Assembly (NCBI GenBank): GCA_009838915.1
Contig: VXQT01000011.1
Coordinates: 1 to 64,000 of the forward strand
Direction of reading: 5' to 3'
DNA from: Chloroflexota bacterium
GTDB lineage: Bacteria; Chloroflexota; Dehalococcoidia; Bin125
DNA length: 64,000 nt
Shown here: positions 1 through 64,000 of the stretch, in pieces
How positions within the stretch are numbered: position 1 is the stretch's first letter
Layout: each line of letters opens with the position of its first letter
Position numbers and translations under genes: made by a program
The notes under the pieces: model-generated
Seen by the model: the letters and a program-made list of their open reading frames with translations, nothing else
Database searches by the model: none
Told to the model about the DNA's origin: nothing

Positions 1-1304
1 CCCCACCCGCCCCACCAGACCAGTTCCGCGCAGCCCCTCGCGGACACCCGGCGGTTGACCGCCTCGACGACGCAGGAATCGCCATTAGCGAAGCGGAACG
101 GCGCGTCGCGGTTGGGATCCTGTGCGACCGTGAGGTAGTAGTAGCAGCGGCGCTCGACATCAAACGACACGACGTCGATCCGCTCGGCCTCAGCGAAGCT
201 GACGGCGTCGGCCACGAGCCGCAGATCTGCTGGCGCCCCGCATGGGTTCCCGCTGCGTGGCTTCGAGTCGGGATCGTGTCCCGCGCCCGCCCCGACCCGA
301 TGCAGCGGCAGCTGGTACGCGGGAGTGCTCGATCCGCTGCCCATCGCCAGCCGGCATTGACCTTCGTAGTCATACGACCCGCTCGTCCCGCGTCCGCCAT
401 GTGTCACCGTCGTGTACTCAGTCACGGTGCATGTTCCGCTGAGCTTGGAGTCATTGGGGCGCTCGGCGTACTGGTAGTACCGCCACCCGCTCCTGACGGC
501 GATCACGCCCCGTTCGACCACGGCGTCGAGCGTGAACGATTGGGAATCAACGCGCAGCACCAGGGTCGGCAGACCCTCGGGCGGGTCGCCGTCGCCGGGC
601 AGCGCGGCCACCGCTACGGGAGCGCTGTCGGGAACGAGCCGGATCCCGGTCCAGCACGGTTCACGGCCGCAGTCGCGCGACTCCCGATCGGCGGCGACGC
701 GCTGGACGCGCACCGTCCCCGCTGAGCCGCGGCGGGGCCTGACCGTGGTCTCGGCGCTGACGTAGCTGCCTGCCTCGATCACCGCGGCGAAGTGAGCGAG
801 CACCACGCCCTCGCCCTCAAGATGCGTAACGACCCGCGAGGGCGGGCGCAGCGGCAGGCCCAGGTATAGCAGTCGTTCCCCTTCGCGCTGTACCAAGCGG
901 AGCTCAACCGGCAGCGCGAACGGCGCGCCCGGATTGTCGTGCAGGTGGACCACACGCAGCAGCGCCAGCCCCTCGAAGAGGCCGTTAGGCAACGAGCGCA
1001 GCGCGTTTCCGTTGAGACGCAACTCGCGCAGTCTGGTCAATCCCGAGAAGTCGTCGGCCCGGAGCGCCGCGATCCCGCGATCGCTGAGGTCGAGCTGTCG
1101 GATTGCGGCGAGGTCGTCGGCATCAATGTCCGCGCAGCTGTGTACGCCGTCGATCTGAGCAACGATGGCGTCGCGCAGCGCCGGCGTACGCGCGCAGATG
1201 CCGAGTTCTGGCGGCGGGTGCCAGGTTTGGATCTCGTCAGCGCAGGCGGCGAGGGCCAGGACGCAGAGCAGGAGCGCAGCGAACCATGGAGCGGGCCAAT
1301 GCAC
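1..1304 (-). CDS. Leucine-rich-repeat lipoprotein, truncated by the window edge
   Basis: An open minus-strand frame runs without a stop from a GTG at 1304 to the left edge (about 434 codons seen, C-terminus missing). The start is preceded by a GAGG-type ribosome site. The N-terminus is a lipoprotein signal: hydrophobic ALLLCVLALAAC with a lipobox cysteine near residue 22, so the mature protein should be a lipid-anchored surface protein. Residues of about 60-120 hold two leucine-rich-repeat units (IRQLDLSDRGI and LRELRLNGNAL), followed by LFEGL and a cap. The rest is Tyr- and Cys-containing beta-rich sequence I do not recognise. Ligand and function are unknown. It is the left neighbour of the McrBC pair but unrelated in type. 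Confidence 0.6.
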   Translation of the reverse strand, partial: MHWPAPWFAALLLCVLALAACADEIQTWHPPPELGICARTPALRDAIVAQIDGVHSCADIDADDLAAIRQLDLSDRGIAALRADDFSGLTRLRELRLNGNALRSLPNGLFEGLALLRVVHLHDNPGAPFALPVELRLVQREGERLLYLGLPLRPPSRVVTHLEGEGVVLAHFAAVIEAGSYVSAETTVRPRRGSAGTVRVQRVAADRESRDCGREPCWTGIRLVPDSAPVAVAALPGDGDPPEGLPTLVLRVDSQSFTLDAVVERGVIAVRSGWRYYQYAERPNDSKLSGTCTVTEYTTVTHGGRGTSGSYDYEGQCRLAMGSGSSTPAYQLPLHRVGAGAGHDPDSKPRSGNPCGAPADLRLVADAVSFAEAERIDVVSFDVERRCYYYLTVAQDPNRDAPFRFANGDSCVVEAVNRRVSARGCAELVWWGGW

Positions 1305-2182
1305 CGTCGGCCTCGTTTCCGATATCGGCGTGGGCCGCTTCCCGTTCAACCCTACCAACCCAGCTAGAGGCCGAGGCTGTCACGGCATGGCGTCCCTCTC
1401 CCAGCTTGCTGAGCAGTGGTGGTGTGTGATCATCGAGGAGTATTGGTCCGATAGGCGAGGGAGATCCGGGTGCAGGGCGGGTGGGAGCGGCCGGCAACGT
1501 TGATGCTGACCGAGGCGGCCCTGTTCGAATCAGGGCAGGTGACGGCGCTCAACGTGAGGCGGCGCGGGCCACGCGCAAGCGCAGTGTGACTGGGCCGGCC
1601 GGGGTCGCCGTGGGCGGTAGCTGCGCCACGCCGGCCGGGACGGCAACCAGTTCTGACTTGAACCGACCGCCGCCGACAACCGCACCCGCCCGGCCGAACT
1701 GCCCCAACCGGCCTCTGACGCAGGAGCCGACGCTCGGAGCTCACTCGCTCAGTTGCAGGACTCGGTCCAGGTCCTCGCTCAGCCTGCGCCTGCTCGTGGA
1801 GGATTTCCCGCCTATCCGTTCTTCAGCAGCCCGGTCGGCCCAGTCCAACGGCGATCTATGCTCCTTCGCTTGACGCCCACGGATGTTCAGGTCAATGCCG
1901 CGTTGGCCTGGGCGGAGCCGCAGGTTACGTGCTGGCTGAACCGCTGCTGCCACTGGCCGAGCGCGCCAGCAACGAACTCGGGGGCTGGGGCCACGCGGGC
2001 CACGTGGGCTGCGATGCCACACTGGAGCGTGCGATCCTCTTCCTCGGTGACCCCGGTGCGCTCGGCTGCGCCTTCTGGTGCGAGTCCCGCCACGCCACGC
2101 AGCCAGTGCTGCTGGAGCGGCCGGAGGGAGACTGAACCCTGGGTCGTCTTTCCGTGCTCGACCCGGCGCGCCGCCCGCCTGG
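1305..2182. other. Stretch without a convincing gene
   Basis: About 880 bases between the lipoprotein start and the mcrC stop. Open frames exist on both strands but show only low-complexity Arg/Pro/Ala sequence typical of GC-rich noncoding frames. One minus-strand tail (about 1744-1860) ends in a plausible-looking peptide (LDWADRAAEERIGGK), which could be a relic of a gene, but it has no start or family I can name. Confidence 0.4.
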
Positions 2183-3415
2183 TTACGCGGCACACCGCTG
2201 GCGGCGGGCCTCCTCGCGCAGTACGCGCACTCGCTCGGCCACCCGGCCGACCCGCTCGAGCACCGTTTCCAGCGACCCGGACAGGTCGAGGGAGACCACC
2301 TCAAGGCGCCGAGCCGCATGCCGGATGTGAAACGACGCCGGCTCCGTTTCGCCGGCGGCGTAGACCAGCAGACCGCCCGGCAGATCGAGCGCCGTGGCGT
2401 AGGCCAGCAGCTGGTAGAGGTCGGCGTTGGGGGCGGACGAGCTGGCGAGCCGCTTGTACTTGGCGTCGCCGACGAAGCTGCAGGTCGGGCCGTCCCACCA
2501 GGACAGGTCCGGCTTGAGCCGTAGCTGGTCACCCTCGTCCAGCCAGATCTCGGGCAGCTGGCGATCGGCGCGGAGCGCCTGCTCGGATACCCCGAGCGAT
2601 TCACGCAAGGCGACGACCAGAAACTCCTGAAACAGCCGGTTCATGTCAACCAGGAAGCCTGATGCGCGGACGCGTCCGCGGCCGGATTCGTAGGCGCCGT
2701 GACGAAGCACGAGGCGCGCCAGCCCGACCACCTCGCGGTAGTGTCCGTTGAGGCGGTCGAAGCGGACATCGGGCACGTCGTTCGGTCCGAATTCGACCGC
2801 CGATACCTGCTCCAACATCGCCGCCACCCAGCCCAACTCGCGCTGCGCCTGAGGGGAGCGCAGCCGCATCGCGCCGAGCCGCACGACGGCCGCTCGCACG
2901 AGTTGGTGTTCGAGGATGTCGTCGGTGAATTCGTCGAAGCGCAGTTCGACCGGCAGGCCCGCGCCGAAGCGCCTGCGCAGTTGCTCGGTGATCCGGATGC
3001 GGCCGCGGACCGTCTGCAGCGCTTGCTCTTCTGTCCGGTAGCCGTGCAGCAATCCCTGGGCGAAGGCTCGCCGCGCGGCGGAGGCCAATGCCAGCGCAAG
3101 GCTGTCGGGTAGCGCTCGGCGTTCTTCGAAGTCGAAGCTTCGCTGGTCCTGGGGCTTGACCACGCCGATCGCGTAGCAGGCGAGCGAGAGCAGCTGGTCG
3201 ATGCCGATCTTCGGCTCGATCGAGATCGACAGGTCGCCGATCTCCACGGCGCCGACCGTCGAGCCGGCCGTCAGCCGAACGGCGCCGCCGTCGTTTTGGG
3301 TGAGCTCGATCGAGAGATCAAGCTCGCTTTGATGCCGGAGCAGCAGGTCGAGCTGCTCCGACGCCAGCCTGCAGTCGACCGGCGCATACTCCTTGAGATC
3401 GAGCCTGGTCGTCAT
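2183..3415 (-). CDS. mcrC: McrC-like nuclease subunit of a type IV restriction system
   Basis: 410 residues, the usual size for McrC. In McrBC systems McrC is the nuclease that joins McrB GTPase rings and cleaves DNA carrying modified cytosines. The N-terminal half has the family's beta-rich platform (SISIEPKIGIDQLLSLACYA). The C-terminal half carries a PD-(D/E)XK core: an Asp in KPDLSWW near residue 300 and GDAKYK near 316-321, the catalytic Asp and Lys pair, followed by DLYQLLAYA. Its ATG overlaps the stop of the upstream mcrB by 4 bases (ATGA), so the two are translationally coupled. What modification it recognises cannot be read from the sequence. Confidence 0.88.
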   Translation of the reverse strand: MTTRLDLKEYAPVDCRLASEQLDLLLRHQSELDLSIELTQNDGGAVRLTAGSTVGAVEIGDLSISIEPKIGIDQLLSLACYAIGVVKPQDQRSFDFEERRALPDSLALALASAARRAFAQGLLHGYRTEEQALQTVRGRIRITEQLRRRFGAGLPVELRFDEFTDDILEHQLVRAAVVRLGAMRLRSPQAQRELGWVAAMLEQVSAVEFGPNDVPDVRFDRLNGHYREVVGLARLVLRHGAYESGRGRVRASGFLVDMNRLFQEFLVVALRESLGVSEQALRADRQLPEIWLDEGDQLRLKPDLSWWDGPTCSFVGDAKYKRLASSSAPNADLYQLLAYATALDLPGGLLVYAAGETEPASFHIRHAARRLEVVSLDLSGSLETVLERVGRVAERVRVLREEARRQRCAA

Positions 3416-5793
3416 TCGGCGGCGTCGGCTGCCGCAGCCTGCTCGTCCGGTGTCGATGCCAAGTCCGGCTCAGCCGTCGCGCGCCGAGCGGCCTGGTCAC
3501 GCAGCTGGTTGAGCGCGAACTCGTCGATCCGTTCGGCGCTGCCCAAGAGCCGTTCCTCCAGGTAGGGCAGGACGCTGTGCCTCCAGGTGCGCTCGACGGC
3601 CTCGCTGTCGAGGCCAGGCTTCATGAAGTGGCTGGGCCCGATCGCCGCGTGGCGGTCGTCGCTCAGCCGCTCGTTCGCGAGGTCGACAACATCGGGCACC
3701 CAGCTCATTCCATCCAGCTCGTGCTGCTCGAGCCAGCGGCGCAGCAGGCCCTGGATCGGCGGCCGATCGGGCGAAAACTCGACGAAGTGGAAGCGGCGGC
3801 GCAGGGCCAGATCGACCAGCGCGATCGAGCGGTCGGCGGTGTTCATCGTGCCGATGATGTAGAGGTTCCGAGGCAGCGAGAAGTGGTCCTCACCGACGCT
3901 GGAGTACTGCAGGCGCATCTGACGGTCGCGGTACTCCAGGAGGAAGTAGAGCTCCCCGAACACCTTGGCCAGGTTGCCGCGGTTGAGCTCATCGATGACC
4001 AGGAAGTGCTTTACCTCGGGCTCAGCGCGCGCCGCCTCGGCGGCCAGCAGCAGGGGACCGCTTCTGAGCTCGAAGCTCGGCTGTCCGTTGACCAATGCCG
4101 GACGGTAGCCCTGGACGAAGTCCTCGTAGGCATAGGCCGGGTGGAACTGGATCAGCGTCACGCGCTCTTCCGCCCCGGCGAGGCAGTGCGCCAGTCGCTG
4201 CGCGACGAAGGTCTTGCCGGTGCCGGGCGGTCCCTGGAAGATCACCTGACGCTTGTCTTCAAGCAGCAGCTCGATCTCCTCAAGGAACTCGCGAGGCAGG
4301 TTCAACTGGTCGGCCAGCTCCTCAAGATCTGCCGGCCCGACGGGTTCGGGCGTGCCCGGCGGCTGCTCGGTCGAACGAAAGACACCCCAGACAACCGACT
4401 GCGCATCGAGCCGGTGGCGCAACTGGAGGCCGCGCTCGGACGCCGCTTCGATGAACCGGTCGAGGAATCCAAGCGCATGGTGGTACTGCGCGGCCTCGTC
4501 CTGATCGCCTTCCGGCGGATCGTATCCGCTAATGTCGTAGGCCTTGGCGAACAAGGTCTTCTGGTAGGGCGGATAGTTGCGGGCATCGAGACCCATCAAC
4601 AGCACCGAGGCCAGTGTCGTCCGGACCGCCACGCCGCCGCTGGCCGAGCCGGGCAGCAACTCCGCGAACCGCCGGATCCGATCTGGCGCGGTAACGTCAG
4701 CGCCGGTCCAGAGCGCCTCCAGTGCGCTGAGCGCCTGCTCCGGGGACTCGTCCACCCAGTCTCGGAATCTGGCGAGCTCCAAACGGAAGATCAAGTTGTT
4801 GTCCTTGCCGATGCCGGTCTTGACCCGCTTCGGCCAGTCGTTCGACCCCGCCAGCACCGCTGCCCGCGCGTCGGCGAGCCGGGCGGCGATGGCAAGCTTG
4901 TAGTCGTTCTCGTCGAGTTCCAGCCTGCCGGAATCGAGGAAGGAGCGAGCCCTTGCGACCAACTCATCCCACTGGTCGGCCTGGTAGTCGTCGTCCCAGC
5001 GCTGGCGGATGTCGCGACGGTAGAAGTCGAAGCTCTCGCCGTGGGTTGAGGCCTCCAGACGAGCGCGGATCTCGCCGAGCCGGCGGTCGACATCCTCAAC
5101 CGGGACCTCGTGCGACCGACTGAAGGCCGAGGCGATCATCTGCTTGTGATTGAGACTGACGATCGGCTCGAACGAGTCTGGGTGGACGAGATGCAGCAGC
5201 GCATGCCGCTGGGCGCCTCCCCAGTGGGGTCGTTCGCGCAGGAGTTGACTCCGGGGTTCGAGGCTCAGCAAGAAGTCCTTGAACGCCCAGGGGTCGGCGA
5301 GCAATCGTTGTTGTTCGCCTGGGGTCCGCTGCTTGAGTTGCTCGGCGAACTCGATGATCACCGCGAGTCCGAACGGGCGCTGGCGATGATAGGCCTGGCC
5401 AACCCCGGCCAGGCCGGGTGTGAGGCCGTCAACCAGCTGCGGCGGGATCTGCACCGGTTCGGGCGACAAGCTGAGGACCTCCTCGATACGCCGGCGCTCC
5501 GTCGTCGCGTCTTGCGTCCAGACGATCAGGAAGTGCACGTAGAGCGCTTCGCCCATCAACTGCACCACGGGCGCCGGCGCGCCCTCGAGCTGTCGCGACA
5601 GCTTCTCCAGAAACGCCCTCCCCGGCGTCTCGTCCGGCTGATCGCCGAAGCGCGACCGCAGTTCGCTGAGCAAGCGAGCGGACCAGATCTCGCGGCCGGA
5701 AGTGAAGAGTGAGTCATCCCGCTGGAGACAGCGTTCGACCCACTCGGCGGCCGCCGCATAGACCGGTTCGGCGTTGACCTGTCGGGATCCCAT
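3412..5793 (-). CDS. mcrB: McrB-like AAA+ GTPase, modification-dependent restriction
   Basis: 793 residues. The AAA+ motor lies at about residues 510-720: Walker A GPPGTGKT near 520, Walker B FLVIDELNRG, and the IIGTMNTADRS plus ALRRRFHF signature found in McrB proteins. In this family the ring hydrolyses GTP to move DNA to McrC. The roughly 500-residue N-terminal half, which should bind the modified base, is not the short E. coli McrB DNA-binding domain, and I do not recognise it beyond helical content. Start ATG at 5793 is the first in-frame ATG. The gene overlaps mcrC by 4 bases. Expected role is defence against phage or foreign DNA with modified cytosine; the exact target is unknown. Confidence 0.87.
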   Translation of the reverse strand: MGSRQVNAEPVYAAAAEWVERCLQRDDSLFTSGREIWSARLLSELRSRFGDQPDETPGRAFLEKLSRQLEGAPAPVVQLMGEALYVHFLIVWTQDATTERRRIEEVLSLSPEPVQIPPQLVDGLTPGLAGVGQAYHRQRPFGLAVIIEFAEQLKQRTPGEQQRLLADPWAFKDFLLSLEPRSQLLRERPHWGGAQRHALLHLVHPDSFEPIVSLNHKQMIASAFSRSHEVPVEDVDRRLGEIRARLEASTHGESFDFYRRDIRQRWDDDYQADQWDELVARARSFLDSGRLELDENDYKLAIAARLADARAAVLAGSNDWPKRVKTGIGKDNNLIFRLELARFRDWVDESPEQALSALEALWTGADVTAPDRIRRFAELLPGSASGGVAVRTTLASVLLMGLDARNYPPYQKTLFAKAYDISGYDPPEGDQDEAAQYHHALGFLDRFIEAASERGLQLRHRLDAQSVVWGVFRSTEQPPGTPEPVGPADLEELADQLNLPREFLEEIELLLEDKRQVIFQGPPGTGKTFVAQRLAHCLAGAEERVTLIQFHPAYAYEDFVQGYRPALVNGQPSFELRSGPLLLAAEAARAEPEVKHFLVIDELNRGNLAKVFGELYFLLEYRDRQMRLQYSSVGEDHFSLPRNLYIIGTMNTADRSIALVDLALRRRFHFVEFSPDRPPIQGLLRRWLEQHELDGMSWVPDVVDLANERLSDDRHAAIGPSHFMKPGLDSEAVERTWRHSVLPYLEERLLGSAERIDEFALNQLRDQAARRATAEPDLASTPDEQAAAADAAE

Positions 5794-6600
5794 CGGCGCT
5801 CCGCTTCCTCAGAGAACGTCGCTGCTGCCGCAAGGATATCTGTCGCTGGAAGAGCCCACGCAACCCGAATCTTGGGGCCGGAGGGTTGGTCGGGCAGACC
5901 GCTGAGTCTTGCACTGGACAGCATCGACGCTGGGCGATCGGTCCGGTCGTCTCCGGTCACGCGTCCGTAATCTGTCGTTCCTCATCGGCCTCTCAGCCCC
6001 AAGCTGAAGATGCGAACCACCCAGCACCGCCACCGCGCCCGCCGCAGGTTGGAACGTGCCGTCCCCAGCCGCTGCGTCCGTCGCTGGGTCAGGGCACGTC
6101 CCTGTCGGCCGCTGCGGTCTTCTGACCTAGTCGTCCAGAGCGCTTCCGCAGGAGCTCACTCGCAGCGTGATCTTCGGCTGGGTTCACGGCTCCAATCTTC
6201 CAGCGTCAGCGGCCGTGGAAGCCACAGCCGCCAATGTACGGCCTACGCACGGGGCGGGTCGCGCCACTACCCACGCGAGGGCTTGACTGATCACGTGCAG
6301 TTCGGTCCGGCGGCGGAGCTCGTCAGACGAGCGATCATCGGGCTGCGGGGACCTGGAGGTCCAGTAAGGAGGAGGGAGGAACGGCTGAGGCAGGTGACAC
6401 GGAGAACACGTGCACTCAATCCGCCCGGTCCCGGCCTGGCCTGGACACGAAGTGATCGAAGCCCCCTGGAGCGAAGCAGTCAGGTGTCGATTGCGGGTCG
6501 GCGGGCCAATCGGCGGCACTCGCGCTTGAAGTGCGCGAAGATCTCCGTCGCCTGCGCCGGCTCCGGCCGCCGCGCTTGGCCGCCGGAGCCGGTCTGCGAG
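5794..6600. other. Intergenic region with a gene remnant
   Basis: About 800 bases between mcrB and the binding-protein gene with no credible intact gene. It contains a decayed copy of the end of the HTH gene at 8705-9631 (see 6033-6088). The rest shows no family, clear promoter or repeat that I can support. Confidence 0.45.
6033..6088 (-). pseudogene. Decayed copy of the 3' end of the HTH/coiled-coil gene
   Basis: Aligned by eye without gaps, 6033-6088 matches 8759-8814 at about 45 of 56 positions. 8759-8814 is the C-terminal coding part of the HTH/coiled-coil gene. The translated remnant reads RLGTARSNLRRARWR against RLGNARSKLRRARRR in the intact gene, in the same orientation and reading frame, and reaches a TGA at 5982-5984 after diverged codons. 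Farther upstream the similarity is lost. It looks like the leftover of a second element-type gene, so this locus may have been hit by related mobile DNA before. Confidence 0.5.
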
Positions 6601-8172
6601 TCACTCGCCGGTGCGTTCCGCGTACATCGCGTCAACGACTCGCTGCATGTAGTCGGCGTCCGCGATTTGCGGGCGGATCAGCAGCGACATGCCGTTGAAG
6701 TAGGTCACAGGGTCGAGGCGCCAGCGCTCGGCCATCACCGCGGCGACGGTCGACATGTAGGCCTGCAGTTCCGGGTGATCGAGGATCGTGAACATCACCG
6801 AGCCGTCGAGCACGCCGCGCGCCAGGCCGACGCTGAAGCCGAAGGCCGCGAGCGGCACGGGCTCAGCTCGGCGGTTGTTGACGATCCGCGCGTCCCAGGC
6901 GCTGTGCACGGAGAGCGTCAGCGTGGCCCTGACGTCGCCCTCGTCCAGCCGAGCCGCGAGCTCGCTGCGCGCCGCCGCGGGATCCTCCGCCGACCATCGT
7001 TCGACATCGCCTCGATAGGTCTCCTCGAAGCCCTCGCAGCGCTCGTGCAGGCCGACGTTGTTCGGCTCGTGGATCACGCAGAGCGCCGTGCCCCTGATCT
7101 TGCGGCGGTTGAACTCCTCGCCCGCGATCCGGCCCGCCTCGTGGTCGTCGAGCGCGATGTGCAGCACGGTGCCGATCTCGTCGGCCGCGTTGACGCCGGA
7201 GTTGAACGAGACGACCGGGATGTCGGCGGCGAGCGCCTCCTCGATCGCTGGCAGCAGCACCTCGGATTCGACCAGGGTGGTCGTGATCACCGATGCGCCG
7301 CTGGCCACGCATTCGCGGATCGCTGCTGCTTGGCCGGCGACCTCACTGTGCGAACTGAAGTCGAGGCTGACGCCGAGTTGTGCGGCGGCCGCTGCGCTGA
7401 TTTCGGACGAGAGACCCCAGAACAGGTCCTCTTCGTTCTCGAACAGGGTGCCGCTGTGCGTGACCTGGCAGAATCGCGCAACGCTCGGCGCCAGGTGCTG
7501 GTCGAGCAACTCGATCCAGTAGGTGACCCAGGGCCGGTTGCGGGCCCGTTCGCGCACCTCGAGCGCCAGGATGGTCGTCGGCACGCTCGTGGTCAGCATC
7601 GCGACGGGCGCCTGCACCGCCATTCGCGCCCGCAGCTCCGAGCGCAGGTCGTCCCAGTCGTCGTGTTCGACCCGTACCACTGGTCCGCGATAGCTCGATT
7701 CGAGTCCGTCGCAGAGTGCCTCGATGCCCTCGTCGTTCGGATCGATCACGCAGAGGAAGCGCCCCGGTACGAGTTCGGGGTGGTCGGGGTCGGTGAATCG
7801 GGCATTGTAGCGCTCGCCGATGCCGGCGCCAGCGTCAACGAGATAGTCGTAGTAGACAGTTGCGGCGCGCTCCTCGCGGGACGCCACCTCGACCTCGACT
7901 TCGATCGTGATCGGCTCGCTCTGGTGCAGCGCACCGACCTCGGCATCTGGCGCCAGAAAGCGGTTCTCGGGCCGCTGCGTCTCGCCCCAGAAGCCGCCCC
8001 CGCCGAGCTGTTGTAAGCCGAGTTCGACGCGGCCGTCCTCGAGTCGCTCAGCCGTGATCCGCACGTCCGTCGTGCCGATCTGCGTCGCGGCCCAGACCGC
8101 GCCAAACATGAGCGAGCCGATCAACACGCCCAGCCCGACCAACATCACACCTGTGATCCGAGAACGCTGCAT
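6601..8172 (-). CDS. Membrane-anchored periplasmic-binding-protein-like sensor or receptor
   Basis: 523 residues from the ATG at 8172, chosen because GGAGG (8178-8182 on the opposite strand) lies 5 bases upstream; another ATG at 8184 overlaps that site. Residues of about 5-29 are one hydrophobic segment (signal anchor). After about 100 residues of linker come two lobes resembling sugar-binding periplasmic proteins of the peripla_BP type: FLCVIDPNDEGIEALCDGL, AMLTTSVPTTIL, IPVVSFNSGVNAADEIG, HIALDDHEAGRIAGEEF and VCVIHEPNN-type strands. These families bind a small ligand, often a sugar, between the lobes. No permease or ATPase gene adjoins it, so it may be a lone receptor. Ligand unknown. Confidence 0.7.
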   Translation of the reverse strand: MQRSRITGVMLVGLGVLIGSLMFGAVWAATQIGTTDVRITAERLEDGRVELGLQQLGGGGFWGETQRPENRFLAPDAEVGALHQSEPITIEVEVEVASREERAATVYYDYLVDAGAGIGERYNARFTDPDHPELVPGRFLCVIDPNDEGIEALCDGLESSYRGPVVRVEHDDWDDLRSELRARMAVQAPVAMLTTSVPTTILALEVRERARNRPWVTYWIELLDQHLAPSVARFCQVTHSGTLFENEEDLFWGLSSEISAAAAAQLGVSLDFSSHSEVAGQAAAIRECVASGASVITTTLVESEVLLPAIEEALAADIPVVSFNSGVNAADEIGTVLHIALDDHEAGRIAGEEFNRRKIRGTALCVIHEPNNVGLHERCEGFEETYRGDVERWSAEDPAAARSELAARLDEGDVRATLTLSVHSAWDARIVNNRRAEPVPLAAFGFSVGLARGVLDGSVMFTILDHPELQAYMSTVAAVMAERWRLDPVTYFNGMSLLIRPQIADADYMQRVVDAMYAERTGE

Positions 8173-8301
8173 GAGGACCTCCACAGGTTCCAGTGGTCCC
8201 AGCTGGAGCCCGGCCCCGATGACCGACCCCCGCCGTCGCCGATTGCCTCAAGCCGCAGCAGGATGCGGCGCTGGTCTCGGCGGGTTCAGGATATCGAACG
8301 T

Positions 8302-8366
8302 ACGTGAACGTCATGATGAGGATCGTGAATCAATCGATCATGAATCGGTCACGAACAGTCACGATC
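8302..8366. promoter_or_regulatory. Cluster of CGTGA/TCACG half-sites, possible operator
   Basis: Four related half-sites lie within 65 bases: ACGTGAAC at 8302, TCGTGAAT at 8323, and the inverse-oriented TCACGAAC near 8349 and TCACGATC at 8359. GATCGTGA (8321-8328) and TCACGATC (8359-8366) form a perfect 8-base inverted repeat. The cluster lies 130-195 bases upstream of the binding-protein gene start at 8172. It is the local AT-richer spot. A regulator-binding region is inferred; no specific factor can be named. Confidence 0.3.
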
Positions 8367-8704
8367 TGTCCTCGAATCTCTCTGGTCGGCGGACGCGCGG
8401 AGCGCGAGCGGGAACATGCTCAGCGCTGCGCCGGGCAGGTTCGGGGCCGCCAGGCCGGTCGGTGCTCCGCCTCTCTGCTGCCTCAGTAACTCCGGGCGCT
8501 GTTGTCTGAACGTGGGCGAGCGCCGACGCCGCTCTCCGAATCGTCCAATAGGCGAAGCCCGACCTCTCCGGTTGGCGTCTGGTTCTGGGTCTCGCTCGAG
8601 CACTCCAGATCAAGCGTCTCAACTTCCCGCGCGGTCCAGAGGCGCGCGACGGTTCCCTCCCATCCGGCTGTGTGCGCCCGAGCTTGGCGCTCTGCCGTCG
8701 CCGG

Positions 8705-9631
8705 CTAGCGGTGTTTCCACAGTCCAAACGTCAATGCTGTTGCTACAACGCGTCGCCGCCGCGCCCGGCGCAGCTTCGACCGCGCGTTCCCCAGCCGCTG
8801 CTCCCGTCGCCGTGCCTCCCGTCTTCGTTGGTCCCACTCCCAGGGCAGCTGGCCGGGCGCCAGGGTGAGGCGGCGTTCCTCGATCAGCTGCAGTTCCAAC
8901 TCCAGCATTCGCACCTCGGCTTCCAGCCCCTCGACCGAGGGCCAATGCGCCTTGAACCGAGCCCGCTGGTACCGCCACTCGGCGATGAGCGGCATCGCAT
9001 CGCCGAAGATCTGCCCGTCGTTCGGCAACGCCTCCACCGTGACCACCTGGGGGTAGGTGCGGTGGGGACTGCGAATCGTTGAAGCGGTCGCTGCCTCTGT
9101 CCCAGCCCCGCCTGGTCGCGTCCAGTTCAGCGTCCGAACCTCATCAGACACACCCGCCAGTTCCTCGCGCAACCCCGAGAGACCACTCGCCAGTTGCTCT
9201 TCTACGTCCTGTAGGCGCCGCTGCAGCCCCGCCACCCGCAATTCCAGCCGGTCGTCGCCCGCCTCCTCCTTCTCAATTGCCTTCTGTTCCCGTTCTAGGG
9301 CATCCCTCAGTCTCGGCGTCAACCGACCCGCGTCCAGCGCCCGCCAGATGGTCTTGCGGTCGACGCCCAGCAGTTTGGCGGTCTTGGTGATGTTTCGTTC
9401 CTTGATCAGCCGCCGAAGGAACTCGATCAGCGGGTCCTGGCCCTGACCAGCACCATCTCCTGCCGGGCGGTCGGGTGGAGCGGCTCCAGAGTCGGAGTCC
9501 TTGATCTGCGGTTCATCCGCGTCGCTGCCAGATTCATCCACGGCAGCCTCCGTTCTGCGGTTGGGTGGAGCTTCCCCTGAGTTGGAATCGTTCACCGGCG
9601 AGCCTTGAAAGTCTCGCGTCGGGTTATCCAC
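8705..9631 (-). CDS. HTH and coiled-coil DNA-binding protein of the mobile element
   Basis: 308 residues starting with GTG at 9631, supported by a strong AAGGAGG site 5 bases upstream. Residues 1-65 are acidic, low-complexity and contain a repeated pattern (SNSGEAPPNRR, SDSGAAPPDRP). Residues 70-105 form a Fis/NtrC-like helix-turn-helix (NITKTAKLLGVDRKTIWRAL), then a long coiled coil of about 110-165 (EREQKAIEKEEAGDD, LQRRLQDVEEQLASG), and a second coiled coil before a very basic tail (RSKLRRARRRR). The HTH resembles those that recognise short direct sites. It is transcribed away from the conjugation operon, so control of that operon or of element maintenance is a reasonable guess only. Confidence 0.7.
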   Translation of the reverse strand: MDNPTRDFQGSPVNDSNSGEAPPNRRTEAAVDESGSDADEPQIKDSDSGAAPPDRPAGDGAGQGQDPLIEFLRRLIKERNITKTAKLLGVDRKTIWRALDAGRLTPRLRDALEREQKAIEKEEAGDDRLELRVAGLQRRLQDVEEQLASGLSGLREELAGVSDEVRTLNWTRPGGAGTEAATASTIRSPHRTYPQVVTVEALPNDGQIFGDAMPLIAEWRYQRARFKAHWPSVEGLEAEVRMLELELQLIEERRLTLAPGQLPWEWDQRRREARRREQRLGNARSKLRRARRRRVVATALTFGLWKHR

Positions 9632-10135
9632 AGCAGCCTCCTTCGTTCTTCATGGAGGGGATCCAGCCGGCCTGTTGATTGGGTGGACGGTGGAAGAACC
9701 CACCCTGTCGCCCGAAGCCCCCCGGTCCCCAGCAGCACCACCCCGGGTCGTGTGGCCTGGTTGACAGAGCCCTCCGCGGACAGGGCGGCAGGGGTCCGGT
9801 AGGGGGCCGCCCCACCCCGCCCCGCGTGTTCCAACTGCCCCATTTGCCGCCCGTTTTGCCCCATTACTCCGGAATCTGCCCTTCCACCTCACCCCTCCAA
9901 GTCCACCTGGCCTGGAACAGCGTTCGTTCAGTCCTGGACTGGAGATCGTGCCTGCATAGCCAACTGCCACAGGACGGGGATTCCTGTACACGCCCATGAC
10001 ACCACGAGCATGCCTGGCTCGACAGGGCGCGGACGCCGTGTCACGCGTGTCATGGCGCGCGCGCCCTGTTGCCGCGGTCTCGGGCCCTGCACACTCTCAC
10101 TCGCACGAACAACTGTGCGGGTGAGGAGAGTTCCG
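9632..10135. other. Divergent control region of the conjugation module
   Basis: About 500 bases between the divergently transcribed HTH gene and the first gene of the transfer operon. No gene is evident. It is the only sizeable gap in this module and must hold the operon promoter. The part 9995-10069 has clear symmetry (separate entry). Confidence 0.5.
9995..10069. promoter_or_regulatory. Nested inverted repeats, candidate oriT or operator
   Basis: CATGACAC (9995-10002) is the exact inverse complement of GTGTCATG (10047-10054). ACAGGGCGC (10022-10030) is the exact inverse complement of GCGCCCTGT (10061-10069). Between the latter arms GTGTCA occurs twice, at 10038 and 10047, 9 bases apart. 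Such nested symmetry ahead of transfer genes fits either a transfer origin or a regulator site. The position, 67-141 bases before the first transfer gene, favours a control element, but neither reading is proven. Confidence 0.4.
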
Positions 10136-10753
10136 ATGAGGCAACGAGTCCGAAGGATGCGCCAGCGCGCCAACCGGTTGTTGGTAGCCGTGCTGGCGCT
10201 GGCAGCGGTCGTGTTCGCGCTGGCCGCCTGGCAGATCGCGGACGCCCAGCAGCCGCCCTCAGGCACCCAGCTGGAGTGGGTCAACGACGACGAGGACTGG
10301 ATCGAGCGAAAGAAGCACGGCCAGTTCCGCGCTCGGCCGATCTTCAGCCAGCAGCTGACGACGCTCTACTACGGCATCCGCGACGCCGACACGGGCGAAT
10401 GGCTGACGTCGATGTACCGGGTCTCGGGCGGCGAGACGGAGCGCGACGAGGGCTGGGAGTACGAGTTCGACTACCCCGCCCTGGATGAACAACCGGCGCT
10501 CGACCCGGACAAGACCTATCTGATGGTGATGCTGGCCGCCACAGGCCGCCAGCCGACCCCGACCACGTTCTACGCCGTTGTGCCCCTGCACCAGCCGGGC
10601 GGCCTCCTGGGCAGTTTGCTCAGGGCGCTCGACCCGGACGGCTGGGCCAAGGCGGCCGCGCGCTGGGTGATCGAGGGCGTGCACGGCACGCTCTGCGGCG
10701 TCCTCACCGCGCTGACGGCGGAAGAGCCGGCCAGCTGCCGGGACGAGGAGTAG
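10136..10753 (+). CDS. Secreted or anchored protein of the conjugation operon
   Basis: 205 residues from ATG 10136, with GAGGAG 7 bases upstream. Residues of about 12-35 form a signal sequence (LLVAVLALAAVVFALAAW) ending near ADAQQ, so the rest is likely exported. The exported part contains an acidic segment, a WERxKHGQFRAR-like basic patch and a beta-rich region; I do not recognise a family. It is the first gene of an operon with VirB6-, VirB2-, VirB3- and VirB4-like genes, so a role in the envelope-spanning transfer apparatus is inferred from position. 6 bases separate it from the next gene. Confidence 0.65.
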   Translation: MRQRVRRMRQRANRLLVAVLALAAVVFALAAWQIADAQQPPSGTQLEWVNDDEDWIERKKHGQFRARPIFSQQLTTLYYGIRDADTGEWLTSMYRVSGGETERDEGWEYEFDYPALDEQPALDPDKTYLMVMLAATGRQPTPTTFYAVVPLHQPGGLLGSLLRALDPDGWAKAAARWVIEGVHGTLCGVLTALTAEEPASCRDEE

Positions 10754-10759
10754 CGCAGT

Positions 10760-11734
10760 ATGTCGGACATCATCACCGGCACACCCGCTGATCTCACCTA
10801 CGGCCACCTGCTGGTCCAGGAGGCCTGGCTCGCGGTCTGGGTCGTGACCTCGGCCGCGCTCGCCTTCATCATCGGCTGGATCGGCCTCTCGCTGATCACC
10901 CAGGAATCGCTGGGCGCAAGGCAGGCGGGCTGGCGCGAACTGATCCCGCGGCTGGTGCTGGGCGTGGTCGCGGCGGCCGCCTCGCTCTGGTCGTGCGCCC
11001 TTGTCATCGACGTGGCGCACGCCGTCTCGGGGTTCATCGCCGTCACGCTCGATGTGACCCCCTCCGACCTGCTCCGCGCTCCCGTCGAGACCCTGCTCAC
11101 GGCGGTCGAGGGAGGCTCGGTCGGACTCGCTCTCTTGCTCGCCTTGATCTACCTCATCTACGGGTTCTTCTGCCTCTACCTGCTCCTGCAGATGGTGCTG
11201 CGGCTGGCGCTGATCGACCTCTTGCTGGTCCTGGCGCCGGCGGCGATGGGTCTCTGGATCCTGCCGCATTCCTCGGGCTGGAGCCGGCACTGGCTGCGCC
11301 TCTTCGTGACCACGGTCTTCCAGCAGGCAGTCCAGCTGATCGCGCTGGCCCTGGGCATCGGCTTCCTCGCGGAGCTGGCCTCGATCGGTGCGTTTGAGCC
11401 GGCGAGGGATCTCATCTGGAAGCTCTTGATGTCGCTCGCGTTCATCTACCTGGCCACCCGGGTGCCCTCAATGCTGGGCAACTCCAGTCCCTTCGACGCG
11501 TGGCTGCAGACGCTCTGGTTCGGTCTCTCGTTGCCCGCCACGATGGCCCGCTCGGTCGCATCCGTGGCCGCCATCGGCGCCGGCGGCGGCGCGACCGCGA
11601 GCAAGGCGCTGAGCAGCGGAGGCAGCGCCGGTTCCTCCGGCGTGGGCGGGGCGACCCGCTCGGCGGCCGAGCTCTCGACGCCCCAGGGCGGCGCGGAGCC
11701 GTCCGGGCGCGGTCCCCGAAGTCAGAACGAGTAG
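10760..11734 (+). CDS. VirB6/TrbL-like polytopic membrane protein
   Basis: 324 residues with about six hydrophobic segments in the first 250: for example ALAFIIGWIGLSLI, LVLGVVAAAASLWSCALVI, LALLLALIYLIYGFFCLYLLL, LIDLLLVLAPAAMGLWIL and LIALALGIGFLAEL. The central segment with LAP and a following Trp-rich stretch is typical of TrbL/VirB6 proteins, which form the inner-membrane channel part of type IV secretion. The C-terminal 70 residues are Gly/Ser/Ala-rich and probably disordered. Its place just ahead of a VirB2-like gene fits. Start ATG 10780 is not needed; 10760 begins MSDIITG right after the previous stop. Confidence 0.72.
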   Translation: MSDIITGTPADLTYGHLLVQEAWLAVWVVTSAALAFIIGWIGLSLITQESLGARQAGWRELIPRLVLGVVAAAASLWSCALVIDVAHAVSGFIAVTLDVTPSDLLRAPVETLLTAVEGGSVGLALLLALIYLIYGFFCLYLLLQMVLRLALIDLLLVLAPAAMGLWILPHSSGWSRHWLRLFVTTVFQQAVQLIALALGIGFLAELASIGAFEPARDLIWKLLMSLAFIYLATRVPSMLGNSSPFDAWLQTLWFGLSLPATMARSVASVAAIGAGGGATASKALSSGGSAGSSGVGGATRSAAELSTPQGGAEPSGRGPRSQNE

Positions 11735-11790
11735 CGGACCTGTGAGTCCCGCACCAGAAGGAGGTGCGCCATGTGCTGACCAATCTGTCG

Positions 11791-11862
11791 TCCCCAATGG
11801 GGACAACGCAACAGCAATCGCCCCGGACCTCATCCGGGGCAGGCCCCGCATCAAGTGCGGGG
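11791..11862. repeat. Three consecutive short hairpins between transfer genes
   Basis: Three perfect palindromes follow each other: TCCCC-aat-GGGGA (11791-11803), CCCCGGA-cctca-TCCGGGG (11821-11839) and CCCCGCA-tcaag-TGCGGGG (11844-11862). They fill most of the 154-base gap between the VirB6-like gene and the pilin-like gene. They look like a REP-type element or an RNA structure that could lower read-through or stabilise transcripts, allowing the pilin gene a different expression level. No U-run follows, so a classical terminator is unlikely. Confidence 0.55.
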
Positions 11863-11888
11863 TGAATCCCAGGAAAGGAACACCACTC

Positions 11889-12191
11889 ATGGATGACCTG
11901 ACCCAGACGATTTCGAACTTGGTCGGGATTCTCTTGGGCGTCGTCGGCGGCGTGGGCGTCGCCTACTTCGTCTTCGGCGCCTACCAGTACCTGACCGCCT
12001 CCGGCGCGCCCCATCAGATGGAGCGCGGCAAGACGGCGATGCTCACGGCTTTGGCCGGGATCGTGCTCGCGCTGGTCGCCTTCGGCGTGGTCGAGCTGGT
12101 GATCGACGCGGTCTCCAACCCGGTCGTCACGATCGACACCCCGCCTGATCCGGCGGCGCTCGGCGGCGGCGGCAATACGGGCGGCAGCTAA
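11889..12191 (+). CDS. VirB2/TrbC-like small membrane protein (putative pilin)
   Basis: 100 residues from the ATG at 11889, preceded by AAAGGA about 10 bases upstream. It has two transmembrane segments, about residues 10-32 (VGILLGVVGGVGVAYFVFGA) and 48-72 (LTALAGIVLALVAFGVVELV), with a short basic loop (QMERGKTAM) between them and a Gly-rich end. This two-helix hairpin without a long signal is the layout of VirB2/TrbC pilins and of the small membrane proteins of Gram-positive conjugation systems. It lies between VirB6- and VirB3-like genes. Function is by architecture and context; sequence similarity alone would be weak. Confidence 0.65.
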   Translation: MDDLTQTISNLVGILLGVVGGVGVAYFVFGAYQYLTASGAPHQMERGKTAMLTALAGIVLALVAFGVVELVIDAVSNPVVTIDTPPDPAALGGGGNTGGS

Positions 12192-12218
12192 GTCCGCGGA
12201 GAGAAAGGAGGCAGTGCC

Positions 12219-14039
12219 ATGGATGAACACGAGGTGCCCACTCATGTGCAGGCCGAGGACCGCGTCCTGCTCTGGTTCACCTTCCCCCAGATCGTGGCCC
12301 TGACCGCGGTCGCGGCGCTGGCCTACGGCGTCTACCAGGTCGCCCCATTTGGACCGGAGGCGGTGCGAGTGGGGCTGGGCCTGGTCTTCGCCCTGGTTGG
12401 GGTCGCGCTTGTCGTGGGCCGGGTCGGTGGCCGCCGGTTGCCGGCTGTGGCGGCCGACCTGATGCGCTTCGGTCTCGGCCCCCGGCGCTTCGCCGGGCCG
12501 CCTGTTCAGTTGGTCCGGGCGGAACCGCCCGCGCCCGCTGTCAAGCAACGTGCGGCGGAGCCGGAGGGCGAAGCGGTCGGCAGCGTTGCTCGGCAGACCG
12601 CTCGCGCGGAGAGGGCAGCCGAGGCCGTCACGCAGCTAGCTGCTTCGGGTTCGGCAGCGCTCCGCCGTGGCGCGCGCAAGCTGGTCAACTTGAAGCGCTC
12701 GACGCGCCCCAGGACGCGCGGCGAGCGGATGCCGCTGCGGCCGCGCAACTGGTTCCGCAAGCGCGACCAGCGCAACGAATCGAAGCGAGAGTACGACGAC
12801 GCTCGGCAAGTCATCGCCCGGGAGCAGCGGGAACACCGATCTACTCGGTGGCCCGCGCTCCTGGGCGGGGCCGCGGCCTTGGCGGTTGTCGCCTCGGTCG
12901 TGCTCTGCTGCCCGCCCCTGGCATCGGCCGATGAGGGCGAGGAGGAGCGCTGGACCTCGGACGAGATCGAGTTCGACCCGCCGCCCGTGATCTCCGGTCG
13001 GCGGCTGTTCATCGAGCGCCTGACCGTGACCCAATCGGCGGCCACGGTCGTGCTCAAGGCGGCTACGAACCTCGAAGTCGAGGTGCGCGCCTTCGGCGGC
13101 GCGGACGGCCGCGAGCCTTCGTTCCATCGCGAGAACACGCTGGGCCGGGGTGGGCGCTCGAGCTACCTGCTGCCCTTGGACGGTCCCGTCCCCTCGTTCA
13201 CCTTCGCCTGGCGGGACGAGCACGGCCAGGCCGGGGCGATCTCGCTTTCGGGCGATCAGCTGCCCTATCCGCTTCCTGCGGTCGAGGGCGAGCTCTGCGA
13301 CCTGCAGCTGGTCTCGCTCGTCTGGCGGGCGGATCAGATCGAGGGCGGCGTGCGCCCAGGCTGCGTGGCGACGCTCGAGGAGCGGGTCGAACTGCAGACC
13401 GCAGCTGGTCACCGCGCACTGAGCCAGACGGCGCTGCTCGAGGCGCAGGTCACGCTCGTGTCCGGCACGCTCACCGTCTCGGTGGGCGGGCACGAGACCA
13501 CGGCTGTGTTCGTCCCCGATGGCGAGACCCGGTTCACCATGGCGCTGCCGGCCGAAAGCGGGATCCAGGCCGTCGAGATCGCAGCCGCGCTGAGCGCAGA
13601 CCTGCGCATCCCGCTGCCGCCGGTGGTCCAGCTGACGCATCACCCGCGCCGGGTCGAGCAGCGCACCGAGACCGTCACCCTGACCCGGCCGGGTACGAGC
13701 CAGACCGTCTCTGAGACGGTCACGCTGACCGACTCGGAAGGCAACACCAGCTCGCACACGATCTCCGCCTACCTGTCGATCCCCTCTGCCCAGGTGCAGA
13801 AGCAGGTGACCCTCGAGATCGTGCACAACGAGCACGTGAGGGCCGAACTAGTCCAGCGTCCCGATTTCACGAAGATCCGCACAGAGTCCCTGGCCCTGGG
13901 CTCGGCGATCGCCTCGGACGACGCCTACCGCGCCCTGCTCGTGCCCGAGCGCGAACCGGAGCGGCCGGCCTCGGTCCAGACCCGGCTCTCGCAGGCGGAG
14001 TTGGACGAGCTGTTCCAGATCCTGGGATGGGGGCCGTGA
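12219..14039 (+). CDS. PrgI/VirB3-like membrane protein fused to a large exported domain
   Basis: 606 residues, with AAAGGAGG upstream. Residues 1-95 resemble PrgI/VirB3-type proteins: a short N-terminus (HEVPTHVQAEDRVLLWFTF), then two close membrane helices (IVALTAVAALAYGVYQV and VGLGLVFALVGVALVVG). Residues of about 95-205 are charged and cytoplasmic. A third hydrophobic helix follows (ALLGGAAALAVVASVVL, about 210-228) ending in ASADEGEEE like a signal peptide. About 370 residues of beta-rich, Thr-rich sequence follow, with a repeated pattern TETVTLTRPGTSQTVSETV-like near 480-510. The second half looks exported and adhesin-like. The stop is overlapped by the next start (TGATG). Confidence 0.62.
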   Translation: MDEHEVPTHVQAEDRVLLWFTFPQIVALTAVAALAYGVYQVAPFGPEAVRVGLGLVFALVGVALVVGRVGGRRLPAVAADLMRFGLGPRRFAGPPVQLVRAEPPAPAVKQRAAEPEGEAVGSVARQTARAERAAEAVTQLAASGSAALRRGARKLVNLKRSTRPRTRGERMPLRPRNWFRKRDQRNESKREYDDARQVIAREQREHRSTRWPALLGGAAALAVVASVVLCCPPLASADEGEEERWTSDEIEFDPPPVISGRRLFIERLTVTQSAATVVLKAATNLEVEVRAFGGADGREPSFHRENTLGRGGRSSYLLPLDGPVPSFTFAWRDEHGQAGAISLSGDQLPYPLPAVEGELCDLQLVSLVWRADQIEGGVRPGCVATLEERVELQTAAGHRALSQTALLEAQVTLVSGTLTVSVGGHETTAVFVPDGETRFTMALPAESGIQAVEIAAALSADLRIPLPPVVQLTHHPRRVEQRTETVTLTRPGTSQTVSETVTLTDSEGNTSSHTISAYLSIPSAQVQKQVTLEIVHNEHVRAELVQRPDFTKIRTESLALGSAIASDDAYRALLVPEREPERPASVQTRLSQAELDELFQILGWGP

Positions 14040-14365
14040 TGTTGCGCCGACTCACCGCGATCATCTCGCTGGGCGCGGCGGCGCTGGTCACCACCGCCGC
14101 CGATCCGGATGTGGAGGCGGCCGAGCAGGCGATGCTCGACGCCTTCGACGCGGCCTTGACCGCCGTCGCCTACGCCGCCTCCGGCCTGGCCCTGTTCGGC
14201 CTGGTCTGGGCCGGCTTCCTCCTGATGGCGGACGGAGCGGAGGGACGCGGCACACGGGCCCGCTCGGCCGTCTTCCTCACGATCGCCGGATTGGGCGTGG
14301 CGCTCTCGGCCAAGGGCCTGGCGGCGCTGATCTCGGCCGGCGTGATCCCGATCCCGATTCCCTGA
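14039..14365 (+). CDS. Second small two-helix membrane protein of the transfer operon
   Basis: 108 residues from the ATG at 14039, which overlaps the previous stop (TGATG); an ATG at 14027 inside the upstream gene is less likely. A signal-like segment (LTAIISLGAAALVTTAA) is followed by an acidic stretch and two membrane helices, about residues 40-63 (YAASGLALFGLVWAGFLLMA) and 78-102 (AVFLTIAGLGVALSAKGLAALI), separated by a basic loop (EGRGTRARS). This again matches a VirB2/TrbC-like pilin and resembles the product at 11889-12191 in layout. Having both suggests either two pilin-like subunits or one pilin and one channel helper. Confidence 0.58.
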   Translation: MLRRLTAIISLGAAALVTTAADPDVEAAEQAMLDAFDAALTAVAYAASGLALFGLVWAGFLLMADGAEGRGTRARSAVFLTIAGLGVALSAKGLAALISAGVIPIPIP

Positions 14366-14382
14366 ACCAAGGAGATTCCGAT

Positions 14383-16650
14383 ATGAGACGACTGTTTCCC
14401 CGACCGAATCCCACAGCGGCGTCCCCGGGGGAGGACGCCGCTCTCGCTACCGATCCGCCCGCCGAGGATGCTGCCGACGGTCCTGATTCGCCGGCCGAGC
14501 CGGATCTACCGCCGAAACCGTTCCCCGAGCTGCCGCTCTGCTTCTCGCTCTCGCATGTCGAGCCCGACGGACCCGTGCGACTCGATGGGGCCAAGCTCGC
14601 GCTGACCGAACTGATGGGCCTCGAGCTGGATGCGCCCAAGTTGGGCGCCTTCGCGGGATTGCTCAACGCCTGCGACTTCCCGCTCCAGCTGCTGGTCCGC
14701 CAGCACCCGCCCGACCTGGAACGGATGCGGGGCGAGCTGGAAGGGGCCCAGCCCGGCGACCTGCCAGACCAGACCCGCGAAGCGGCTCGTTCGCAGCGGC
14801 GCCTGCTGACCGAGCTGGAGTCGCGCGAGGGCATCCTCGACCGGCGGTTCTACGCGGTCTGCGAGGAGGAGCACGCGCAGGAGTTGCGCGGTCTTCTGGC
14901 CCGCTCGGGCCTCTCTATCCATCCACTGGAGGATAGACCGCTCCAGCGCCTCGTGATCGCTGCGGCCCTGGGCGGCTCGCCCGCCCGCACCAGCCGGGCC
15001 GAACCTATCGAGGTCCGGCTCAACCAGCGCAGCATCAAACTCGGCGGGCGACTGGCCCGCTCGCTACATCTGGCCAAATGGCCGCGCTCGCTCGCGCCCG
15101 GCTTCCTCCAGCAACTGATGGCGACCGGCGCGCCGATGGACATCGCGCTGCACCTGGGGCCGATCCCCTCCGAGCAGGCCGCTCGCCAGCTGGAGTGGCA
15201 GAAGGTGCGCTTCGAGTCGGCCCGTTCGCTCTCGCTCCGTCGTGGCAAGACGATGTCGCCCGAGGCTGAGATCGCGCTTGAGGACGTGAGCCGACTCAGG
15301 GACGAAGTGCAGCGCGGGCGCGAGCGGCTGTTCCACGCTTCCTTGTCCCTGACCCTGCACGCCGAGGACCCCGACACCCTGGACGAACTGACCCAGCGCG
15401 CCTCGGCCCACTTCGCGGCCGCCCTGGGCCAGCTCGATCCCCTGCCCTTCCGCCAGCGCGAGGGACTGCTCTCTACGCAACCGCTGTCGCTTAACGCGGT
15501 CGCCGCCTGGCGCACGCTGGACACCTCCTCGGTCGCCCGCTGCTTCCCCTTCTCGCCGCCCGACCTCGACACCCGTTCGGGCGCGCTCTACGGGATCGAC
15601 ATGCGCGCCTGCGCGCCCATTGTCTACGACCCTTGGGACGGGACGCACCTGAACGCCAACACAGCCGTGCTGGCCCGCTCCGGCTCGGGCAAGTCGTTCG
15701 CGACCAAGCTGGGCGTGCTGCGCGGTCTCTGCCGCGGCGTGGTCGCCTACGTGATTGATCCCGAGGGCGAATACGCCGACATGGCCCGCTCGGCCGGCGG
15801 GCGGGTGCTCTCGCCCGGGGTGGCCGGGCAGGGCATGAACCCGTTCGTGCTCGACCGCTCAGACCCAGAGGAGCTGCTCCAGCGGATCGGCTCGCTCCGC
15901 CGCCTGATCGAGGTGATGGTGGGCGAGCGCTTGAGCGCCGAACGCCGGGCCGCGCTCGACCACGCCCTGGCCGCCTACTACGCGCGGCTCTCAGGTCGCA
16001 CCGGCTTCCGAGACTTCTACCGCTTCCTGGAAGGGGACGACCCGGAGGGGCTGGCCAAGCTCCTGCGGCCGTTCGCCTCGGGCAGCCTCAGACACCTGCT
16101 CTCGGACGAGGGCGACGACCTCTTGCACAACGAGGCGCTGGTCACAGTGTTCGACCTGAGGCTGCTGGAGCCGGAGCTGCGGCCGGCGGCGGCGATGGTC
16201 TGCACCGAGACGGTCTGGGCGGCGGCCGCCCGCGATCCGCGTCCGCGCCTGCTCGTAGTCGACGAGGTCTGGTCGATCATGCAGCACCCCGAGGGCGCGG
16301 CGTTCATGGTCTCGATGGCCAAGCGCGCGCGCAAGCACCGGCTGGGCCTGCAGTTCATTACCCAGGACGTGCAGGATCTCCTCTCCGAGGACCACTCGCG
16401 CACGATCACCGGGCACTCGGGACGTGCCCTGCTCCAGAACGCGGCGTTCAAGCTCCTGCTCCAGCAGGACGCGGCCGCCATCTCGACCGTGGCCGACGCG
16501 TTCGACCTGCCCGAGGACCTGCAGCGCTGGCTGGTCTCCTGCCCCAGAGGCGACGGGCTGCTCCTGGCCAAGGGCGAGCGCTTCCCGATCCGGATCGAGG
16601 CGACGCCGGAGGAGACCGAGCTGATCGAGTGGCGGCCGGGCCGGCACTGA
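14383..16650 (+). CDS. virB4: VirB4-like conjugation ATPase
   Basis: 755 residues, with AAGGAG 8 bases before the ATG. VirB4 ATPases power assembly and DNA or protein transfer in type IV secretion. The first 45 residues are Pro/Asp/Glu-rich. The N-terminal half matches the VirB4 accessory domain in size. Walker A RSGSGKSF is near residues 431-438 and is preceded by NANTAVLA; Walker B LLVVDEVW is near 624-631; the ITQDVQDLL segment after it is typical of VirB4/TraE motor domains. It sits right after the pilin-like genes and before the coupling ATPase, as in single-membrane conjugation systems. Confidence 0.85.
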   Translation: MRRLFPRPNPTAASPGEDAALATDPPAEDAADGPDSPAEPDLPPKPFPELPLCFSLSHVEPDGPVRLDGAKLALTELMGLELDAPKLGAFAGLLNACDFPLQLLVRQHPPDLERMRGELEGAQPGDLPDQTREAARSQRRLLTELESREGILDRRFYAVCEEEHAQELRGLLARSGLSIHPLEDRPLQRLVIAAALGGSPARTSRAEPIEVRLNQRSIKLGGRLARSLHLAKWPRSLAPGFLQQLMATGAPMDIALHLGPIPSEQAARQLEWQKVRFESARSLSLRRGKTMSPEAEIALEDVSRLRDEVQRGRERLFHASLSLTLHAEDPDTLDELTQRASAHFAAALGQLDPLPFRQREGLLSTQPLSLNAVAAWRTLDTSSVARCFPFSPPDLDTRSGALYGIDMRACAPIVYDPWDGTHLNANTAVLARSGSGKSFATKLGVLRGLCRGVVAYVIDPEGEYADMARSAGGRVLSPGVAGQGMNPFVLDRSDPEELLQRIGSLRRLIEVMVGERLSAERRAALDHALAAYYARLSGRTGFRDFYRFLEGDDPEGLAKLLRPFASGSLRHLLSDEGDDLLHNEALVTVFDLRLLEPELRPAAAMVCTETVWAAAARDPRPRLLVVDEVWSIMQHPEGAAFMVSMAKRARKHRLGLQFITQDVQDLLSEDHSRTITGHSGRALLQNAAFKLLLQQDAAAISTVADAFDLPEDLQRWLVSCPRGDGLLLAKGERFPIRIEATPEETELIEWRPGRH

Positions 16651-16700
16651 GCCGCCCGCTGCGCCGTGCTCACACATCTACATAACGAAAGGACCTTCAG

Positions 16701-19283
16701 ATGAGATTCAACCCACTCAGATGGTTCAGCCGCTCGGCCAAACCGTCCGGGCCGGCGCTGCTGGCGATCACGCCGCCGCGCACCGGCCAGCGCACGCTGC
16801 TGGGCGTCGAGAACCTGCTTGGCTCGATCGCGGCGCCTGAGCCGTTCGCGCTGGAACTGGCAGCAGACGAGCGCTCGATCGGCCTCTTCGTCCGCTGCGC
16901 GGGCGACCAGATCGTGCGCGGCCAGGTCGGCGTCCACTACCCCCAGGCCCGCATCCGTGACGTGCCCGCCGAGCGCGATTACATGCGCCTGGGCGAGGAT
17001 GAGCAGGCCTGGTCGCTGGTGCTGCGCGCCTCGGGCCCCGAGTACGCGCCCCTACGCGTGTTCCGCGACCAGGACCTGGTCGACCCCGGCTCAGACCCCT
17101 TGCTCGCGCCTCTGGGCGCGCTCACCGGGCTCAAGGAAGGCGAGCGGCTGGTCTCGCGCCTGCTGTTGCGCTCGCTCGGCCCCCAGTGGTCGCGCCACTA
17201 CCAGGAGAAGGCACAGCCGGTGCAGATCCAGAGCCAACCCAGGCCGGCCCCTGGCCAACCGGTGTCGTCTGGACCTGATCCGTTGGCGTTGGCCGTGCTT
17301 ATCCCGGCTGGTTTCGGGTTCTACCAGGGCTATACATGGCTGCAAGCCGGCGAGATCTGGAACCTGGCCGCGCTCTGCGCCGGGGCGGCCGTCCTCCTGA
17401 TCGGCGGCGGCTGGGCCTGGCGCAAGTGGAAGAAGTCGCGCGACTGCTACTTCGATCCGCAGCTGGTCAAGGAGAAGATCTCGCGCGGCGCGTTCGAGGC
17501 CGAGCTGGAGCTGGGCGCGGTGCTGCCGGAGGGCTCGCAGGAAGAGCGGGCCGAGGAGCTGCTGGAGCGGCTGGCCGCGGCCTACCGCCACTACGACCAT
17601 CCTTCCGGGGCGCAGTTCGAGTCGGGCAAGGTCGGGCCGCTCGAACCTGGGCCGCCGCGCCTGCATCCCCGTCCTCCGGGCATGTTCCGCCGGCGCAGCG
17701 TCCTGGGCGTGCGCGAGGCGGCGGCGCTCTGGCATCCGCCCTCGGCGGCGGACGAATCGCCGCTCGTGGCCCGCGCCGGCGCCCGCGCGCTGCCGCCGGC
17801 GGTCGGCGAACTGGCCGGCGGGGCCGCGGTCGGGACGACCAGCGAGGCCGACCGCGAACCGGTCCACTTCCCCGACGACCTGCTCGGCCGCCACCACCTC
17901 TACGTGGCCCGCACCCGTATGGGCAAGTCCACCCTGATGCGCCACATCGTGGGGCACAAGCTCCGCCGCAAGGCCGAGGGCCTGGACCGCGACGCGATCG
18001 TCGTGGTCGACCCGCACGCCGACCTGGTCCAGGCGATCTTGGAGGAGACGCCGGAGGAGCTGGTCGACCAGGTCCGGCTGATCGACCTGGCCGACCCCTC
18101 GGGCGCGCCGGGGATCAACCTGCTCGACGCGCGGGTGTTCGCGGACCGCGACCGGACCGCCGACTCGGTCGTCCGGGTGGCGCGCGGGCTTTGGGAGCAG
18201 TGGGGCCCAAGGATGCAGTCGATCCTCGAACACACCGTGAAGACGTTGCACGAGGCCAACAGCCATCCCCTGACCGAGCCCGATCGCCAGCACACGATCC
18301 TGGACGGGCTCCGGTTGCTCACGGACGACGAGTTCCGGGCCGAGGTGCTGACCCGGGTCTCCGACCCCTACCTCCTCGAGTGGTGGGCGCGCGACTTCGG
18401 CGGTTGGCGGCGCGAGTACCGGGCCGAGGCGCTGGCCCCGGTCCAGACCCGGCTGAGCTACTACGCCTCCTCGCGCCGCGCCCGCGCCATCCTCGGTCAG
18501 CCCAAGTCCACAATCGACCTGCGCAAGACGATCCTCGAAGGCGGCATCCTGCTGGTCTCGACCGCCCAGGGGACGGTCGGCCGCGACGTGGCCGCCCTGG
18601 TCGGCGCCTCGCTGCTCAACCTGGTCGACTCGGTCATCCGCGAGCAGGAGCGCCTGCCCCTGGCCCAACGCCGCGGCGCCCTGGTCGTGGTCGACGAGAT
18701 GCAGACCATCCCCGGGGTCGAGTTCGAGTCGATGCTGGCCGAACTGGGCAAGTACGGCGCCTCGTTCGTGCTCGCCACCCAGAGCCTGGCCAAGCTGCAG
18801 GACCTCTCGCCCACGATGCGTCACACGCTGATGGCCAATGTCGGCTGTCTCTGCGTCTTCCAGGTCTCGGGCGAGGACGCGCGCGACCTGCTCTGGGACC
18901 TGGGCCGCGAGCGGGTCTCGGAAGAAGACGTCGTCTCCCAGCCCGTGCATCACTGCTACGTCCGGGCCACGGTCGGCACCCAGCGGATGCCGGTCTTTTC
19001 GATGACCGTGCGCAAACCCGAGCCCGGCGATCCGTTGCGTGCCGCCCGCATCCGCGAGGCCGCTTCGGCCTACGTCACCTCGGCCCACGAGCTGGAGCGG
19101 CAGCAGACCGAGCGCCAGCGGGCGGTGACCGAGTTCCGCGAGCGGATGGAGGCCCGGCGCGAAGCGGACAAGGCGCCTCAGAAGAAGCCCAAGCCCAAGA
19201 CCGCCCGGCCCGAGCCGAAGACGCGTGAGCGGGAGCATCCGTCTGACTCCACGGCGGCCGAACGGGACGGAGCAGAGCAATGA
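16701..19283 (+). CDS. VirD4/TraG-like coupling ATPase
   Basis: 860 residues, with AAAGGA before the ATG. Coupling proteins bring the DNA substrate to the secretion channel. Residues of about 190-245 contain two membrane helices (LALAVLIPAGFGFY, LAALCAGAAVLLIGGGWAW). Walker A is ARTRMGKST near 404-412, with Gly replaced at its first position. VVVDPHADL follows; Walker B is LVVVDEMQ near 662-669 with FVLATQSLAKL behind it, the TraG/TraD signature. The last 90 residues are highly charged and Lys/Glu/Pro-rich. The stop overlaps the next ATG by 4 bases, so it is coupled to the replication-relaxation gene. Confidence 0.82.
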   Translation: MRFNPLRWFSRSAKPSGPALLAITPPRTGQRTLLGVENLLGSIAAPEPFALELAADERSIGLFVRCAGDQIVRGQVGVHYPQARIRDVPAERDYMRLGEDEQAWSLVLRASGPEYAPLRVFRDQDLVDPGSDPLLAPLGALTGLKEGERLVSRLLLRSLGPQWSRHYQEKAQPVQIQSQPRPAPGQPVSSGPDPLALAVLIPAGFGFYQGYTWLQAGEIWNLAALCAGAAVLLIGGGWAWRKWKKSRDCYFDPQLVKEKISRGAFEAELELGAVLPEGSQEERAEELLERLAAAYRHYDHPSGAQFESGKVGPLEPGPPRLHPRPPGMFRRRSVLGVREAAALWHPPSAADESPLVARAGARALPPAVGELAGGAAVGTTSEADREPVHFPDDLLGRHHLYVARTRMGKSTLMRHIVGHKLRRKAEGLDRDAIVVVDPHADLVQAILEETPEELVDQVRLIDLADPSGAPGINLLDARVFADRDRTADSVVRVARGLWEQWGPRMQSILEHTVKTLHEANSHPLTEPDRQHTILDGLRLLTDDEFRAEVLTRVSDPYLLEWWARDFGGWRREYRAEALAPVQTRLSYYASSRRARAILGQPKSTIDLRKTILEGGILLVSTAQGTVGRDVAALVGASLLNLVDSVIREQERLPLAQRRGALVVVDEMQTIPGVEFESMLAELGKYGASFVLATQSLAKLQDLSPTMRHTLMANVGCLCVFQVSGEDARDLLWDLGRERVSEEDVVSQPVHHCYVRATVGTQRMPVFSMTVRKPEPGDPLRAARIREAASAYVTSAHELERQQTERQRAVTEFRERMEARREADKAPQKKPKPKTARPEPKTREREHPSDSTAAERDGAEQ

Positions 19284-20917
19284 GGCTCTACCCCGGAGAC
19301 GTCGAGCTGCTCGGGACGCTGGCCCGGATGCCGTTCCTCGACCGGCTGGAACTGGCCGCGCTCTCGGGCCGCTCGCGCGCCGCGGTCTACCAGCGGATCG
19401 AACGCTTCCTCGAGGCCGGTCTAGTCGAATCAGTCGGCCAGGCTTCGGAACTGGTCACGCCGACCCGCCGGTTCTGTCTCACCGGTCGTGGCGTGCGTCG
19501 GCTGGCATCGGAGGAAGAAGTGCCCGTTGCTCAGCTCTTGCGCACCCGACCGGTCTCCGAGCAGTGGCGCCGGCTGCTGCTCGAACGCCTGGACGCGGCC
19601 GCCATGATCTACCGGCTGGCCAAGCAGGCCGCACAGTTCACCTTCCCCTTGGGTGTGCGCTGGCAGAGAGCCGCGCCGATGGACGCCCTGCTGGAGCTGC
19701 CGGGAGACCTGCGCACGGCGGTGGTGCGCCAGGGCCGGACGGCCGACCGGACCGGGTTCGCCAAGCGCATCCGCCGGCTCAAACAGACCCCCGGCCACGG
19801 CGCGGTGCTCGTGATCTGCCCCGATGAAACCCGCCTGCGCCACGCGCGGCGGTTGGTCGCGGGGCCGCCCGCGATCACCTTCCTCGCGCTCGAACGCGAC
19901 GTCGCCCTGGCCGGCGCCGAGGCCGCCGTCTGGCGCGGGCCCACAGGCGCGGCGCGATTGACCCTGCGCGAGGCGCTCGCTTACGCGCTGCCGACTTCAG
20001 CGGAACGACCAGAGCGGCCCCTGGTCCGAGTCTCGCTGCCTGAACCACTCGGTCCGGAATGCGACGACGCCTCATGGATGCTGCCCGCCGTGATCACGAC
20101 GGCGGAGAAGCGCGTGCTCGATCTCGTCGGCGATTGGCCCTGGCTCAGGCCCGGTCACCTGGCGGCATTGCTCGGCGTCGGCCGGCGCCGGCTGACACAG
20201 CTGCTCGCACGGCTGGACGAACCGGGCCTGATCACGAGGATCGTGCGGGCGGGTGCACCGCGGCTCGCGCTCTCCGACCGCGGCCTCGCCTATCTCGCTC
20301 GCCGCGACCGGACCTCGGTCGGCATCGCGCGCAAGCGCTGGAGTCCGGAACCGCGCTGGCCGGACGACCCGTTCGACTGGCGCAACGTCTCAGGGATTCG
20401 CTCGCGCCAGCTCCTGCGCAATCTGGAGCACACCGAGTCGGTGCACTGGTTCAACACGCTGTTGGCCGGCCAGGCGCGCGATCAGGGCAGCCGCCTCGTC
20501 CAGCTCGACCCACCCCATCGCACCTCGCGCTACTTCCGCTCGCATGAGCGGATGCGTTCGATCCAGCCCGATGCCTACGCGCTTGTGGAGACGCCCTCGG
20601 GCGAGCAGGCGTTGTTCCTCGAATTGGAGCGGCGCGCCGTGCGTCCGGCCACGATGGCGGCCCGGCTCGCGCCCTACCTGCGCTACTACGCCACCGGACG
20701 CCCGCTTGAGGACCACGGACTCCTGCCCCGGGTGCTGGTCGTGTTCGAGGACGAACTGGCCGCCGACCATTTCCTGCGCATCGCCGCAGACGCCGTCGCT
20801 CGGGCCGAGGTGCCCTTGCCGCTGCTGGTCTCCGACCGCCTGAGGCTCGAACACCACGGTCCCGTGGGCCGCGCCTGGCGCTCGATTGAGCGTTCGGCGC
20901 CGCGCGGCCTCGACTGA
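19280..20917 (+). CDS. Replication-relaxation family protein, possible relaxase or initiator
   Basis: 545 residues. Two winged-helix-like units are visible, at about residues 5-75 (LELAALSGRSRAAVYQRI) and 270-345 (LRPGHLAALLGVGRRRLTQLL). The C-terminal domain has the replication-relaxation family pattern: IQPDAYALVET, then QALFLELERR, then MAARLAPYLRYYAT and PRVLVVFEDE. The PDA/E/K-type spacing suggests a nuclease-like fold. No classical relaxase of the MOB families is seen in the module, so this protein is the best candidate for processing DNA at transfer; that is inference from position (ATGA overlap with the coupling ATPase). Confidence 0.75.
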   Translation: MRLYPGDVELLGTLARMPFLDRLELAALSGRSRAAVYQRIERFLEAGLVESVGQASELVTPTRRFCLTGRGVRRLASEEEVPVAQLLRTRPVSEQWRRLLLERLDAAAMIYRLAKQAAQFTFPLGVRWQRAAPMDALLELPGDLRTAVVRQGRTADRTGFAKRIRRLKQTPGHGAVLVICPDETRLRHARRLVAGPPAITFLALERDVALAGAEAAVWRGPTGAARLTLREALAYALPTSAERPERPLVRVSLPEPLGPECDDASWMLPAVITTAEKRVLDLVGDWPWLRPGHLAALLGVGRRRLTQLLARLDEPGLITRIVRAGAPRLALSDRGLAYLARRDRTSVGIARKRWSPEPRWPDDPFDWRNVSGIRSRQLLRNLEHTESVHWFNTLLAGQARDQGSRLVQLDPPHRTSRYFRSHERMRSIQPDAYALVETPSGEQALFLELERRAVRPATMAARLAPYLRYYATGRPLEDHGLLPRVLVVFEDELAADHFLRIAADAVARAEVPLPLLVSDRLRLEHHGPVGRAWRSIERSAPRGLD

Positions 20918-20942
20918 GCGTCAGGTCGAGCCGGTCCGGCTG

Positions 20943-21308
20943 CTAGGCCGCCCGCTTCTTCTCCTGGGTTTCCTCGCTCGCCGCGCCGCCGCCGCACAAC
21001 CCCGCCCAGACATCCTCGCCAAACAGCCGCGCCTGGCGTTCGTCCGCCTCCCCCTCATCCGCTCCGCTCAGCAAGCAGTTCAACAGCTCCCGCTCCGTGG
21101 CGAATTCCACGATCGCCAGCATGTGCGCCGCGTCCGGCCGGGTCCCGGCCCGCCAGCGGTAGAGCGAGCGCACGCCCACGCCCAGTTCTCGCGCCAGCCG
21201 CCGCCAGGTCAGACCCGACGCCGCCCGCAGGCGCTCCAGGCGCTGCGGGAAGTCGTCGGGAAACTCAGTCCCTCGGGACCGGTAACCGGATTGCTGGATG
21301 GGGATCAT
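20943..21308 (-). CDS. Small XRE-like HTH regulator, third gene of a three-gene cassette
   Basis: 121 residues from the ATG at 21308, which overlaps the stop of the upstream gene (ATGA). The HTH is at about residues 20-75: FPQRLERLRAASGLTWRRLA, then LGVGVRSLYRWRAGTRP. Lambda-repressor-like proteins of this type bind operator DNA. The tail (SEETQEKKRAA) is charged. It is homologous in layout to its neighbour at 21305-21601: both have DxxxRLxRLxxxTGLTW-xx-A-LGV. The cassette ends close to the replication-relaxation stop on the other strand (25 bases), so transcripts converge. Confidence 0.72.
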   Translation of the reverse strand: MIPIQQSGYRSRGTEFPDDFPQRLERLRAASGLTWRRLARELGVGVRSLYRWRAGTRPDAAHMLAIVEFATERELLNCLLSGADEGEADERQARLFGEDVWAGLCGGGAASEETQEKKRAA

Positions 21309-21601
21309 CGCCGGCGCTCCTCCCGCCGGGCCGCGCAGGGATCGTGGCCCAGGAGTTCGTTCAGCCCGTCCGGCAGCTGCGCCGCCAACCGAATCAGCGA
21401 GAGCATCGAGCGCCCGTTGGGGCAGGCGCCGCGCCGCCAGCGTTGCAGCTGGCGGTCGTCCACGCCCAGCGCTTCGGCCATCTCTTCCCATGTCAGGCCA
21501 GTGCGCCGCTTGAGCCGGGCCAGCCGCTCGCCGAAATCGCCGGGCAACTGGGCCTCACCCGGCGCGAACTCCAGTCGTCTCCTCACCCTTCTGCCGCTCA
21601 T
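21305..21601 (-). CDS. Small XRE-like HTH regulator, second gene of the cassette
   Basis: 98 residues. The HTH runs at about residues 20-75 (GERLARLKRRTGLTWEEMAE, LGVDDRQLQRWRRG), with a short basic tail (CAARREERRR). It is a paralogue of the product at 20943-21308. Its ATG overlaps the stop of the upstream small gene (ATGA), and its own stop overlaps the next start, so the three are one tightly coupled transcript. Likely role is repression of element functions, from the XRE fold; target sites are not proven, although TACAAGTGTT repeats lie upstream (21862-21909). Confidence 0.74.
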   Translation of the reverse strand: MSGRRVRRRLEFAPGEAQLPGDFGERLARLKRRTGLTWEEMAEALGVDDRQLQRWRRGACPNGRSMLSLIRLAAQLPDGLNELLGHDPCAARREERRR

Positions 21602-21786
21602 CGCTCGATCGCTCCCTGGGCGCTGCCGCCTGGGTCGGCGCTCGCGCTCTCCGGCTCAGCCTGCGCTGCCGCGGCTTCGGCCGCTTGGCGGGCCAGGTGG
21701 CGCCGCGCGATCATCCGCGCCACGATCCGCAACCCGGCCCGCAGGGTTTGGTGCTCGTCCTCCGTCATCTCCCGCATACGCATCAC
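21598..21786 (-). CDS. Small protein heading the XRE cassette
   Basis: 62 residues, helical and alternating charged/alanine (TEDEHQTLRAGLRIVARMIA, RQAAEAAAAQAEPES). The start may be any of the clustered Met codons at the N-terminus. No family recognised. It overlaps the next gene by 4 bases (ATGA), which is the main evidence that it is expressed. It could be a dimerisation partner for the following regulators or a small transfer-control peptide. Confidence 0.45.
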   Translation of the reverse strand: MMRMREMTEDEHQTLRAGLRIVARMIARRHLARQAAEAAAAQAEPESASADPGGSAQGAIER

Positions 21787-21861
21787 GTCCGTCTCTCATG
21801 TCAACGGGAATCTCGATTAGATCGGAGGCCGGCAGGGTCATGACGCACATCTCTTCTGCGG

Positions 21862-21909
21862 TACAAGTGTTCTGTGTTAGGTCGAAGGTATCGCTGTTCT
21901 ACAAGTGTT
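21862..21909. promoter_or_regulatory. Direct TACAAGTGTT repeats upstream of the XRE cassette
   Basis: TACAAGTGTT occurs at 21862-21871 and again at 21900-21909, same orientation, start to start 38 bases (close to four helical turns with slack). The interval 21787-22190 (about 400 bases) between the cassette and the Crp/Fnr gene has no gene and is lower in GC, as expected for a control region. Operators for the cassette's own XRE proteins are the simplest reading. Confidence 0.45.
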
Positions 21910-22190
21910 GTCAATGTCTGTTGGAATGCATCATTGATGCTGTGGACAACCTATCCGCGCGCTGTGCGCACTGGGATGCAGGCCGCGCGCGTATCCGGTC
22001 AACGGCCAGCTCAAGCCTCGACGGATTGTGCAATCGATCGCGATGATCAAGGGCCAATACAGCTGCGTACGGAGCGAGGAGGGGCCGGCGCGGGGTGTTG
22101 TTTGCTACCAGGGAACCCGCGACTAGTTAGCTCTGGGTCTGCGGTTGGACTCCTCTGGAGCGCAGCGGGATTCGGCACCAGGCGATTGCT

Positions 22191-22952
22191 TCACTCGTCG
22201 CCGTCCCCGGCCAGCAGCGGCCGGATCTCGCGGGTGCGCATGTCGAGGAAGGCGTAGTCCTTGAGCAGGTCCACGTCCGGCACCAGCACCTCGCCTCGGA
22301 ACCGCGCCCCCGGCCGGTCGCCCCACTGGACCACCTGCTCCCTGGCCAGTTCGGCCAGTCCGACCGACACGCCGGAGCGGGACATCGTCGTCAGCCGCGC
22401 GATGTCCGTCTGGCGCACGGCGATCCGGCGATCGACGCCGAAGTCGCGGTCCTCCAGCGCCAGCCGTGACACGAGCGCCGCCGCCACCCGCGAGCCGGGC
22501 GCGCCGCTGGTCGCGAGCGAGACCCAGTAGTAGCGGGCCAGCCGGCGCATCACCAGCTCATGCATCCGCTCGCGTACGGACGGCAGTTCGTCCACTACCC
22601 GCGCCATCACCACCTTCGGAATCCGGACGACGACCGCCTCCGTGATCGCTGAGTAGCTGGCGACCCAGCGCTCCGCGTCCATCAGAAACTCGTGCACCCC
22701 GATCAGAAACGGCGCGTCAAGTTCCGAGTGCGGGGATTGCCAGGGCACGGCCGTCCCGTGCTGGACGAAGACCAGATCTGCGAACGACGCGCCGGAGCGG
22801 ATAAAGGGCGAGTCGGCGGAGGGTTCGATGTAGTCCATCTCCAGCGTCTCGGCGGCGCCTATGAGCACGCGATCCAGTTCCTCGACCGAGACCGGCGCGA
22901 AGTCGAGGCATCGGACGAGGCCCTTGGCGAATCCAGAGACGCGAACGGACAT
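22191..22952 (-). CDS. Crp/Fnr-family transcription regulator
   Basis: 253 residues. N-terminal about 1-145 matches a cyclic-nucleotide-binding-type beta roll (ADLVFVQHGTAVPW, FLIGVHEFLM, AVVVRIPKVVMARVV), followed by the long dimer helix (VRERMHELVMRRLARYYW) and a C-terminal winged HTH at about 175-225: VRQTDIARLTTMSRSGVSVG, LAREQVVQWGDR. The family senses small ligands, redox or nothing known. No Cys cluster for an iron-sulphur centre is visible. It stands alone, with a gap of about 400 bases on each side, between the conjugation module and the defence cargo, so it may regulate one of them. Confidence 0.78.
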   Translation of the reverse strand: MSVRVSGFAKGLVRCLDFAPVSVEELDRVLIGAAETLEMDYIEPSADSPFIRSGASFADLVFVQHGTAVPWQSPHSELDAPFLIGVHEFLMDAERWVASYSAITEAVVVRIPKVVMARVVDELPSVRERMHELVMRRLARYYWVSLATSGAPGSRVAAALVSRLALEDRDFGVDRRIAVRQTDIARLTTMSRSGVSVGLAELAREQVVQWGDRPGARFRGEVLVPDVDLLKDYAFLDMRTREIRPLLAGDGDE

Positions 22953-23351
22953 CGCCGGCTCCTAATCTGGCTTGCTCACGCGTACGGTATTCGATCCAAT
23001 GAGTCACAAGGTGAGTTCCCCCATGCTGTGCCATGTGTGTGCGCAGTCAAAGGAGATGGGGTTGTGCTGGAAGCCCGTACCACCGTCTGTCAGCTTCTCG
23101 AACAGCGCCTGTCAGACAGAATTCCGCAGCGCCATCCCGCCGGAGCACCTCACTGTCGGAGCGAGGAACCGGAAGTCAAGGGAAGGCTCGCCGCGCACAC
23201 TCACCCAGTCAACGAGACCATCCTCTGCAGCATCTTCGATCCGCAGACCCACGCCCCACCTTCGTGATACCGTTTTACCTGAACTACTGTCCGACAAAAT
23301 GGCTGTGGCCTTTGCCAATCGCAACACTCCATCTGACTCCGCGAGATCGAC
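22953..23351. other. Intergenic region
   Basis: About 400 bases between divergently arranged Crp/Fnr and PIN genes. GC is lower than in the neighbours. Overlapping open frames here have no recognisable content. It should hold the promoters of both genes, but I cannot place boxes reliably. Confidence 0.4.
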
Positions 23352-24674
23352 ATGACCTCCAGCATCTACTTGTTCCCCGACTCGAATGTCTTCTTGCAAT
23401 GCAAGGCGCTGCAAGAGATCAATTGGCGTAGCTGCGAGGCGCTAGCGGAGTTTGAAGAGATTCATCTGCTGGTCTCGCTCCCCGTCATGAACGAAATCGA
23501 CAAACTGAAGAGCCGCGGCAACGATCGCCTTGGCCGCCGCGCCCGCAAAGCCAACGGCATCATTCGAGACCTCGTGCTGAGCGACAGTCCACAGCGCATT
23601 GTCAGGCCAACTGACCCGACCGTGACTCTCGCCGAGGTGACCTCCATTCGGCCCACTCCCGGCTTTCTCGACTATGAGATTGCGGACAATCGAATACTTG
23701 GCTGCGTGGATGCCTACCGCTCCGCGCACGACGATCGTGACGTCCGCTTCCTCACCCATGACACCGGACCAATGGCGACCGCAAGGAATCAAGGTGTCCC
23801 CCTCGTTCCCGTGCCCGACGGTTGGCTGTCGGATCCAGAGCCCTCGGTAGCCGAGCGACGAGCTGCGCAGCTGGAAGCGGAAGTCAAGCGCCTGGAACAG
23901 AAGCAACCTCGATTCGACATCCAGTTTCTTGGGACCCATGACAACAAGCTCAGGGGACAGTGTCCTACTGCACGTTCGCTCACTGATAGCGAGATCTCCC
24001 ACCTGCTTGGCCAACTGCGTAGTCGCTTTCCTGGGTCTAAGGATTCAGAGTGGCTAAAGGATTGCGAGGAAATGCTGGCCAATCTTCACACCTCGCTTCA
24101 GCATCTATCCGAGCGGCCATTGGTGGAGATCGCCGTCGAAAATCATGGCACGGTACCAGCGAAAGACGCGCTGATCGAGATAGTCGGGCTCGGGCCGATC
24201 TTGTTGTGCGTTCCGCTCGATGATGACGATTCCTATCGGGCGTATCGTCGGGAGCGGATTCGACTACCGTCGCCGCCGTCACTTTTCGACAGACGGATGT
24301 TTGGATCATCCATTCACTTGCCCATGGACTACTCCAAGCTGCCGCCTCGCGATCCGAACACCTTCTACTACAAGCCGAATCGCCCAATGGAACCTGTTGA
24401 GACCATCACCTTGGAGTGCCAACAGTGGCGGCACGAGACGGAGACTGAGTACTTTGTCGCCGAGATCTACCTAGATTCGGAGCGTCCTACGATTGAAGGC
24501 ACGATCGAATGTCGCATTCACGCTGAGAATCTTCCCAACCCCGCCATATCGCATGTCACAGTGCAGATCGCCGGTCAGCCTGTCGACGTCGTGGAGCATG
24601 CAGCGAGGATGGTCGCCCAAGTAACGCCTCGGCCGCACGGTCGGTCGAACGATTTCTCGATTTCGCCGTTCTAA
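23352..24674 (+). CDS. PIN-domain nuclease with a large uncharacterised C-terminal part
   Basis: 440 residues. The first 150 form a PIN ribonuclease domain with the acidic set in order: D10 (FPDSNVFLQ), E48 (VMNEIDKLK), D112 (ADNRILGC) and D137 (FLTHDTGP). The domain is longer than in toxin PINs and resembles the PhoH-linked type. A coiled segment follows (RRAAQLEAEVKRLEQKQ, about 180-197). The remaining 240 residues are beta-rich and unknown to me; a repeated VEIAVENHGTVPAKDALIEI-like strand pattern suggests an Ig-like fold. It sits alone in the defence cargo. RNA cleavage in response to a trigger is an inference. Confidence 0.7.
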   Translation: MTSSIYLFPDSNVFLQCKALQEINWRSCEALAEFEEIHLLVSLPVMNEIDKLKSRGNDRLGRRARKANGIIRDLVLSDSPQRIVRPTDPTVTLAEVTSIRPTPGFLDYEIADNRILGCVDAYRSAHDDRDVRFLTHDTGPMATARNQGVPLVPVPDGWLSDPEPSVAERRAAQLEAEVKRLEQKQPRFDIQFLGTHDNKLRGQCPTARSLTDSEISHLLGQLRSRFPGSKDSEWLKDCEEMLANLHTSLQHLSERPLVEIAVENHGTVPAKDALIEIVGLGPILLCVPLDDDDSYRAYRRERIRLPSPPSLFDRRMFGSSIHLPMDYSKLPPRDPNTFYYKPNRPMEPVETITLECQQWRHETETEYFVAEIYLDSERPTIEGTIECRIHAENLPNPAISHVTVQIAGQPVDVVEHAARMVAQVTPRPHGRSNDFSISPF

Positions 24675-24855
24675 GGTCGGTGGTTCCCTGCTGATGGATC
24701 TTGGCCGGCCTCCGCGGAACTCTCGTGAAAGACGCACGGACGCACCGCCGTCCGCTTGAACTAGACCTTGTCGATGGAGAGCCCCACTATTGCCCACTCA
24801 TGTGCAGAACAAGTCCCGGTCCCGTGACTTCGCAGTGGATCCGCCTGCGCTCGGC

Positions 24856-25503
24856 TCAGGCCGCAGCCGCGTCCAGTCCGCGAACGACGTCGATCAACTC
24901 CCTGGCCGAATCCTCGTTGAACTCAGGGGCGTGGTAACCATGGATCATCGCATTTCTCAGATCCCAGAGGCGCGTCAATTTGTCCCGTTCTTCCGCCGAG
25001 ATCACGCCTAGATATGACGCCTGCTCCGACATCTGTCGGAAGCTGAAGAGTCGGCTATCCGCTTTTTCGGCGCCCCCGAGCAGCAGTCTGATCTTCGCCT
25101 CGTATGCCATACAAGCCAGTATGAACGCCGACTCAGCGTGCCCCTCGTCAAGTAGCTGCTCAGCCTCATCGAGCCGCAGATGGACGTGCTCGCGGTCGAT
25201 AGGATCCGCCCCGCGTGGCGGCTCTGGTGTTTCCGTTTCGGCTGCCAGCACCAACTCGAAACTCCAGCCGGGTTGTGCCTCTATGGCCCGAGCCAGATGG
25301 TCTAACACACCTGCATTGACCAGCGCCGAACGGCTCTTGATCTCGATCACCCGCACCTGATCGCCCTTGCGCGCCAGCAGATCGGCCCGAAAGCCGGGCA
25401 TGAAGTCGAGCTCCTGATCGATTGCGACCTCATAGCCCTGATCCCGGTAGGCGTCCGCGGTCTCTTGTTTGAGTTGGTATTCGGCTGCGGTGGGATTCGC
25501 CAT
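24856..25503 (-). CDS. Fusion of a restriction-type nuclease fold and a HEPN-like domain
   Basis: 215 residues. N-terminal about 8-90 has a PD-(D/E)XK layout: FRADLLAR with D41, then VRVIEIKSR with E54 and K56. C-terminal about 100-205 is all-helical and ends with DLRNAMIHGY: R183-N-A-M-I-H188 matches the RX4H catalytic motif of HEPN RNases. Thus one chain appears to carry a DNA-nuclease and an RNA-nuclease signature. The ATG (25501-25503) shares one base with the stop of the upstream RusA-like gene (TGATG), so they form a two-gene unit. Defence or toxin function is inferred from motif and setting. The HEPN part could instead be a non-catalytic helper. Confidence 0.68.
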   Translation of the reverse strand: MANPTAAEYQLKQETADAYRDQGYEVAIDQELDFMPGFRADLLARKGDQVRVIEIKSRSALVNAGVLDHLARAIEAQPGWSFELVLAAETETPEPPRGADPIDREHVHLRLDEAEQLLDEGHAESAFILACMAYEAKIRLLLGGAEKADSRLFSFRQMSEQASYLGVISAEERDKLTRLWDLRNAMIHGYHAPEFNEDSARELIDVVRGLDAAAA

Positions 25504-25907
25504 CAGAACGTCACCTCCCGGTTGCTGGCCTGAGCGACGGATACGTGCACCACCCGCCGTGAACGGCGCAGGTGTCCCAGCAAGTAGGGCGACGGATTGC
25601 GAACCACAACATCCTCCCTCAGGTCCCTCTTGCGGCAGGCCAAGTCGATGACCTGATCGTCATCGGCGTAGACGAGGCCCTTGAGCGCGTCGAGGATCGG
25701 TTTGGGAATGTTGTCGACATCGGGCGAGCCTGCATCGAAAAAGTAGGTGATCGTCAGGGCGACCAAACCATCGGTTGGCGCGGCCCCTCGCCAACGCTGG
25801 CGAGCCGCATTCCGAACCTCCTCTTGCCATGCTACCCGCAACTCAGTGCGTCGGGCTTGCTGCGATACGGGGCTTCGCGGCAGCGCAAGTTCGAACGGAA
25901 GCGGCAT
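25503..25907 (-). CDS. RusA-like Holliday-junction resolvase
   Basis: 134 residues from the ATG at 25907, preceded by GGGGAG; longer upstream frames lack sense. RusA-type enzymes are dimeric resolvases common in phages. The core is PDVDNIPKPILDALKG with D63, D65 and K69, followed by DDDQVIDLACRKRD with D84. These match the spacing of E. coli RusA D70, D72, K76 and D91 exactly, so the enzyme is probably active. It overlaps the nuclease-HEPN gene by one base. A resolvase beside a toxic nuclease is unusual. It may come from a prophage or serve element recombination. Confidence 0.78.
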   Translation of the reverse strand: MPLPFELALPRSPVSQQARRTELRVAWQEEVRNAARQRWRGAAPTDGLVALTITYFFDAGSPDVDNIPKPILDALKGLVYADDDQVIDLACRKRDLREDVVVRNPSPYLLGHLRRSRRVVHVSVAQASNREVTF

Positions 25908-26365
25908 GCTCCCCGCCTGCGCGCCGCCGCCTTCATTGATCTCACTCACACTCGAACGGTACCAGCACGTCCTGTCTTCGAGAGGCACTGTGCGCCGGGA
26001 CACGAGGGAAGGTCCTGGCACGCAGGAACACCGACTTATGGCCGTTGCCGAGACGAGCAATCGCTTCGATCCGTCAGAGCGCAATCGAACGAACACCGGA
26101 GTTCGAAGCCGTCCCCGTAACCCCGCGGCACCCCTCTCCGATGGGCTGACGTTCATTCGCCAGGAGCGTCGCAGGCAACTAGGCCCTCTGCGGATCTGCT
26201 GCTGTCCCGCCGGTGCGAGAGCCGAACTCTACTTCGTCGCTCATGGAAGGCCATCCCTGGTCGCGAAGGTCTGGGTCCTGGCATGTAGCCGGTTGCTCAC
26301 TCTCTCGACGACTGTGGAGGCGGCTAACGTGTCGGAAGGCGACGAATCCTACGACGCCGTGTCAG
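25908..26365. other. Intergenic region between divergent genes
   Basis: About 460 bases between the RusA-like start and the type ISP gene. Open frames in it have no recognisable content. It presumably carries divergent promoters. Confidence 0.35.
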
Positions 26366-26737
26366 ATGCGGAACCCCCACGTGACCGAACTCCGTCAGGC
26401 CGTCAAGCAGTACCTCGACGCCATCTCGTCTGTCAGCCGCGTCGGGACGCCTGAGCTTTCCCACTACACCGCGTTGGACAATCTCTTCGACGCCATCGGC
26501 AACGAACTGAAGCCCAAGGTCCGCGCCGTTGTCCACTACAGCGAAACCGCCTCCGGCCAGCCAGACCTCGGCTTCTTCTCCGGCGAGCACACCGACCCGG
26601 ATCGCGGCGTGGTCGAGGTTAAGGGCGCCGACGCCGATCTCGATGTGCTGATCGCCTCCGGACAAGTAGATGCCTACTGGCAGACGCGCAAGCTCGTCCT
26701 CGTGACCAACCTGCGCGAGTTTGCGCTGGTCGGATAG
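26366..26737 (+). pseudogene. N-terminal nuclease fragment of a broken type ISP restriction-modification gene
   Basis: About 123 codons from ATG 26366 (or GTG 26381) to TAG 26735-26737. It contains the nuclease part: GQPDLGFFSG then GVVEVKGADADL, the PD and E-x-K core of a PD-(D/E)XK endonuclease, then LVLVTNLREFALVG. Coding continues after the TAG in the same frame for 46 codons up to the ATG at 26876 with family-like sequence (LERYSLANSAPAFDDLLEHT), so a single in-frame amber codon separates the nuclease from the methylase part. Confidence 0.75.
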
Positions 26738-26875
26738 GACAACGACGGCGCGAAAGCGACCCTCGAGCGTTACTCGCTGGCCAACTCCGCCCCAGCTTTC
26801 GATGACCTGCTGGAGCACACGACTCGCGCCGCCAACCGGCATGGCGTCTCGCTGGCGGAGTACCTGCTGCGCACA

Positions 26876-29377
26876 ATGTCGCACCGTTCGACGATTTCCG
26901 AGCCGCGCGACCTCGCCCGGCTACTCGCTTCCTACGCCCGCGACGCGCTGCAGCGGGTCGAAGAGGCGGCAGAGGAAGAGGACTCGCTGGCGACGATCCG
27001 CGAGGCCATCGAGCAGGCGCTGGGCATGTCGTTCGAGAGCGAGGACGGTGGCCGGTTCTTCCGCTCGACCCTAGTGCAGACGCTGTTCTACGGCGTCTTC
27101 GCCGCCTGGGTGCTCCGGGCTCGGGCGGGCAAGCCGGGACGCTTTCGCTGGAGAGAGGCGGTTGACGAGATCCAAGCTCCAGTCTTGGGTTTGCTGTTCC
27201 ACGAACTCACCGAGCGAGGACGCCTCAGGCGACTGGGACTTCTCGAAGTGCTCGACTGGACCGAGGCCGCGCTGGACCGCGTCGACCGTGAGGCGCTTCT
27301 AAAGCGTTTCTCGGAGGGCGAGGCAGTGCAGTACGTCTATGAGCCGTTCCTCGAAGCCTTCGACCCCGACCTGCGCAAGCAGCTTGGCGTCTGGTACACG
27401 CCGCGCGAGATCGTGCGCTACATGGTCGCCCGCGTCGACCGGGCGCTGCGCGACGACCTCGGCATCGACAAGGGACTGGCCGACGAGCGGGTCTACGTGC
27501 TCGATCCCTGCTGCGGGACGGGCGCCTTCCTGGTCGAGACGCTGCGCCGGATCGCCGAGACCGAGCAGGCCTCGGGCGGCGCGACCTGGGCAGAGTCGGT
27601 CCGCCAGGCCGCCGCGACCCGCGTCTTCGGCTTCGAGATCATGCCCGCCCCGCTGGTCGTCTCGCACCTCGAAATCGGCCTCGCGCTGGAGCGCCTGGGC
27701 GCGGGACTCTCGCCCGACCAGCGCGCAGGCGTCTTCCTGACCAACGCCCTGACCGGCTGGGAGCCGCACACGACCAAGCCGCTGCCCTTTCCCGAACTGG
27801 AACAGGAACGCCGTAGCGCCACACGAGTCAAGCAGCAGCGCCCGATCCTCGTGGTGCTTGGCAACCCGCCCTACAACGGCTTCCCCGGCGTACCCGACGC
27901 GGAAGAGGAGCGGAAGCTGTCGGACGCCTACCGCCAGGTCTCCGGACCCGACGTGCCCAAACCGCAGGGGCAGGGACTCAACGACCTCTACGTGCGCTTC
28001 TTTCGCATGGCCGAGCGGCGCATTGCCGAGAAGACCGGCAAGGGCGTCGTCTGCTTCATCTCCAACTACTCCTGGCTCGACGGCCTCTCCTTCCCCGGCA
28101 TGAGGCAGCGCTACATCGACGCCTTCGACATCATCCGCATCGACAACCTCAACGGAGACAAGTATCGCACCGGCAAGCTCACGCCCGACGGCGACCCGGA
28201 TCCCAGCGTGTTTTCGACGAAGGACGATCCGGTCGGAATCCAGGTCGGCACGGCAATCGCAACGCTGGTGCGACACGAGACGCACAGTCCTGCCGAGCAG
28301 GTCGATTGGCGAGAGCTGTGGGGAACAAGCAAGCTCCGGGAACTGGAGAATTCAGCAGAGTTGGAGCCGTCTTCACTAGGTCGGTCGGTGAAGCCGATCC
28401 CACTGCTTGGATTTTCATTCAGGCCTGATGAGGTCGAAGGTGGCTGGACTGAATGGCCTGCGCTGATCGACTTGTTTCCGAAGCGACTACATGGCGTACT
28501 GACAAACAGAGATGCGTTTCTGGTTGACATTGATCCGCACCAGTTGCGCACTCGGATTGCTGAGTATTTCGACGCAAGCATTAGCCACGAGGACATTGGG
28601 CGTCGCAATCCGATGGCCATGAAATCGACCCGGAGAACCAAAGCGCGACCAGTGCGAGAGGCTCTTTTGGTCAGGGGCGAACCGGATGACGATGCCTTTG
28701 TCCGATTTTCGTACAGACCCTTCGATGCCCGCTGGTTGTACTGGGAACAAGAGACCAAGCTGCTCGACGAAAAGCGCCCGGAGTATCGACAGCATGTGTT
28801 CGGTGGCAACCTCTGGTTGTCGGCTGCGCAGCAGCTCCGCAAAGGCATAACGGAACCACAAGCCTTCTTCACGACGCTGCCGGGGTCGCACCACCTCATC
28901 GAACGCGGGGCTAACATGTTCCCCCTCTACCTCCGAGACGACCAGTTCGGCGAGGAGGCAAATGGCGTCAAACGGTCCGCCAACCTGAGCGAGCTGGCGC
29001 GGGCCTACGTCGAGTCGATGGACGCTGCACCCGAGGACCTGTTCCACCACGTTCTCGCCATGCTGCACGACTCCGCCTACCGAGAGGCCAACGCCGGCGG
29101 TCTGCGCATGGGCTGGCCCCGCATCCCCCTGCCCGACGACCCCGCCGACCTCGCCCAGTCCGCCGCCTCGCCCGCCTGCTCGACACCGAGTCCGACGTCG
29201 CCGACCTCCTCGCCGACTACACCCACATCGGCGTCCCCACTACAATCGACGGCCAACCGATGCAACCCGCCGACTTCCACCTCACCGCCGGCTGGGGTCA
29301 CTTCGGCGCCAATCAAGCCGTCATGCCCGGGCAGGGCAAGATCAATCGTCGTGGAGACATGGTGGACGTGTATCTGA
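26876..29377 (+). CDS. Type ISP/IIG restriction-modification enzyme, methyltransferase fragment
   Basis: 833 codons in this open part; the frame is already open from 26738. It carries an adenine-N6 DNA methyltransferase domain with motif I DPCCGTGAF near residue 209 and motif IV LGNPPYNG near 330, preceded by a helical block (GVWYTPREIVRYM-like). The C-terminal target-recognition part reaches about residue 755. From about 29160 the reading turns into a Pro/Ser/Thr-rich string that is not family-like; the true C-terminus continues in another frame (29260-29568). Without the nuclease fragment it could act only as a methylase, and the damaged C-terminus may prevent even that. No helicase domain is present, unlike LlaGI-type ISP enzymes. 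Confidence 0.8.
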   Translation: MSHRSTISEPRDLARLLASYARDALQRVEEAAEEEDSLATIREAIEQALGMSFESEDGGRFFRSTLVQTLFYGVFAAWVLRARAGKPGRFRWREAVDEIQAPVLGLLFHELTERGRLRRLGLLEVLDWTEAALDRVDREALLKRFSEGEAVQYVYEPFLEAFDPDLRKQLGVWYTPREIVRYMVARVDRALRDDLGIDKGLADERVYVLDPCCGTGAFLVETLRRIAETEQASGGATWAESVRQAAATRVFGFEIMPAPLVVSHLEIGLALERLGAGLSPDQRAGVFLTNALTGWEPHTTKPLPFPELEQERRSATRVKQQRPILVVLGNPPYNGFPGVPDAEEERKLSDAYRQVSGPDVPKPQGQGLNDLYVRFFRMAERRIAEKTGKGVVCFISNYSWLDGLSFPGMRQRYIDAFDIIRIDNLNGDKYRTGKLTPDGDPDPSVFSTKDDPVGIQVGTAIATLVRHETHSPAEQVDWRELWGTSKLRELENSAELEPSSLGRSVKPIPLLGFSFRPDEVEGGWTEWPALIDLFPKRLHGVLTNRDAFLVDIDPHQLRTRIAEYFDASISHEDIGRRNPMAMKSTRRTKARPVREALLVRGEPDDDAFVRFSYRPFDARWLYWEQETKLLDEKRPEYRQHVFGGNLWLSAAQQLRKGITEPQAFFTTLPGSHHLIERGANMFPLYLRDDQFGEEANGVKRSANLSELARAYVESMDAAPEDLFHHVLAMLHDSAYREANAGGLRMGWPRIPLPDDPADLAQSAASPACSTPSPTSPTSSPTTPTSASPLQSTANRCNPPTSTSPPAGVTSAPIKPSCPGRARSIVVETWWTCI

Positions 29378-29568
29378 ATGATCGGGCGTGCTGGCGAGAC
29401 GTGCCGACTGAGGTGTGGGAGTATCGGCTGGGAGGCTACCAGGTACTCAAGAAGTGGCTCAGCTACCGAGAGTCGAAGGTGCTGGGTCGGGGGCTGGAAG
29501 TGGGAGAGGTCGGCTGGTTCTCGGCGGTGGCTCGGAGGATTGCGGGTATTCTCAAGTTCTCTCGCTGA
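29260..29568 (+). pseudogene. C-terminal specificity fragment of the type ISP gene (frameshifted)
   Basis: In-frame product MQPADFHLTAGWGHFG... ends with WRDVPTEVWEYRLGGYQVLK and KWLSYRE, the conserved end of type ISP enzymes. Its frame differs from the upstream part by two bases (29260 minus 26876 leaves remainder 2). The joint lies near 29160-29175, where the intended sequence seems to be LARLLDTESDVADLLADYTH. A lost or gained base there breaks the gene; a sequencing or assembly error is the alternative. Confidence 0.72.
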
Positions 29569-29596
29569 GTGTGGTCCTGAAGAGAGGCCTTGGCAG

Positions 29597-30934
29597 ATGC
29601 GCGTGGACGAGTTTGAGGACCTCGGCTTCTTCTGGCTTCCCGACGACCCGAAGGCCAAGGAGCGAGTCCCTGGAGTTCTTCGAGCCTCGGCACAGGGAGC
29701 CATCACACTGGAGACATTCGGCCTCGCCGAAGGAGAACCGCACTCGCTCGCTTCCGATCTCACGCTTCGCGATGGAGAGGCAACCAGAAGGATTCTGGGC
29801 GTCACGAGAGAACGCGGGTTTGTCACACTGGATGGGTGTTTGCGAACAGACAGCAGCGTCGAGGCACGCTCGCATGGCTTAATCTTCAATGGCGCCACGT
29901 TTCTCGCGACGTGGCTGTTCGTCGGCATAGCCTACGATTCACAGGAGTGCGTGCGCTTCTCCAGAGTGAAGTTCGACGTTGAGGGACTAGATGAATGGCT
30001 CGCGCTGTCAGGAATCCAGGTCGATGCCGATGTAATGCAAGGCCGAGCGACGATCACCTTTCAGCGTCCTGACTCTCTTGGTCTTCCAGGGCTGCTCGAC
30101 GGCGAGCACGGAAAGATCAGGTTCGGCTATTCGATTCCGTCAGCCTGGGAGGAGACGAAGAGCGCGGGAGTTTCCCAGCGCGCATACGTGGAGCTATCCA
30201 CAGATGGTTGGTGGACAGCAGATGAGGCGACGCGTCGGGTCATGTGGTTCCGGGACCTCTTGCGACTGGCTGCTGATCAGAGTGTGTCAGTGATCGGGCT
30301 CACCGGGTACTCCCGCGAGGTGACTGAGCCTGCTCAAGGCGGTGGTGAACGCGAGAGCGAGATAGAAATCATCTACGAGGAGCGCAATCAGGGCGTAGCT
30401 GACCGCAACCTGCTCGGGCCGCTGATGTTGTTTCAGCGCCGTGATCTGAAAGACGATCTGCACGTATGTATCGGACGATGGTTCGCCATGTACTCCGAGC
30501 ATCATCAGCCCTTACGTCTCTATTTCTCAGCGGTAGATTCGAGCAGGGATCCGACCTTGGATGAGAGGTTCCGACAGTTGACTGAGGCGCTTGAGACTCT
30601 CGACAAGGCCCTCCATGGCAATGCAAGGAAGGACTTCAGTCAGAGAATACAGAGATTGGCCGAACCGTTTGCTGATCTCTTGGAACTCGAGGACTCCTGC
30701 GAGCAGTTTGGTCTAACGGTTGCCCATACGAGGAATGTCCAAGTTCATCATCTTCCGATAGGAGGAAACGATGTTGCAGTTGGTCGGGATTTGCTCAGGC
30801 TCACATATCGCTGCGAGTTGCTATTGATCTGTCACTTTGTGGCCGTGATAACGGGCAGCTACGCTTTGGCCATCGAAATGATCGAGGACAAGGAAGCCAC
30901 TACGAAACGACAGCAGGTGATCGGCGACAGATAG
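29597..30934 (+). CDS. apeA: ApeA-like HEPN anti-phage defence protein
   Basis: 445 residues from the ATG at 29597, after GAGAGG. The N-terminus (FEDLGFFWLPDDPKAKERVP, then GAITLETFG) matches the ApeA N-terminal domain. The C-terminal 150 residues are helical and hold R379-N-V-Q-V-H384, the RX4H motif of HEPN ribonucleases, at the site used by the Apea-type HEPN domain. ApeA proteins are known single-gene phage-defence systems in which the HEPN part is required, and are thought to cut RNA, causing abortive infection. GC is lower than in the chromosome part. It follows the broken restriction gene by 28 bases, likely in one transcript. Catalytic residues are intact, so it may be functional. Confidence 0.75.
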   Translation: MRVDEFEDLGFFWLPDDPKAKERVPGVLRASAQGAITLETFGLAEGEPHSLASDLTLRDGEATRRILGVTRERGFVTLDGCLRTDSSVEARSHGLIFNGATFLATWLFVGIAYDSQECVRFSRVKFDVEGLDEWLALSGIQVDADVMQGRATITFQRPDSLGLPGLLDGEHGKIRFGYSIPSAWEETKSAGVSQRAYVELSTDGWWTADEATRRVMWFRDLLRLAADQSVSVIGLTGYSREVTEPAQGGGERESEIEIIYEERNQGVADRNLLGPLMLFQRRDLKDDLHVCIGRWFAMYSEHHQPLRLYFSAVDSSRDPTLDERFRQLTEALETLDKALHGNARKDFSQRIQRLAEPFADLLELEDSCEQFGLTVAHTRNVQVHHLPIGGNDVAVGRDLLRLTYRCELLLICHFVAVITGSYALAIEMIEDKEATTKRQQVIGDR

Positions 30935-31400
30935 CCAGCTCGCGACCTCGTCACAAGAACAGGCTACGGGCCGGTTCCATCCATCTTGCAGGGATGGGCG
31001 ACTCTCCATGCGTGTTGTAGGCAGATCCAGATGTCGGAGGTGATGCCAAAGACTTGCTCGGTTCGCGTGGCCGGGGGCGGTGACGCTTGGCCCCTCACAG
31101 CACAAGGCCAGACCTGTCGCCACAACTCGGAGATAGGACAATCTAAGGGTCCAGATCGTTGTTCAACGCGTATCTGGAGACGGGAGTTCCTGCAGCGCTG
31201 CTGCGCATTCCACTCCCTGGCCGAAGCGACCGAGATCGTCCGAGTACCCGGCGGTCATCTGGGCGCGCTGCTCAGTGCACCGGCAACACCTGGCTCCGAG
31301 TTGTACCGCTGCCGAGTGGACTTGATCGTCCACGGAGAATCGGTGGCTGACGGGCGAAGAACCCATGGGGCAGAACGACAGAGGCAGTGTTCCCTGTGCT
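30935..31400. other. Intergenic region
   Basis: About 465 bases after the ApeA-like gene and before the end of the opposite-strand HNH gene (convergent). No gene, repeat or clear terminator was found; open frames are short and unlike proteins. Confidence 0.35.
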
Positions 31401-31901
31401 TCAGCCACAGGACCTGACGACGGCTACCAGTAGCAGGACCAACACCATCGCAGGGAGCATCCACAACGTCGCGGGCGAGGCTCCACGCTGGGTCCAGTGT
31501 CTTTGTCTCGCTGTCTCAAAGCGCTTCCGGCATATGCCGCGGACAGTCGGCGAGGCGCGGGTGCGTCGAGTCTCGGCGGCGAACTCCTCTTGTTCGATCG
31601 GTGGATCGGGGATCGATTCGTCCGCCGGCAACAACCGCCAGTAGCGGTCGCGGAACTCCTCGTCGGTCTGGATTCCCTTCCGCAGGTTGCAGGCCGTGCA
31701 CAGCAGCTGTAGGTTCGCCCGCTCGTTGCCGCCGTTGCGGCTCACGGGCCACTTGTGGTCGATTTCGAGTTGGCGGTTGCTCATGCGGCGGCCGCAATAG
31801 CGGCAGCGGCCTCGCTGCTCGATGAACAGCGCATTCCGCACTCGCGCAGGAAAGACGACTCGCCCGCGGGCCGGTAGTCCTCCGCTCTCATCGACTTCCA
31901 T
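31401..31901 (-). CDS. HNH endonuclease with a C-terminal membrane segment
   Basis: 166 residues. The HNH core is at about 30-80: CRYCGRRM, then EIDHKWPVSRNGGNE, then NLQLLCTACNLRKG. Two CxxC pairs bind zinc and the DH pair is the metal-binding active site. The last 25 residues hold a hydrophobic helix (LWMLPAMVLVLLLVAVV) followed by RSCG, so the nuclease may be tethered to the membrane with the catalytic part in the cytoplasm. HNH enzymes with this compact form are common in phages and restriction loci; the membrane tail is not. Start taken at the first ATG in frame. Confidence 0.72.
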   Translation of the reverse strand: MEVDESGGLPARGRVVFPARVRNALFIEQRGRCRYCGRRMSNRQLEIDHKWPVSRNGGNERANLQLLCTACNLRKGIQTDEEFRDRYWRLLPADESIPDPPIEQEEFAAETRRTRASPTVRGICRKRFETARQRHWTQRGASPATLWMLPAMVLVLLLVAVVRSCG

Positions 31902-32756
31902 CCGGCAGAGGCTAGCGCGCTGGTCGTCGGCGAGCAGCTATTCGGTGGATGCGTGATCGCCAGGAACGATTGACAGCCTTGCCGAAGTGTTGACCACTGC
32001 GCAAGGATTGAGACCGAATCGCCAGATGCTTGACCAGGCACATGCCCGCCAAGCGGCGATCGCTGCATCTGAAGGCAGCAGCGATGATCGCCGTTCCTGC
32101 GATCACAGTGGTCCGGCCCCTGAAGAAGTGGCGCAAAGACCCTGGAGATCTTGCCCAAGAGTGGTTCATAGATCTTGGCGATTTGCACCAAAGCCTCGTT
32201 AATCTCGTGAATCAGTGGCCATAGATTTCAGCTGCATTCATTGCCCGTTTGGGTTGCGTCACCCCTGTCCATCAACCGTCCAGCCGGGAACTCTTGTCTC
32301 GCGCCAAGGTCTCCGCGTCGTTCGGATAGTCGTGTTCGGTGGGTATCCCACGTCCCGTTCCTGTCAGGCCCTCGGGGCGCTACCGTGCGATGGTTGCCGC
32401 GAACCGGCGGCATCCACTGACCGCCTGCGTCTCTTCAGCAGAAGGAACCGACGCCGACCGATATGACTAAGAACGCGCTCTGTTGCGGGCAAGCGATTCA
32501 CCCTCGGAGCTAGTGGTTCCTAGACGCCGCGAGCACCTGGGTCATCCTCCTCGGTCCGAGCCGGAGAGTGCGATGTGTGCCAACTCTGGTGCGACCCCGT
32601 CGCCGCGGCGATAGGCAAGGACTCAGCCGGATTCACTTGCCTACGCCTTCTCCGTCATCACGAGTTGCTCATGCGCGGCCCCACCATAAACAGTACGCCG
32701 ATGCTGAACCGAGGGACCCAAAGTGATCCGGATACGATGTGAGCGAGGAGTCCGCG
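31902..32756. other. Long gap with at most one tiny gene
   Basis: About 855 bases. The only sense-like frame is on the plus strand at about 32042-32224: 60 residues beginning MPAKRRSLHLKAAAM, with one hydrophobic stretch (AAAMIAVPAITVV) and a helical end rich in Leu/Asp/Trp (LAQEWFIDLGDLHQSLVN). It lacks a convincing ribosome site. It could be a small membrane peptide or chance. The rest holds nothing I can support. Confidence 0.3.
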
Positions 32757-32993
32757 ATGCGCACAGCACAACTCGACCGGATCACGTTCGACACCGAGGT
32801 CATGGGCGGCAAGGCCTGTATCCGCGGCCTGCGCGTCACCGTCGGGACGGTCGTGGCACTGTTGGCAGCCGGCCAGTCGTCTGCCAGCATCCTGCGTGCG
32901 TATCCCTACCTCGAATCTGAGGACATTGACCAGGCGCTCGCCTATGCCGCCTGGCGGCTAGAGGAGCGCGAGGTTCCGTTGGCGGTCCAATGA
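32757..32993 (+). CDS. DUF433 antitoxin-like protein
   Basis: 78 residues from the ATG at 32757, chosen because GCGAGGAG lies 7 bases upstream; a GTG at 32739 is poorer. The product has the DUF433 signature (FDTEVMGGKACIRGLRVTVG), then SSASILRAYPYLESEDIDQA and a C-terminal helical segment (LAYAAWRL). These proteins have a small HTH-like fold and act as antitoxins of DUF5615 PIN-like partners. Its stop overlaps the start of the next gene by 4 bases (ATGA), as is usual for such pairs. Confidence 0.82.
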   Translation: MRTAQLDRITFDTEVMGGKACIRGLRVTVGTVVALLAAGQSSASILRAYPYLESEDIDQALAYAAWRLEEREVPLAVQ

Positions 32994-33358
32994 GACCGAG
33001 GGTGCTGATCGACATGAACCTCTCGCCCGAGTGGGTCGATTCTCTGTCGAAGGAAGGCTGGGAAGCGGTGCATTGGTCCGAGGTCGGAGACCCACGGGCT
33101 ACTGACCGAGAGATCATGGATTGGGCGCTCGCCAACGCATACATCGTGTTCACGCACGACCTAGACTTTGGCACGATGCTCGCACTCACGCATGACCGCG
33201 GTCCTAGCGTTCTGCAAGCACGAGCCGAGAACGTTCTGCCGCTCCAACTCGGCCCAACAGTCATCGCAGCACTCGAACAGCATCGATCAGACCTGTTGGC
33301 GGGCGCGTTGGTCGTTGTCGACGAGCGTCGCAGCCGGGTGCGCGTCCTGCCAATCTGA
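32990..33358 (+). CDS. DUF5615 PIN-like toxin
   Basis: 122 residues. It contains the PIN-like acidic residues in VLIDMNLSPEW (D8) and FTHDLDFG (D59/D61), with WSEVGDPRATDREIMDWA between them. The DUF5615 family has a PIN fold and presumably cleaves RNA; it is usually encoded downstream of DUF433 as here. The ATG overlaps the antitoxin stop. The pair may stabilise the element or act in defence. Target unknown. Confidence 0.82.
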   Translation: MRPRVLIDMNLSPEWVDSLSKEGWEAVHWSEVGDPRATDREIMDWALANAYIVFTHDLDFGTMLALTHDRGPSVLQARAENVLPLQLGPTVIAALEQHRSDLLAGALVVVDERRSRVRVLPI

Positions 33359-33525
33359 GCTTGGTGCGAAGCGATCCGGTCGAAGCTCCCTTCGTGGCAC
33401 CCACAGCCTCTCTCTTCAGCCCCTTCTTGGACGCATTCTTGCACAACTGGGCAACATCCGTTAGGAGGCTGCCCGAGCGACATTTCCGTGCACTTGGCTG
33501 CATTCTTGACTTTTCTGGCCGACGC

Positions 33526-34362
33526 ATGTCCAATCGAAGTTACTCTGCTCAAACTCGGATGGCGGAAGAGCGGACGGGAGTCGTGGTGCCAACGGTCAAC
33601 TCGCACCAAGAAGGTAGAGTGTCAATCTGGGGACTTGGTGCTCGTACGTGCGGGCCTCATCTTCAGGCGTTGTTCTGGGAGAACCCGCACGATGACACAC
33701 TCCTTGCGTACGAGTTTCGGATAGTGCTGCCGAGCGGCGTGGTCTCGCCATGGCACTCGATTGCAGCGGCCAAGCTGCCATGCCGAGACTGGAAAACCCA
33801 CTCTGTTCTCATCTACCACGATCTCGATGACCCTTGGGATCTGATAGTGGAGCTCCGCGGCGTAACCGGCGTTCATCACGGAGATCCTCCAGTCTCCATC
33901 CACCTGGCGGCACTCTACGAGGTTCAGTACACGGAGCCGATGTGGAGGAGTCAAGATCCTCAAGGCCTCGGCCCACGCCTTGCCATCGGACTTGGAGATG
34001 CGGAAGACCAAACGACCGGGCCGATGCGAGATGTGTCCGAAGGAGTACTGAGTCTCACAATGAGGGAGGATCAGTCGCTGGAGGAAGCTCAGTCCAAGGC
34101 TGCTAGCCGAGGGGCGCGGTATCGGCGACAGGACAGCGATTGGATCGAGCCATCTGCGGCCGCGAGGAGAACGTCATTCAACCACCTGCGTCCAACGCAG
34201 ATTCCGTCCACGAGTTATGCGCCGGAGGACGTGCTTGGTGACGTGCTCGAACGCCGCGACTGGGACTTGCACGTGTACATAGATGACACAGGCACGGTGT
34301 GGTTCACTGTCCGGGAGCATCTTGCCTGGGACAGAGGATATGAGCTGAGTCTCTTGAGATAA
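33526..34362 (+). CDS. Protein of unknown function
   Basis: About 278 residues if the ATG at 33526 is used; 33559 is another possibility, and the frame is open from TTG 33361. No family recognised. It is soluble-looking, with a beta-rich first half (SIWGLGARTCGPHLQ, LLAYEFRIVLPSGVVSPWHS) and a charged second half. A short repeat-free Ser/Arg stretch (RTSFNHLRPTQI) precedes a C-terminus with WDLHVYIDDTGTVWF. It lies alone between the toxin-antitoxin pair and the integrase, with lower GC than the chromosome genes. A cargo gene of the element; function cannot be inferred. Confidence 0.5.
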   Translation: MSNRSYSAQTRMAEERTGVVVPTVNSHQEGRVSIWGLGARTCGPHLQALFWENPHDDTLLAYEFRIVLPSGVVSPWHSIAAAKLPCRDWKTHSVLIYHDLDDPWDLIVELRGVTGVHHGDPPVSIHLAALYEVQYTEPMWRSQDPQGLGPRLAIGLGDAEDQTTGPMRDVSEGVLSLTMREDQSLEEAQSKAASRGARYRRQDSDWIEPSAAARRTSFNHLRPTQIPSTSYAPEDVLGDVLERRDWDLHVYIDDTGTVWFTVREHLAWDRGYELSLLR

Positions 34363-34578
34363 CGCGCAATACCGAGAGCTCCTGTCCCTCACCAGGCCGC
34401 CCCTTGAGGTCCGATGCAGAAGGGCAGCCCGTAGCGCCCTAATCCTCCGCACCCCTGTCGGGATGTGGGCGGATGGCACGAGATGCATCGCCGGATTTTA
34501 CTTGGCCGCAGATCGGATATCCTTGTTTCGAACACGTAGCACGGTGTATCACTGCGCGCGACTCGAGAGGCGTTTGCC

Positions 34579-36189
34579 ATGCATAACCAATCCGTTCGTA
34601 TCCCAGCCGCCCTCTATGCCCGCGTCTCCTCCGACCGACAAGACGTCGACCTCTCCGTCGCCGCCCAGTTGCGCGCGTTGCGTGACTTCGCCGAGCGCAA
34701 CGGCTTTGTCATCGCCCGCGAGTACATCGACGAGGCCGAATCGGGACGCGTCGCTGATCGGCCGCAGTTCCGCAAGATGCTGGATGAAGCGGCGCAGCCG
34801 AACGCGCCGTTTCAGGAGATCCTGGTCTGGAAGTTCTCGCGGTTCACCCGCAAGCGCGAACACGCTGTGGCCTTCAAGTCGATGCTCAGGCGGCGCGGCA
34901 TCCGCGTCACCTCGATCACCGAGCACGCCGACGACACCCCGACCGGCAAGCTGATGGAGGCGATCATCGAGTCGGTCGACGAGTTCTACTCGGAGAACCT
35001 GGCTCAGGAGGTCACGCGCGGGATGCGCGAGGCCGCCGCGCGCGGGTTCTTCCTCGGCTCGCGCGCGCCCTACGGATACACGCGGGTCAAGGTGCAGGAC
35101 GGCGGCAAGGAGCGTCCCACGCTTGAGATCGACCCGGCGACCGTGCCGATCGTCAAGGAGATGTTCGAGCGCTCGGCCCGGGGTCAGGGGCTCAAGGAGA
35201 TCTGCCAGGACCTGCACGAGCGCGGAATCACGAAGGGCGGCAAGCGCTGGCAGAAGAACATGCTGCACTACGTGCTCACCAACGAGGCCTACACCGGCAC
35301 CGCGGTCTGGGGCAAGACGGCTAGGGATGGACAGACTCCCGACCCGGTGCGAGTCGCCGACGCCTGGCCCGCCATCGTCTCGCGGGAGTTGTACGACGCG
35401 GTGCAGGCGGGGCTCCGAGCCCGGGCGCCGAAGATCCAGGCGCCGGCCCGCGTGGGCAGCAAGTTCCTGCTATCGGGCCTGCTGCGCTGCGGTGTCTGCG
35501 ATAAGCCGTACACCGGCCAAAGCGCCAAGAGCGGTCAGTTCGCCTACTACGTCTGCAACAAACTGCTGCGCGAGGGCGCAGGCGCCTGTGACGGACGCTA
35601 CCTCAACGCCGGAAGGATGGAGGACCAGGTCGTCGCCAAGATCATGCAGCGCATCCTCAACGAGGAGACGATTACCGAACTGGTCCAGCTGGTGGCCGAG
35701 GAGGTCGACGCGCTGGCCCAGGAGCGGGCCTCGGACCTGGCGATCATCGAGTCGGACTTGGACGATGTCCGCCGCCGCCTGGAGAAGCTCTACGACGCCA
35801 TTGAGAACAGCGACCTGACCTATGAGGCGCTCTCGCCGCGCATCCTCAAGCTGCGCCAGCAGGAGGATCAGCTGGCAGCGGCCCGCGACGACGCCGTCCG
35901 CCAGCTGGAGCAGCGCCGCGCCGACCTGCCCTCAACGCCCGAGATCAAGCGGTACGTCGCTGAGTTCCGCGAGTTCCTCCAGACCGGCACCATCCCGGAG
36001 CGCAAGGCGCTGATCCGCAACTTCGTCCAGGGGGTCAAGATCGACGGGGATGAGGTATCGATCCAGTACACTATCCCCATGCCCTCCGATGGCGCAACCC
36101 AGGACCGGGAATCAGTTCTCGATTTCGTCCAGTCCGGCCCACCATCACGTACTGAACTGCGAACTCATTTGGCAAGGGCCACTTGTTAG
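34579..36189 (+). CDS. Large serine recombinase, probable integrase of the element
   Basis: 536 residues. Resolvase domain at about 5-150 with the catalytic serine in YARVSSDRQDVD; recombinase domain at about 170-280 (RAPYGYTRVKVQDGGKERPT, TLEIDPATVPIVKEMF); zinc ribbon LRCGVCDKP ... YVCNK ... GACDGRY at about 305-340; then a coiled-coil region (LDDVRRRLEKLYDAIENSD). This order is that of phage and conjugative-element large serine integrases. It lies at the far right of the accessory region and is followed by core genes, as expected for an integrase near one attachment end. Serine-integrase attachment sites share only a tiny core, so attL and attR could not be recognised. Confidence 0.87.
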   Translation: MHNQSVRIPAALYARVSSDRQDVDLSVAAQLRALRDFAERNGFVIAREYIDEAESGRVADRPQFRKMLDEAAQPNAPFQEILVWKFSRFTRKREHAVAFKSMLRRRGIRVTSITEHADDTPTGKLMEAIIESVDEFYSENLAQEVTRGMREAAARGFFLGSRAPYGYTRVKVQDGGKERPTLEIDPATVPIVKEMFERSARGQGLKEICQDLHERGITKGGKRWQKNMLHYVLTNEAYTGTAVWGKTARDGQTPDPVRVADAWPAIVSRELYDAVQAGLRARAPKIQAPARVGSKFLLSGLLRCGVCDKPYTGQSAKSGQFAYYVCNKLLREGAGACDGRYLNAGRMEDQVVAKIMQRILNEETITELVQLVAEEVDALAQERASDLAIIESDLDDVRRRLEKLYDAIENSDLTYEALSPRILKLRQQEDQLAAARDDAVRQLEQRRADLPSTPEIKRYVAEFREFLQTGTIPERKALIRNFVQGVKIDGDEVSIQYTIPMPSDGATQDRESVLDFVQSGPPSRTELRTHLARATC

Positions 36190-36329
36190 GCGTGCCTGGG
36201 CCGGATCGGGATGCTGCGATTGCCGTCTTATCGACCACTCGCGTCCAGACGATTTGGCGTCAGCAGGGATCTCCCTGGTGTTAGTTTGCGGGCAAAGGAC
36301 GACACACGCGCTGGTGTTGGGAGCGCATT

Positions 36330-37211
36330 ATGGATGTCGGGATCTTCACGTGGACGAATGCGTCGATAGATCCCGCCGTGTTGGCAAAGCGGGCCGAGGA
36401 GCTTGGATTCGAGTCGTTCTGGGTGCCGGAGCTTCCCATCATCCCCGTCGAGGCAAATCGGGACTTCCCAACGGACACGATCAGCGGGGTGGACGCGAGT
36501 GCGGTGACCGATCCGTTCGTGGCGCTGTCGCGGGCGTCGGCCGTCACCACCAGGATCAAGATCGGAACCGGGGTCTGCCTGGTGCCGGAACACAATCCGT
36601 TTCACCTGGCGAAGAAAGTAGCCAGCCTGGATCAGTTCTCGCGCGGCCGATTCATCTTCGGCATCGGCGCCGGCGGGCTGCGAGAGCAGCAAGAGATCAT
36701 GGGAGCCGACTTCGACCGCCGCTGGACCCAGACCCGAGACGCGATGCTGGCAATGAAGCAGCTCTGGACCCAGGACGAGGCGGAGTACCACGGCGCCTAC
36801 TACGACTTCCCGCCGGTCAAGTTGTTCCCCAAGCCGGCCCAGAAGCCCTACCCGCCGGTGTTTCTGGGCGGTACGGCGAAGAACGTGCTCAAGCGAGTCG
36901 TTGACTACGGCGACGGATGGATGCCCGCCCGAGCTGCCACCATCGTGTCCACGAACCACGCCAACTTCGTTGATCGGGAGGAGATCGAACGAGGTCGGAA
37001 GGAACTGAACGATCTGGCCGAGACAGCCGGGCGGGACCCCGCATCGATCCAGGTCCTGGCCTTCGGCGGTCCCCGACAGTACCGGACTCGGGAAGCGATC
37101 GAGGGACTGGCAGAGGCTGGGGCGAACAGAGCAACGATCTGGTTGAGAAGCGACACTGAAGGCGGAGCGCTGGAAGAGATGGCAGAGCTTGCAGACGAGG
37201 TGTTGGACTAG
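36330..37211 (+). CDS. LLM-class F420-dependent oxidoreductase
   Basis: 293 residues, a typical size for the class. Motifs of the luciferase-like TIM barrel: MDVGIFTW start, AKRAEELGFESFWVPE, TRIKIGTGVCLVPEHNPFHLA, LDQFSRGRFIFGIGAGG, and the C-terminal YGDGWMPA. Such enzymes use coenzyme F420 or FMN to oxidise or reduce small molecules; the substrate cannot be told. The ATG follows GGGAG by 7 bases. It is the first chromosomal gene after the integrase, and the 140-base gap 36190-36329 before it may contain an attachment site. Confidence 0.85.
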   Translation: MDVGIFTWTNASIDPAVLAKRAEELGFESFWVPELPIIPVEANRDFPTDTISGVDASAVTDPFVALSRASAVTTRIKIGTGVCLVPEHNPFHLAKKVASLDQFSRGRFIFGIGAGGLREQQEIMGADFDRRWTQTRDAMLAMKQLWTQDEAEYHGAYYDFPPVKLFPKPAQKPYPPVFLGGTAKNVLKRVVDYGDGWMPARAATIVSTNHANFVDREEIERGRKELNDLAETAGRDPASIQVLAFGGPRQYRTREAIEGLAEAGANRATIWLRSDTEGGALEEMAELADEVLD

Positions 37212-37458
37212 GGCCTGTTTCCTTGAGGCGAGCAATCGAACAAGACTCCGTCGATGGCGCCGACATCTCCTACGTCGACTCCTGCGATGGATGGCCGGCG
37301 CCGGCGCGCGAGCTCGTTCCGCCGCCGCATCCGGTCCGGGCCAAGCCGGTCACGCCGTCACCCCACGGTTTGCGAATTTGTTAACCTCAAGAGGAAGCAG
37401 CTGCCCAAAGGCGATGCCGAGGGCGCTCCAACGCCATCGCGATTGAGAGTGTGAGCGG

Positions 37459-38199
37459 GTGAGCACGACAACGGACTTCTCCCATCTGCCGGGACGCCTG
37501 ATCGTGGTTGAAGGCATTGACGGATCGGGCAAAAGCACTCAGCTCGATCTGCTGCACAAGTGGCTGCGCAGCGAGGGTTATGTCACGGTCTTCACCGAGT
37601 GGAACTCGTCTCCGATCGTGCGCGACACAACCAAGCGCGGCAAGCGCAAGCAGTTGTTGACGCCGATGTCGTTCAGCCTGGTCCACGCTGCCGACTTTGC
37701 CAGCCGGACCCACGAGCAAATCCTCCCGGCACTGCAGGCCGGGGTCATCGTCCTGGCCGACCGATACGTCTACACGGCGTTCGCCCGCGACGCCGCCCGC
37801 GGCGTGAACCGCAACTGGGTGCGAGACCTCTACTCGTTCGCGCCCCCACCCAACCTCGCCCTCTATTTTCACGTCTCGCTGGATGAATCGATCCGGCGCA
37901 TCGCGGCTGCCAGGGCCGAGATCAAGTTCTACGAAGCCGGCATGGATCTTAGCCTCTCTGACGACCTGCAGGAGTCGTTCCGGTTGTTCCAGGGACGCAT
38001 CCTGGAGGAGTACGACACGCTCTGCGAGGAGTACGACATCACCCGGATTGACGCGTCTCAGCCGCTTGTCAGCCAACAGGTGCGGGTACGCGAACTGGTC
38101 GAACCGTTGCTCGAGGGGATGCCGCGCCGCGAAATCTCGAACGTCCCGGCGCACATTCAGACCGGATTCGCCTCGCTCGCCGCCGGAGGTGGTCGGTGA
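37459..38199 (+). CDS. Thymidylate-kinase-like P-loop kinase
   Basis: 246 residues from a GTG. It has the dTMP-kinase fold: Walker A EGIDGSGKST (K25), LRSEGYVTVFTEW in place of the usual TREP motif, LADRYVYTAFARDAARGVN (the DR(Y/F) motif), and a lid region. The P-loop is intact. The substrate-site sequences differ from canonical Tmk, so it may phosphorylate another nucleoside monophosphate or an unrelated substrate. Its stop overlaps the start of the next gene (GTGA), a paralogue. An unlinked canonical tmk is expected elsewhere in the genome. Confidence 0.75.
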   Translation: MSTTTDFSHLPGRLIVVEGIDGSGKSTQLDLLHKWLRSEGYVTVFTEWNSSPIVRDTTKRGKRKQLLTPMSFSLVHAADFASRTHEQILPALQAGVIVLADRYVYTAFARDAARGVNRNWVRDLYSFAPPPNLALYFHVSLDESIRRIAAARAEIKFYEAGMDLSLSDDLQESFRLFQGRILEEYDTLCEEYDITRIDASQPLVSQQVRVRELVEPLLEGMPRREISNVPAHIQTGFASLAAGGGR

Positions 38200-38891
38200 C
38201 GGCGGTCAAATTCTATGGCGAGCCGCCGCCGGGGATTGATCAAGAATGGCTGCCGGGGCGCCTGATCGTGATCGAGGGCACCGACGGGGTCGGGCGGTCG
38301 ACGATCATTTCGATCCTCAAGGATTACCTCGAGGCCAACGGTTGGGGAGTGGTGGATAGCGGCCTGCGGCGCTCGCCGTTGGTCGGTCCCGGCATCGACC
38401 AGGCCAAAGAGGGACACACGCTCGACCCAATCACGCTGAACCTCTTCTATGCGACCGACTTCTGGGACAGATTCGAACGGATCATGTTGCCGGCGCTGCA
38501 GGCCGGCATGGTCGTGCTGGCCGACCGCTACATCTTCTCGCTCATGGCGAGGGCGATTGTCCGCGGTGCGCCGCGTGAATGGCTGGAGCAGATCTATGGA
38601 TTCGCGCTGATTCCAGACCAAGTCGTCTATCTCGACATCGACGCGGAAGACCTGGTGCTGCGCGTGCTGGAACGGGGATTCGACTTCTGGGAGTCGGGCG
38701 GCGACTACCTGCACGACCGCAGCATCTACGACGGCTTCATGCAACACCAGCGCGAGCAACTGCGCGAAATGTCGGACATGGCACAGCGCTACGGCTGGGA
38801 CGTGGTGGACGCGCGAGGCACGATCGAGCAGGTGTTTGAGGATGTTCGCCGCGCGGTCATGCCGACAGTCGAGGCTATGCCGCGGGTTTGA
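38196..38891 (+). CDS. Paralogous thymidylate-kinase-like protein with altered P-loop
   Basis: 231 residues from a GTG overlapping the previous stop. It aligns with its upstream neighbour in many blocks: LPGRLIVIEGTDGVGRST against LPGRLIVVEGIDGSGKST, LPALQAGMVVLADRYIF against LPALQAGVIVLADRYVY. The P-loop lysine is replaced by arginine (R34). That change usually weakens or abolishes phosphate transfer, so this subunit may be regulatory, inactive or of altered specificity. Tandem, overlapping genes suggest the two proteins form a complex. The C-terminus (FDFWESGGDYLHDRS) differs from the first copy. Confidence 0.75.
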   Translation: MTAVKFYGEPPPGIDQEWLPGRLIVIEGTDGVGRSTIISILKDYLEANGWGVVDSGLRRSPLVGPGIDQAKEGHTLDPITLNLFYATDFWDRFERIMLPALQAGMVVLADRYIFSLMARAIVRGAPREWLEQIYGFALIPDQVVYLDIDAEDLVLRVLERGFDFWESGGDYLHDRSIYDGFMQHQREQLREMSDMAQRYGWDVVDARGTIEQVFEDVRRAVMPTVEAMPRV

Positions 38892-38965
38892 AGCGGGCGA
38901 CGCCGGGGACCGTTCGATGACGCGTTCATCTGCGCGGGCAGGGTATATGCTGATTTCGCTATCTG

Positions 38966-39041
38966 GCCGAGGTAGCTCAGTTGGTAGAGCACACGACTGA
39001 AAATCGTGGTGTCGGCAGTTCGACTCTGCCCCTCGGCACCA
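38966..39041 (+). tRNA. tRNA-Phe (GAA)
   Basis: 76 bases folding as a full cloverleaf: acceptor GCCGAGG with CCTCGGC, D arm GCTC...GAGC, anticodon stem CACGA/TCGTG with loop CTGAAAA (anticodon GAA, phenylalanine), a five-base variable loop, T arm GGCAG-TTCGACT-CTGCC, discriminator A and encoded CCA. Read directly from the sequence. It lies between the kinase pair and the convergent FAD/Fe-S oxidase gene. Confidence 0.95.
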
Positions 39042-39068
39042 GACAACGCCCCCGACAGCGCTTCTGGT

Positions 39069-42032
39069 CTACTTCAGCGCCTCCGCCAGGTACTCGGCGA
39101 CGTGCCTGGGCTGGGCGCTGGTGAAGTGGCCGATCTGCTGCCGGCACGAGACCCCGGTCACGGCGACGGGCACGCTGCTCGATGCGCGAATCGCGGGGAA
39201 CAGCCGCAATTCGCCCATTCGCCTGGAGACCTCGTAGTGCTCGGCCTCAAAGCCGAACGAGCCCGCCATCCCGCAGCAACCGCTCTCAATCGCCTCCGGC
39301 TCGTAACCCGCGCGGCGCAACACGCCGAGCGTCTGGCCGAATCCGGCCAGCGCCTTCTGATGACAATGGGCATGCAGCAGCAGCCGGCCATGGTCTCCGG
39401 CGAAGATCTCAGGCGTGTCGTCCCGCTGCAGCTCTCGATCCAGCCACTCATCGAAGAGGAACGCCTGTCGAGCCACGGCGGCCGACTCTTCGCCTGGCAG
39501 GAGCAGGGGATACTCGTCACGCAATGACAGCAAACATGACGGTTCTGCACCGATGATCGGCAGTCCTGCGTTCGCGTAGCTCGATAGCGCGTCGAGATTC
39601 TGACGGGCCTGCGAACGGGCATGATCCAGCAGTCCCTTGGATATCGCGGGCCGGCCGCAACATGTCCGTTGCTCAACTCGGTCCACACGGTAACCCAGCG
39701 CCTCGATGACCATCACCATCGCCGCGCCGACCTCGGGATGGACGTAGTTGGTGAAGGTGTCATCGAACAGCACAACTTCGCCGCGCGACGGCTCGGGCGC
39801 CTCGCGTTCCCGGTACCATCGATCGAAGCTCAGCGGCGCGAGGTGGGGCAACGGTCGCTCACGCTGCACTCCTATCAGTGAGAGCACGGCGCGAGCAGGC
39901 AGCGACGAGGCGAGCAGATTGGCCACTCCCGGCGCAATCGAAGCAAGCCGCAGCAGGGTCGGAATCTGCGCGAACGCCCGGTCGCGCAGGGGCATGCGCC
40001 GGGCCTGGCGCCGATGGGCGAGCACCTCGTACTTGATCTTGGCGAGGTCAACGCCCGAGGGGCACTCGGCTTTGCAGGCCTTGCACTCGACGCAGAGGTC
40101 CAGCGCCTCGTATAGCCGATCGCCGGACAGCTCTTCCAGCGGCATCGCGCCGTTCAGTATCTGGCGCAGCAGGTTCGCCCGTCCGCGAGTGGAGTGCTCC
40201 TCGTCTTGCGTGACCATGAATGATGGACACATGCCGCCGTCAAACTTGCGGCAGGCACCCTGGCCGTTGCACATCTCTACGGCCCTGGCGAACCCGCCCT
40301 CGACGCTGAAGTCGAGCCAGCCCTGCGGTTCGGAGTTAATCGTCTCCGGACTGAGGCGCAGGTTCTCGCGGAAGGGCGGCGTGTCAATGATCTTGCCCGG
40401 GTTGAGCAGGCCGTCCGGATCGAAGACTCGCTTGGTCTCGCGGAACGCGTCCACAAGCTCTGATCCGAACATCTTCTCCATGAACGCGCCGCGCACGATA
40501 CCGTCGCCGTGCTCGCCCGAGAGCGAGCCGCCGAACTCAACCACCAGATCGGCGATCTCCGAGGCCAACGCCTCGGTCTGTTCCAGGCCGGCTGGGTCTT
40601 TGACATTGACCACCGGACGGATGTGCAGGCAACCGGCGGCGGCGTGCCCGTAGTAACCGGCGCGCAGGCCCTTGCTCCGCACGGCGGCGTCGAAGCGAGC
40701 GACGAACTCGGGTAGGCGCTCGGGAGGCACCGCAGTGTCCTCGACGAACGCGCCCGGTTTAGGGTCGCCGTGCACTGACATGAGCAGGCCCAGACCTGCC
40801 TGGCGCATCTGCCACATGCGCGCCTGCGCTGCAGGATCGGTCTCGGTGACGTAGGCGTAGCCCATGCCCCGCGATTCCAGCTCGGCCTCGATCGCGTGGA
40901 GCTGCTCGGTGAGTTGCGCGTCGTTGTCGGCGAAGCACTCAATCAGCAGAATCGAGCCCGGCTCACCGACAACGAAGCTCGCCAACGGCGCGTAACCGAC
41001 GCTTGAGCGGCAGCGATCGATGATGATGTCGTCAACCAACTCAATCGCCGCCGGCGAGTGCGCGTTGGCGACAACGGTCGCCTCCGCCGCCTCGATCAGC
41101 GTGTCAAAATGGGCGGCCAGGATGCCTCGCCTCGACGGCAATGGCGCGAGCTGCACGGTGGCCTCTGTGACCACAGCCAGTGTCCCCTCGGAGCCGACCA
41201 CTATCTGCGAGAGATTGATGCCATCGGGATCGAGCAGCGTGTCTAGGTTGTAGCCCGAGACTCGTCGCGGAATGTCGGGGAACCGTCGGGCGATCTCATC
41301 GCGCTCGCGGTCGGCGAGATCGCGGAGGTCTCGATAGAGCCGCCCTTCGCGTCCGCCGGCGTCGATCAACGCGCGCAGGCGGCGCTCGTCTGTCTGCTCG
41401 AAACGCAGCTCCGCGCCGTCCGAGAGGACTACGTCGACCGACTCGACGACATCAACGGTCTTGCCGTACAGCCCGCTGTGCGTGCCGCAGGAGTTGTTGC
41501 CGATGCCTCCGCCGATTGTGGCACGGTTGGCCGTAGAGGGGTCGATTGGATAGTGCAGTCCGTAGTGCCTGGCGGCCTTGTTCAGTTCGGACAGGACCAG
41601 ACCAGGTTGAACTCTTGCGATCTGCCGATCGGGATCAAGGTCGAGGATCGCGTTCATGTGGCGGGTGAAGTCGAGCACAACGGCGTGATTCACGCCCTGT
41701 CCGGCCAGGCTCGTGCCGCCGCCTCGAGGCAGGACCGGCACGCCGTGGGCGCGGGCAACGCCTACTGCCGCAGCCGCGTCAGCCCGCGTGCGCGGGAACA
41801 CAACCGCGACCGGCTCCATCTCATAGAGCGACGCGTCGGTCGCGTAGAGCAGCCGCGAGGGACGATCGATCAGGACGTCCGACGGGTTTGTCAGGGCGCC
41901 GCGCAGGTCGTCGGCGAGCGGTCCGAGCGCGTTCTGGCCATTGTTCAGCATCGCCCGCGCACGACCGACAGAGCCGTGATTGGACAAGGAACGGCCTTCG
42001 ATCACCATCCTCAAGGGAGCCTCGGCGGTCAT
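39069..42032 (-). CDS. Fused FAD-linked oxidase and iron-sulphur protein (GlcD/GlcF-like)
   Basis: 987 residues. N-terminal about 40-560 is a PCMH-type FAD-binding oxidase (VLPRGGGTSLAGQGV, GNNSCGTHSGLYG, GSEGTLAVVTEA), as in D-lactate, D-2-hydroxyglutarate and glycolate dehydrogenases. C-terminal about 590-970 carries a 4Fe-4S ferredoxin-like part (CVECKACKAECPSG) and a CCG-type domain (TCCGRPAISKG, HCHQKALAG, SGCCGMAGSFG). Fusion of both in one chain is known in YdiJ/D-2-hydroxyacid dehydrogenases. It oxidises a D-2-hydroxyacid and passes electrons to the chain. The start overlaps the previous gene's stop (ATGA), so it is the last gene of the thiamine operon; its own link to thiamine is unclear. 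Confidence 0.83.
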   Translation of the reverse strand: MTAEAPLRMVIEGRSLSNHGSVGRARAMLNNGQNALGPLADDLRGALTNPSDVLIDRPSRLLYATDASLYEMEPVAVVFPRTRADAAAAVGVARAHGVPVLPRGGGTSLAGQGVNHAVVLDFTRHMNAILDLDPDRQIARVQPGLVLSELNKAARHYGLHYPIDPSTANRATIGGGIGNNSCGTHSGLYGKTVDVVESVDVVLSDGAELRFEQTDERRLRALIDAGGREGRLYRDLRDLADRERDEIARRFPDIPRRVSGYNLDTLLDPDGINLSQIVVGSEGTLAVVTEATVQLAPLPSRRGILAAHFDTLIEAAEATVVANAHSPAAIELVDDIIIDRCRSSVGYAPLASFVVGEPGSILLIECFADNDAQLTEQLHAIEAELESRGMGYAYVTETDPAAQARMWQMRQAGLGLLMSVHGDPKPGAFVEDTAVPPERLPEFVARFDAAVRSKGLRAGYYGHAAAGCLHIRPVVNVKDPAGLEQTEALASEIADLVVEFGGSLSGEHGDGIVRGAFMEKMFGSELVDAFRETKRVFDPDGLLNPGKIIDTPPFRENLRLSPETINSEPQGWLDFSVEGGFARAVEMCNGQGACRKFDGGMCPSFMVTQDEEHSTRGRANLLRQILNGAMPLEELSGDRLYEALDLCVECKACKAECPSGVDLAKIKYEVLAHRRQARRMPLRDRAFAQIPTLLRLASIAPGVANLLASSLPARAVLSLIGVQRERPLPHLAPLSFDRWYREREAPEPSRGEVVLFDDTFTNYVHPEVGAAMVMVIEALGYRVDRVEQRTCCGRPAISKGLLDHARSQARQNLDALSSYANAGLPIIGAEPSCLLSLRDEYPLLLPGEESAAVARQAFLFDEWLDRELQRDDTPEIFAGDHGRLLLHAHCHQKALAGFGQTLGVLRRAGYEPEAIESGCCGMAGSFGFEAEHYEVSRRMGELRLFPAIRASSSVPVAVTGVSCRQQIGHFTSAQPRHVAEYLAEALK

Positions 42033-42631
42033 GCGGGAAGACTACCGTGCAGGCGATAGGCTGCTTCGGCCGGATCGTCGGCGGCGAGGATGGCCGTGCG
42101 CACGGCGACTCCCCAGGCTCCGATGTCGACTGCCCTGGGCACGCGCTCGGCATTGATCCCACCAATCGCATAGCAGGGCGTGTCACCGAGCAGGGCGCGC
42201 ATTTCGCTCAGGTGCGCCAGGCCCGCTCCGGCGCGGCCCGGGTGCGAGGCCGTCTCGAAGATGGTGCCGACCACTGCGTAGTCGACGTTGTCGTCCAATG
42301 CCTGCCGTGATTCTCGTTGGTCATGGACCGAGCGACCGAGCAAGGCGTAGCGGCCGTCGGGCTTGGCCGAGCGCGCCGGCAGATGCAGGCCAATGTCAAG
42401 CTCTCGAGCCAGTGCCGGCCGGTCATTGACGATCAGCGTGGTGTGCGGCGGCATACGCCGCTGGACGGCGCTGATCACCGCAAGCAGTTCGCGATCCGGC
42501 ATCTCGCGCTCGCGAAATTGCACAACGAGTCTGCCGCCGACGCCGTTGGCGGCGCGCACGACCACATCTGGAAGCGGGCGGCCCCCGGTTCCCTGCTGGT
42601 CGGCAACCAACATCAATCGGTGCAGGATCAT
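42029..42631 (-). CDS. Second thiamine-phosphate-synthase/TenI-like protein
   Basis: 200 residues of the ThiE/TenI TIM-barrel family. Visible: HRLMLVADQ start, VVQFREREMPDRELL, LIVNDRPALARELDIGLHLP, YAVVGTIFETASHPGRAG and CYAIGGINAERVP. ThiE couples the pyrimidine and thiazole phosphates; TenI is a thiazole tautomerase with the same fold. It lacks some phosphate-loop features of the other ThiE at 49259-49906 (here FETASHPG instead of FGTTSKG), so a TenI-like role is as likely. It overlaps both neighbours by 4 bases (ATGA). Confidence 0.72.
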   Translation of the reverse strand: MILHRLMLVADQQGTGGRPLPDVVVRAANGVGGRLVVQFREREMPDRELLAVISAVQRRMPPHTTLIVNDRPALARELDIGLHLPARSAKPDGRYALLGRSVHDQRESRQALDDNVDYAVVGTIFETASHPGRAGAGLAHLSEMRALLGDTPCYAIGGINAERVPRAVDIGAWGVAVRTAILAADDPAEAAYRLHGSLPA

Positions 42632-43410
42632 GGAGCGCGCCTCAGGAAGCGCCAGGGGATGGCGCGCCGCTCAAGCAGGACCACGGCGAGGAACAGTGCG
42701 TAGCTCATGATCGTGACCACGAAGATGGCGCCGAAGACCAGATCGGTGCGGAACGAGAGGCGCGACTGTTCGAGGAAGATACCCAGTCCCTCGGTTGCGC
42801 CGGCGAGCTCGCCGAAGATGGCGCCCAGCACCGCGTAGATCGCGGCGATGCGCAGGCCGGTGAAGAGGTCAGGCAGCGCGGCCGGAATCTTGACGTAGCG
42901 GTACATCTGCCAGCGCGTGGCGCCGAATGTACGCATCAAATCGGTTGCCGGCCTCTCGGTGGCGGCCAGCCCGGCGGCAAACCCGAGCACGATCGGGACG
43001 AACGTGAACAGTCCGATCACGATGATCTTTGGGGTCACGCCGAAGCCGAACCAGACGATCATCAGTGGCGCGACCACCGGAATCGGCACCGCCTGTGACG
43101 CCACGATCAGCGGATATAACGATCGCCTGAGCGCCGACGAGAGGTCCATGAGCAGTCCGAGCGCAATGGCGCAGGCGATGCTGATCGCAAATCCGGCCGC
43201 GACCTCGGTCATCGTCACCAGCGAGTGTTCCCAGATCGCCCCGGCGGATTCCACGCTCTCGCGAACGACTCGGAGCGGTCCGGGCAGCGTCTGCGGTCGG
43301 ATGTCCGAAAGCCAGACATACGCCTGCCAGCCAACCAGGACGACCAGCACGAGCCCGAGCGGCGCTGCGACGTTGACAAGTAGTTCTTTCCGCAAGGGTC
43401 TAGCGCTCAC
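42628..43410 (-). CDS. thiX: ABC importer permease (ThiX-type)
   Basis: 260 residues, about six membrane helices, and the binding-protein-dependent transport signature near 165-185 (DLMRTFGATRWQMYRYVKIP, the EAA-type loop, lacking the Gly at one position). Together with the ATPase (43407) and binding protein (44184) it forms an importer of the NMT1/TauABC type. In thiamine loci this uptakes a hydroxymethyl-pyrimidine precursor such as formylamino-HMP, inferred from the neighbours tenA and thiD. Overlap with both neighbours is 4 bases. Confidence 0.8.
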   Translation of the reverse strand: MSARPLRKELLVNVAAPLGLVLVVLVGWQAYVWLSDIRPQTLPGPLRVVRESVESAGAIWEHSLVTMTEVAAGFAISIACAIALGLLMDLSSALRRSLYPLIVASQAVPIPVVAPLMIVWFGFGVTPKIIVIGLFTFVPIVLGFAAGLAATERPATDLMRTFGATRWQMYRYVKIPAALPDLFTGLRIAAIYAVLGAIFGELAGATEGLGIFLEQSRLSFRTDLVFGAIFVVTIMSYALFLAVVLLERRAIPWRFLRRAP

Positions 43411-44174
43411 GGCTGCGGCTCGACTTCTTCGGTCTCGTGACGTAGTGCATCGATCAGGTGGTGCGCAGCCTCGGTCTCCGCTGCCCGCGCCGTTCTTGGT
43501 CGCGGCAGGTCCACGTCGAGCACGTTCACGATCCGGCCAGGTCGCGGCGACATCACAAACACGCGGTCCGACAGCGCGACCGCCTCGTGCGGGTCGTGAG
43601 TGACCAGCAGGGCCGAGCCGCCGATCCGGTTCCAGGTCTCGGCCAGCCAGGTCTGCAGTTGGCCGCGAGTGATCGAATCAAGCGCACCGAACGGTTCGTC
43701 CAGTAACAGGAAGGGACGACCTAGCAGATAGGTGCGGAGGAAGCTGGCGCGTTGCCTCATGCCGCCCGAGAGTTCGTGCGGGCGTCGGTCTTCGAATCCG
43801 CCCAGTCCGAACTGCGGAAACAGCTCGGCTGCACGGCTGCGGGCCTCTCCTTTGGGGACTCCTTGCACTTCGAGTCCGAGCGAGACGTTCTCCAGCACCG
43901 TCCGCCAGGGAAAGAGCAGGTCCTGCTGCGGCATGTAGCCGAACCGCGTTAGCCGATCCTCGGCCGAGGGCGTTTCGCCGTCCACGACGATGCGGCCCTC
44001 GTCGACGTCTTCCAGGCCCGCGATCAGACTGAGCAGCGTCGTCTTACCGCATCCTGACGGACCGACCAGCGCCGCGAACTCACCGTCGGCGACGCTCAGC
44101 GAGACATCCTCAAGAGCCACAACGGCGCGCTCGTCCGATCCAAAGCGCTTGCCAACGCCCTCAACGTGCAGCAT
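43407..44174 (-). CDS. thiZ: ABC importer ATPase (ThiZ-type)
   Basis: 255 residues with complete ABC ATPase motifs: Walker A GPSGCGKTT near 39-47, Q-loop MPQQDLLFP, signature LSGGMRQR near 138, Walker B LLLDEPFGALD and switch His in LLVTHDPHEAV. It belongs to the nitrate/sulphonate/taurine-type group and energises the permease encoded next to it. Its ATG lies 9 bases after the binding-protein stop. Confidence 0.85.
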   Translation of the reverse strand: MLHVEGVGKRFGSDERAVVALEDVSLSVADGEFAALVGPSGCGKTTLLSLIAGLEDVDEGRIVVDGETPSAEDRLTRFGYMPQQDLLFPWRTVLENVSLGLEVQGVPKGEARSRAAELFPQFGLGGFEDRRPHELSGGMRQRASFLRTYLLGRPFLLLDEPFGALDSITRGQLQTWLAETWNRIGGSALLVTHDPHEAVALSDRVFVMSPRPGRIVNVLDVDLPRPRTARAAETEAAHHLIDALRHETEEVEPQP

Positions 44175-44183
44175 CGACCGCCG

Positions 44184-45209
44184 CTACTCTCGCGCCGCCT
44201 CGATGATCTCGGTGTTGAAGTGCGCCGACCAGTCCGGTTCCGACGCCAGCGGGTCGCCGTTCTCGTCGGTCAGCAGCCCATGCTCAAACAGCCAGCCCGG
44301 GTACTCCGACCACTGAGCGAGCGTCTGCGAGCCCCAGCGTCCGTCGGCCGCGAGGTAGTACTCATCTGCCAGCAGGCTCGCCGAGGCGTAGACGAGTTCC
44401 GGGTCAGGGAAGGCGTCTCCGCCGGCGGTCTCGATCAGTAGCCGCCCGGCCTCGTCGGGGTCTTCGACCGCGAACTCGTAGCCGCGCAGCGTGGCCCGCA
44501 TGAAACGGACCAGGGCGTCCTCCTTCGCATCGAGCGTCTCTGCCGAAGACACCAGCAGCACGGCGGGGCGATCAGGCACGCCGAAGTCGGCGTGACGCCA
44601 GGTGCGATACTCGATGCCTTGCCGGTCCCAGTCCAGCCCCTCCCAGGTGACGAAAATCTCGACGGCATGCACGCGACCGGCGAGGAGCGCGTCGTAGGCG
44701 CCGGTGTCAAGGACGACCAGTTCAGCCGTGCCCTCGCCGCCGTCGGCCTGGATTACGGTGCGCCACTGAGGCAGTTCGTACGGCAGACCCCAGCCGGCGT
44801 ACAGTTTCCCGTCCATGTCGCGCAAACGCTTGATCGGACCGTCCTCGAGCGCGGCGATCTCCGTGGGACTCTTCTGTAGGACGGCTGCGATGCTGACCAC
44901 GTCGAGACCCTGGGCGCGCGCGAAGGGCACCGTGGTCGCAAACGAGAACGCAACATCGGCAACGCCTTCGGCGACCAGCAGGTCGCCGTTGGCCCCACTG
45001 TAGGGGAGAATCTCAACTTCGACGCCTTCTTCCTCGTACCACCTCTGTGCGAGCGCGACGTAGACGCCCGTGTGGTTGGTGTTGGGCGTCCAGTCGAGCT
45101 GCACTCGGACGAGGTCCGGCTCGTCTTCACCGCAGGCGGCCGCGAGCGATCCCGTCAAGAGCATCAGCCCGGCCAGCAAGACGGCGACGGTCGGCCGGAG
45201 GCGGCTCAC
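44184..45209 (-). CDS. thiY: NMT1/THI5-like substrate-binding lipoprotein (ThiY-type)
   Basis: 341 residues. Lipoprotein signal with lipobox LAAAC at about 22-26, then the NMT1/THI5 fold: VRVQLDWTPNTNHTGVYVA, AFSFATTVPFARAQGL, DGKLYAGWGLPYELPQWR, and a domain with RTWRHADFGVPDRPAVLL. Family members of this type bind the pyrimidine precursor of thiamine and feed the ABC importer downstream. The start is overlapped by the tenA stop (ATGA). Binding of HMP or formylamino-HMP is inferred from the operon. Confidence 0.82.
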   Translation of the reverse strand: MSRLRPTVAVLLAGLMLLTGSLAAACGEDEPDLVRVQLDWTPNTNHTGVYVALAQRWYEEEGVEVEILPYSGANGDLLVAEGVADVAFSFATTVPFARAQGLDVVSIAAVLQKSPTEIAALEDGPIKRLRDMDGKLYAGWGLPYELPQWRTVIQADGGEGTAELVVLDTGAYDALLAGRVHAVEIFVTWEGLDWDRQGIEYRTWRHADFGVPDRPAVLLVSSAETLDAKEDALVRFMRATLRGYEFAVEDPDEAGRLLIETAGGDAFPDPELVYASASLLADEYYLAADGRWGSQTLAQWSEYPGWLFEHGLLTDENGDPLASEPDWSAHFNTEIIEAARE

Positions 45210-45850
45210 TGGGTCTCTCCGTTCACCCAGGCGGAGTCGAAGAAGTGGTACTCGAGCTCCATGGCAGTGCGGAACTTGATCGCCTCGGCGGCAGAGTCCT
45301 CGCCATGCTCGTCCAGCATGCCCATGATGATCTCGACCTTCTCGAGGTAGCTAGGACCGGAGTACATGTCGATCCAGAATCGGTAGCGCTCGTCGTAGGG
45401 CTGATCGGCGAGACGCGTGCCCAGCCAGCCGTACAGCTTGGCGCAGGGCGCCATGGCGGCCAGATGCTCGCCGATGGTGCCCGTCGCCGCGGTCGCGAGG
45501 AGGAAGTCCGTGTACTCGCGTGCGGCCGGGAGCGGCTGCACATCCTCGAGCGAGACGCCCAGCTCCGGCGCGGTCTGCTCGTGCAGCGTGCCTTCGGTGA
45601 GGATGCCGGCGAGCAACGAGCCGAACTGGCGGCGCGTGCCCCAGTCGTGTGCGCGGACCGCACCCCAGGCGTAGGAGCGAGCGTAGGCGTCGAGGTAGAA
45701 GTGATCCTGCTGCGCGAACAGGCCATATCGCGACTCGGACAGCGAGCCGTCGGCGAGTCCGACGATGAAGGGATGCTCCAGGCAGGCCTCCGCGAGGTCG
45801 CGGTTGTCGTCCCAGAGGCGCTGGGCGAACGATGTTTCGGTCACGGTCAT
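45206..45850 (-). CDS. tenA: TenA-family aminopyrimidine aminohydrolase / thiaminase II
   Basis: 214 residues. TenA hydrolyses aminomethyl-HMP to HMP in salvage of broken-down thiamine. Typical motifs: HPFIVGLADGSLSESRYGLF, QQDHFYLDAYARSYAWGAVRA, and MAPCAKLYGWLG, whose cysteine (about residue 139) is the nucleophile position of TenA; a conserved Glu follows in MELEYHFFDSAW. Placement between thiG and a pyrimidine-precursor importer fits the salvage role. Confidence 0.87.
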   Translation of the reverse strand: MTVTETSFAQRLWDDNRDLAEACLEHPFIVGLADGSLSESRYGLFAQQDHFYLDAYARSYAWGAVRAHDWGTRRQFGSLLAGILTEGTLHEQTAPELGVSLEDVQPLPAAREYTDFLLATAATGTIGEHLAAMAPCAKLYGWLGTRLADQPYDERYRFWIDMYSGPSYLEKVEIIMGMLDEHGEDSAAEAIKFRTAMELEYHFFDSAWVNGETQ

Positions 45851-45887
45851 ACTCCTGTTCCGGTCAGTAGGTCTGTTGAATGGCGGC

Positions 45888-46950
<1,063 letters not shown>

Positions 46951-46954
<4 letters not shown>

Positions 46955-48126
46955 GAGGCTGCCTCCATACTCTGCGGCTGAAATCCCAGTCGATCGGCGC
47001 CGTAGGGCGCGATCAGCTCAGGCGTCAGGCCGTGTTCCATCGCCTCCGCCAACCAGTGGGCGGTCGCCGGCGCGAGCAGGATGCCGTGCCGGTAGTGACC
47101 GGTGGCGAGCCACAGGCCGTGGCGTGCGGCCGGACCGACAATTGGCATGTGGTCGTCCACTGCCGGTCGCAGACCGACGCTGTGCTCCGACAGCTCAGCG
47201 TCGCGGAGCGCGGGCAGCACACCGTAAGCGCGGCGCAGCAACTCCATGCGCGCCTCCTCCGTCGGGGTCAGGTCCCAACCGGCTTCGGGTTCCTTGGTTG
47301 AGGCGACGATCAACTCGCCGTGTCGCCTCTGCGCGATGTCGATGTTGGTCGTGCGGATGCAGCGATTGATCAGGCTCGGTCCGCGCATCCGCAGGAGCTG
47401 TCCCTTGACCGGGCCGACGCCGCTCGGCGCGAGCGGCTCAGTTCGTCCGCCCGCGCGATTCAGAATCCGGTCGCACCAGGGTCCCGCCGTGACCACAACC
47501 TCGCGGGCAAGGGCCACTGCCTCTCCATCGTTGGCGAGCGTCCAGCGCTCGTGCGCCTCATCGTGCTCACCATCCTCAACGGCCTGGCCCTCGACGATCC
47601 GTACGCCCGACGCGAGCGCAGCTTGCGTGAGTGCCGGAAGCAGTTGGCGCGGATCGACCTGGACGTCGTCATTGACAATCAGACCGCCGAGCAACCCGGG
47701 TTCGAGGTTCGGTTCCAGGGCGTACACCTGGGAGGATGTGACGCGTCGTGAAAGGAGACCTCGATCGACTCGTTCGAGATGCAGTTCGTCGAGCAGAGCG
47801 TCTTCGTGGGCGTCCCGCGCGATCCAGAGCGTCCCATCGTCCCGGTAGCCCGCGTCCATGCCGCTCGCCGACTCGATGTTGGCCACGAATTCTGCGTAGC
47901 GACGCAGGCTGTCGAGCTTGAGCGGGTAGATGTCGTCCTGCTCGCCGAGCGGCAGCGCGGCAGTGCCGAGCAATCCTGCGGCGACGGTGCTGGCGTGTTG
48001 GCCGGGTCGGTCGCGTTCGATCACGACGACATCCCGACCGCGTCGAGACAGTTCCAGTGCGATGCTCAGACCGATGATCCCTGCGCCGATCACGGCGACA
48101 TCTGCGGTTCCGTGGGCGTCGTTCAT
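46951..48126 (-). CDS. thiO: Glycine oxidase ThiO, second copy
   Basis: 391 residues. FAD-binding Rossmann start ADVAVIGAGIIGLSIALEL with GxGxxG; then GYRDDGTLWIARD and LRPAVDDHMPIVGPAA-type segments of the DAO family; C-terminal LATGHYRHGILLAPATAHWLAEAM typical of ThiO. ThiO oxidises glycine to iminoacetate for ThiG. It overlaps thiO1 upstream (ATGA) and thiS downstream. It differs clearly from the first copy throughout, so the duplication is old or one copy was acquired; substrates may differ. Confidence 0.85.
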
Positions 48127-49262
48127 GATGCAGCCTCCTGCTGCGTATTCTCCGCAGCGAAGCGCTGGAAACTGAACGGTTCGATCTCGCTCGGCACCTG
48201 GCCGGTAAGCATGATCTCGGCCATCCAGTGCGCTGTGGCAGCGGCGAGCAGCACGCCGCCCCGGTAGTGTCCCGAGGCCATGTAGATGCCGTCGGTAGTG
48301 GTCGCTCCGAGCACCGGCATGTGGTCGTGGAAGGTGGGACGCAGGCCGACATCGATCTCGGCGATGTCGAGGTCGTAGATGCCTGGCAGGACCTCGAAAC
48401 CGAAACGCAGCAGGTCGAGAGTGCCGCCGGCCGTGGGATTCATGTCGAAGCCCTGCTCCTCCTCGGTCGCGCCGATCAGCAGTCTGCCGCCGTCTCGGGG
48501 CACGAGGTAGACATCGCTGTTGCGAATCACGTGTCGGACCAACCGTTGGCCCTGGAGGTGGACGATCTGACCCTTGATCGGCCTCATGCCGATCTTCGGC
48601 AACGGCGTGACCAGGCCTTCTTCCAACCAGACGCCTGCGGCGAGCAGCACTTGATCGGCGTGGAACGGAGACGTGACACCGCCGTGCTGGCAGGTCAGTT
48701 CCATCGCTCCTGCCGCGCGTTCGACCGTGGCTACGCCTGTCCCGGTTCGCACGTCGACGCCGATCGCTTCGCAGGCGGCGCGCAGGGCCGGGACGAGCTT
48801 GCGGCTGTCGACCTGGTGGTCGGACTCGACCAGCAGTCCGCCGACTGCCCTGGGCGAGACGTACGGTTCGAGCGCTCGCACCTCGCGGCCGGTCAGGCGG
48901 CGCGCGGGCAGGCCGCGCTGCTGTTGAATCTTCAGAGTGTGATCGAGTTCGAGTTCGTCGTCGCGATGCCGCGAGACCCAGAGCGATCCCTCGTCGCGGT
49001 AGCCGCAGGACCGACCGCCGGCGCCCTCGATGTCGCGGACGAACTGCGGGTATCGACGCAGGCTGTCGAGCTGCAGCTCGACCAGCGATTGTGGTGTCAG
49101 TTCGACTTCGAACGAAGGCGTCAGCATCCCGGCGGCGACAGTCGATGCACCGAAGCCGGGTTCCTCTCGTTCGAGCACGGTGACCGAGCTGCCTCGTCTG
49201 GCCAGTTCGAAGGCGCAGGCAAGGCCGATCACCCCGCCGCCGACGATCGCGACATCGCTCAT
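48123..49262 (-). CDS. thiO: Glycine oxidase ThiO, first copy
   Basis: 379 residues with the same architecture: SDVAIVGGGVIGLACAFELARRG (Rossmann), GYRDEGSLWVSRH, LRPTFHDHMPVLGATTTDG and ASGHYRGGVLLAAATAHWMAEIM. FAD-dependent oxidation of glycine for thiazole synthesis. The ATG overlaps the thiE stop by 4 bases. Both copies keep the residues expected for flavin binding, so both could be active; together they are an unusual pair in one operon. Confidence 0.86.
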   Translation of the reverse strand: MSDVAIVGGGVIGLACAFELARRGSSVTVLEREEPGFGASTVAAGMLTPSFEVELTPQSLVELQLDSLRRYPQFVRDIEGAGGRSCGYRDEGSLWVSRHRDDELELDHTLKIQQQRGLPARRLTGREVRALEPYVSPRAVGGLLVESDHQVDSRKLVPALRAACEAIGVDVRTGTGVATVERAAGAMELTCQHGGVTSPFHADQVLLAAGVWLEEGLVTPLPKIGMRPIKGQIVHLQGQRLVRHVIRNSDVYLVPRDGGRLLIGATEEEQGFDMNPTAGGTLDLLRFGFEVLPGIYDLDIAEIDVGLRPTFHDHMPVLGATTTDGIYMASGHYRGGVLLAAATAHWMAEIMLTGQVPSEIEPFSFQRFAAENTQQEAAS

Positions 49263-49906
49263 GCGTGTACCCGCGCAATCTCGTCGGCGAAGGCGCGGCA
49301 GGCGGCCTCGGGATCAGGCTGGCAGACGACGGCCGAGAGGACGGCGACGCCGTATGCACCGGCTGCGAGCACGTCGGCAACTCGCTCGATGGTGATGCTG
49401 CCAATGCCGATCACCGGCAGATCGACCGCGCTGCAGATCTCAGCGAATCGTTCGAGACCGAGCATTGGCGCGGCACGGTAGCCTTTTGAGGTGGTGCCGA
49501 AGACGGGGCCGACGCCGAGGTAGTCGACTGGTTGTTTCGCTACCTTTACCGCTTCCTCGACTGAGTTGGCGGTGCCGCCGATGATCGCTTCGGGGCCGAG
49601 AATCTCTCGGGCGACGTAGGGCGGCAGATCGTCGCGCCCGAGGTGGACGGCGGTCGCGCCCACGGCGGCGGCGACATCGACGCGGTCGTCGATCAGCATC
49701 GTCGCGCCGTGTTCGCGGCAAGCGAGGCTCATCAGCGCGGCGACGCGGATCATCTCCTTGGTCGAAACCGGCCGCTTTTCGCGGTACTGGATCGTGTCTG
49801 CGCCGCCGGCCGACGCGGAGGCCGCGAGTTCGACGTGTGAGAAGCGTGTCTGCAGCACCTCGTCGGTGATCACGTGTAGGCGGCCGATGGACTTCTGTTC
49901 AGTCAC
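49259..49906 (-). CDS. thiE: Thiamine-phosphate synthase ThiE
   Basis: 215 residues. Couples HMP-diphosphate and thiazole phosphate to thiamine monophosphate. Motifs: LHVITDEVLQ, ADTIQYREKRPVSTKE, TMLIDDRVDVAAAVGATAVHLGR (in two parts here), VDYLGVGPVFGTTSKGYR and PVIGIGSITIERV. All phosphate-loop features are present, so this copy is the better ThiE candidate. It overlaps thiD by 8 bases and thiO1 by 4. Confidence 0.9.
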   Translation of the reverse strand: MTEQKSIGRLHVITDEVLQTRFSHVELAASASAGGADTIQYREKRPVSTKEMIRVAALMSLACREHGATMLIDDRVDVAAAVGATAVHLGRDDLPPYVAREILGPEAIIGGTANSVEEAVKVAKQPVDYLGVGPVFGTTSKGYRAAPMLGLERFAEICSAVDLPVIGIGSITIERVADVLAAGAYGVAVLSAVVCQPDPEAACRAFADEIARVHA

Positions 49907-50690
49907 TACGCGTCATCCAGAAGTGGTCGGTAGGGCCGATCCCGTGTCCGATGTCCAGCCCGCCGCGAATCGCTTCCGTCACATACTGCTTGGCGCTGCC
50001 GATGGCGTCCTGGAGCTCAACGCCCTGTGAGAGCCGGGCGGCGATCGCCGAGGCGTAGGTGCAGCCGGTGCCGTGAGTGTGGCGTTGGTCGATCCATTCG
50101 CCCTCAAACACCTCGGTCGCTTCCGACGTGACCAGCACGTCGGTCGCCGGCGCGCCCTCGAGGTGACCGCCCTTGACCAACGCCGCCAGTGCCCCGGCCT
50201 CGACGAGCATCTCGCCTGCGTGTTGCGCGTCGTCGACGGTCTTGATCGAAAGTCCGGTCAAGGCCTCGGCTTCGTGGACATTGGGCGTGACGAGGGTTGC
50301 CAGCGGCAGCAACTTGCGGCGCAGGGTCGTTGCCGCGTCCTCCGCGAGCAGGGCGAAGCCGGTCTTGGAGATCATCACTGGATCGACGACGACGAATCCG
50401 GGGCGTCGGCTCACGAGTTCGTCCGCGACCAGCTCGATCGTCTCCGAGCCGCCCAGCATGCCTGTCTTCACGCCGGCGATGTCAAGGTCGTCGAAGACGG
50501 AAGCGATCTGTTCGCGCACGGCGCTGAGCGGCAGCGGCCATGCGCCATGCACGCCCAAGGTGTTCTGCGCGGTGACGGCCGTGATCACGGTGGCGGCGTA
50601 GGCGCCGTTGGCCGTGATCGACTTGAGGTCGGCCTGGATGCCCGCTCCGGCGGAAGAGTCGGATCCTGCGATGGTCAGCACGACGCGCAC
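49899..50690 (-). CDS. thiD: Hydroxymethylpyrimidine (phosphate) kinase ThiD
   Basis: 263 residues. First gene of the operon. ThiD phosphorylates HMP and HMP-P. Motifs: LTIAGSDSSAGAGIQADLKS, TVITAVTAQNTLGV, VKTGMLGG, VVVDPVMISKTG, VTPNVHEAEALTG and the C-terminal HTHGTGCTYASAIAA (anion hole and catalytic Asp-type region of the ribokinase family). Start ATG at 50690, about 50 bases downstream of the TPP riboswitch. Confidence 0.93.
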   Translation of the reverse strand: MRVVLTIAGSDSSAGAGIQADLKSITANGAYAATVITAVTAQNTLGVHGAWPLPLSAVREQIASVFDDLDIAGVKTGMLGGSETIELVADELVSRRPGFVVVDPVMISKTGFALLAEDAATTLRRKLLPLATLVTPNVHEAEALTGLSIKTVDDAQHAGEMLVEAGALAALVKGGHLEGAPATDVLVTSEATEVFEGEWIDQRHTHGTGCTYASAIAARLSQGVELQDAIGSAKQYVTEAIRGGLDIGHGIGPTDHFWMTRSD

Positions 50691-50737
50691 AGCCGCATCC
50701 TTCGATGCTGCGAGTGGTCTGCGGTCGGACTGAGAGG

Positions 50738-50838
50738 CTCGTCGCTCCCTGCGCCGGCATTATCCGGATCAGGTTCGGCGGGTGTGTTCTCAGGCCCGGA
50801 CTCCGTCACCTCGACGGTCGGACCACCCCGGCTTTGTT
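50738..50838 (-). promoter_or_regulatory. TPP (thiamine pyrophosphate) riboswitch
   Basis: On the minus strand the conserved aptamer pieces appear in order: a GGGGTGG 5' part, CTGAGA (positions 50788-50793 on the plus strand as TCTCAG), and CCTGATCCGGATAATGCCGG followed by GCAGGGA (50746-50773). A variable extra stem lies before CTGAGA. Binding of thiamine pyrophosphate should switch off expression of the 12-gene thi operon starting with thiD. Boundaries are approximate. Confidence 0.93.
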
Positions 50839-50890
50839 GTTACTCAGGTTAACACAGGGAGAGGCTGCCTAGGCTCTCAGGCATGGGGAG

Positions 50891-50940
50891 CCCCCCTCTG
50901 CCTTCGGCATCTCCCCCCGCTTACGCGGGGGGAGAGGGAA
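50891..50940. repeat. GC-rich palindromic intergenic repeat, copy A
   Basis: Pattern: six C, CTCTGCC-TTC-GGCAT (small hairpin), then CTCCCCCCGC-TTA-GCGGGGGGAG (larger hairpin), then GGGA. Related copies are at 57201, 57649 and 59043, always between genes, here between the riboswitch and thiolase end. It may act as a two-way terminator or be a dispersed REP-like element. Confidence 0.75.
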
Positions 50941-50942
50941 CG

Positions 50943-52211
50943 CTAGTCGTCGGAGACGAGGACGAGGGTTCCGGTCGTCGAGAGGGAGCCGCCGGTGCCG
51001 TTGACAATGCAGCTTCGGGCGCTGGTCTGCTTGCCCGGGTCGCCGGAGAAGCCGTCGTCCTCGGCGGTGCCGGAAAGCTGGCGGTAGGCCTCGACCAGGA
51101 GCTGCATGCCGTACATGCCGGAGTGGTTGAAGCTGAGTCCGCCGCCGTTGGTGTTGATCGGCAGGCGTCCGCCCGGCGCGGCGTGACGATCCTTCCAGAG
51201 CCGGAAGCCTTCTCCGGCGGGAGCGAGGCCGAGCATCTCGGCGGTGATCCCGGCGGTGACCGTGAACGAGTCGTAGATCATGGCCATTTCCATGTCCTCG
51301 GGACCCATTCCGGCCATCTTGTAGGCCGCGGCAGCCGAGCGGCTGGCCGACGTCTTCGTGAACTCGCCCATCTCGAGCATGTTCCAGTGGGAAATCGACT
51401 CGCCGGCGCCGGCGATCCAGACGGGCGGCGTCTTCGATGTCTTGGCGATCTCTGGTCCGGTGATCAGGACCGCGCCGCCGTGGTCGGTGACCAGGCAGAC
51501 GTCGAGCAGCTTGATCGGCCAAGAGATCGGGCGCGAATTCATGACGGTGTCAACCGTGATCGGTCCGCCGAAGGTGTGGCCTCGCTTGCCGCCGCCCCAT
51601 TCGCCCTGTTCCAGCGGGGGCAGGTCGCCCTCGCCGGCCTTGCGGTACATGACCGCGCGCGGGTTGAGGGTCGCCCATTCGCGGGTGACGACGGCGATCT
51701 CGGCGAAGTCTTCCTGTGTCGTGCCGTAGCGGGCCATGTGGCGGTTGAGCGCGTGCGAGTACGAGGTCGGCGCGCCGCCGAGGCCGTAGGCCATGGTGTG
51801 CTGCACGCCCGGGTCCCAGGGGTCGCCGGCGCCGCCCGGTCGGCCGGTGCCCTTGCCCTGGGTGAAGCGCTGGCTGAAGCCCATCTCGCCGTGCGAGACG
51901 AGGGCGACATCGATCACGCCGGCGTGGATGGCGGCCAGGGCGTGATGCACGTGCATCTCGAACGAGCAGCCGCCGACGGCGGTGGTGTCGATGTACTTGG
52001 GGTGCAGGCCGAGGTACTCGGCGAGCTGCGGCGACCAGCCGGCGGAGAAGATGCCGTCAATCGCCTTGATCGGGATGCCGGTCATCTCGCAGACGTTGTT
52101 GATCGCCTCGATGTGGAGGGTGAGGGACGACTTCGGGGTCTGGGGGTAGCCGATGTCGTTGGCTTCGGCGGCGCCGATGATGGCGGCGGCCTTTGATGCG
52201 TCACCAGGCAT
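50943..52211 (-). CDS. Thiolase-superfamily protein (acyl-CoA C-acyltransferase-like)
   Basis: 422 residues of the SCP2-like thiolase group paired with a DUF35 protein. Features: AEYLGLHPKYIDTT then VGGCSFEMHVHHALAAI at the nucleophile region, MIYDSFTV, PINTNGGGLSFNHSGMYGM (usually GHPxGA, here NHSGM), and CIVNGTGG near the end. These replace some canonical thiolase catalytic residues, so it may not be a standard acetyl-CoA acetyltransferase. It overlaps no gene but lies 33 bases after the DUF35 stop, in the same orientation. Likely substrate is an acyl-CoA, for fatty acid or sterol-like degradation. Confidence 0.8.
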   Translation of the reverse strand: MPGDASKAAAIIGAAEANDIGYPQTPKSSLTLHIEAINNVCEMTGIPIKAIDGIFSAGWSPQLAEYLGLHPKYIDTTAVGGCSFEMHVHHALAAIHAGVIDVALVSHGEMGFSQRFTQGKGTGRPGGAGDPWDPGVQHTMAYGLGGAPTSYSHALNRHMARYGTTQEDFAEIAVVTREWATLNPRAVMYRKAGEGDLPPLEQGEWGGGKRGHTFGGPITVDTVMNSRPISWPIKLLDVCLVTDHGGAVLITGPEIAKTSKTPPVWIAGAGESISHWNMLEMGEFTKTSASRSAAAAYKMAGMGPEDMEMAMIYDSFTVTAGITAEMLGLAPAGEGFRLWKDRHAAPGGRLPINTNGGGLSFNHSGMYGMQLLVEAYRQLSGTAEDDGFSGDPGKQTSARSCIVNGTGGSLSTTGTLVLVSDD

Positions 52212-52244
52212 AGTGTGCTCCTGAGTTATGTAGCTGGGCCGGAC

Positions 52245-52667
52245 CTAGACAGGCCGCCAGAAGGGGATGTGGACGTCTTCGGAGGCTTCCTCGAACTCGA
52301 TCTGGACGGCGCCGCCGATCTCGATCGACTCGGGGTCGTTGGGATCGACGCCCTTGAGCACGGTCAGCATGCGGTCGCCCTCGGCGAGGTCGATGTAGGC
52401 GGTGACGTAGGGCACTTCGTCGCCCCAGCCGCGGGCGACGAGGCCTCGGTTGTGCTGGACGGCGAAGGTGTGGATGGTTCCCTTGCCGGTCGCCTCGACC
52501 CACTCGATGCTCATCGAATGGCAGAAGGGGCAGATCACGCGCGGGTACCAGTGGACCCGATTGCAGTCGTCGCATCGGGGCAGCATCAGCTTGCCCTCTT
52601 TGGCCCCGTCCCAGAACGGCTGCGAGACCGGATCGGGACTGGGAATCGGTTTCGTATAGTCAGCCAC
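52245..52667 (-). CDS. Zinc-ribbon OB-fold (DUF35) acyl-CoA-binding protein
   Basis: 140 residues. Rubredoxin-like zinc ribbon with two CxxC pairs (CDDCNRVHWYPRVICPFC), followed by an OB fold (GKGTIHTFAVQHNRG, VPYVTAYIDLAEGDRMLTVL). In known complexes DUF35 proteins bridge thiolase and partner enzymes and bind acyl-CoA. It is encoded directly upstream of the thiolase (33-base gap), so the two should act together. Confidence 0.88.
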   Translation of the reverse strand: MADYTKPIPSPDPVSQPFWDGAKEGKLMLPRCDDCNRVHWYPRVICPFCHSMSIEWVEATGKGTIHTFAVQHNRGLVARGWGDEVPYVTAYIDLAEGDRMLTVLKGVDPNDPESIEIGGAVQIEFEEASEDVHIPFWRPV

Positions 52668-52796
52668 CGCGCTCCCCTCTCATCGGTTGGAGTTCAAGTG
52701 CAGATACGTGATTTCGTTCACGCAGCCCGCAGTGTACCAGCGACCCATGGAAACGGCTGTTGGGAACTTGCGTCGGACGCGTTACGTTCTGGTCAT

Positions 52797-54908
52797 ATGC
52801 GAGTGCTGTTTCTGTCCTGCGTGTTGGCGCTGGTGGTCATCTTGGTCGCGTGCGGTGATGAGCCGGCGGGACAGGCGCGGCCGGTCCTGGAGCCGTCGGT
52901 GCAACAACAGGGCCAAGAAGCGGTTGCTCAGGATGCGGTGAGGCCGGGCGATGTCGACGAGGCTGCGAAGCCGCAGGCGGAGCCGGTGGCTGAGGCTGAA
53001 GCGGCAGTGGAGACATCGCAGGAAGCAGAGGCGGTGGAGTTGGAGGGGCAGTCTGCGCCGGCGGACCAGGCCGAGCTCGAAAACGTGGACTCCGAGGACC
53101 CTGAGCCTGAACAGGAAGAACCGGCGCTGAGGTTGACCGACGTGGCGGCGACGGTTGTGCTGGATGCGGATGTGCGGATTCGGCCTGAGTTGGCTTGGCG
53201 GGTGAGTGACAGGTTGGAATCGGGTGCGGCGGTGGCGGCGCTACACCAGGCGGGGGGTTGGGTGCGGATTCGGTATGGAGATGGGCTTGAGGGGTGGATT
53301 CGAGTGCCGGCGCTGGACCTGGGGGACGTTGAGGAAGATCAGATCCTGGAGCAGGCCGCGACGCCTTTGATCGCCGAGTGGCGGGGGGCGGAGTACGGGG
53401 TGATGGGTCAATCGGCCGACGGCGCGGAGGTGCGGCTGCTGCAGGTGGTGGACGAACGGCCAATGGTCATCGGCGCGCCAATCGACGAGGTCAGGCTGAT
53501 TGACGCGGATGTCACGCTGGAGGACCTGCCGATCCTGGTCGCCGACGAGACGGTCGTGTTTCCCGGCGACGATTTCCGAGTCGGGCAGGGCAAGATTCTG
53601 CCCAGGGCGAACGAGTGGATGTGGTTACCCTGGGGTTGGCTGCTGGCCCACAACGACACCCACATCTGGCAATGGCGTCCGGAGACGGACGAGTTGGAGA
53701 TGTTCGAGCGGCCGCAGGGTTATGCGAAGCTGTCGCCGGATGGTCGGTACCTGGCGATCGAGAACTTGTGCGCCATTCCGGTTGACGACTGTGATGGTGA
53801 GCCGTATGCCATAATTCTGCCGCTCGATGGATCGGCGCCCGTATCAGCGATTGCTGAGTTGCACCGTCTCGGCCTTGACAGGGATACGACTATACGCAGC
53901 GTCTGGATGCTGGGCATGCAATGGGCTGCGGACAGCAGGGCGGTAGGCATCTTTGTTGATGTTTGGGCGGAGCAGGGCGGCGGTGAGTCCATATTGGTCA
54001 TGCATCTTGATGGGCGACTTGTCCTGTTCGATCAGAGTGGTGACCGTTTGATTGGTGAACTAAAGTGTGGCATTACGCCTCCCTTTCCCGGCGGTTCCAA
54101 CAACCCGTGGTGGATTGACGGTAACACGATAATCGCAGATGGAGGATGTATCGACAAAGGCGGTGAGCGGGAGTCGGGCGACCTCGTGTTTACCTTTGGC
54201 GGAGAGTTTCTTGGCGTAAGAGACGCCTCCGATTGGTGGATACCGGACCGCGGCGCCGAGTTGATTCGGTCCGCTGAAGGCGGCGATCGCTTGAGCGACT
54301 ATCTGCAGATCAGCTGGTCGGATGCAGATCAAAACGCGCTGGTGGTGGACCTGGTGTTCGCGAAGGCTTGGATTTACGATGCCAGCCTTCATCTACTACG
54401 CGAGGTTCAGATTGAAGGCGACACGTTGCACCCCTCGGGACCTTGGTTGGCTCCTGAGCAAGAGAGTGATGCACGACAATTCCTTCTCCGAGCGAACTGG
54501 CACAACAGTCATGTAGTGGCAGTTATCACTCAGCCCTATGTCATCCGTGCTGCGTGGCTGATCGACGCAGCTGCCGGCACCGGTGCAGTTTTGGACCTTG
54601 GCGGGCTATCGTTTTACAACCTGAGTCCTCGGCCTGTACGAGACTGGAATCAGAGCGGATCCGTCTACTACATCTTTTCGAAACCATCGATACGCGCAGA
54701 TGGTCTGAGTGTGGGAGCAGGTAGAATCCCCAATCTGCTGCTCTTTGAGCGCTCCGGCGATCTGAGAGGATCTGTGAACGTTGCGAGTACCTGCAGAGAC
54801 TCGGTCGTTTCGTTCTATCTGCGTGATCGAGCAGAGTGGTCGCCTGACGGCGAACTGTTTGCCATTGGCGGCATTGTGCAGGACGGCCAGCGCTCCTGCC
54901 CTGACTAG
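52797..54908 (+). CDS. Lipoprotein with SH3-like and TolB/WD40-like parts
   Basis: 703 residues from the ATG at 52797, the first ATG before a lipoprotein signal (LSCVLALVVILVACG; lipobox cysteine near 21). A long acidic Glu/Ala/Gln-rich linker (about 22-120) is followed by an SH3-like fold (VRIRPELAWRVSDRLESG, GWVRIRYGDGLEGWIRV), then a region of about 200-700 with repeated beta-strand units (LSPDGRYLAIENL, WAADSRAVGIFVDVW, WSPDGELFAIGGI) resembling TolB-type propeller blades. It should be anchored on the outside of the membrane. Ligand unknown. GC falls in the second half. Confidence 0.7.
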   Translation: MRVLFLSCVLALVVILVACGDEPAGQARPVLEPSVQQQGQEAVAQDAVRPGDVDEAAKPQAEPVAEAEAAVETSQEAEAVELEGQSAPADQAELENVDSEDPEPEQEEPALRLTDVAATVVLDADVRIRPELAWRVSDRLESGAAVAALHQAGGWVRIRYGDGLEGWIRVPALDLGDVEEDQILEQAATPLIAEWRGAEYGVMGQSADGAEVRLLQVVDERPMVIGAPIDEVRLIDADVTLEDLPILVADETVVFPGDDFRVGQGKILPRANEWMWLPWGWLLAHNDTHIWQWRPETDELEMFERPQGYAKLSPDGRYLAIENLCAIPVDDCDGEPYAIILPLDGSAPVSAIAELHRLGLDRDTTIRSVWMLGMQWAADSRAVGIFVDVWAEQGGGESILVMHLDGRLVLFDQSGDRLIGELKCGITPPFPGGSNNPWWIDGNTIIADGGCIDKGGERESGDLVFTFGGEFLGVRDASDWWIPDRGAELIRSAEGGDRLSDYLQISWSDADQNALVVDLVFAKAWIYDASLHLLREVQIEGDTLHPSGPWLAPEQESDARQFLLRANWHNSHVVAVITQPYVIRAAWLIDAAAGTGAVLDLGGLSFYNLSPRPVRDWNQSGSVYYIFSKPSIRADGLSVGAGRIPNLLLFERSGDLRGSVNVASTCRDSVVSFYLRDRAEWSPDGELFAIGGIVQDGQRSCPD

Positions 54909-54922
54909 CGGAGCATGCTCTC

Positions 54923-54963
54923 ACACCCGAGCGGGCGGCCACGAGGGCCGCCCCTACGGGTGT
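54923..54963. repeat. Palindromic intergenic repeat of the second family
   Basis: ACACCCG and CGGGTGT form the outer arms, and GGGCGGCC-acgag-GGCCGCCC the inner stem-loop, one long perfect hairpin. A related unit is at 63313-63340. It lies between convergent genes (lipoprotein stop 15 bases upstream, small gene end 20 bases downstream), so it may also stop transcription on both strands. Confidence 0.7.
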
Positions 54964-54982
54964 CCATTGTCCAATCGGCGGG

Positions 54983-55231
54983 TTAGCGGCGGCGGAGGAA
55001 GTCTTCGGTGAACATGTTGTAGACGGGGGAGAGGGAGTTGGCGACGGCTCTGCCGGGGCGCAGTTCCTTGACCTGCTTGACTCGGTCGAGGGAGAGGCGG
55101 CGTTGGCGGCGGCGCTGCTCCAGCTGGGACTGCCAGCGTCGGCGGGCGATCTCGCGCATGTAGGACTCGGTGGCCGCGCGTTCGGCGGTCGAGGTCGGCG
55201 CGAAGGGGTTGGGGTCGGGCTGGGGACTCAT
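54983..55231 (-). CDS. Small basic protein of unknown function
   Basis: 82 residues from the ATG at 55231 (AAGGAG about 9 bases upstream); a longer frame starts at 55273. No domain recognised. The middle is very rich in Arg, Gln and Leu (REIARRRWQSQLEQRRRQRRL) and predicted helical; the N-terminus is Pro-rich. Possibly a nucleic-acid binder. Convergent with the lipoprotein gene. Confidence 0.5.
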   Translation of the reverse strand: MSPQPDPNPFAPTSTAERAATESYMREIARRRWQSQLEQRRRQRRLSLDRVKQVKELRPGRAVANSLSPVYNMFTEDFLRRR

Positions 55232-55440
55232 GGGGCACGCTCCTTGCGTCCGTGTGAAGGGGGCTTCCGGCACGGCGCCGTTCGCTCGATCCCTTCACTT
55301 CCGACGCTATGTCGCTTTGTGATGCGTGGAACGAGCGGATTGTGAACGCCGGTTAACGCGTTCATTCGGCACACTTCTCCTGACAAGCACCTCTCACTTC
55401 GGCGGTACCCTGCTCACAGATCAGTGCCAAGGAGCCAGTC

Positions 55441-56526
55441 ATGCTGAAGCAGTTTGCCGTTCCCGAAGAGATTGCCGTCCGCGTCCCCGGCGAGGCGATG
55501 CGCGGCGCGGTACACGAGATCTTCACGACGCTGGGCATGCCCGAGGACGACGCGCGGCGCAGCACGGACACGCTGCTCTACGCCGACCTGCGCGGGATCG
55601 ACTCGCACGGGGTCTCGAACATGCTGCGGGCCTACGTGGCGGGGATCAAATCGGGCGACATCAATCCGACGCCGAACTGGACGATCGAGCGGGACGCGCC
55701 GGCCGCTGCGACGATTGATTGCGACGGCGGGCTGGGGCTGACGGTGGGTCCGCAGGCGATGGAGCTGGCGATCGAGAAGGCGCGCAACCAGGGCGTGGCG
55801 ACGGTGGTCTGCAACAACGGGCGGCACTTCGGCGCGGCGGCGTATCACGCGCAGATGGCGCTCGAGCACGACATGATCGGGCTGTCGATGACGGTCGGCG
55901 GGCTATTGGTCGCGCCGACGCACGGGGCGCAGGCGATGGTCGGTCTGAATCCGATGAGCATCGCCGCGCCGGCGAACGAAGAAGCGCCGTTCATCTTCGA
56001 TGCGTCGATGTCGTCGGTGGCGGGCAACAAGATCCGCCTGGCGCAGCGTCTGGGCGAGGACCTGCTGCCGGGCTGGGTCGCAACGGCGGACGGCACGCCG
56101 ATGATGGAGGGCGGTCCGACGCCGGACGAGTTCCTGATGCTGCCCCTGGGCGGGACGCGGGAGATCGGCTCGCACAAGGGCTACTCGCTGGCGGTGATGA
56201 TCGACATTCTTAGCGGGATCATGGCCGGCGCGGGGTCGGCGCTGTTCCGCTTCAACGGGGTGGGTCACCACTTCACCGTATTCAACATCGCCTCGTTCAC
56301 CGACGTGGACGAATTCAAGGGTCACATGGACGAGTATTTGCGGGCGCTGCGCGAGACGCCGACGGCGCCGGGCGAGGAGCGGGTGATCTACGCGGGACTT
56401 GAGGAGCACGAGCAGGAGATCGAGCGCTCGGAGCGGGGGATTCCCTATCACCCGGAGGTGATCGAGTGGTTCCGCTCAGCGTTCGGCGACCTCGGCATCC
56501 GCGACCACTTCGCAGGGATCGTCTGA
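55441..56526 (+). CDS. Ldh-family (malate/lactate-like) NAD(P)-dependent dehydrogenase
   Basis: 361 residues, with AAGGAG 7 bases before the ATG. Members of this family (distinct from LDH of glycolysis) reduce or oxidise 2-oxoacids or imines, such as malate, sulpholactate, ureidoglycolate or 2,3-diketogulonate. Motifs: LRGIDSHGVSNM (catalytic His region), CNNGRHFGAAAYHAQMAL, VGLNPMSIAAPANEEAPF, REIGSHKGYSLAVMIDIL. Substrate cannot be told. Its last 50 bases overlap the 3' end of the convergent membrane-protein gene. Confidence 0.86.
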   Translation: MLKQFAVPEEIAVRVPGEAMRGAVHEIFTTLGMPEDDARRSTDTLLYADLRGIDSHGVSNMLRAYVAGIKSGDINPTPNWTIERDAPAAATIDCDGGLGLTVGPQAMELAIEKARNQGVATVVCNNGRHFGAAAYHAQMALEHDMIGLSMTVGGLLVAPTHGAQAMVGLNPMSIAAPANEEAPFIFDASMSSVAGNKIRLAQRLGEDLLPGWVATADGTPMMEGGPTPDEFLMLPLGGTREIGSHKGYSLAVMIDILSGIMAGAGSALFRFNGVGHHFTVFNIASFTDVDEFKGHMDEYLRALRETPTAPGEERVIYAGLEEHEQEIERSERGIPYHPEVIEWFRSAFGDLGIRDHFAGIV

Positions 56527-57195
56527 GTCGGAGTCCGATTCGGATCGCCCGCGCTGGAGGGCAACTTCCTTCATGGCGCGGCTGACGTCGCCGAAGGTCC
56601 AGAGCATCAGCACCAGGCCCATGCCCCAGCCGAGCGGCAGGCGGATCAGCGCGTAGGTATCGGCGCTGACCTGGTCGAGAATCCACCAGCGGAGCACGCC
56701 CGCGAGGGCGATGTACAGCCCCCAGACGACGGTCAGCCGGATCCAGACGCGGTGATCGGCGGGCAGGCGATTGCGGATGTCGGGGAAAGTCTCGCGCACG
56801 ACGGCACTGACGATCGGACGTCCGATCAGCACGCTGAGCAGGAAAACGCCGCCGAGCACGAAGTTGTCGATGAAGTCGCGGGCCCAGTAGACCTTGCCGT
56901 CGCCCTCGATCAGTCCCCAGACGCCGAAGCCGACGTTGAAGGCCACGCTGAACACCATCAGCCAGCGCACGACCGTGATCTGCGGTCGCAGGCGTCGTTG
57001 GACGATGTAGACGATGACGCCTGCGATGACAGCGGCGGCGATCGCGGCGCGGACGCCGCCGACCGCGTTGAAGATCAGATAGGAGAGCGTCGGCGCGACG
57101 CCGAGCACGGCGATCGGGTCGACCTGGGGAATGCCGTCGGCCTTCTTCAGCCAGGATGGGAGTTCTGGGTCAGGGGGTCGCGGTTGGCGTTGCAT
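56476..57195 (-). CDS. Polytopic membrane protein (DUF3159/VC0807-like)
   Basis: 239 residues from the ATG at 57195. About six hydrophobic segments: VAPTLSYLIFNAVGG, AAIAAAVIAGVIVYIV, LMVFSVAFNVGFGVWGL, VLGGVFLLSVLIGRPIV, LTVVWGLYIALAGVLRWW and PLGWGMGLVLMLWTFG. Family assignment is by general look and size only. The C-terminal tail, rich in Ser/Asp/Glu, overlaps the end of the dehydrogenase gene by 51 bases on the opposite strand. Function unknown. Confidence 0.6.
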   Translation of the reverse strand: MQRQPRPPDPELPSWLKKADGIPQVDPIAVLGVAPTLSYLIFNAVGGVRAAIAAAVIAGVIVYIVQRRLRPQITVVRWLMVFSVAFNVGFGVWGLIEGDGKVYWARDFIDNFVLGGVFLLSVLIGRPIVSAVVRETFPDIRNRLPADHRVWIRLTVVWGLYIALAGVLRWWILDQVSADTYALIRLPLGWGMGLVLMLWTFGDVSRAMKEVALQRGRSESDSDSDDPCEVVADAEVAER

Positions 57196-57200
57196 GGGTG

Positions 57201-57244
57201 CCCCCCTCTGCCTTCGGCATCTCCCCCCGCGAAGCGGGGGGAGA
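57201..57244. repeat. GC-rich palindromic intergenic repeat, copy B
   Basis: Same pattern as copy A: CTCTGCC-TTC-GGCAT hairpin, then CTCCCCCCGC-GAA-GCGGGGGGAG. It lies between the membrane-protein start (57195) and the stop of the next gene. Confidence 0.75.
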
Positions 57245-57258
57245 ATCAAGCGAGTGGG

Positions 57259-57600
57259 TTAGTGCTTCCAGAGGGGGGAGGCGACGTTGAGGGAGACGTC
57301 GGCGGCGGATTCGCAGACGGCTTTGATGGTGACAGTCTGGACGACCTCGGCCTCGGGCGAGGAGCGGGCGTGCTGCTCGGGGTACCAGTTGACCTCGGCG
57401 ATGCCCCACTCGTCGGAGTCGACGGTGCGTTCGCGTCCGCCGGCGGAGGCCAGCGTGCCGGGTCCGTCGACAATCGAAAACGCCACCGGCGCACCGGCAA
57501 GCGAACCCTCGCGGTTGCTGATCGAGGCTGAGACCATTCGGTAGCCGACCTCGCCGCGGTCGGCCATGCGCACGCTGACTTCAATCGTGTCTTCCGGCAT
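57259..57600 (-). CDS. Small Ig-like (invasin-type) domain protein
   Basis: 113 residues from the ATG at 57600. Beta-rich, with the pattern of a bacterial Ig-like domain: VSASISNREGSLAGAPVAF, then DGPGTLASAGG and a D-EWGIAEVNWYPE segment followed by VTIKAVCESAADVSLNV. This matches Big_1-type sequences (GxPVxFxVxxGPGTL, then ATVNWYP). No signal peptide, which is odd for such a domain. It could be part of a larger complex. Confidence 0.6.
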   Translation of the reverse strand: MPEDTIEVSVRMADRGEVGYRMVSASISNREGSLAGAPVAFSIVDGPGTLASAGGRERTVDSDEWGIAEVNWYPEQHARSSPEAEVVQTVTIKAVCESAADVSLNVASPLWKH

Positions 57601-57648
57601 CGCCTCACTCCTGTGTGTGCTGGGTGGGATCAGGGTATCAGCGTGCGG

Positions 57649-57757
57649 ACCCCCCTCTGTCACTCCGTGACATCTCCCCCCGCGAAGCGCGGGGGGAGAG
57701 GGGAGTTACGACTACCACGTGACATCTCCTTCGCGGAGCGAGGGAGAGGGGTGTGGG
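57649..57757. repeat. GC-rich palindromic intergenic repeats, copies C and C2
   Basis: Copy C (57649-57705): CTCTGTCA-CTCC-TGACAT hairpin, then CTCCCCCCGCGAAGCGCGGGGGGAG. Copy C2 (57718-57757) is shorter and decayed: CATCTCCTTCGCGGAGCGAGGGAGAGG. They occupy the gap between the Ig-like gene and the selenoprotein gene. Confidence 0.7.
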
Positions 57758-57805
57758 AACGCGGATGCGATATCGTCGAGCAGGAGCGTTTGAGGGAGTT
57801 TTCCA

Positions 57806-59035
57806 ATGGTCCGCACGTCCGATATGCACCCCGACATGGCGAAGAATCTGCTCAGTCTGCCCTTGCCGGAGATTGAGCCGCAGCCGTGGATTGCGACTCG
57901 ACCGCTGGCGGAGACGACGGTGGCGATCGTGACGACCGCGGGGATGCACGCGCACGACGACCGGCCGTTCAATCCGGGCTCGGTCGAGTACCGGCTGATT
58001 CCCGGCGACATAGACTTCGCCGACCTGCGCATGTCGCACCTGTCGGTCAACTTCGACCGTTCCGGCTTCCAGCAGGACATCAACACCGTGTTCCCGCTGG
58101 AGCGGCTGCGCGAGCTGACGGATCAGGGCGTGATCGCGGGAGTGAGCCGCTATCACTACTCGTTCATGGGCGCCCAGCCCGAGCCGACGCGGCTGGAACA
58201 GACGGGCGAGGAGATCGGCCGGCTGCTGGCCGAGGACGGCGTCACCGCTGCCTTCCTGACACCCGTTTGACCATTCTGCACGCGCGCCGTGTGCGCGCTG
58301 AGCCACTACATCGAGCGCGGCAGCGAGGGCCGCGTCGCGACGACCGGAGTCTCGCTGATCCGCGAGCACGCTGAGGGGATGAAGCCGCCGCGATCGCTGT
58401 TTGTCCCGTTCCCGCTGGGCCGTCCGATGGGATCGCCGGACGAGCCCGACTTCCAGCGCGACGTGCTGCTTTCGGCGCTGCGGCTGCTGGAGTCGGCGAC
58501 CGAGACCGCGCTGGCGGACTACCCGCACGACGCGCCGACGTCGGGCGACGATCCGTGGGCCTGCGCGGTGGCGCTGGCTCCGCCGGAGCCGGCCAACGAG
58601 ACCGAGGCGCTGCGCGACCAACTGGTCGCGGAGATTCGTCAACTCGCGCCCTGGCACGCGGAGTCGCTGAAGCGGCGCGGACGGTCGACGGTCGGCATCT
58701 CGGGGGCGTCGTTGGCGCAGGTGGAAGAGCTGGCCACGCTGGTGGCCGACTTCGCGACCGGTGCGGAGCCGTCTGACGGCGAGATCGACTGGAACCACCC
58801 GATGCCGGTGCGGCTCAAGTTCGCCTCGGACGACCTGCGGGCGTTCTACCACGAGGCGGCCACGGCGCAGCCGGGGGCCAGCTATCCGACCGACGCCGAC
58901 CTCAACGACTGGCTGTTCAATCGGACCCTGCTGGGCACGGTGCTGCGCCAGATCGTGGGTCGGATGCGGGAGAGCGAGGATCGTCGAGTGGCCGGGCTCG
59001 TAATCGGGATGATCCCGGCGGGGTTCGCTCGGTAA
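57806..59035 (+). CDS. GrdB-family selenoprotein with in-frame UGA (glycine/sarcosine/betaine reductase B-like)
   Basis: 409 residues if the TGA at 58268-58270 is read as selenocysteine; an ordinary caller would split it into 57806-58270 and 58289-59035. Both parts are in the same frame and join as LTPV-U155-PFC158-TRAV, i.e. a U-x-x-C redox motif, as in GrdB selenoprotein subunits of glycine reductase. The first part has AIVTTAGMHAHDDRPFNPGS, SHLSVNFDRSGFQQDIN, VFPLERLRELTDQGVI and RYHYSFMGA; the second RSLFVPFPLGRPMGSPDEPD, all typical of the GrdB-like family. The start is supported by GAGGGAG 8 bases upstream. The partner and the substrate are not evident; the grd operon itself is absent here. 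Confidence 0.85.
58268..58298 (+). promoter_or_regulatory. UGA codon and SECIS-like hairpin
   Basis: After TGA (58268-58270) comes GCGCGC (58282-58287), loop CGTGT (58288-58292) and GCGCGC (58293-58298), a perfect 6-base stem. The loop begins 17 bases after the TGA and has G as its second base followed by T, as expected of bacterial SECIS loops, which lie within about 16-37 bases of the UGA. GC-rich coding sequence can form such stems by chance, so it is supportive only. Confidence 0.5.
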
Positions 59036-59042
59036 CGACCAT

Positions 59043-59134
59043 GCCCCCCTCTGCCTACGGCATCTCCCCCCGCTTCGCGGGGGGAGAAGGGAATCGATAA
59101 CGTCGCACCTTTCCCCGCGAAGTGGGAGAGGGAA
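59043..59134. repeat. GC-rich palindromic intergenic repeats, copies D and D2
   Basis: Copy D (59043-59092): CTCTGCC-TAC-GGCAT, then CTCCCCCCGC-TTC-GCGGGGGGAG. Copy D2 (59102-59134) is a decayed short one: TTTCCCCGCGAAGTGGGAGAGG. They sit between the selenoprotein gene and the convergent hydrolase gene. Confidence 0.7.
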
Positions 59135-59139
59135 GCCGG

Positions 59140-60726
59140 TCATGTGGGCGTACGTAGGGGATCGTCCTCGTCGAAGGGGTTGGTGAATCGGGTCCCCACA
59201 GTGCTGAGGTCGCCTTGCAAGTCGTCGCCAGGCGGAGCGAGGCCGAATCCGAGCCAGGCGATGATGCTGGTGAATGCGCCGAGCGATTCGCGCTCGGAGA
59301 AGGTGCAGTGGCCCGCGCGGCGGATTGGTTGGACGACCAGGTTCGCGTCGTTGCCATGGTCGGCGAGTAGTTTCTGGTAGTCGCGCGTGAGATGGATCGG
59401 CGTGAAGAGGTCGCCGGTAGTGGTCATCGTGAGCAGGGGGACATTAAGTTCCCCGCTGGGAAGTCCAATGCCGGGGTCGCTGCGGCGTACAGGGTCCGAG
59501 GCGACGCGAATTACATCGGCGTTGAGCCGGTCCAGGTCGACGCCGGCGGCGGGGTCGGCTGAGTAGACGTGATGCCTGGTATCGGTGGGTGGTTGATGCC
59601 CTGAAACCTCGACCACGGATCCCGGAGCGAGCGGTCCCCGGTCGATGATGTCGGGCCAGAGCACCGCGCCGAGCGCAAACGAGATGTTCCACTGTTGGCG
59701 GAGGCCCTCGTCGAAGCCCCAGCGCTCGCCGCCGGTGAAGTCCTGGATCAGCGCAGCAAACTGCTCTCCGGACGGGGTGAGCCGGAGGCCCGACTCGTCG
59801 GCCGAGCCCAGGGCCGAGCCCCAGTCGATCATCCCGGCGACATCGAGCCGCTGCGGTTCGTAGCCGATCAGGTGATGGGCGAGGGCATGCCAGGCGACTA
59901 GATAGTCGACGACCCAGACATTGCCCATGGCGGGACAGAACGCGAGGGCTGCCGCGATCTCGTCCGGAAACTCCTGCGCCATGAGTTGCGCGGTCGCGCC
60001 GCCCATCGATCCGCCCGCGATGAACGTGCGGCTGGGAGGTCTTGCAAGCTCGGCGACGCGGTCCTTGACGCGAAGCAGGTCGTCGACACCGACGCCTGGT
60101 ACGTAGCCGTTGGCGCGGTAAGTCGAGGTTGCCCAGCCGAAGCCCTGTCCAATGATGACGTCGCGGGCGGGGATGTCGTCGAATGTCAGCCGGTCGCTGT
60201 AGCCCGTGCCCTCGTCGTTGAGGCCCCGAAAGCCATGCGCCCATAGCAGCAGTTCGCCGTTCCACTGATCGGGCAGCTCGATCCGGTAGCCGGCGCCGTC
60301 AATCTCGCCGTAATCGACGCGTGCGCCGGGGATCGGGTCGAAGACCGGGTCCTGGAGTTCATAGTCGCCGGCGGGCAGATCAGGAACCAGCACTCGGCGC
60401 TCGATCGGCGGCTCCATCGGCGCCCGCTGCGCTAGCTGCGCTTGCTGATCCGTCTGATCCTGCCGCGCAGCCGGCGATGTGTCCGCTTGTTGTTCGGTCG
60501 GCTGCGCCTGATCCTGCTGCGACTCGGAGGCAACCGGTTCAGGGTCGGACTCCAGCTGCGGCGGTGGGTCGGATTGCGGCTGAGGCTCCACCGCAGCCTC
60601 ATTTGGCTCGTCTTCAGCCGCGCAGCCGACCAATACGGCAGCGAACAACCCGCCGCCAGCGACGCCGAGTCGACGGAGCAGGTCGCGCCGTCCGAGTCTG
60701 CGCTGGAGCGCGTTCCTGAGTGTCAT
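59140..60726 (-). CDS. Tat-exported lipoprotein alpha/beta hydrolase
   Basis: 528 residues from the ATG at 60726. N-terminus: RRDLLRRLGVAGGGLFAAVLVGC, with a twin-arginine-type motif and a lipobox cysteine, so it is probably exported folded and lipid-anchored. A Gln/Glu/Pro-rich linker follows (about 40-105). The hydrolase part has GELLLWAHGFRG (oxyanion loop), the nucleophile elbow GGSMGGATAQ, and AGHCTF near the end with the likely catalytic His. It resembles tannase/feruloyl-esterase-type or large lipases. Substrate unknown. Convergent with the selenoprotein gene. Confidence 0.75.
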   Translation of the reverse strand: MTLRNALQRRLGRRDLLRRLGVAGGGLFAAVLVGCAAEDEPNEAAVEPQPQSDPPPQLESDPEPVASESQQDQAQPTEQQADTSPAARQDQTDQQAQLAQRAPMEPPIERRVLVPDLPAGDYELQDPVFDPIPGARVDYGEIDGAGYRIELPDQWNGELLLWAHGFRGLNDEGTGYSDRLTFDDIPARDVIIGQGFGWATSTYRANGYVPGVGVDDLLRVKDRVAELARPPSRTFIAGGSMGGATAQLMAQEFPDEIAAALAFCPAMGNVWVVDYLVAWHALAHHLIGYEPQRLDVAGMIDWGSALGSADESGLRLTPSGEQFAALIQDFTGGERWGFDEGLRQQWNISFALGAVLWPDIIDRGPLAPGSVVEVSGHQPPTDTRHHVYSADPAAGVDLDRLNADVIRVASDPVRRSDPGIGLPSGELNVPLLTMTTTGDLFTPIHLTRDYQKLLADHGNDANLVVQPIRRAGHCTFSERESLGAFTSIIAWLGFGLAPPGDDLQGDLSTVGTRFTNPFDEDDPLRTPT

Positions 60727-60818
60727 GCGCAATTGCCCAACGTTTCGGTCGCGGCTATGTTCGGGATCGACAGTATCCGAGACGCACTCTTGCGGACACG
60801 ACCGGCTGGCGAGCGACG

Positions 60819-62108
60819 ATGAACATCCACGAGTACCAGGCCAAGCAGATCTTCAAAGCACACGGCGTACCCGTGCCTGCAGGAGGGCCGGCGACGAGCG
60901 AGCGCGAGGCGCGCGATCTACTCAAGGAGATCGGCCCCGACGTTGTAGTCAAGTCGCAAGTCCATGCAGGCGGGCGCGGCAAGGGCCGAGTGGTCAAGCG
61001 CGATCGCGCCAACCGCGTATACAGCGATCTGATTGCAGATCCCGAAAAGAGCGAGGGCCAGATCGTTGGACGACGGCGGGGCGGGGTGCGGTTGGCGAGC
61101 GGAGTTGAAGAGGCGCTCAAGGAGTTCCGTCCGATGATGGACAAGGACAGCCGCCTGGTCAGCATCCAGACCGGAGCGGAGGGCGTCCCGATCTCGGCGG
61201 TGTTGATCGAGCAGCAGTCGTCGATTGCGCACGAGTACTACTTCTCGATTCAGGTGGACGGCGCCAACGGCCAGCCGCTGATCATCGCGTCGGCAGAGGG
61301 CGGACAGTCGATCGAAGAGGTCAACCGCACCAATCCCCGCGCCGTGCTGCGCGTGCCGGTCGATCCGGTGGAGGGATTTCCCGCATTCCGCGGCCGCTCG
61401 CTGGCGAGCCAGCTTGGGCTGCCGTCGTCGGCGATCCGCGCCTGTGGCGACATGTTTGCCAATCTCTACCGCGTGTTCATCGAGATGGACGCGTCACTGG
61501 TTGAGGTCAATCCGTTTGTCCTGACATCCGAGGGCACGGTGCTGGCGATCGACGGCAAGGTGGGCGTCGACGACAACGCCGCCTTCCGCCACGGCGGATA
61601 CGAGGATTGGCGCGACCGTTCGCAGGAGAATCCGGTCGAGATCGAGGCGGAAGAGGCGAACATCGGCTCCTACATCAAGCTGGACGGGAACATCGGCTGC
61701 GTCGTCAACGGCGCCGGGCTGGCGATGGCGACCATGGACACGCTGATGCTGCACGGCGGCGAGCCGGCCAACTTCCTCGACATCGGCACGGTCAACCGCA
61801 AGGATCGGGTGGTTGAGGCGCTGCGAATCATCGTCAACGACCCGGACGTCAAGGCGATTTTCATCAACATCTTCGGCGGGCTCGCCAGGGTCGACATCGT
61901 CGCCGAGGGCGTAGTGGACGCTGTCAACGAGCTGAAGATCACGCAGCCGCTCGTCGTCCGCTTGAATGGATCGAACGTGGAAGAAGGCCGCCGGGTGCTG
62001 CATGATTCGGGCATTGCCGTGCAGACGGCGGACGAACTCGGCGACGCCGCCGCGCTCGTGGTCGAAGCGGCCCAATCCGTGCGTCGACGCACGCGCTCCA
62101 ACAAGTGA
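60819..62108 (+). CDS. sucC: Succinate-CoA ligase, beta subunit (SucC)
   Basis: 429 residues from the ATG at 60819; upstream codons in the same frame are not family-like. ATP-grasp fold: [70 protein letters not shown] and [12 protein letters not shown]. SucC with SucD makes ATP or GTP from succinyl-CoA in the TCA cycle. It is about 40 residues longer than E. coli SucC, mostly by an insertion around residues 70-110 ([20 protein letters not shown]). sucD follows after 48 bases. Confidence 0.92.
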
Positions 62109-62156
62109 ACCGCCAACCGGGCTCGAGCCTGAAACTTCGATGCAAGGAATCGACGC

Positions 62157-63077
62157 ATGAGCATCCTCTTGAACAACCGCACGCGGCTGCTGATCCAGGG
62201 ACTTGGCAATGAAGGCCAGAACCAGATCCGTCGCTCGCTCGACTACGGCACCAATGTCGTCGCCGGCGTGCATCCGGGATTCCGCGGCGGCGACACATTC
62301 AGTCACGGCACGCACGAGTTTCCGGTCTTTCCAACCGTCGCCGAGGCGGTCTCGAATTCGCAGGCGAATTGCAGCATCATCTATGTGCCCGCGCCCGGCG
62401 CCGCCGACGCGATCCTGGAGAACATCGCCGCCGAGGTGCCGCTGATCGTTTGCATCACCGAGGGCGTGCCGGTTCACGACATGATCCGGGTGCGGACGGC
62501 GCTGGAGGGTTCGAAGAGCCGGCTGATCGGTCCGAACTGTCCGGGCATCATCCAACCCGCGTCGAACTGCCGGGTGGGGATTCATCCGCCCGATGTGTTC
62601 ATGCCCGGCAATGTGGGTGTGGTCTCGCGTTCGGGCACGCTGGTTTACGAGGCGGTCGACCAGCTCACCCGCGCAGGGATAGGACAATCAACCTGCGTCG
62701 GCGTCGGCGGCGACCCGATAATCGGAGAGCAACAACAGGCGATCCTGCGCCGCTTCAACAGCGATCCCGACACCGATGCGGTGGTGTTGATCGGGGAGAT
62801 TGGCGGCCTCGCGGAACAGGCGGCAGCGGCCTACATCAAGCGCAGCATGAACAAGCCGGTGGTCGCGTTCATTGCCGGGGCGACAGCGCCTCCGGGTCGT
62901 CGAATGGGTCACGCGGGCGCGATCATCGAGGGTGAAGCGGGCACCGCTGAGGCCAAGATCACCGCCCTTGAGGAAGCCGGCGCCGTGATTTCACGCAGCC
63001 CTGCAGAGATCGGCTCGACGATGCGCCGGGTGCTCGAAGAGGCGGGCAAGTATCAGCCTCCCGGTTCACTCGACTAA
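62157..63077 (+). CDS. sucD: Succinate-CoA ligase, alpha subunit (SucD)
   Basis: 306 residues. CoA-binding start SILLNNRTRLLIQGLGNEGQ, SNSQANCSIIYVPAPGAADA, VCITEGVPVHDM, IGPNCPGIIQPA, VGVVSRSGTLVYEAVDQLT and the phospho-histidine site in RRMGHAGAIIEG. Forms the enzyme with SucC. Size and order of motifs are normal. The gene pair probably forms one transcript. Confidence 0.93.
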   Translation: MSILLNNRTRLLIQGLGNEGQNQIRRSLDYGTNVVAGVHPGFRGGDTFSHGTHEFPVFPTVAEAVSNSQANCSIIYVPAPGAADAILENIAAEVPLIVCITEGVPVHDMIRVRTALEGSKSRLIGPNCPGIIQPASNCRVGIHPPDVFMPGNVGVVSRSGTLVYEAVDQLTRAGIGQSTCVGVGGDPIIGEQQQAILRRFNSDPDTDAVVLIGEIGGLAEQAAAAYIKRSMNKPVVAFIAGATAPPGRRMGHAGAIIEGEAGTAEAKITALEEAGAVISRSPAEIGSTMRRVLEEAGKYQPPGSLD

Positions 63078-63102
63078 AGACCGCAGCGCCGAGGCGACCA
63101 TC

Positions 63103-63306
63103 GTGACCGAAGAACCGCTGAGTCCGAAACAACAGGGTCAGATTGCGACCCTGGCCGGGTTTGTCGCGCCGCTGGTCGGCATCCTGCTGATGGTGATTCT
63201 CGCGGTCGCGGTTGACGTGGTTGTCGGCATTGTCGTCGGCGCGGTCGCCGTGATCGTGCTGGTTCCGTTGACCCAGCGGCTGCTCAAGCGACGGGCCAAG
63301 TCCTGA
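63103..63306 (+). CDS. Small membrane protein
   Basis: 67 residues, GTG start 25 bases after the sucD stop. It is mostly two hydrophobic stretches (FVAPLVGILLMVILAVAVDV, VGIVVGAVAVIVLVPLTQRL) with a basic end (KRRAKS), so it probably spans the membrane twice. No family recognised. It likely travels with sucCD, but a functional link is not shown. Confidence 0.6.
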   Translation: MTEEPLSPKQQGQIATLAGFVAPLVGILLMVILAVAVDVVVGIVVGAVAVIVLVPLTQRLLKRRAKS

Positions 63307-63312
63307 ACAACA

Positions 63313-63340
63313 GCTCGGGCGTCCACGAGGGTCGCCCCTA
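63313..63340. repeat. Palindromic intergenic repeat of the second family, second copy
   Basis: CTCGGGCGTCC-acgag-GGTCGCCCC: imperfect version of the element at 54923-54963, with the shared ACGAGGG loop and CGCCCCTAC end. It lies between the small membrane gene and the convergent hydrolase end, again a convergent site. Confidence 0.65.
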
Positions 63341-64000
63341 CTTGTCTTCGTCGTCTTCGGGCGGCCAGCACTCGTCGTTCGGGTCTGCTTCGGGAGCGAG
63401 GTTTCGCTTCTCTTTGCCCAGGATGCCGTAGGGATCGGCGAGGAAGTCGAGCACCTCGCCGACTGCGTCGGGACCGATTTCCTGGTCGTCGAGGATCTCG
63501 GTGCCGTGTAGGTCGGTCTCGTAGATCACGAATCGAGTCGGCTCGCCGGCGCGCTTGAAGTAGCGGTTGGACTGCCAGTAGGCGCACTGATTGCGTGCGC
63601 CCGCGATGAACAGCTTGGGCACATCAATGTCGCGGACACTGGCCAGGCCGTCGAGCTTGTCGAAGCCGTCCTCGTCGGCACGGTCGGAGTCCTTGGGCGG
63701 CTTGTTCGGGAAGACGTTGGGGCTGGAGATTGCGCTGACGGCGGTGAACTCGTCGCGGTAGGCGGCGACCTGCATCAGGCTGGTGCCGCCCATGCTGACG
63801 CCGATGCCGTACAGGGTCTCAGCTCCACGTTCGACGGCGTAGTCGATCGCCGCCTCCCACTCGCGGTAGATGTCGGGCACATCCTCGATCGGTCGGTTGC
63901 TATACACACAGGGCGACTCGCCGTGGCAACGGAAGTCCCAGCGCAGCACGCGGTAGCCCTCGCTGATCAGGCGGTTGGCGAACTTATCCCAGATGCCACG
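63338..64000 (-). CDS. Alpha/beta hydrolase, N-terminus beyond the window
   Basis: 221 codons seen; the frame is open to the right edge, and the part before the internal Met at 63949 (GIWDKFANRLISEGYRVLRWD) is family-like, so the true start lies outside. It has LRWDFRCHGES (HG loop), the nucleophile elbow GIGVSMGGTSLM, and LFIAGARNQCAY before the likely acid; DLHGTEIL may contain the catalytic His. Small serine esterase or dienelactone-hydrolase-like enzyme; substrate unknown. The C-terminal tail is acidic. Confidence 0.75.
   Translation of the reverse strand, partial: RGIWDKFANRLISEGYRVLRWDFRCHGESPCVYSNRPIEDVPDIYREWEAAIDYAVERGAETLYGIGVSMGGTSLMQVAAYRDEFTAVSAISSPNVFPNKPPKDSDRADEDGFDKLDGLASVRDIDVPKLFIAGARNQCAYWQSNRYFKRAGEPTRFVIYETDLHGTEILDDQEIGPDAVGEVLDFLADPYGILGKEKRNLAPEADPNDECWPPEDDEDK

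Follow-up and report, generated by a model that had tools for sequence, protein, structure and literature searches.

The window, the whole 64,000-nucleotide stretch analysed here, comprises bases 1-64000 of the 160,585-bp contig C38 of a draft genome (2.87 Mb, 38 contigs, 95.16% complete). At 26381-29568 its forward strand carries one former restriction-modification gene that is interrupted twice (Table 1). The reading frame is stopped by a TAG codon, continues unshifted beyond it as far as 29377 and changes near 29157-29166, from where the C-terminal end runs on to 29568. A preliminary description of this DNA had likewise read a single gene broken twice, which agrees with our analysis, but had placed its start at 26366. 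A GTG at 26381, which aligns with the GTG or ATG starts of the relatives, is more likely to be the start codon.

Table 1. Coordinates of the interrupted gene and of two neighbouring genes in the window
Feature	Position	Strand	Evidence
Putative N-terminal nuclease piece, 118 codons, GTG start	26381..26734	+	PADLOC REase_MTase_IIG; PD...VExK motif
In-frame TAG	26735..26737	+	Gln/Glu in relatives
Linker, adenine methylase, first part of specificity domain	26738..29165	+	Pfam N6_Mtase, Type_ISP_C 1-230/342; PADLOC REase_MTase_IIG
Variable middle of specificity domain	28347..28920	+	DNA match to syntenic G003 copy absent here, present on both sides
13-nt deletion site, frame change	29157..29166	+	13 nt carried by 8/8 relatives; frame scan
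Putative C-terminal end of specificity domain, cut off, other frame	29166..29568	+	Type_ISP_C 270-318/342, E 9.6e-10; tblastn to relatives
ApeA-type gene, open, R-x4-H motif; adjacent to the enzyme gene but separate from it	29597..30934	+	Pfam ApeA_NTD1 2.2e-33; PADLOC PDC-S58 1.4e-33
Large serine recombinase	34579..36189	+	Pfam Resolvase, Recombinase, Zn_ribbon_recom

The two breaks

To describe the breaks, we compared the window with eight of the ten uninterrupted copies found in the family (L042, L043, L045-L049 and L052; L050 and L057 were left out). The TAG lies in frame with coding sequence on both sides, as the preliminary description had stated, and it parts the nuclease piece from the methylase. 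Six of the eight relatives have glutamine at this position and two have glutamate. The first possible in-frame restart after the TAG is an ATG at 26876, 138 nt past the stop and without a clear ribosome site. At the second break, the Pfam profile Type_ISP_C is split over two frames, its first part being matched by 26738-29377 and its later part by 29158-29568, and a codon-usage scan placed the switch at 29165/29166. The frame change that removes the specificity end is thus borne out. What shifts the frame is the clean loss of 13 nt rather than a slip of one base, since these 13 nt are common to all eight intact relatives compared. In L043 and L048, two copies of CCGCC, read by eye, lie 13 nt apart at the deletion site. 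Short direct repeats at such spacing are typical of deletions by slippage. The sequence flanking each break is family-like, as had been described: in the intact relatives the flanks of both breaks share a single frame, and the motifs and dN/dS values given below are those of the family.

Enzyme class, relatives and genomic setting

The nuclease piece, scanned as 26366-26734, matched residues 2-108 of the PADLOC profile REase_MTase_IIG (E 2.3e-6), and the middle piece matched the same profile with an E value of 1.7e-79. The nuclease piece gave no Pfam match, and no PDB sequence match up to E 1. The PD...VExK pattern is present in the window and in seven of eight relatives and is absent from L049; its P, D, E and K are invariant in all seven rows of the N-terminal alignment (A2). 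The assignment of a putative N-terminal nuclease rests on this motif and the PADLOC profile. The adenine methylase motifs (DPxxGxG and NPPY) are intact as DPCCGTGAF and NPPY in 9/9 rows. Type_ISP_C was matched by two pieces of the window (E 3.8e-33 for the one before the deletion) and by the intact ortholog of the genome G003 (E 4.2e-48). It is on this Pfam match that the final ~130 residues are assigned to the specificity region.

A Type ISP enzyme is described as a single chain that combines a nuclease, a helicase-like ATPase, a coupler, a methylase and a recognition domain (PMC4666363). A helicase-like ATPase of superfamily 2, which would lie between the nuclease and the methylase, was not found: the intact 1036-aa ortholog gave only Type_ISP_C, N6_Mtase and MmeI_Mtase in Pfam at E <= 0.001. 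In NCBIfam, nothing rose above the curated cut-off for the four proteins scanned. The family profile matched DrdV, a Type IIG enzyme, at E 5.4e-54, and the Type ISP enzymes LlaBIII and LlaGI at E 7.6e-45 and 1.6e-41. Mean pLDDT was 43.7 for an AlphaFold model of the 1036-aa ortholog, built from 9 rows, and 50.6 for one of its N-terminal 164 residues, built from 7 rows. DrdV was the top fold match for both of these low-confidence models, which is supportive only, and the shorter model had no fold match reaching E 0.001. Nuclease, methylase and specificity region stand in one chain in the ten uninterrupted relatives, and in three pieces in the window. The best explanation of these sequence features is a single-chain enzyme of the Type IIC/IIG kind with an N-terminal nuclease, an adenine methylase and an ISP-type specificity domain. 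Enzymes of this kind are characterised by cutting at a fixed distance from the site they recognise. The earlier label "Type ISP" therefore fits the specificity domain but not the enzyme class, as the helicase is absent and the best matches are to the Type IIG, DrdV-like enzymes. Such a label can conceal a helicase-free Type IIC/IIG enzyme.

Matches of some kind to the methylase region were present in 13 of 15 genomes of the genus, this one included, and in 16 of 20 of the family, several of them weak and to other methylases. Intact copies, for which the preliminary description had looked to close strains, do exist. Among close copies, the 20 family genomes hold ten uninterrupted ones (G001:C22, G003:C39, G004:C126, G009:C7, G009:C8, G010:C6, G012:C23, G014:C8, G015:C5 and G016:C9). 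Contig ends truncate three others (G001:C48, G004:C44 and G011:C88), and an insertion interrupts one (G005:C36). Five more are stubs of the 3' end: those at G014:C9, G003:C14 and G001:C31, together with second pieces at G003:C39 and G009:C7. In relatives from outside the family, an in-frame stop occurs in L006 and a frame change in L009, both at places other than those in the window. Relatives in named records (9 loci) come from metagenome-assembled genomes titled Chloroflexi/Chloroflexota, Dehalococcoidia, Binatia/Binatota, Deltaproteobacteria and Vicinamibacteria. Within the draft genome itself the broken gene was the single match, with no second copy. A search of viral contigs for near-identical copies gave 24 stretches that fitted a pattern, none of which encodes a relative.

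The copy in G003 (L043) is syntenic and open over 1036 codons. The gene order of G003 matches that of the window across a block at 12313-22995 (86.9% DNA identity), an AHJR gene (73.6%), the restriction gene, a stub with ApeA (68.1%) and the serine recombinase (74.0%). The restriction gene itself aligns at 26391-28347 with 86.8% and at its end, 28920-29552, with 83.7% DNA identity; the stretch between, for which no DNA match to the G003 copy was reported, is the variable specificity part. In the sister species G005, the copy is interrupted by ~2.9 kb of inserted DNA (L044 5704-8607, in the reverse complement of G005:C36:90000-106000), which is bounded by perfect 26-bp terminal inverted repeats and has an ORF that we take from its look to be transposase-like. 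This interrupted sister copy, together with the five stray 3' ends present in related genomes, indicates that decay of this gene recurs.

Conjugation-like genes lie at 10760-20917, where a TraG-type P-loop ATPase and a TrwB-type coupling protein score above the Pfam cut-offs and TrbL_4 and Replic_Relax below them; the same order is found in G003. The family of the serine recombinase is present in 13/15 genus genomes, one of which has as many as 17 matches; some of the matches are 91-97% identical. The position of the locus between the conjugation-like genes and the recombinase would fit a mobile island; no ends of an element were found. Systems of Type IIC have been described as overabundant in mobile elements, and complete systems as rare in conjugative elements (PMC4176335). 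The recombinase adjoins a conserved luciferase-like gene (36330-37211), and two of its relatives carry one in-frame stop each (G000:C25:41262-42836, TAG; G009:C11:1151-2740, TGA). Elsewhere in the window, an McrBC component and an AAA ATPase form an McrBC-type pair on the reverse strand (2183-5793), and DUF433 and DUF5615/PIN-like genes form a small adjacent pair (32739-33358), which we assume to resemble a toxin-antitoxin pair.

The ApeA-type gene begins 28 nt past the broken gene, and its match to HEPN_Apea is weak. ApeA matches of some kind occur in five of the 20 genomes, this one included; by place, only that of G003 adjoins the restriction gene. In G003 (coordinates of L043, the reverse complement of the fetched stretch), a stray 3' end at 7691-7936 is followed by ApeA at 8030-9364. 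In G009 (L042), a stray 3' end at 8470-8796 is followed by a 458-aa gene without a Pfam match at 8855-10231. Three copies (L046, L052 and L003 6609-7694) have a pentapeptide-repeat gene directly after the intact restriction gene, with an overlap of a few bases. L043, L046 and L052 all have this companion (that of L043 was scanned as L003:6609-7694), and the variable specificity part of L043 is shared with L046 at 71.6% and with L052 at 51.9%; that specificity type and companion travel together was not supported in the few copies compared. Since the stub precedes ApeA in G003 and an unrelated 458-aa gene in G009, it is conceivable, though doubtful, that the conserved 3' end of the restriction gene is a port for the exchange of companion defence genes. 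A new 3' end and a new companion would settle upstream of the old ones and leave a specificity-domain stub before the former companion, and the window would then hold a dying module outlived by its ApeA gene.

Probable inactivation and rival explanations

We consider, from one genome of the species, that the locus most probably holds a recently inactivated, permanent pseudogene of a single-chain Type IIC/IIG restriction-modification enzyme (probability roughly 0.84). If both breaks are real in the cell, the stop after residue 118 would yield the nuclease piece alone. The 13-nt deletion, which probably arose by slippage between the two CCGCC copies, would shift the end of the specificity region, ~130 residues long, out of frame. 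A restart at the ATG could yield a methylase with a truncated specificity domain, most likely unable to bind or mark its site, so that cutting and marking would both be lost for good. Cutting by DrdV is described as needing a target-bound recognition domain together with nuclease domains of other subunits, which act in trans (PMC10201449), and because of this requirement neither cutting nor marking would be expected from the remaining pieces. The loss may have shielded the host from self-cutting. The gene is of a known kind, and its fate looks like ordinary decay of a defence gene; the loss of such restriction systems has been described as frequent (PMC4176335).

The degree of constraint was examined using pairwise values, which are not branch tests, for dN, dS and dN/dS. 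Between the window and L043, dN/dS was 0.163 in the nuclease, 0.185 in the methylase, 0.403 in the variable specificity part and 0.184 at the C end. Against the other seven copies, methylase dN/dS ranged from 0.187 to 0.294 for the window and from 0.137 to 0.325 for L043. Among columns that are uniform across the eight other rows, the window departs at 0/50, 7/296 (methylase), 2/49 and 2/63. The count for the methylase places the window slightly above its nearer relatives, as differences of the same kind number 0-5 in six relatives; they number 32 in L048 and 30 in L049. The methylase dN of the window exceeds that of L043 in all seven outgroup comparisons (dS in five of seven), suggesting that some relaxation may predate a "very recent" break.

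The preliminary description had asked whether the two breaks reflect assembly errors or phase-variable sequence. An error of sequencing, assembly or strain mixing behind one or both breaks, with the gene intact in the cell, would suit a draft genome in which the rest of the gene looks preserved. Such an error is nevertheless unlikely, because the second break consists of 13 nt lost between short repeats and because, of 41 same-strand frame junctions on the contig, the other 40 have an upstream stop nearby and only 29165/29166 does not. The scan behind this count called 139,258 of 160,585 bases coding, allowed a gap of up to 60 nt at a junction with more than 150 nt on both sides, misses breaks that chance on a stop, and lists 22 in-frame stops inside called segments, this TAG included. 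A gene switched off by phase variation is the least probable alternative. Phase variation is described for Type IIG enzymes in other bacteria, and a weak array of 2.7 copies of a 9-nt unit (29132-29155) lies just ahead of the second break. The unit is, however, a multiple of three, the 13-nt deletion is not contained in the array, and a nonsense codon does not switch; a switchable tract is found at neither place. The repeats in 22000-36400, with three inverted pairs of 81-84% complementarity, do not flank the breaks with arms good enough for an invertible segment.

The preserved motifs of both pieces and their family-like dN/dS would also be expected of a natural split enzyme, in which the nuclease piece and a restarted methylase cooperate in trans, as the nuclease domains of DrdV do on a target-bound subunit (PMC10201449). 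This arrangement is very improbable: the methylase piece loses the end of its specificity region through the deletion, its first restart codon lies 138 nt past the stop and lacks a clear ribosome site, and in all ten uninterrupted relatives the chain runs unsplit through this place. Recoding of TAG was rejected, as 26 of the contig's 68 training ORFs terminate with TAG, and so was a programmed frameshift, seen in none of eight aligned relatives. Read as a recent pseudogene, the locus cleanly illustrates how two separate lesions can kill a restriction gene while the gene next to it survives. Whether nuclease or specificity was lost first would be testable if other strains hold just one of the breaks.

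Comparison with known systems

Two Thermus aquaticus plasmid records (putative TaqII/TaqIII) match at ~30% over 95% of the query. TaqII and TaqIII are described as Type IIC enzymes with a single chain of ~1100 residues, which have the recognition domain in common with Type ISP enzymes and differ from them in cutting (PMC5587805). They are distant from the gene in the window, which, in contrast to them, is broken. LlaBIII and LlaGI match over the methylase and specificity region, but their matches start at residues 841 and 677, compared to 311 here, a difference of ~370-530 extra residues where the helicase is located. The closest known system is DrdV (PDB 7lo5 and 7lvv), the best PDB sequence match, in which the match starts at a similar place (278, compared to 311 here). 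Identity to DrdV is low, the last ~130 residues align poorly, and the window copy is broken; like the family described here, DrdV carries nuclease, methylase and specificity regions in one chain of ~1000 residues.

Follow-up and report, generated by a model that had tools for sequence, protein, structure and literature searches.

A PrdB-like selenoprotein gene with an in-frame TGA and an additional C-terminal domain in a Dehalococcoidia bacterium

Described relatives and the new locus

The biochemistry known for PrdB and GrdB comes from anaerobic fermenters of amino acids in which a pyruvoyl partner is present, and a carbonyl-bearing subunit is part of both glycine and D-proline reductase. In these enzymes attack of the selenolate on the substrate leads to a selenenylsulfide, which a dithiol recycles; in D-proline reductase the selenolate acts on a substrate bound to the pyruvoyl group of another subunit (PMC10298544). 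Carbon-heteroatom cleavage outside amino acids has been proposed for FarB of Cloacibacillus porcorum, encoded in a fluoroacetate reductase operon (PMC10838667), a proposal which, by analogy, suggests that the GrdB family is flexible in its choice of substrate. The Grd systems of other Dehalococcoidia consist of GrdB with GrdE (PMC9751293). According to the passages on "PrdB" in two marine selenoprotein surveys, which date from 2005 and 2008, this family is abundant in marine bacteria, with 42 UxxC selenoproteins counted in the Sargasso Sea (PMC1088965) and 235 in the GOS data (PMC2398784).

The gene considered here lies in a 64,000-nucleotide stretch of a Chloroflexota genome (Dehalococcoidia, Bin125; contig VXQT01000011.1, positions 1 to 64,000), which we call the window. 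The genome is 2.87 Mb in size and 95% complete. The following features are discussed below:

57806..59035, plus strand: whole selenoprotein gene, 409 residues with Sec155; ATG at 57806, TAA at 59033-59035
57792..57798, plus strand: Shine-Dalgarno-like GAGGGAG, 7 nt upstream of the ATG, read from the sequence
57893..58504, plus strand: core domain, residues 30-233 (PrdB / C-terminal half of GrdB); TIGR04483 E 7e-31, PF07355 37 bits
58268..58270, plus strand: TGA read as selenocysteine 155; TGA in 46/46 homologues, Cys in 14 no-stop homologues, Sec machinery in the genome
58277..58279, plus strand: Cys158, partner in the U-x-x-C redox motif, invariant in two alignments (A2, A3)
58282..58298, plus strand: bacterial SECIS-like hairpin; stem 58282-58287/58293-58298, 6 bp, loop CGTGT
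58523..59032, plus strand: C-terminal extra domain, residues ~240-409, predicted helical, without known family

Several other elements were observed in the window. An antisense open frame of 501 aa (57638-59143, minus strand) overlaps the selenoprotein gene and was interpreted as a shadow frame in GC-rich coding DNA. An intergenic palindromic repeat, CATCTCCCCCCGC..GCGGGGGGAGA, is dispersed in the window (50890-50940, 57200-57250, 57666-57696, 59043-59093), occurs on both flanks of the selenoprotein gene and may represent terminators or a small mobile repeat. A TPP riboswitch (59 bits, above the gathering score) is located at 50729-50840 on the minus strand, upstream of a thiD-like gene (49899-50690, minus strand).

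The in-frame TGA and the selenocysteine reading

The original prediction, made from the sequence alone, started from two open frames with exactly one TGA between them, and the TGA at 58268-58270 is indeed the sole internal stop of frame 57806-59035, at residue 155 in the context LTPV-U-PFC-TRAV. The split-frame pattern alone is no evidence, because 40 places in the GC-rich window exhibit two frames of at least 150 codons separated by one in-frame stop, and the hairpin region of the window sequence alone has an ordinary folding energy compared to shuffles (z = 0.3). Since neither the single TGA nor the hairpin beats chance alone, the case rests on comparison, and that for the hairpin on covariation. 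Support above chance comes from a single family (NCBIfam TIGR04483, residues 30-233, E 7e-31) that spans both sides of the TGA, in agreement with the earlier claim of family-like flanking sequence, and further from the conservation of the TGA and the covariation of the hairpin.

The family protein is present in 43 of 100 genomes of relatives, with exactly one TGA in nearly every match that spans position 155, and relatives of the window protein were found in 102 of 400 Chloroflexota genomes, again with one in-frame TGA in nearly all matches. The aligned codon is TGA in all 46 distinct homologues (from ~30% to 97% identity, one Desulfosarcina among them), as well as in three Firmicutes PrdB genes and in one Photobacterium relative carried on plasmids. 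The 14 no-stop homologues read all have Cys at this codon: TGC or TGT in each of the 12 fetched Chloroflexota relatives, and likewise a Cys codon in two plasmid-borne homologues from Alphaproteobacteria. Both forms occur in one genus, with TGA in locus L105 and TGC in L086 (the same gene as L104), while the protein around the site is identical (LTAG-U-PLCHRTVVAIQREIE versus LTAG-C-PLCHRTVVAIQREIE). Among the full-length two-domain members sampled, no Cys form was seen. Thus alignment with Cys homologues at residue 155, the check proposed originally, gave Cys or TGA in all sequences read and never an unrelated residue; the suggested U-x-x-C motif is borne out by the invariance of U/C155 and C158 in the alignments.

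Full-length orthologues (83-97% identity) have nearly the same start and end points as the window gene, and the dN/dS ratios against 13 near orthologues are 0.04-0.17 upstream of the TGA and 0.04-0.11 downstream, hence the downstream part is under protein-level selection. Could the TGA nevertheless be a true stop, or a sequencing error, in a dead gene? Single-stop split frames are common in this GC-rich window, but the TGA is conserved in independent assemblies down to ~30% protein identity, a dead gene would have drifted past the TGA instead of retaining such low ratios, and the hairpin covaries; we regard a pseudogene as extremely improbable.

The predicted GCGCGC hairpin 11 bases past the TGA was located at 58282-58298, at exactly that distance, as a perfect GCGCGC-CGTGT-GCGCGC. 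Across 33 distinct sequences the 6-pair stem is formed in 89% of cells (66% in shuffles) and exhibits 47 two-sided changes (11 in shuffles), with compensatory changes in 5 of the 6 pairs. The covariation score is 0.627, compared to 0.188 for shuffles, which do not keep the relatedness of the sequences, and 0.05 to 0.16 for controls with the partner slid, which do. RNAalifold, unaided, predicted the same six pairs. On average, Sec members keep 5.25 of the 6 pairs and Cys members 3.08 (p 3e-7, kinship not corrected). A paralogue in the same genome (G000:C22:227857-229086; L060 6858-8087), two-domain and 48% identical to the window protein, likewise contains a TGA, and its hairpin, GGGTACC-GTC-GGTACCC, is perfect too but differs in sequence.

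The genome search for selA, selB, selC and selD, also proposed originally, revealed all four: a tRNA-Sec (70.8 bits, anticodon TCA), SelA (528 bits), SelB (348 bits, joined) and SelD (350 bits). The selD gene (L013; G000:C24:22895-23836) exhibits an in-frame TGA at the apparent catalytic position (CGG-U-GSK), and SelD of this genome is probably itself a selenoprotein. Of the 43 genomes with the gene, 37 have a strong tRNA-Sec match (>60 bits), compared with 27 of the 57 without it (Fisher p 6e-5, kinship not corrected). Most of the six genomes with the gene and without such a match are incomplete; one of them, G045, is 96% complete with 7% contamination. A reassignment of TGA to Trp, or read-through by a near-cognate tRNA, would be indistinguishable from selenocysteine by the open frame alone. 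However, TGA is the terminal stop of 25 of the 40 window genes, which argues against general reassignment, the no-stop homologues read all have Cys and none Trp, and tRNA-Sec and SelA, SelB and SelD are encoded in the genome, so that the chance of such a reading appears negligible. The TGA/Cys column, the covarying hairpin and the Sec machinery together uphold the selenocysteine reading, and the comparison of sequences makes it almost certain that SelB-mediated insertion takes place at residue 155 via the hairpin 11 nt past the UGA.

Domains, partner subunits and genomic context

The best family match of the core is PrdB (TIGR04483), with 107.4 bits against a cut-off of 300; true PrdBs used as control proteins scored 310 and 400 in the same search. 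The GRDB superfamily (PF07355) is matched with 37.3 bits (gathering cut-off 22) in residues 23-152 only, and the GrdB-type models are aligned in their second half only (positions ~211-427). The original label "GrdB-like" can be narrowed, as the best match, PrdB, corresponds to the C-terminal half of GrdB only. Judged by these profiles, the window protein is neither GrdB nor PrdB in the strict sense, because only the C-terminal half of GrdB is matched and the PrdB score is sub-threshold. Searches with the window protein revealed nothing among PDB sequences and no relative on the viral contigs searched. True PrdBs (L080 3423-4136 and L084 2920-3645) show weak matches to the UGSC selenoprotein family around Sec (E 5e-4 and 1e-5), hinting at a distant sequence kinship between PrdB and that family.

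The C-terminal ~170 aa form an additional domain that is missing from both GrdB and PrdB and gave no match by profile in Pfam, NCBIfam or PDB sequences; conserved E, G, D, E, W and T columns extend over 14 divergent members. A tree of the cores places the 17 two-domain rows, all Sec and all from Chloroflexota, in one group (support 100/99), apart from true PrdB (100/99) and from the one-domain relatives. Two-domain members also occur outside the window's class (loci L098-L102).

The core structure was predicted with AlphaFold2 from an alignment of near orthologues only. The core model (pLDDT 86.6, pTM 0.88) is of the alpha/beta Rossmann-like type, with Sec155 in the loop that joins a beta-strand to the next helix. 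A Foldseek search with this model yielded no match under E 0.001, and the best structural likeness, to LacI/solute-binding-type folds, reached a Z-score of only 8.5, which may reflect merely the common Rossmann-like arrangement. For the C-terminal domain the prediction was poor, a set of low-confidence helices, because only near orthologues were present in the alignment.

Earlier searches for GrdE/PrdA and GrdA were uninformative, as no control genome matched, and were repeated with records that hold these genes. The PrdA/GrdE model (PF09338) then had no match in four genomes of the group (G000, G005, G010, G017) and was found in all 3 control records, while the GrdA model (PF04723) had none in the window genome and three relatives and found the known genes in the control records. 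There is thus good evidence at the sequence level that grd and prd systems are absent from the genome, well founded because the latter is 95% complete and three relatives were searched as well; the claims that a grd operon is missing and that the gene is a stand-alone member hold, with neither GrdA nor GrdE/PrdA found in the genome and no conserved operon around it. An apparent stand-alone prdB in Peptoclostridium was rejected, as an unlisted PrdA-type gene lies directly upstream.

The neighbors of the window gene encode Ldh_2, an IspA/DUF3159-like membrane protein, a small protein, an alpha/beta hydrolase and a CoA-ligase pair, and this neighborhood is largely retained in another genus (L069), mostly not co-directional. 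In relatives, the group of the paralogue mentioned above adjoins clpS-type (ClpS) and recQ-type (RecQ) genes, and other family copies adjoin genes for a biotin-carboxylase-type enzyme, panB/panC, RF-1 or Usp. The analysis of neighbors, which differ between subgroups, did not reveal any conserved operon or common pathway around the family genes, nor prdA, prdD or a racemase. Between three and five family copies are present in several genomes of the genus, partly as tandems; G011 has three in a row. In several species two or three divergent two-domain copies stand in tandem (L061 6479-11327; L062; L063; L064; L070; L071), an arrangement suggesting, from sequence, a diversification of substrates.

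Might the protein then be a reductase of D-proline, or of a similar cyclic amine, whose pyruvoyl subunit is too divergent to be detected? PrdB is the best family match, but the score of 107 bits falls far from the cut-off of 300 and from the 310 and 400 of true PrdBs, these are set apart in the tree with full support, the PrdA/GrdE model has no match in the four group genomes searched and matches three control records, and prdA, prdD and a racemase are missing from the neighborhood. We consider this identity very improbable.

Proposed reaction and comparison with known systems

The locus is best explained, with good probability, as a selenoprotein gene for a two-domain, thiol-recycled selenolate reductase. 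SelB and Sec-tRNA-Sec would bind the hairpin past the UGA and place selenocysteine at residue 155 of the core domain; its selenolate, together with Cys158, would attack an electrophilic substrate, and Cys158 would resolve this adduct into a selenenylsulfide, with regeneration by a thioredoxin-like dithiol. A redox role of this kind for Sec155/Cys158 is likely by analogy with the PrdB/GrdB precedent and from the invariant motif, and the family match, the invariant U/C155 and C158 and the geometry of the model are consistent with it. For the substrate, there is about an even chance that it is a small molecule with a carbon-heteroatom bond to be cleaved reductively, as in the D-proline, glycine and proposed fluoroacetate reductases.

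A serious rival, to which we assign a substantial but smaller probability, is that the same selenoprotein acts as a general thiol-disulfide or peroxide oxidoreductase in stress defence or thiol homeostasis. Selenoproteins of the thioredoxin-, glutaredoxin- and Prx-like types carry UxxC as well (PMC1088965, PMC2398784), and a stand-alone, operon-free gene fits a housekeeping redox role. As the genome encodes a haem-copper oxidase, the organism probably respires oxygen and can probably live with it, which also suits such a function. On the other hand, no thioredoxin fold is evident in the Rossmann-like core model, the kin by sequence are substrate-specific amino-acid reductases, and the divergence of the extra copies (46-51% identity to the window protein) points to different substrates.

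Returning to the thiol-recycled reductase, the enzyme would work without the pyruvoyl subunit (PrdA/GrdE) and GrdA, because none was found in the genome, and as no carbonyl-bearing subunit was found, the chemistry of glycine and D-proline reductases is not simply transferable. Either the chemistry differs from that of D-proline reductase, or the C-terminal domain takes over the part of the pyruvoyl subunit. We tentatively propose an enzyme independent of PrdA/GrdE and GrdA, with substrate binding or dimerisation possibly supplied by the C-terminal domain. It is rather unlikely that the two-domain proteins are self-sufficient carbon-heteroatom reductases in which this domain replaces the pyruvoyl subunit and whose copies have diverged to different small molecules; if so, multiple copies in probably aerobic Chloroflexota would reduce, e.g., halogenated, sulfur or nitrogen compounds.

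That none of the sampled two-domain members has exchanged the costly selenocysteine for Cys suggests that selenium chemistry matters for the reaction. Gene finders cut such a gene in two or drop half of it, so it is easy to overlook a conserved selenoenzyme that several of these bacteria have in multiple copies. PrdB-like proteins are among the commoner selenoproteins in the ocean surveys (PMC1088965, PMC2398784), and a probable aerobe that has the enzyme and lacks the partner makes the real substrate of PrdB-like selenoproteins testable on one protein.

Compared with PrdB of D-proline reductase, residues 30-233 align over nearly the whole TIGR04483 model and Sec is found in UxxC, but the window protein comprises 409 aa against ~240, its motif context is LTPV-U-PFC instead of (L/M/F)TAG-U-GTC, and the genome lacks PrdA. 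With GrdB/GrdF/GrdH (glycine/sarcosine/betaine) it shares the C-terminal half with the Sec region and a PF07355 score over the gathering value; unlike GrdB (~430 aa) it lacks the N-terminal half, GrdA and GrdE are absent from the genome, and its score for the TIGR01918 subfamily, 49.8, is below the cut-off of 65.45. FarB is likewise a GrdB-family selenoprotein, but its operon comprises FarE (GrdE-type), a transporter and a radical SAM protein (PMC10838667), none of which accompanies the window gene. Two alphaproteobacterial proteins annotated as "glycine/sarcosine/betaine reductase selenoprotein B family protein" (WP_207415257.1, WP_035710215.1) share the stand-alone PrdB-like core, also without adjoining grd or prd genes, and differ in having Cys for Sec, ~300 aa, a far tree branch and no such C-terminal domain. 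The marine "PrdB" proteins share the PF07355/PrdB-type core, UxxC and Sec alternating with Cys homologues; compared by description, the survey passages on them mention neither a C-terminal extra domain nor a Chloroflexota clade (PMC1088965, PMC2398784), and among open-licence papers no description of the two-domain clade was found. The window protein, with 409 aa and a conserved C-terminal domain, differs in this respect from marine PrdB-like proteins with a single core domain. Stand-alone UxxC PrdB-like marine selenoproteins are thus already established, and what is new is the two-domain Chloroflexota clade.
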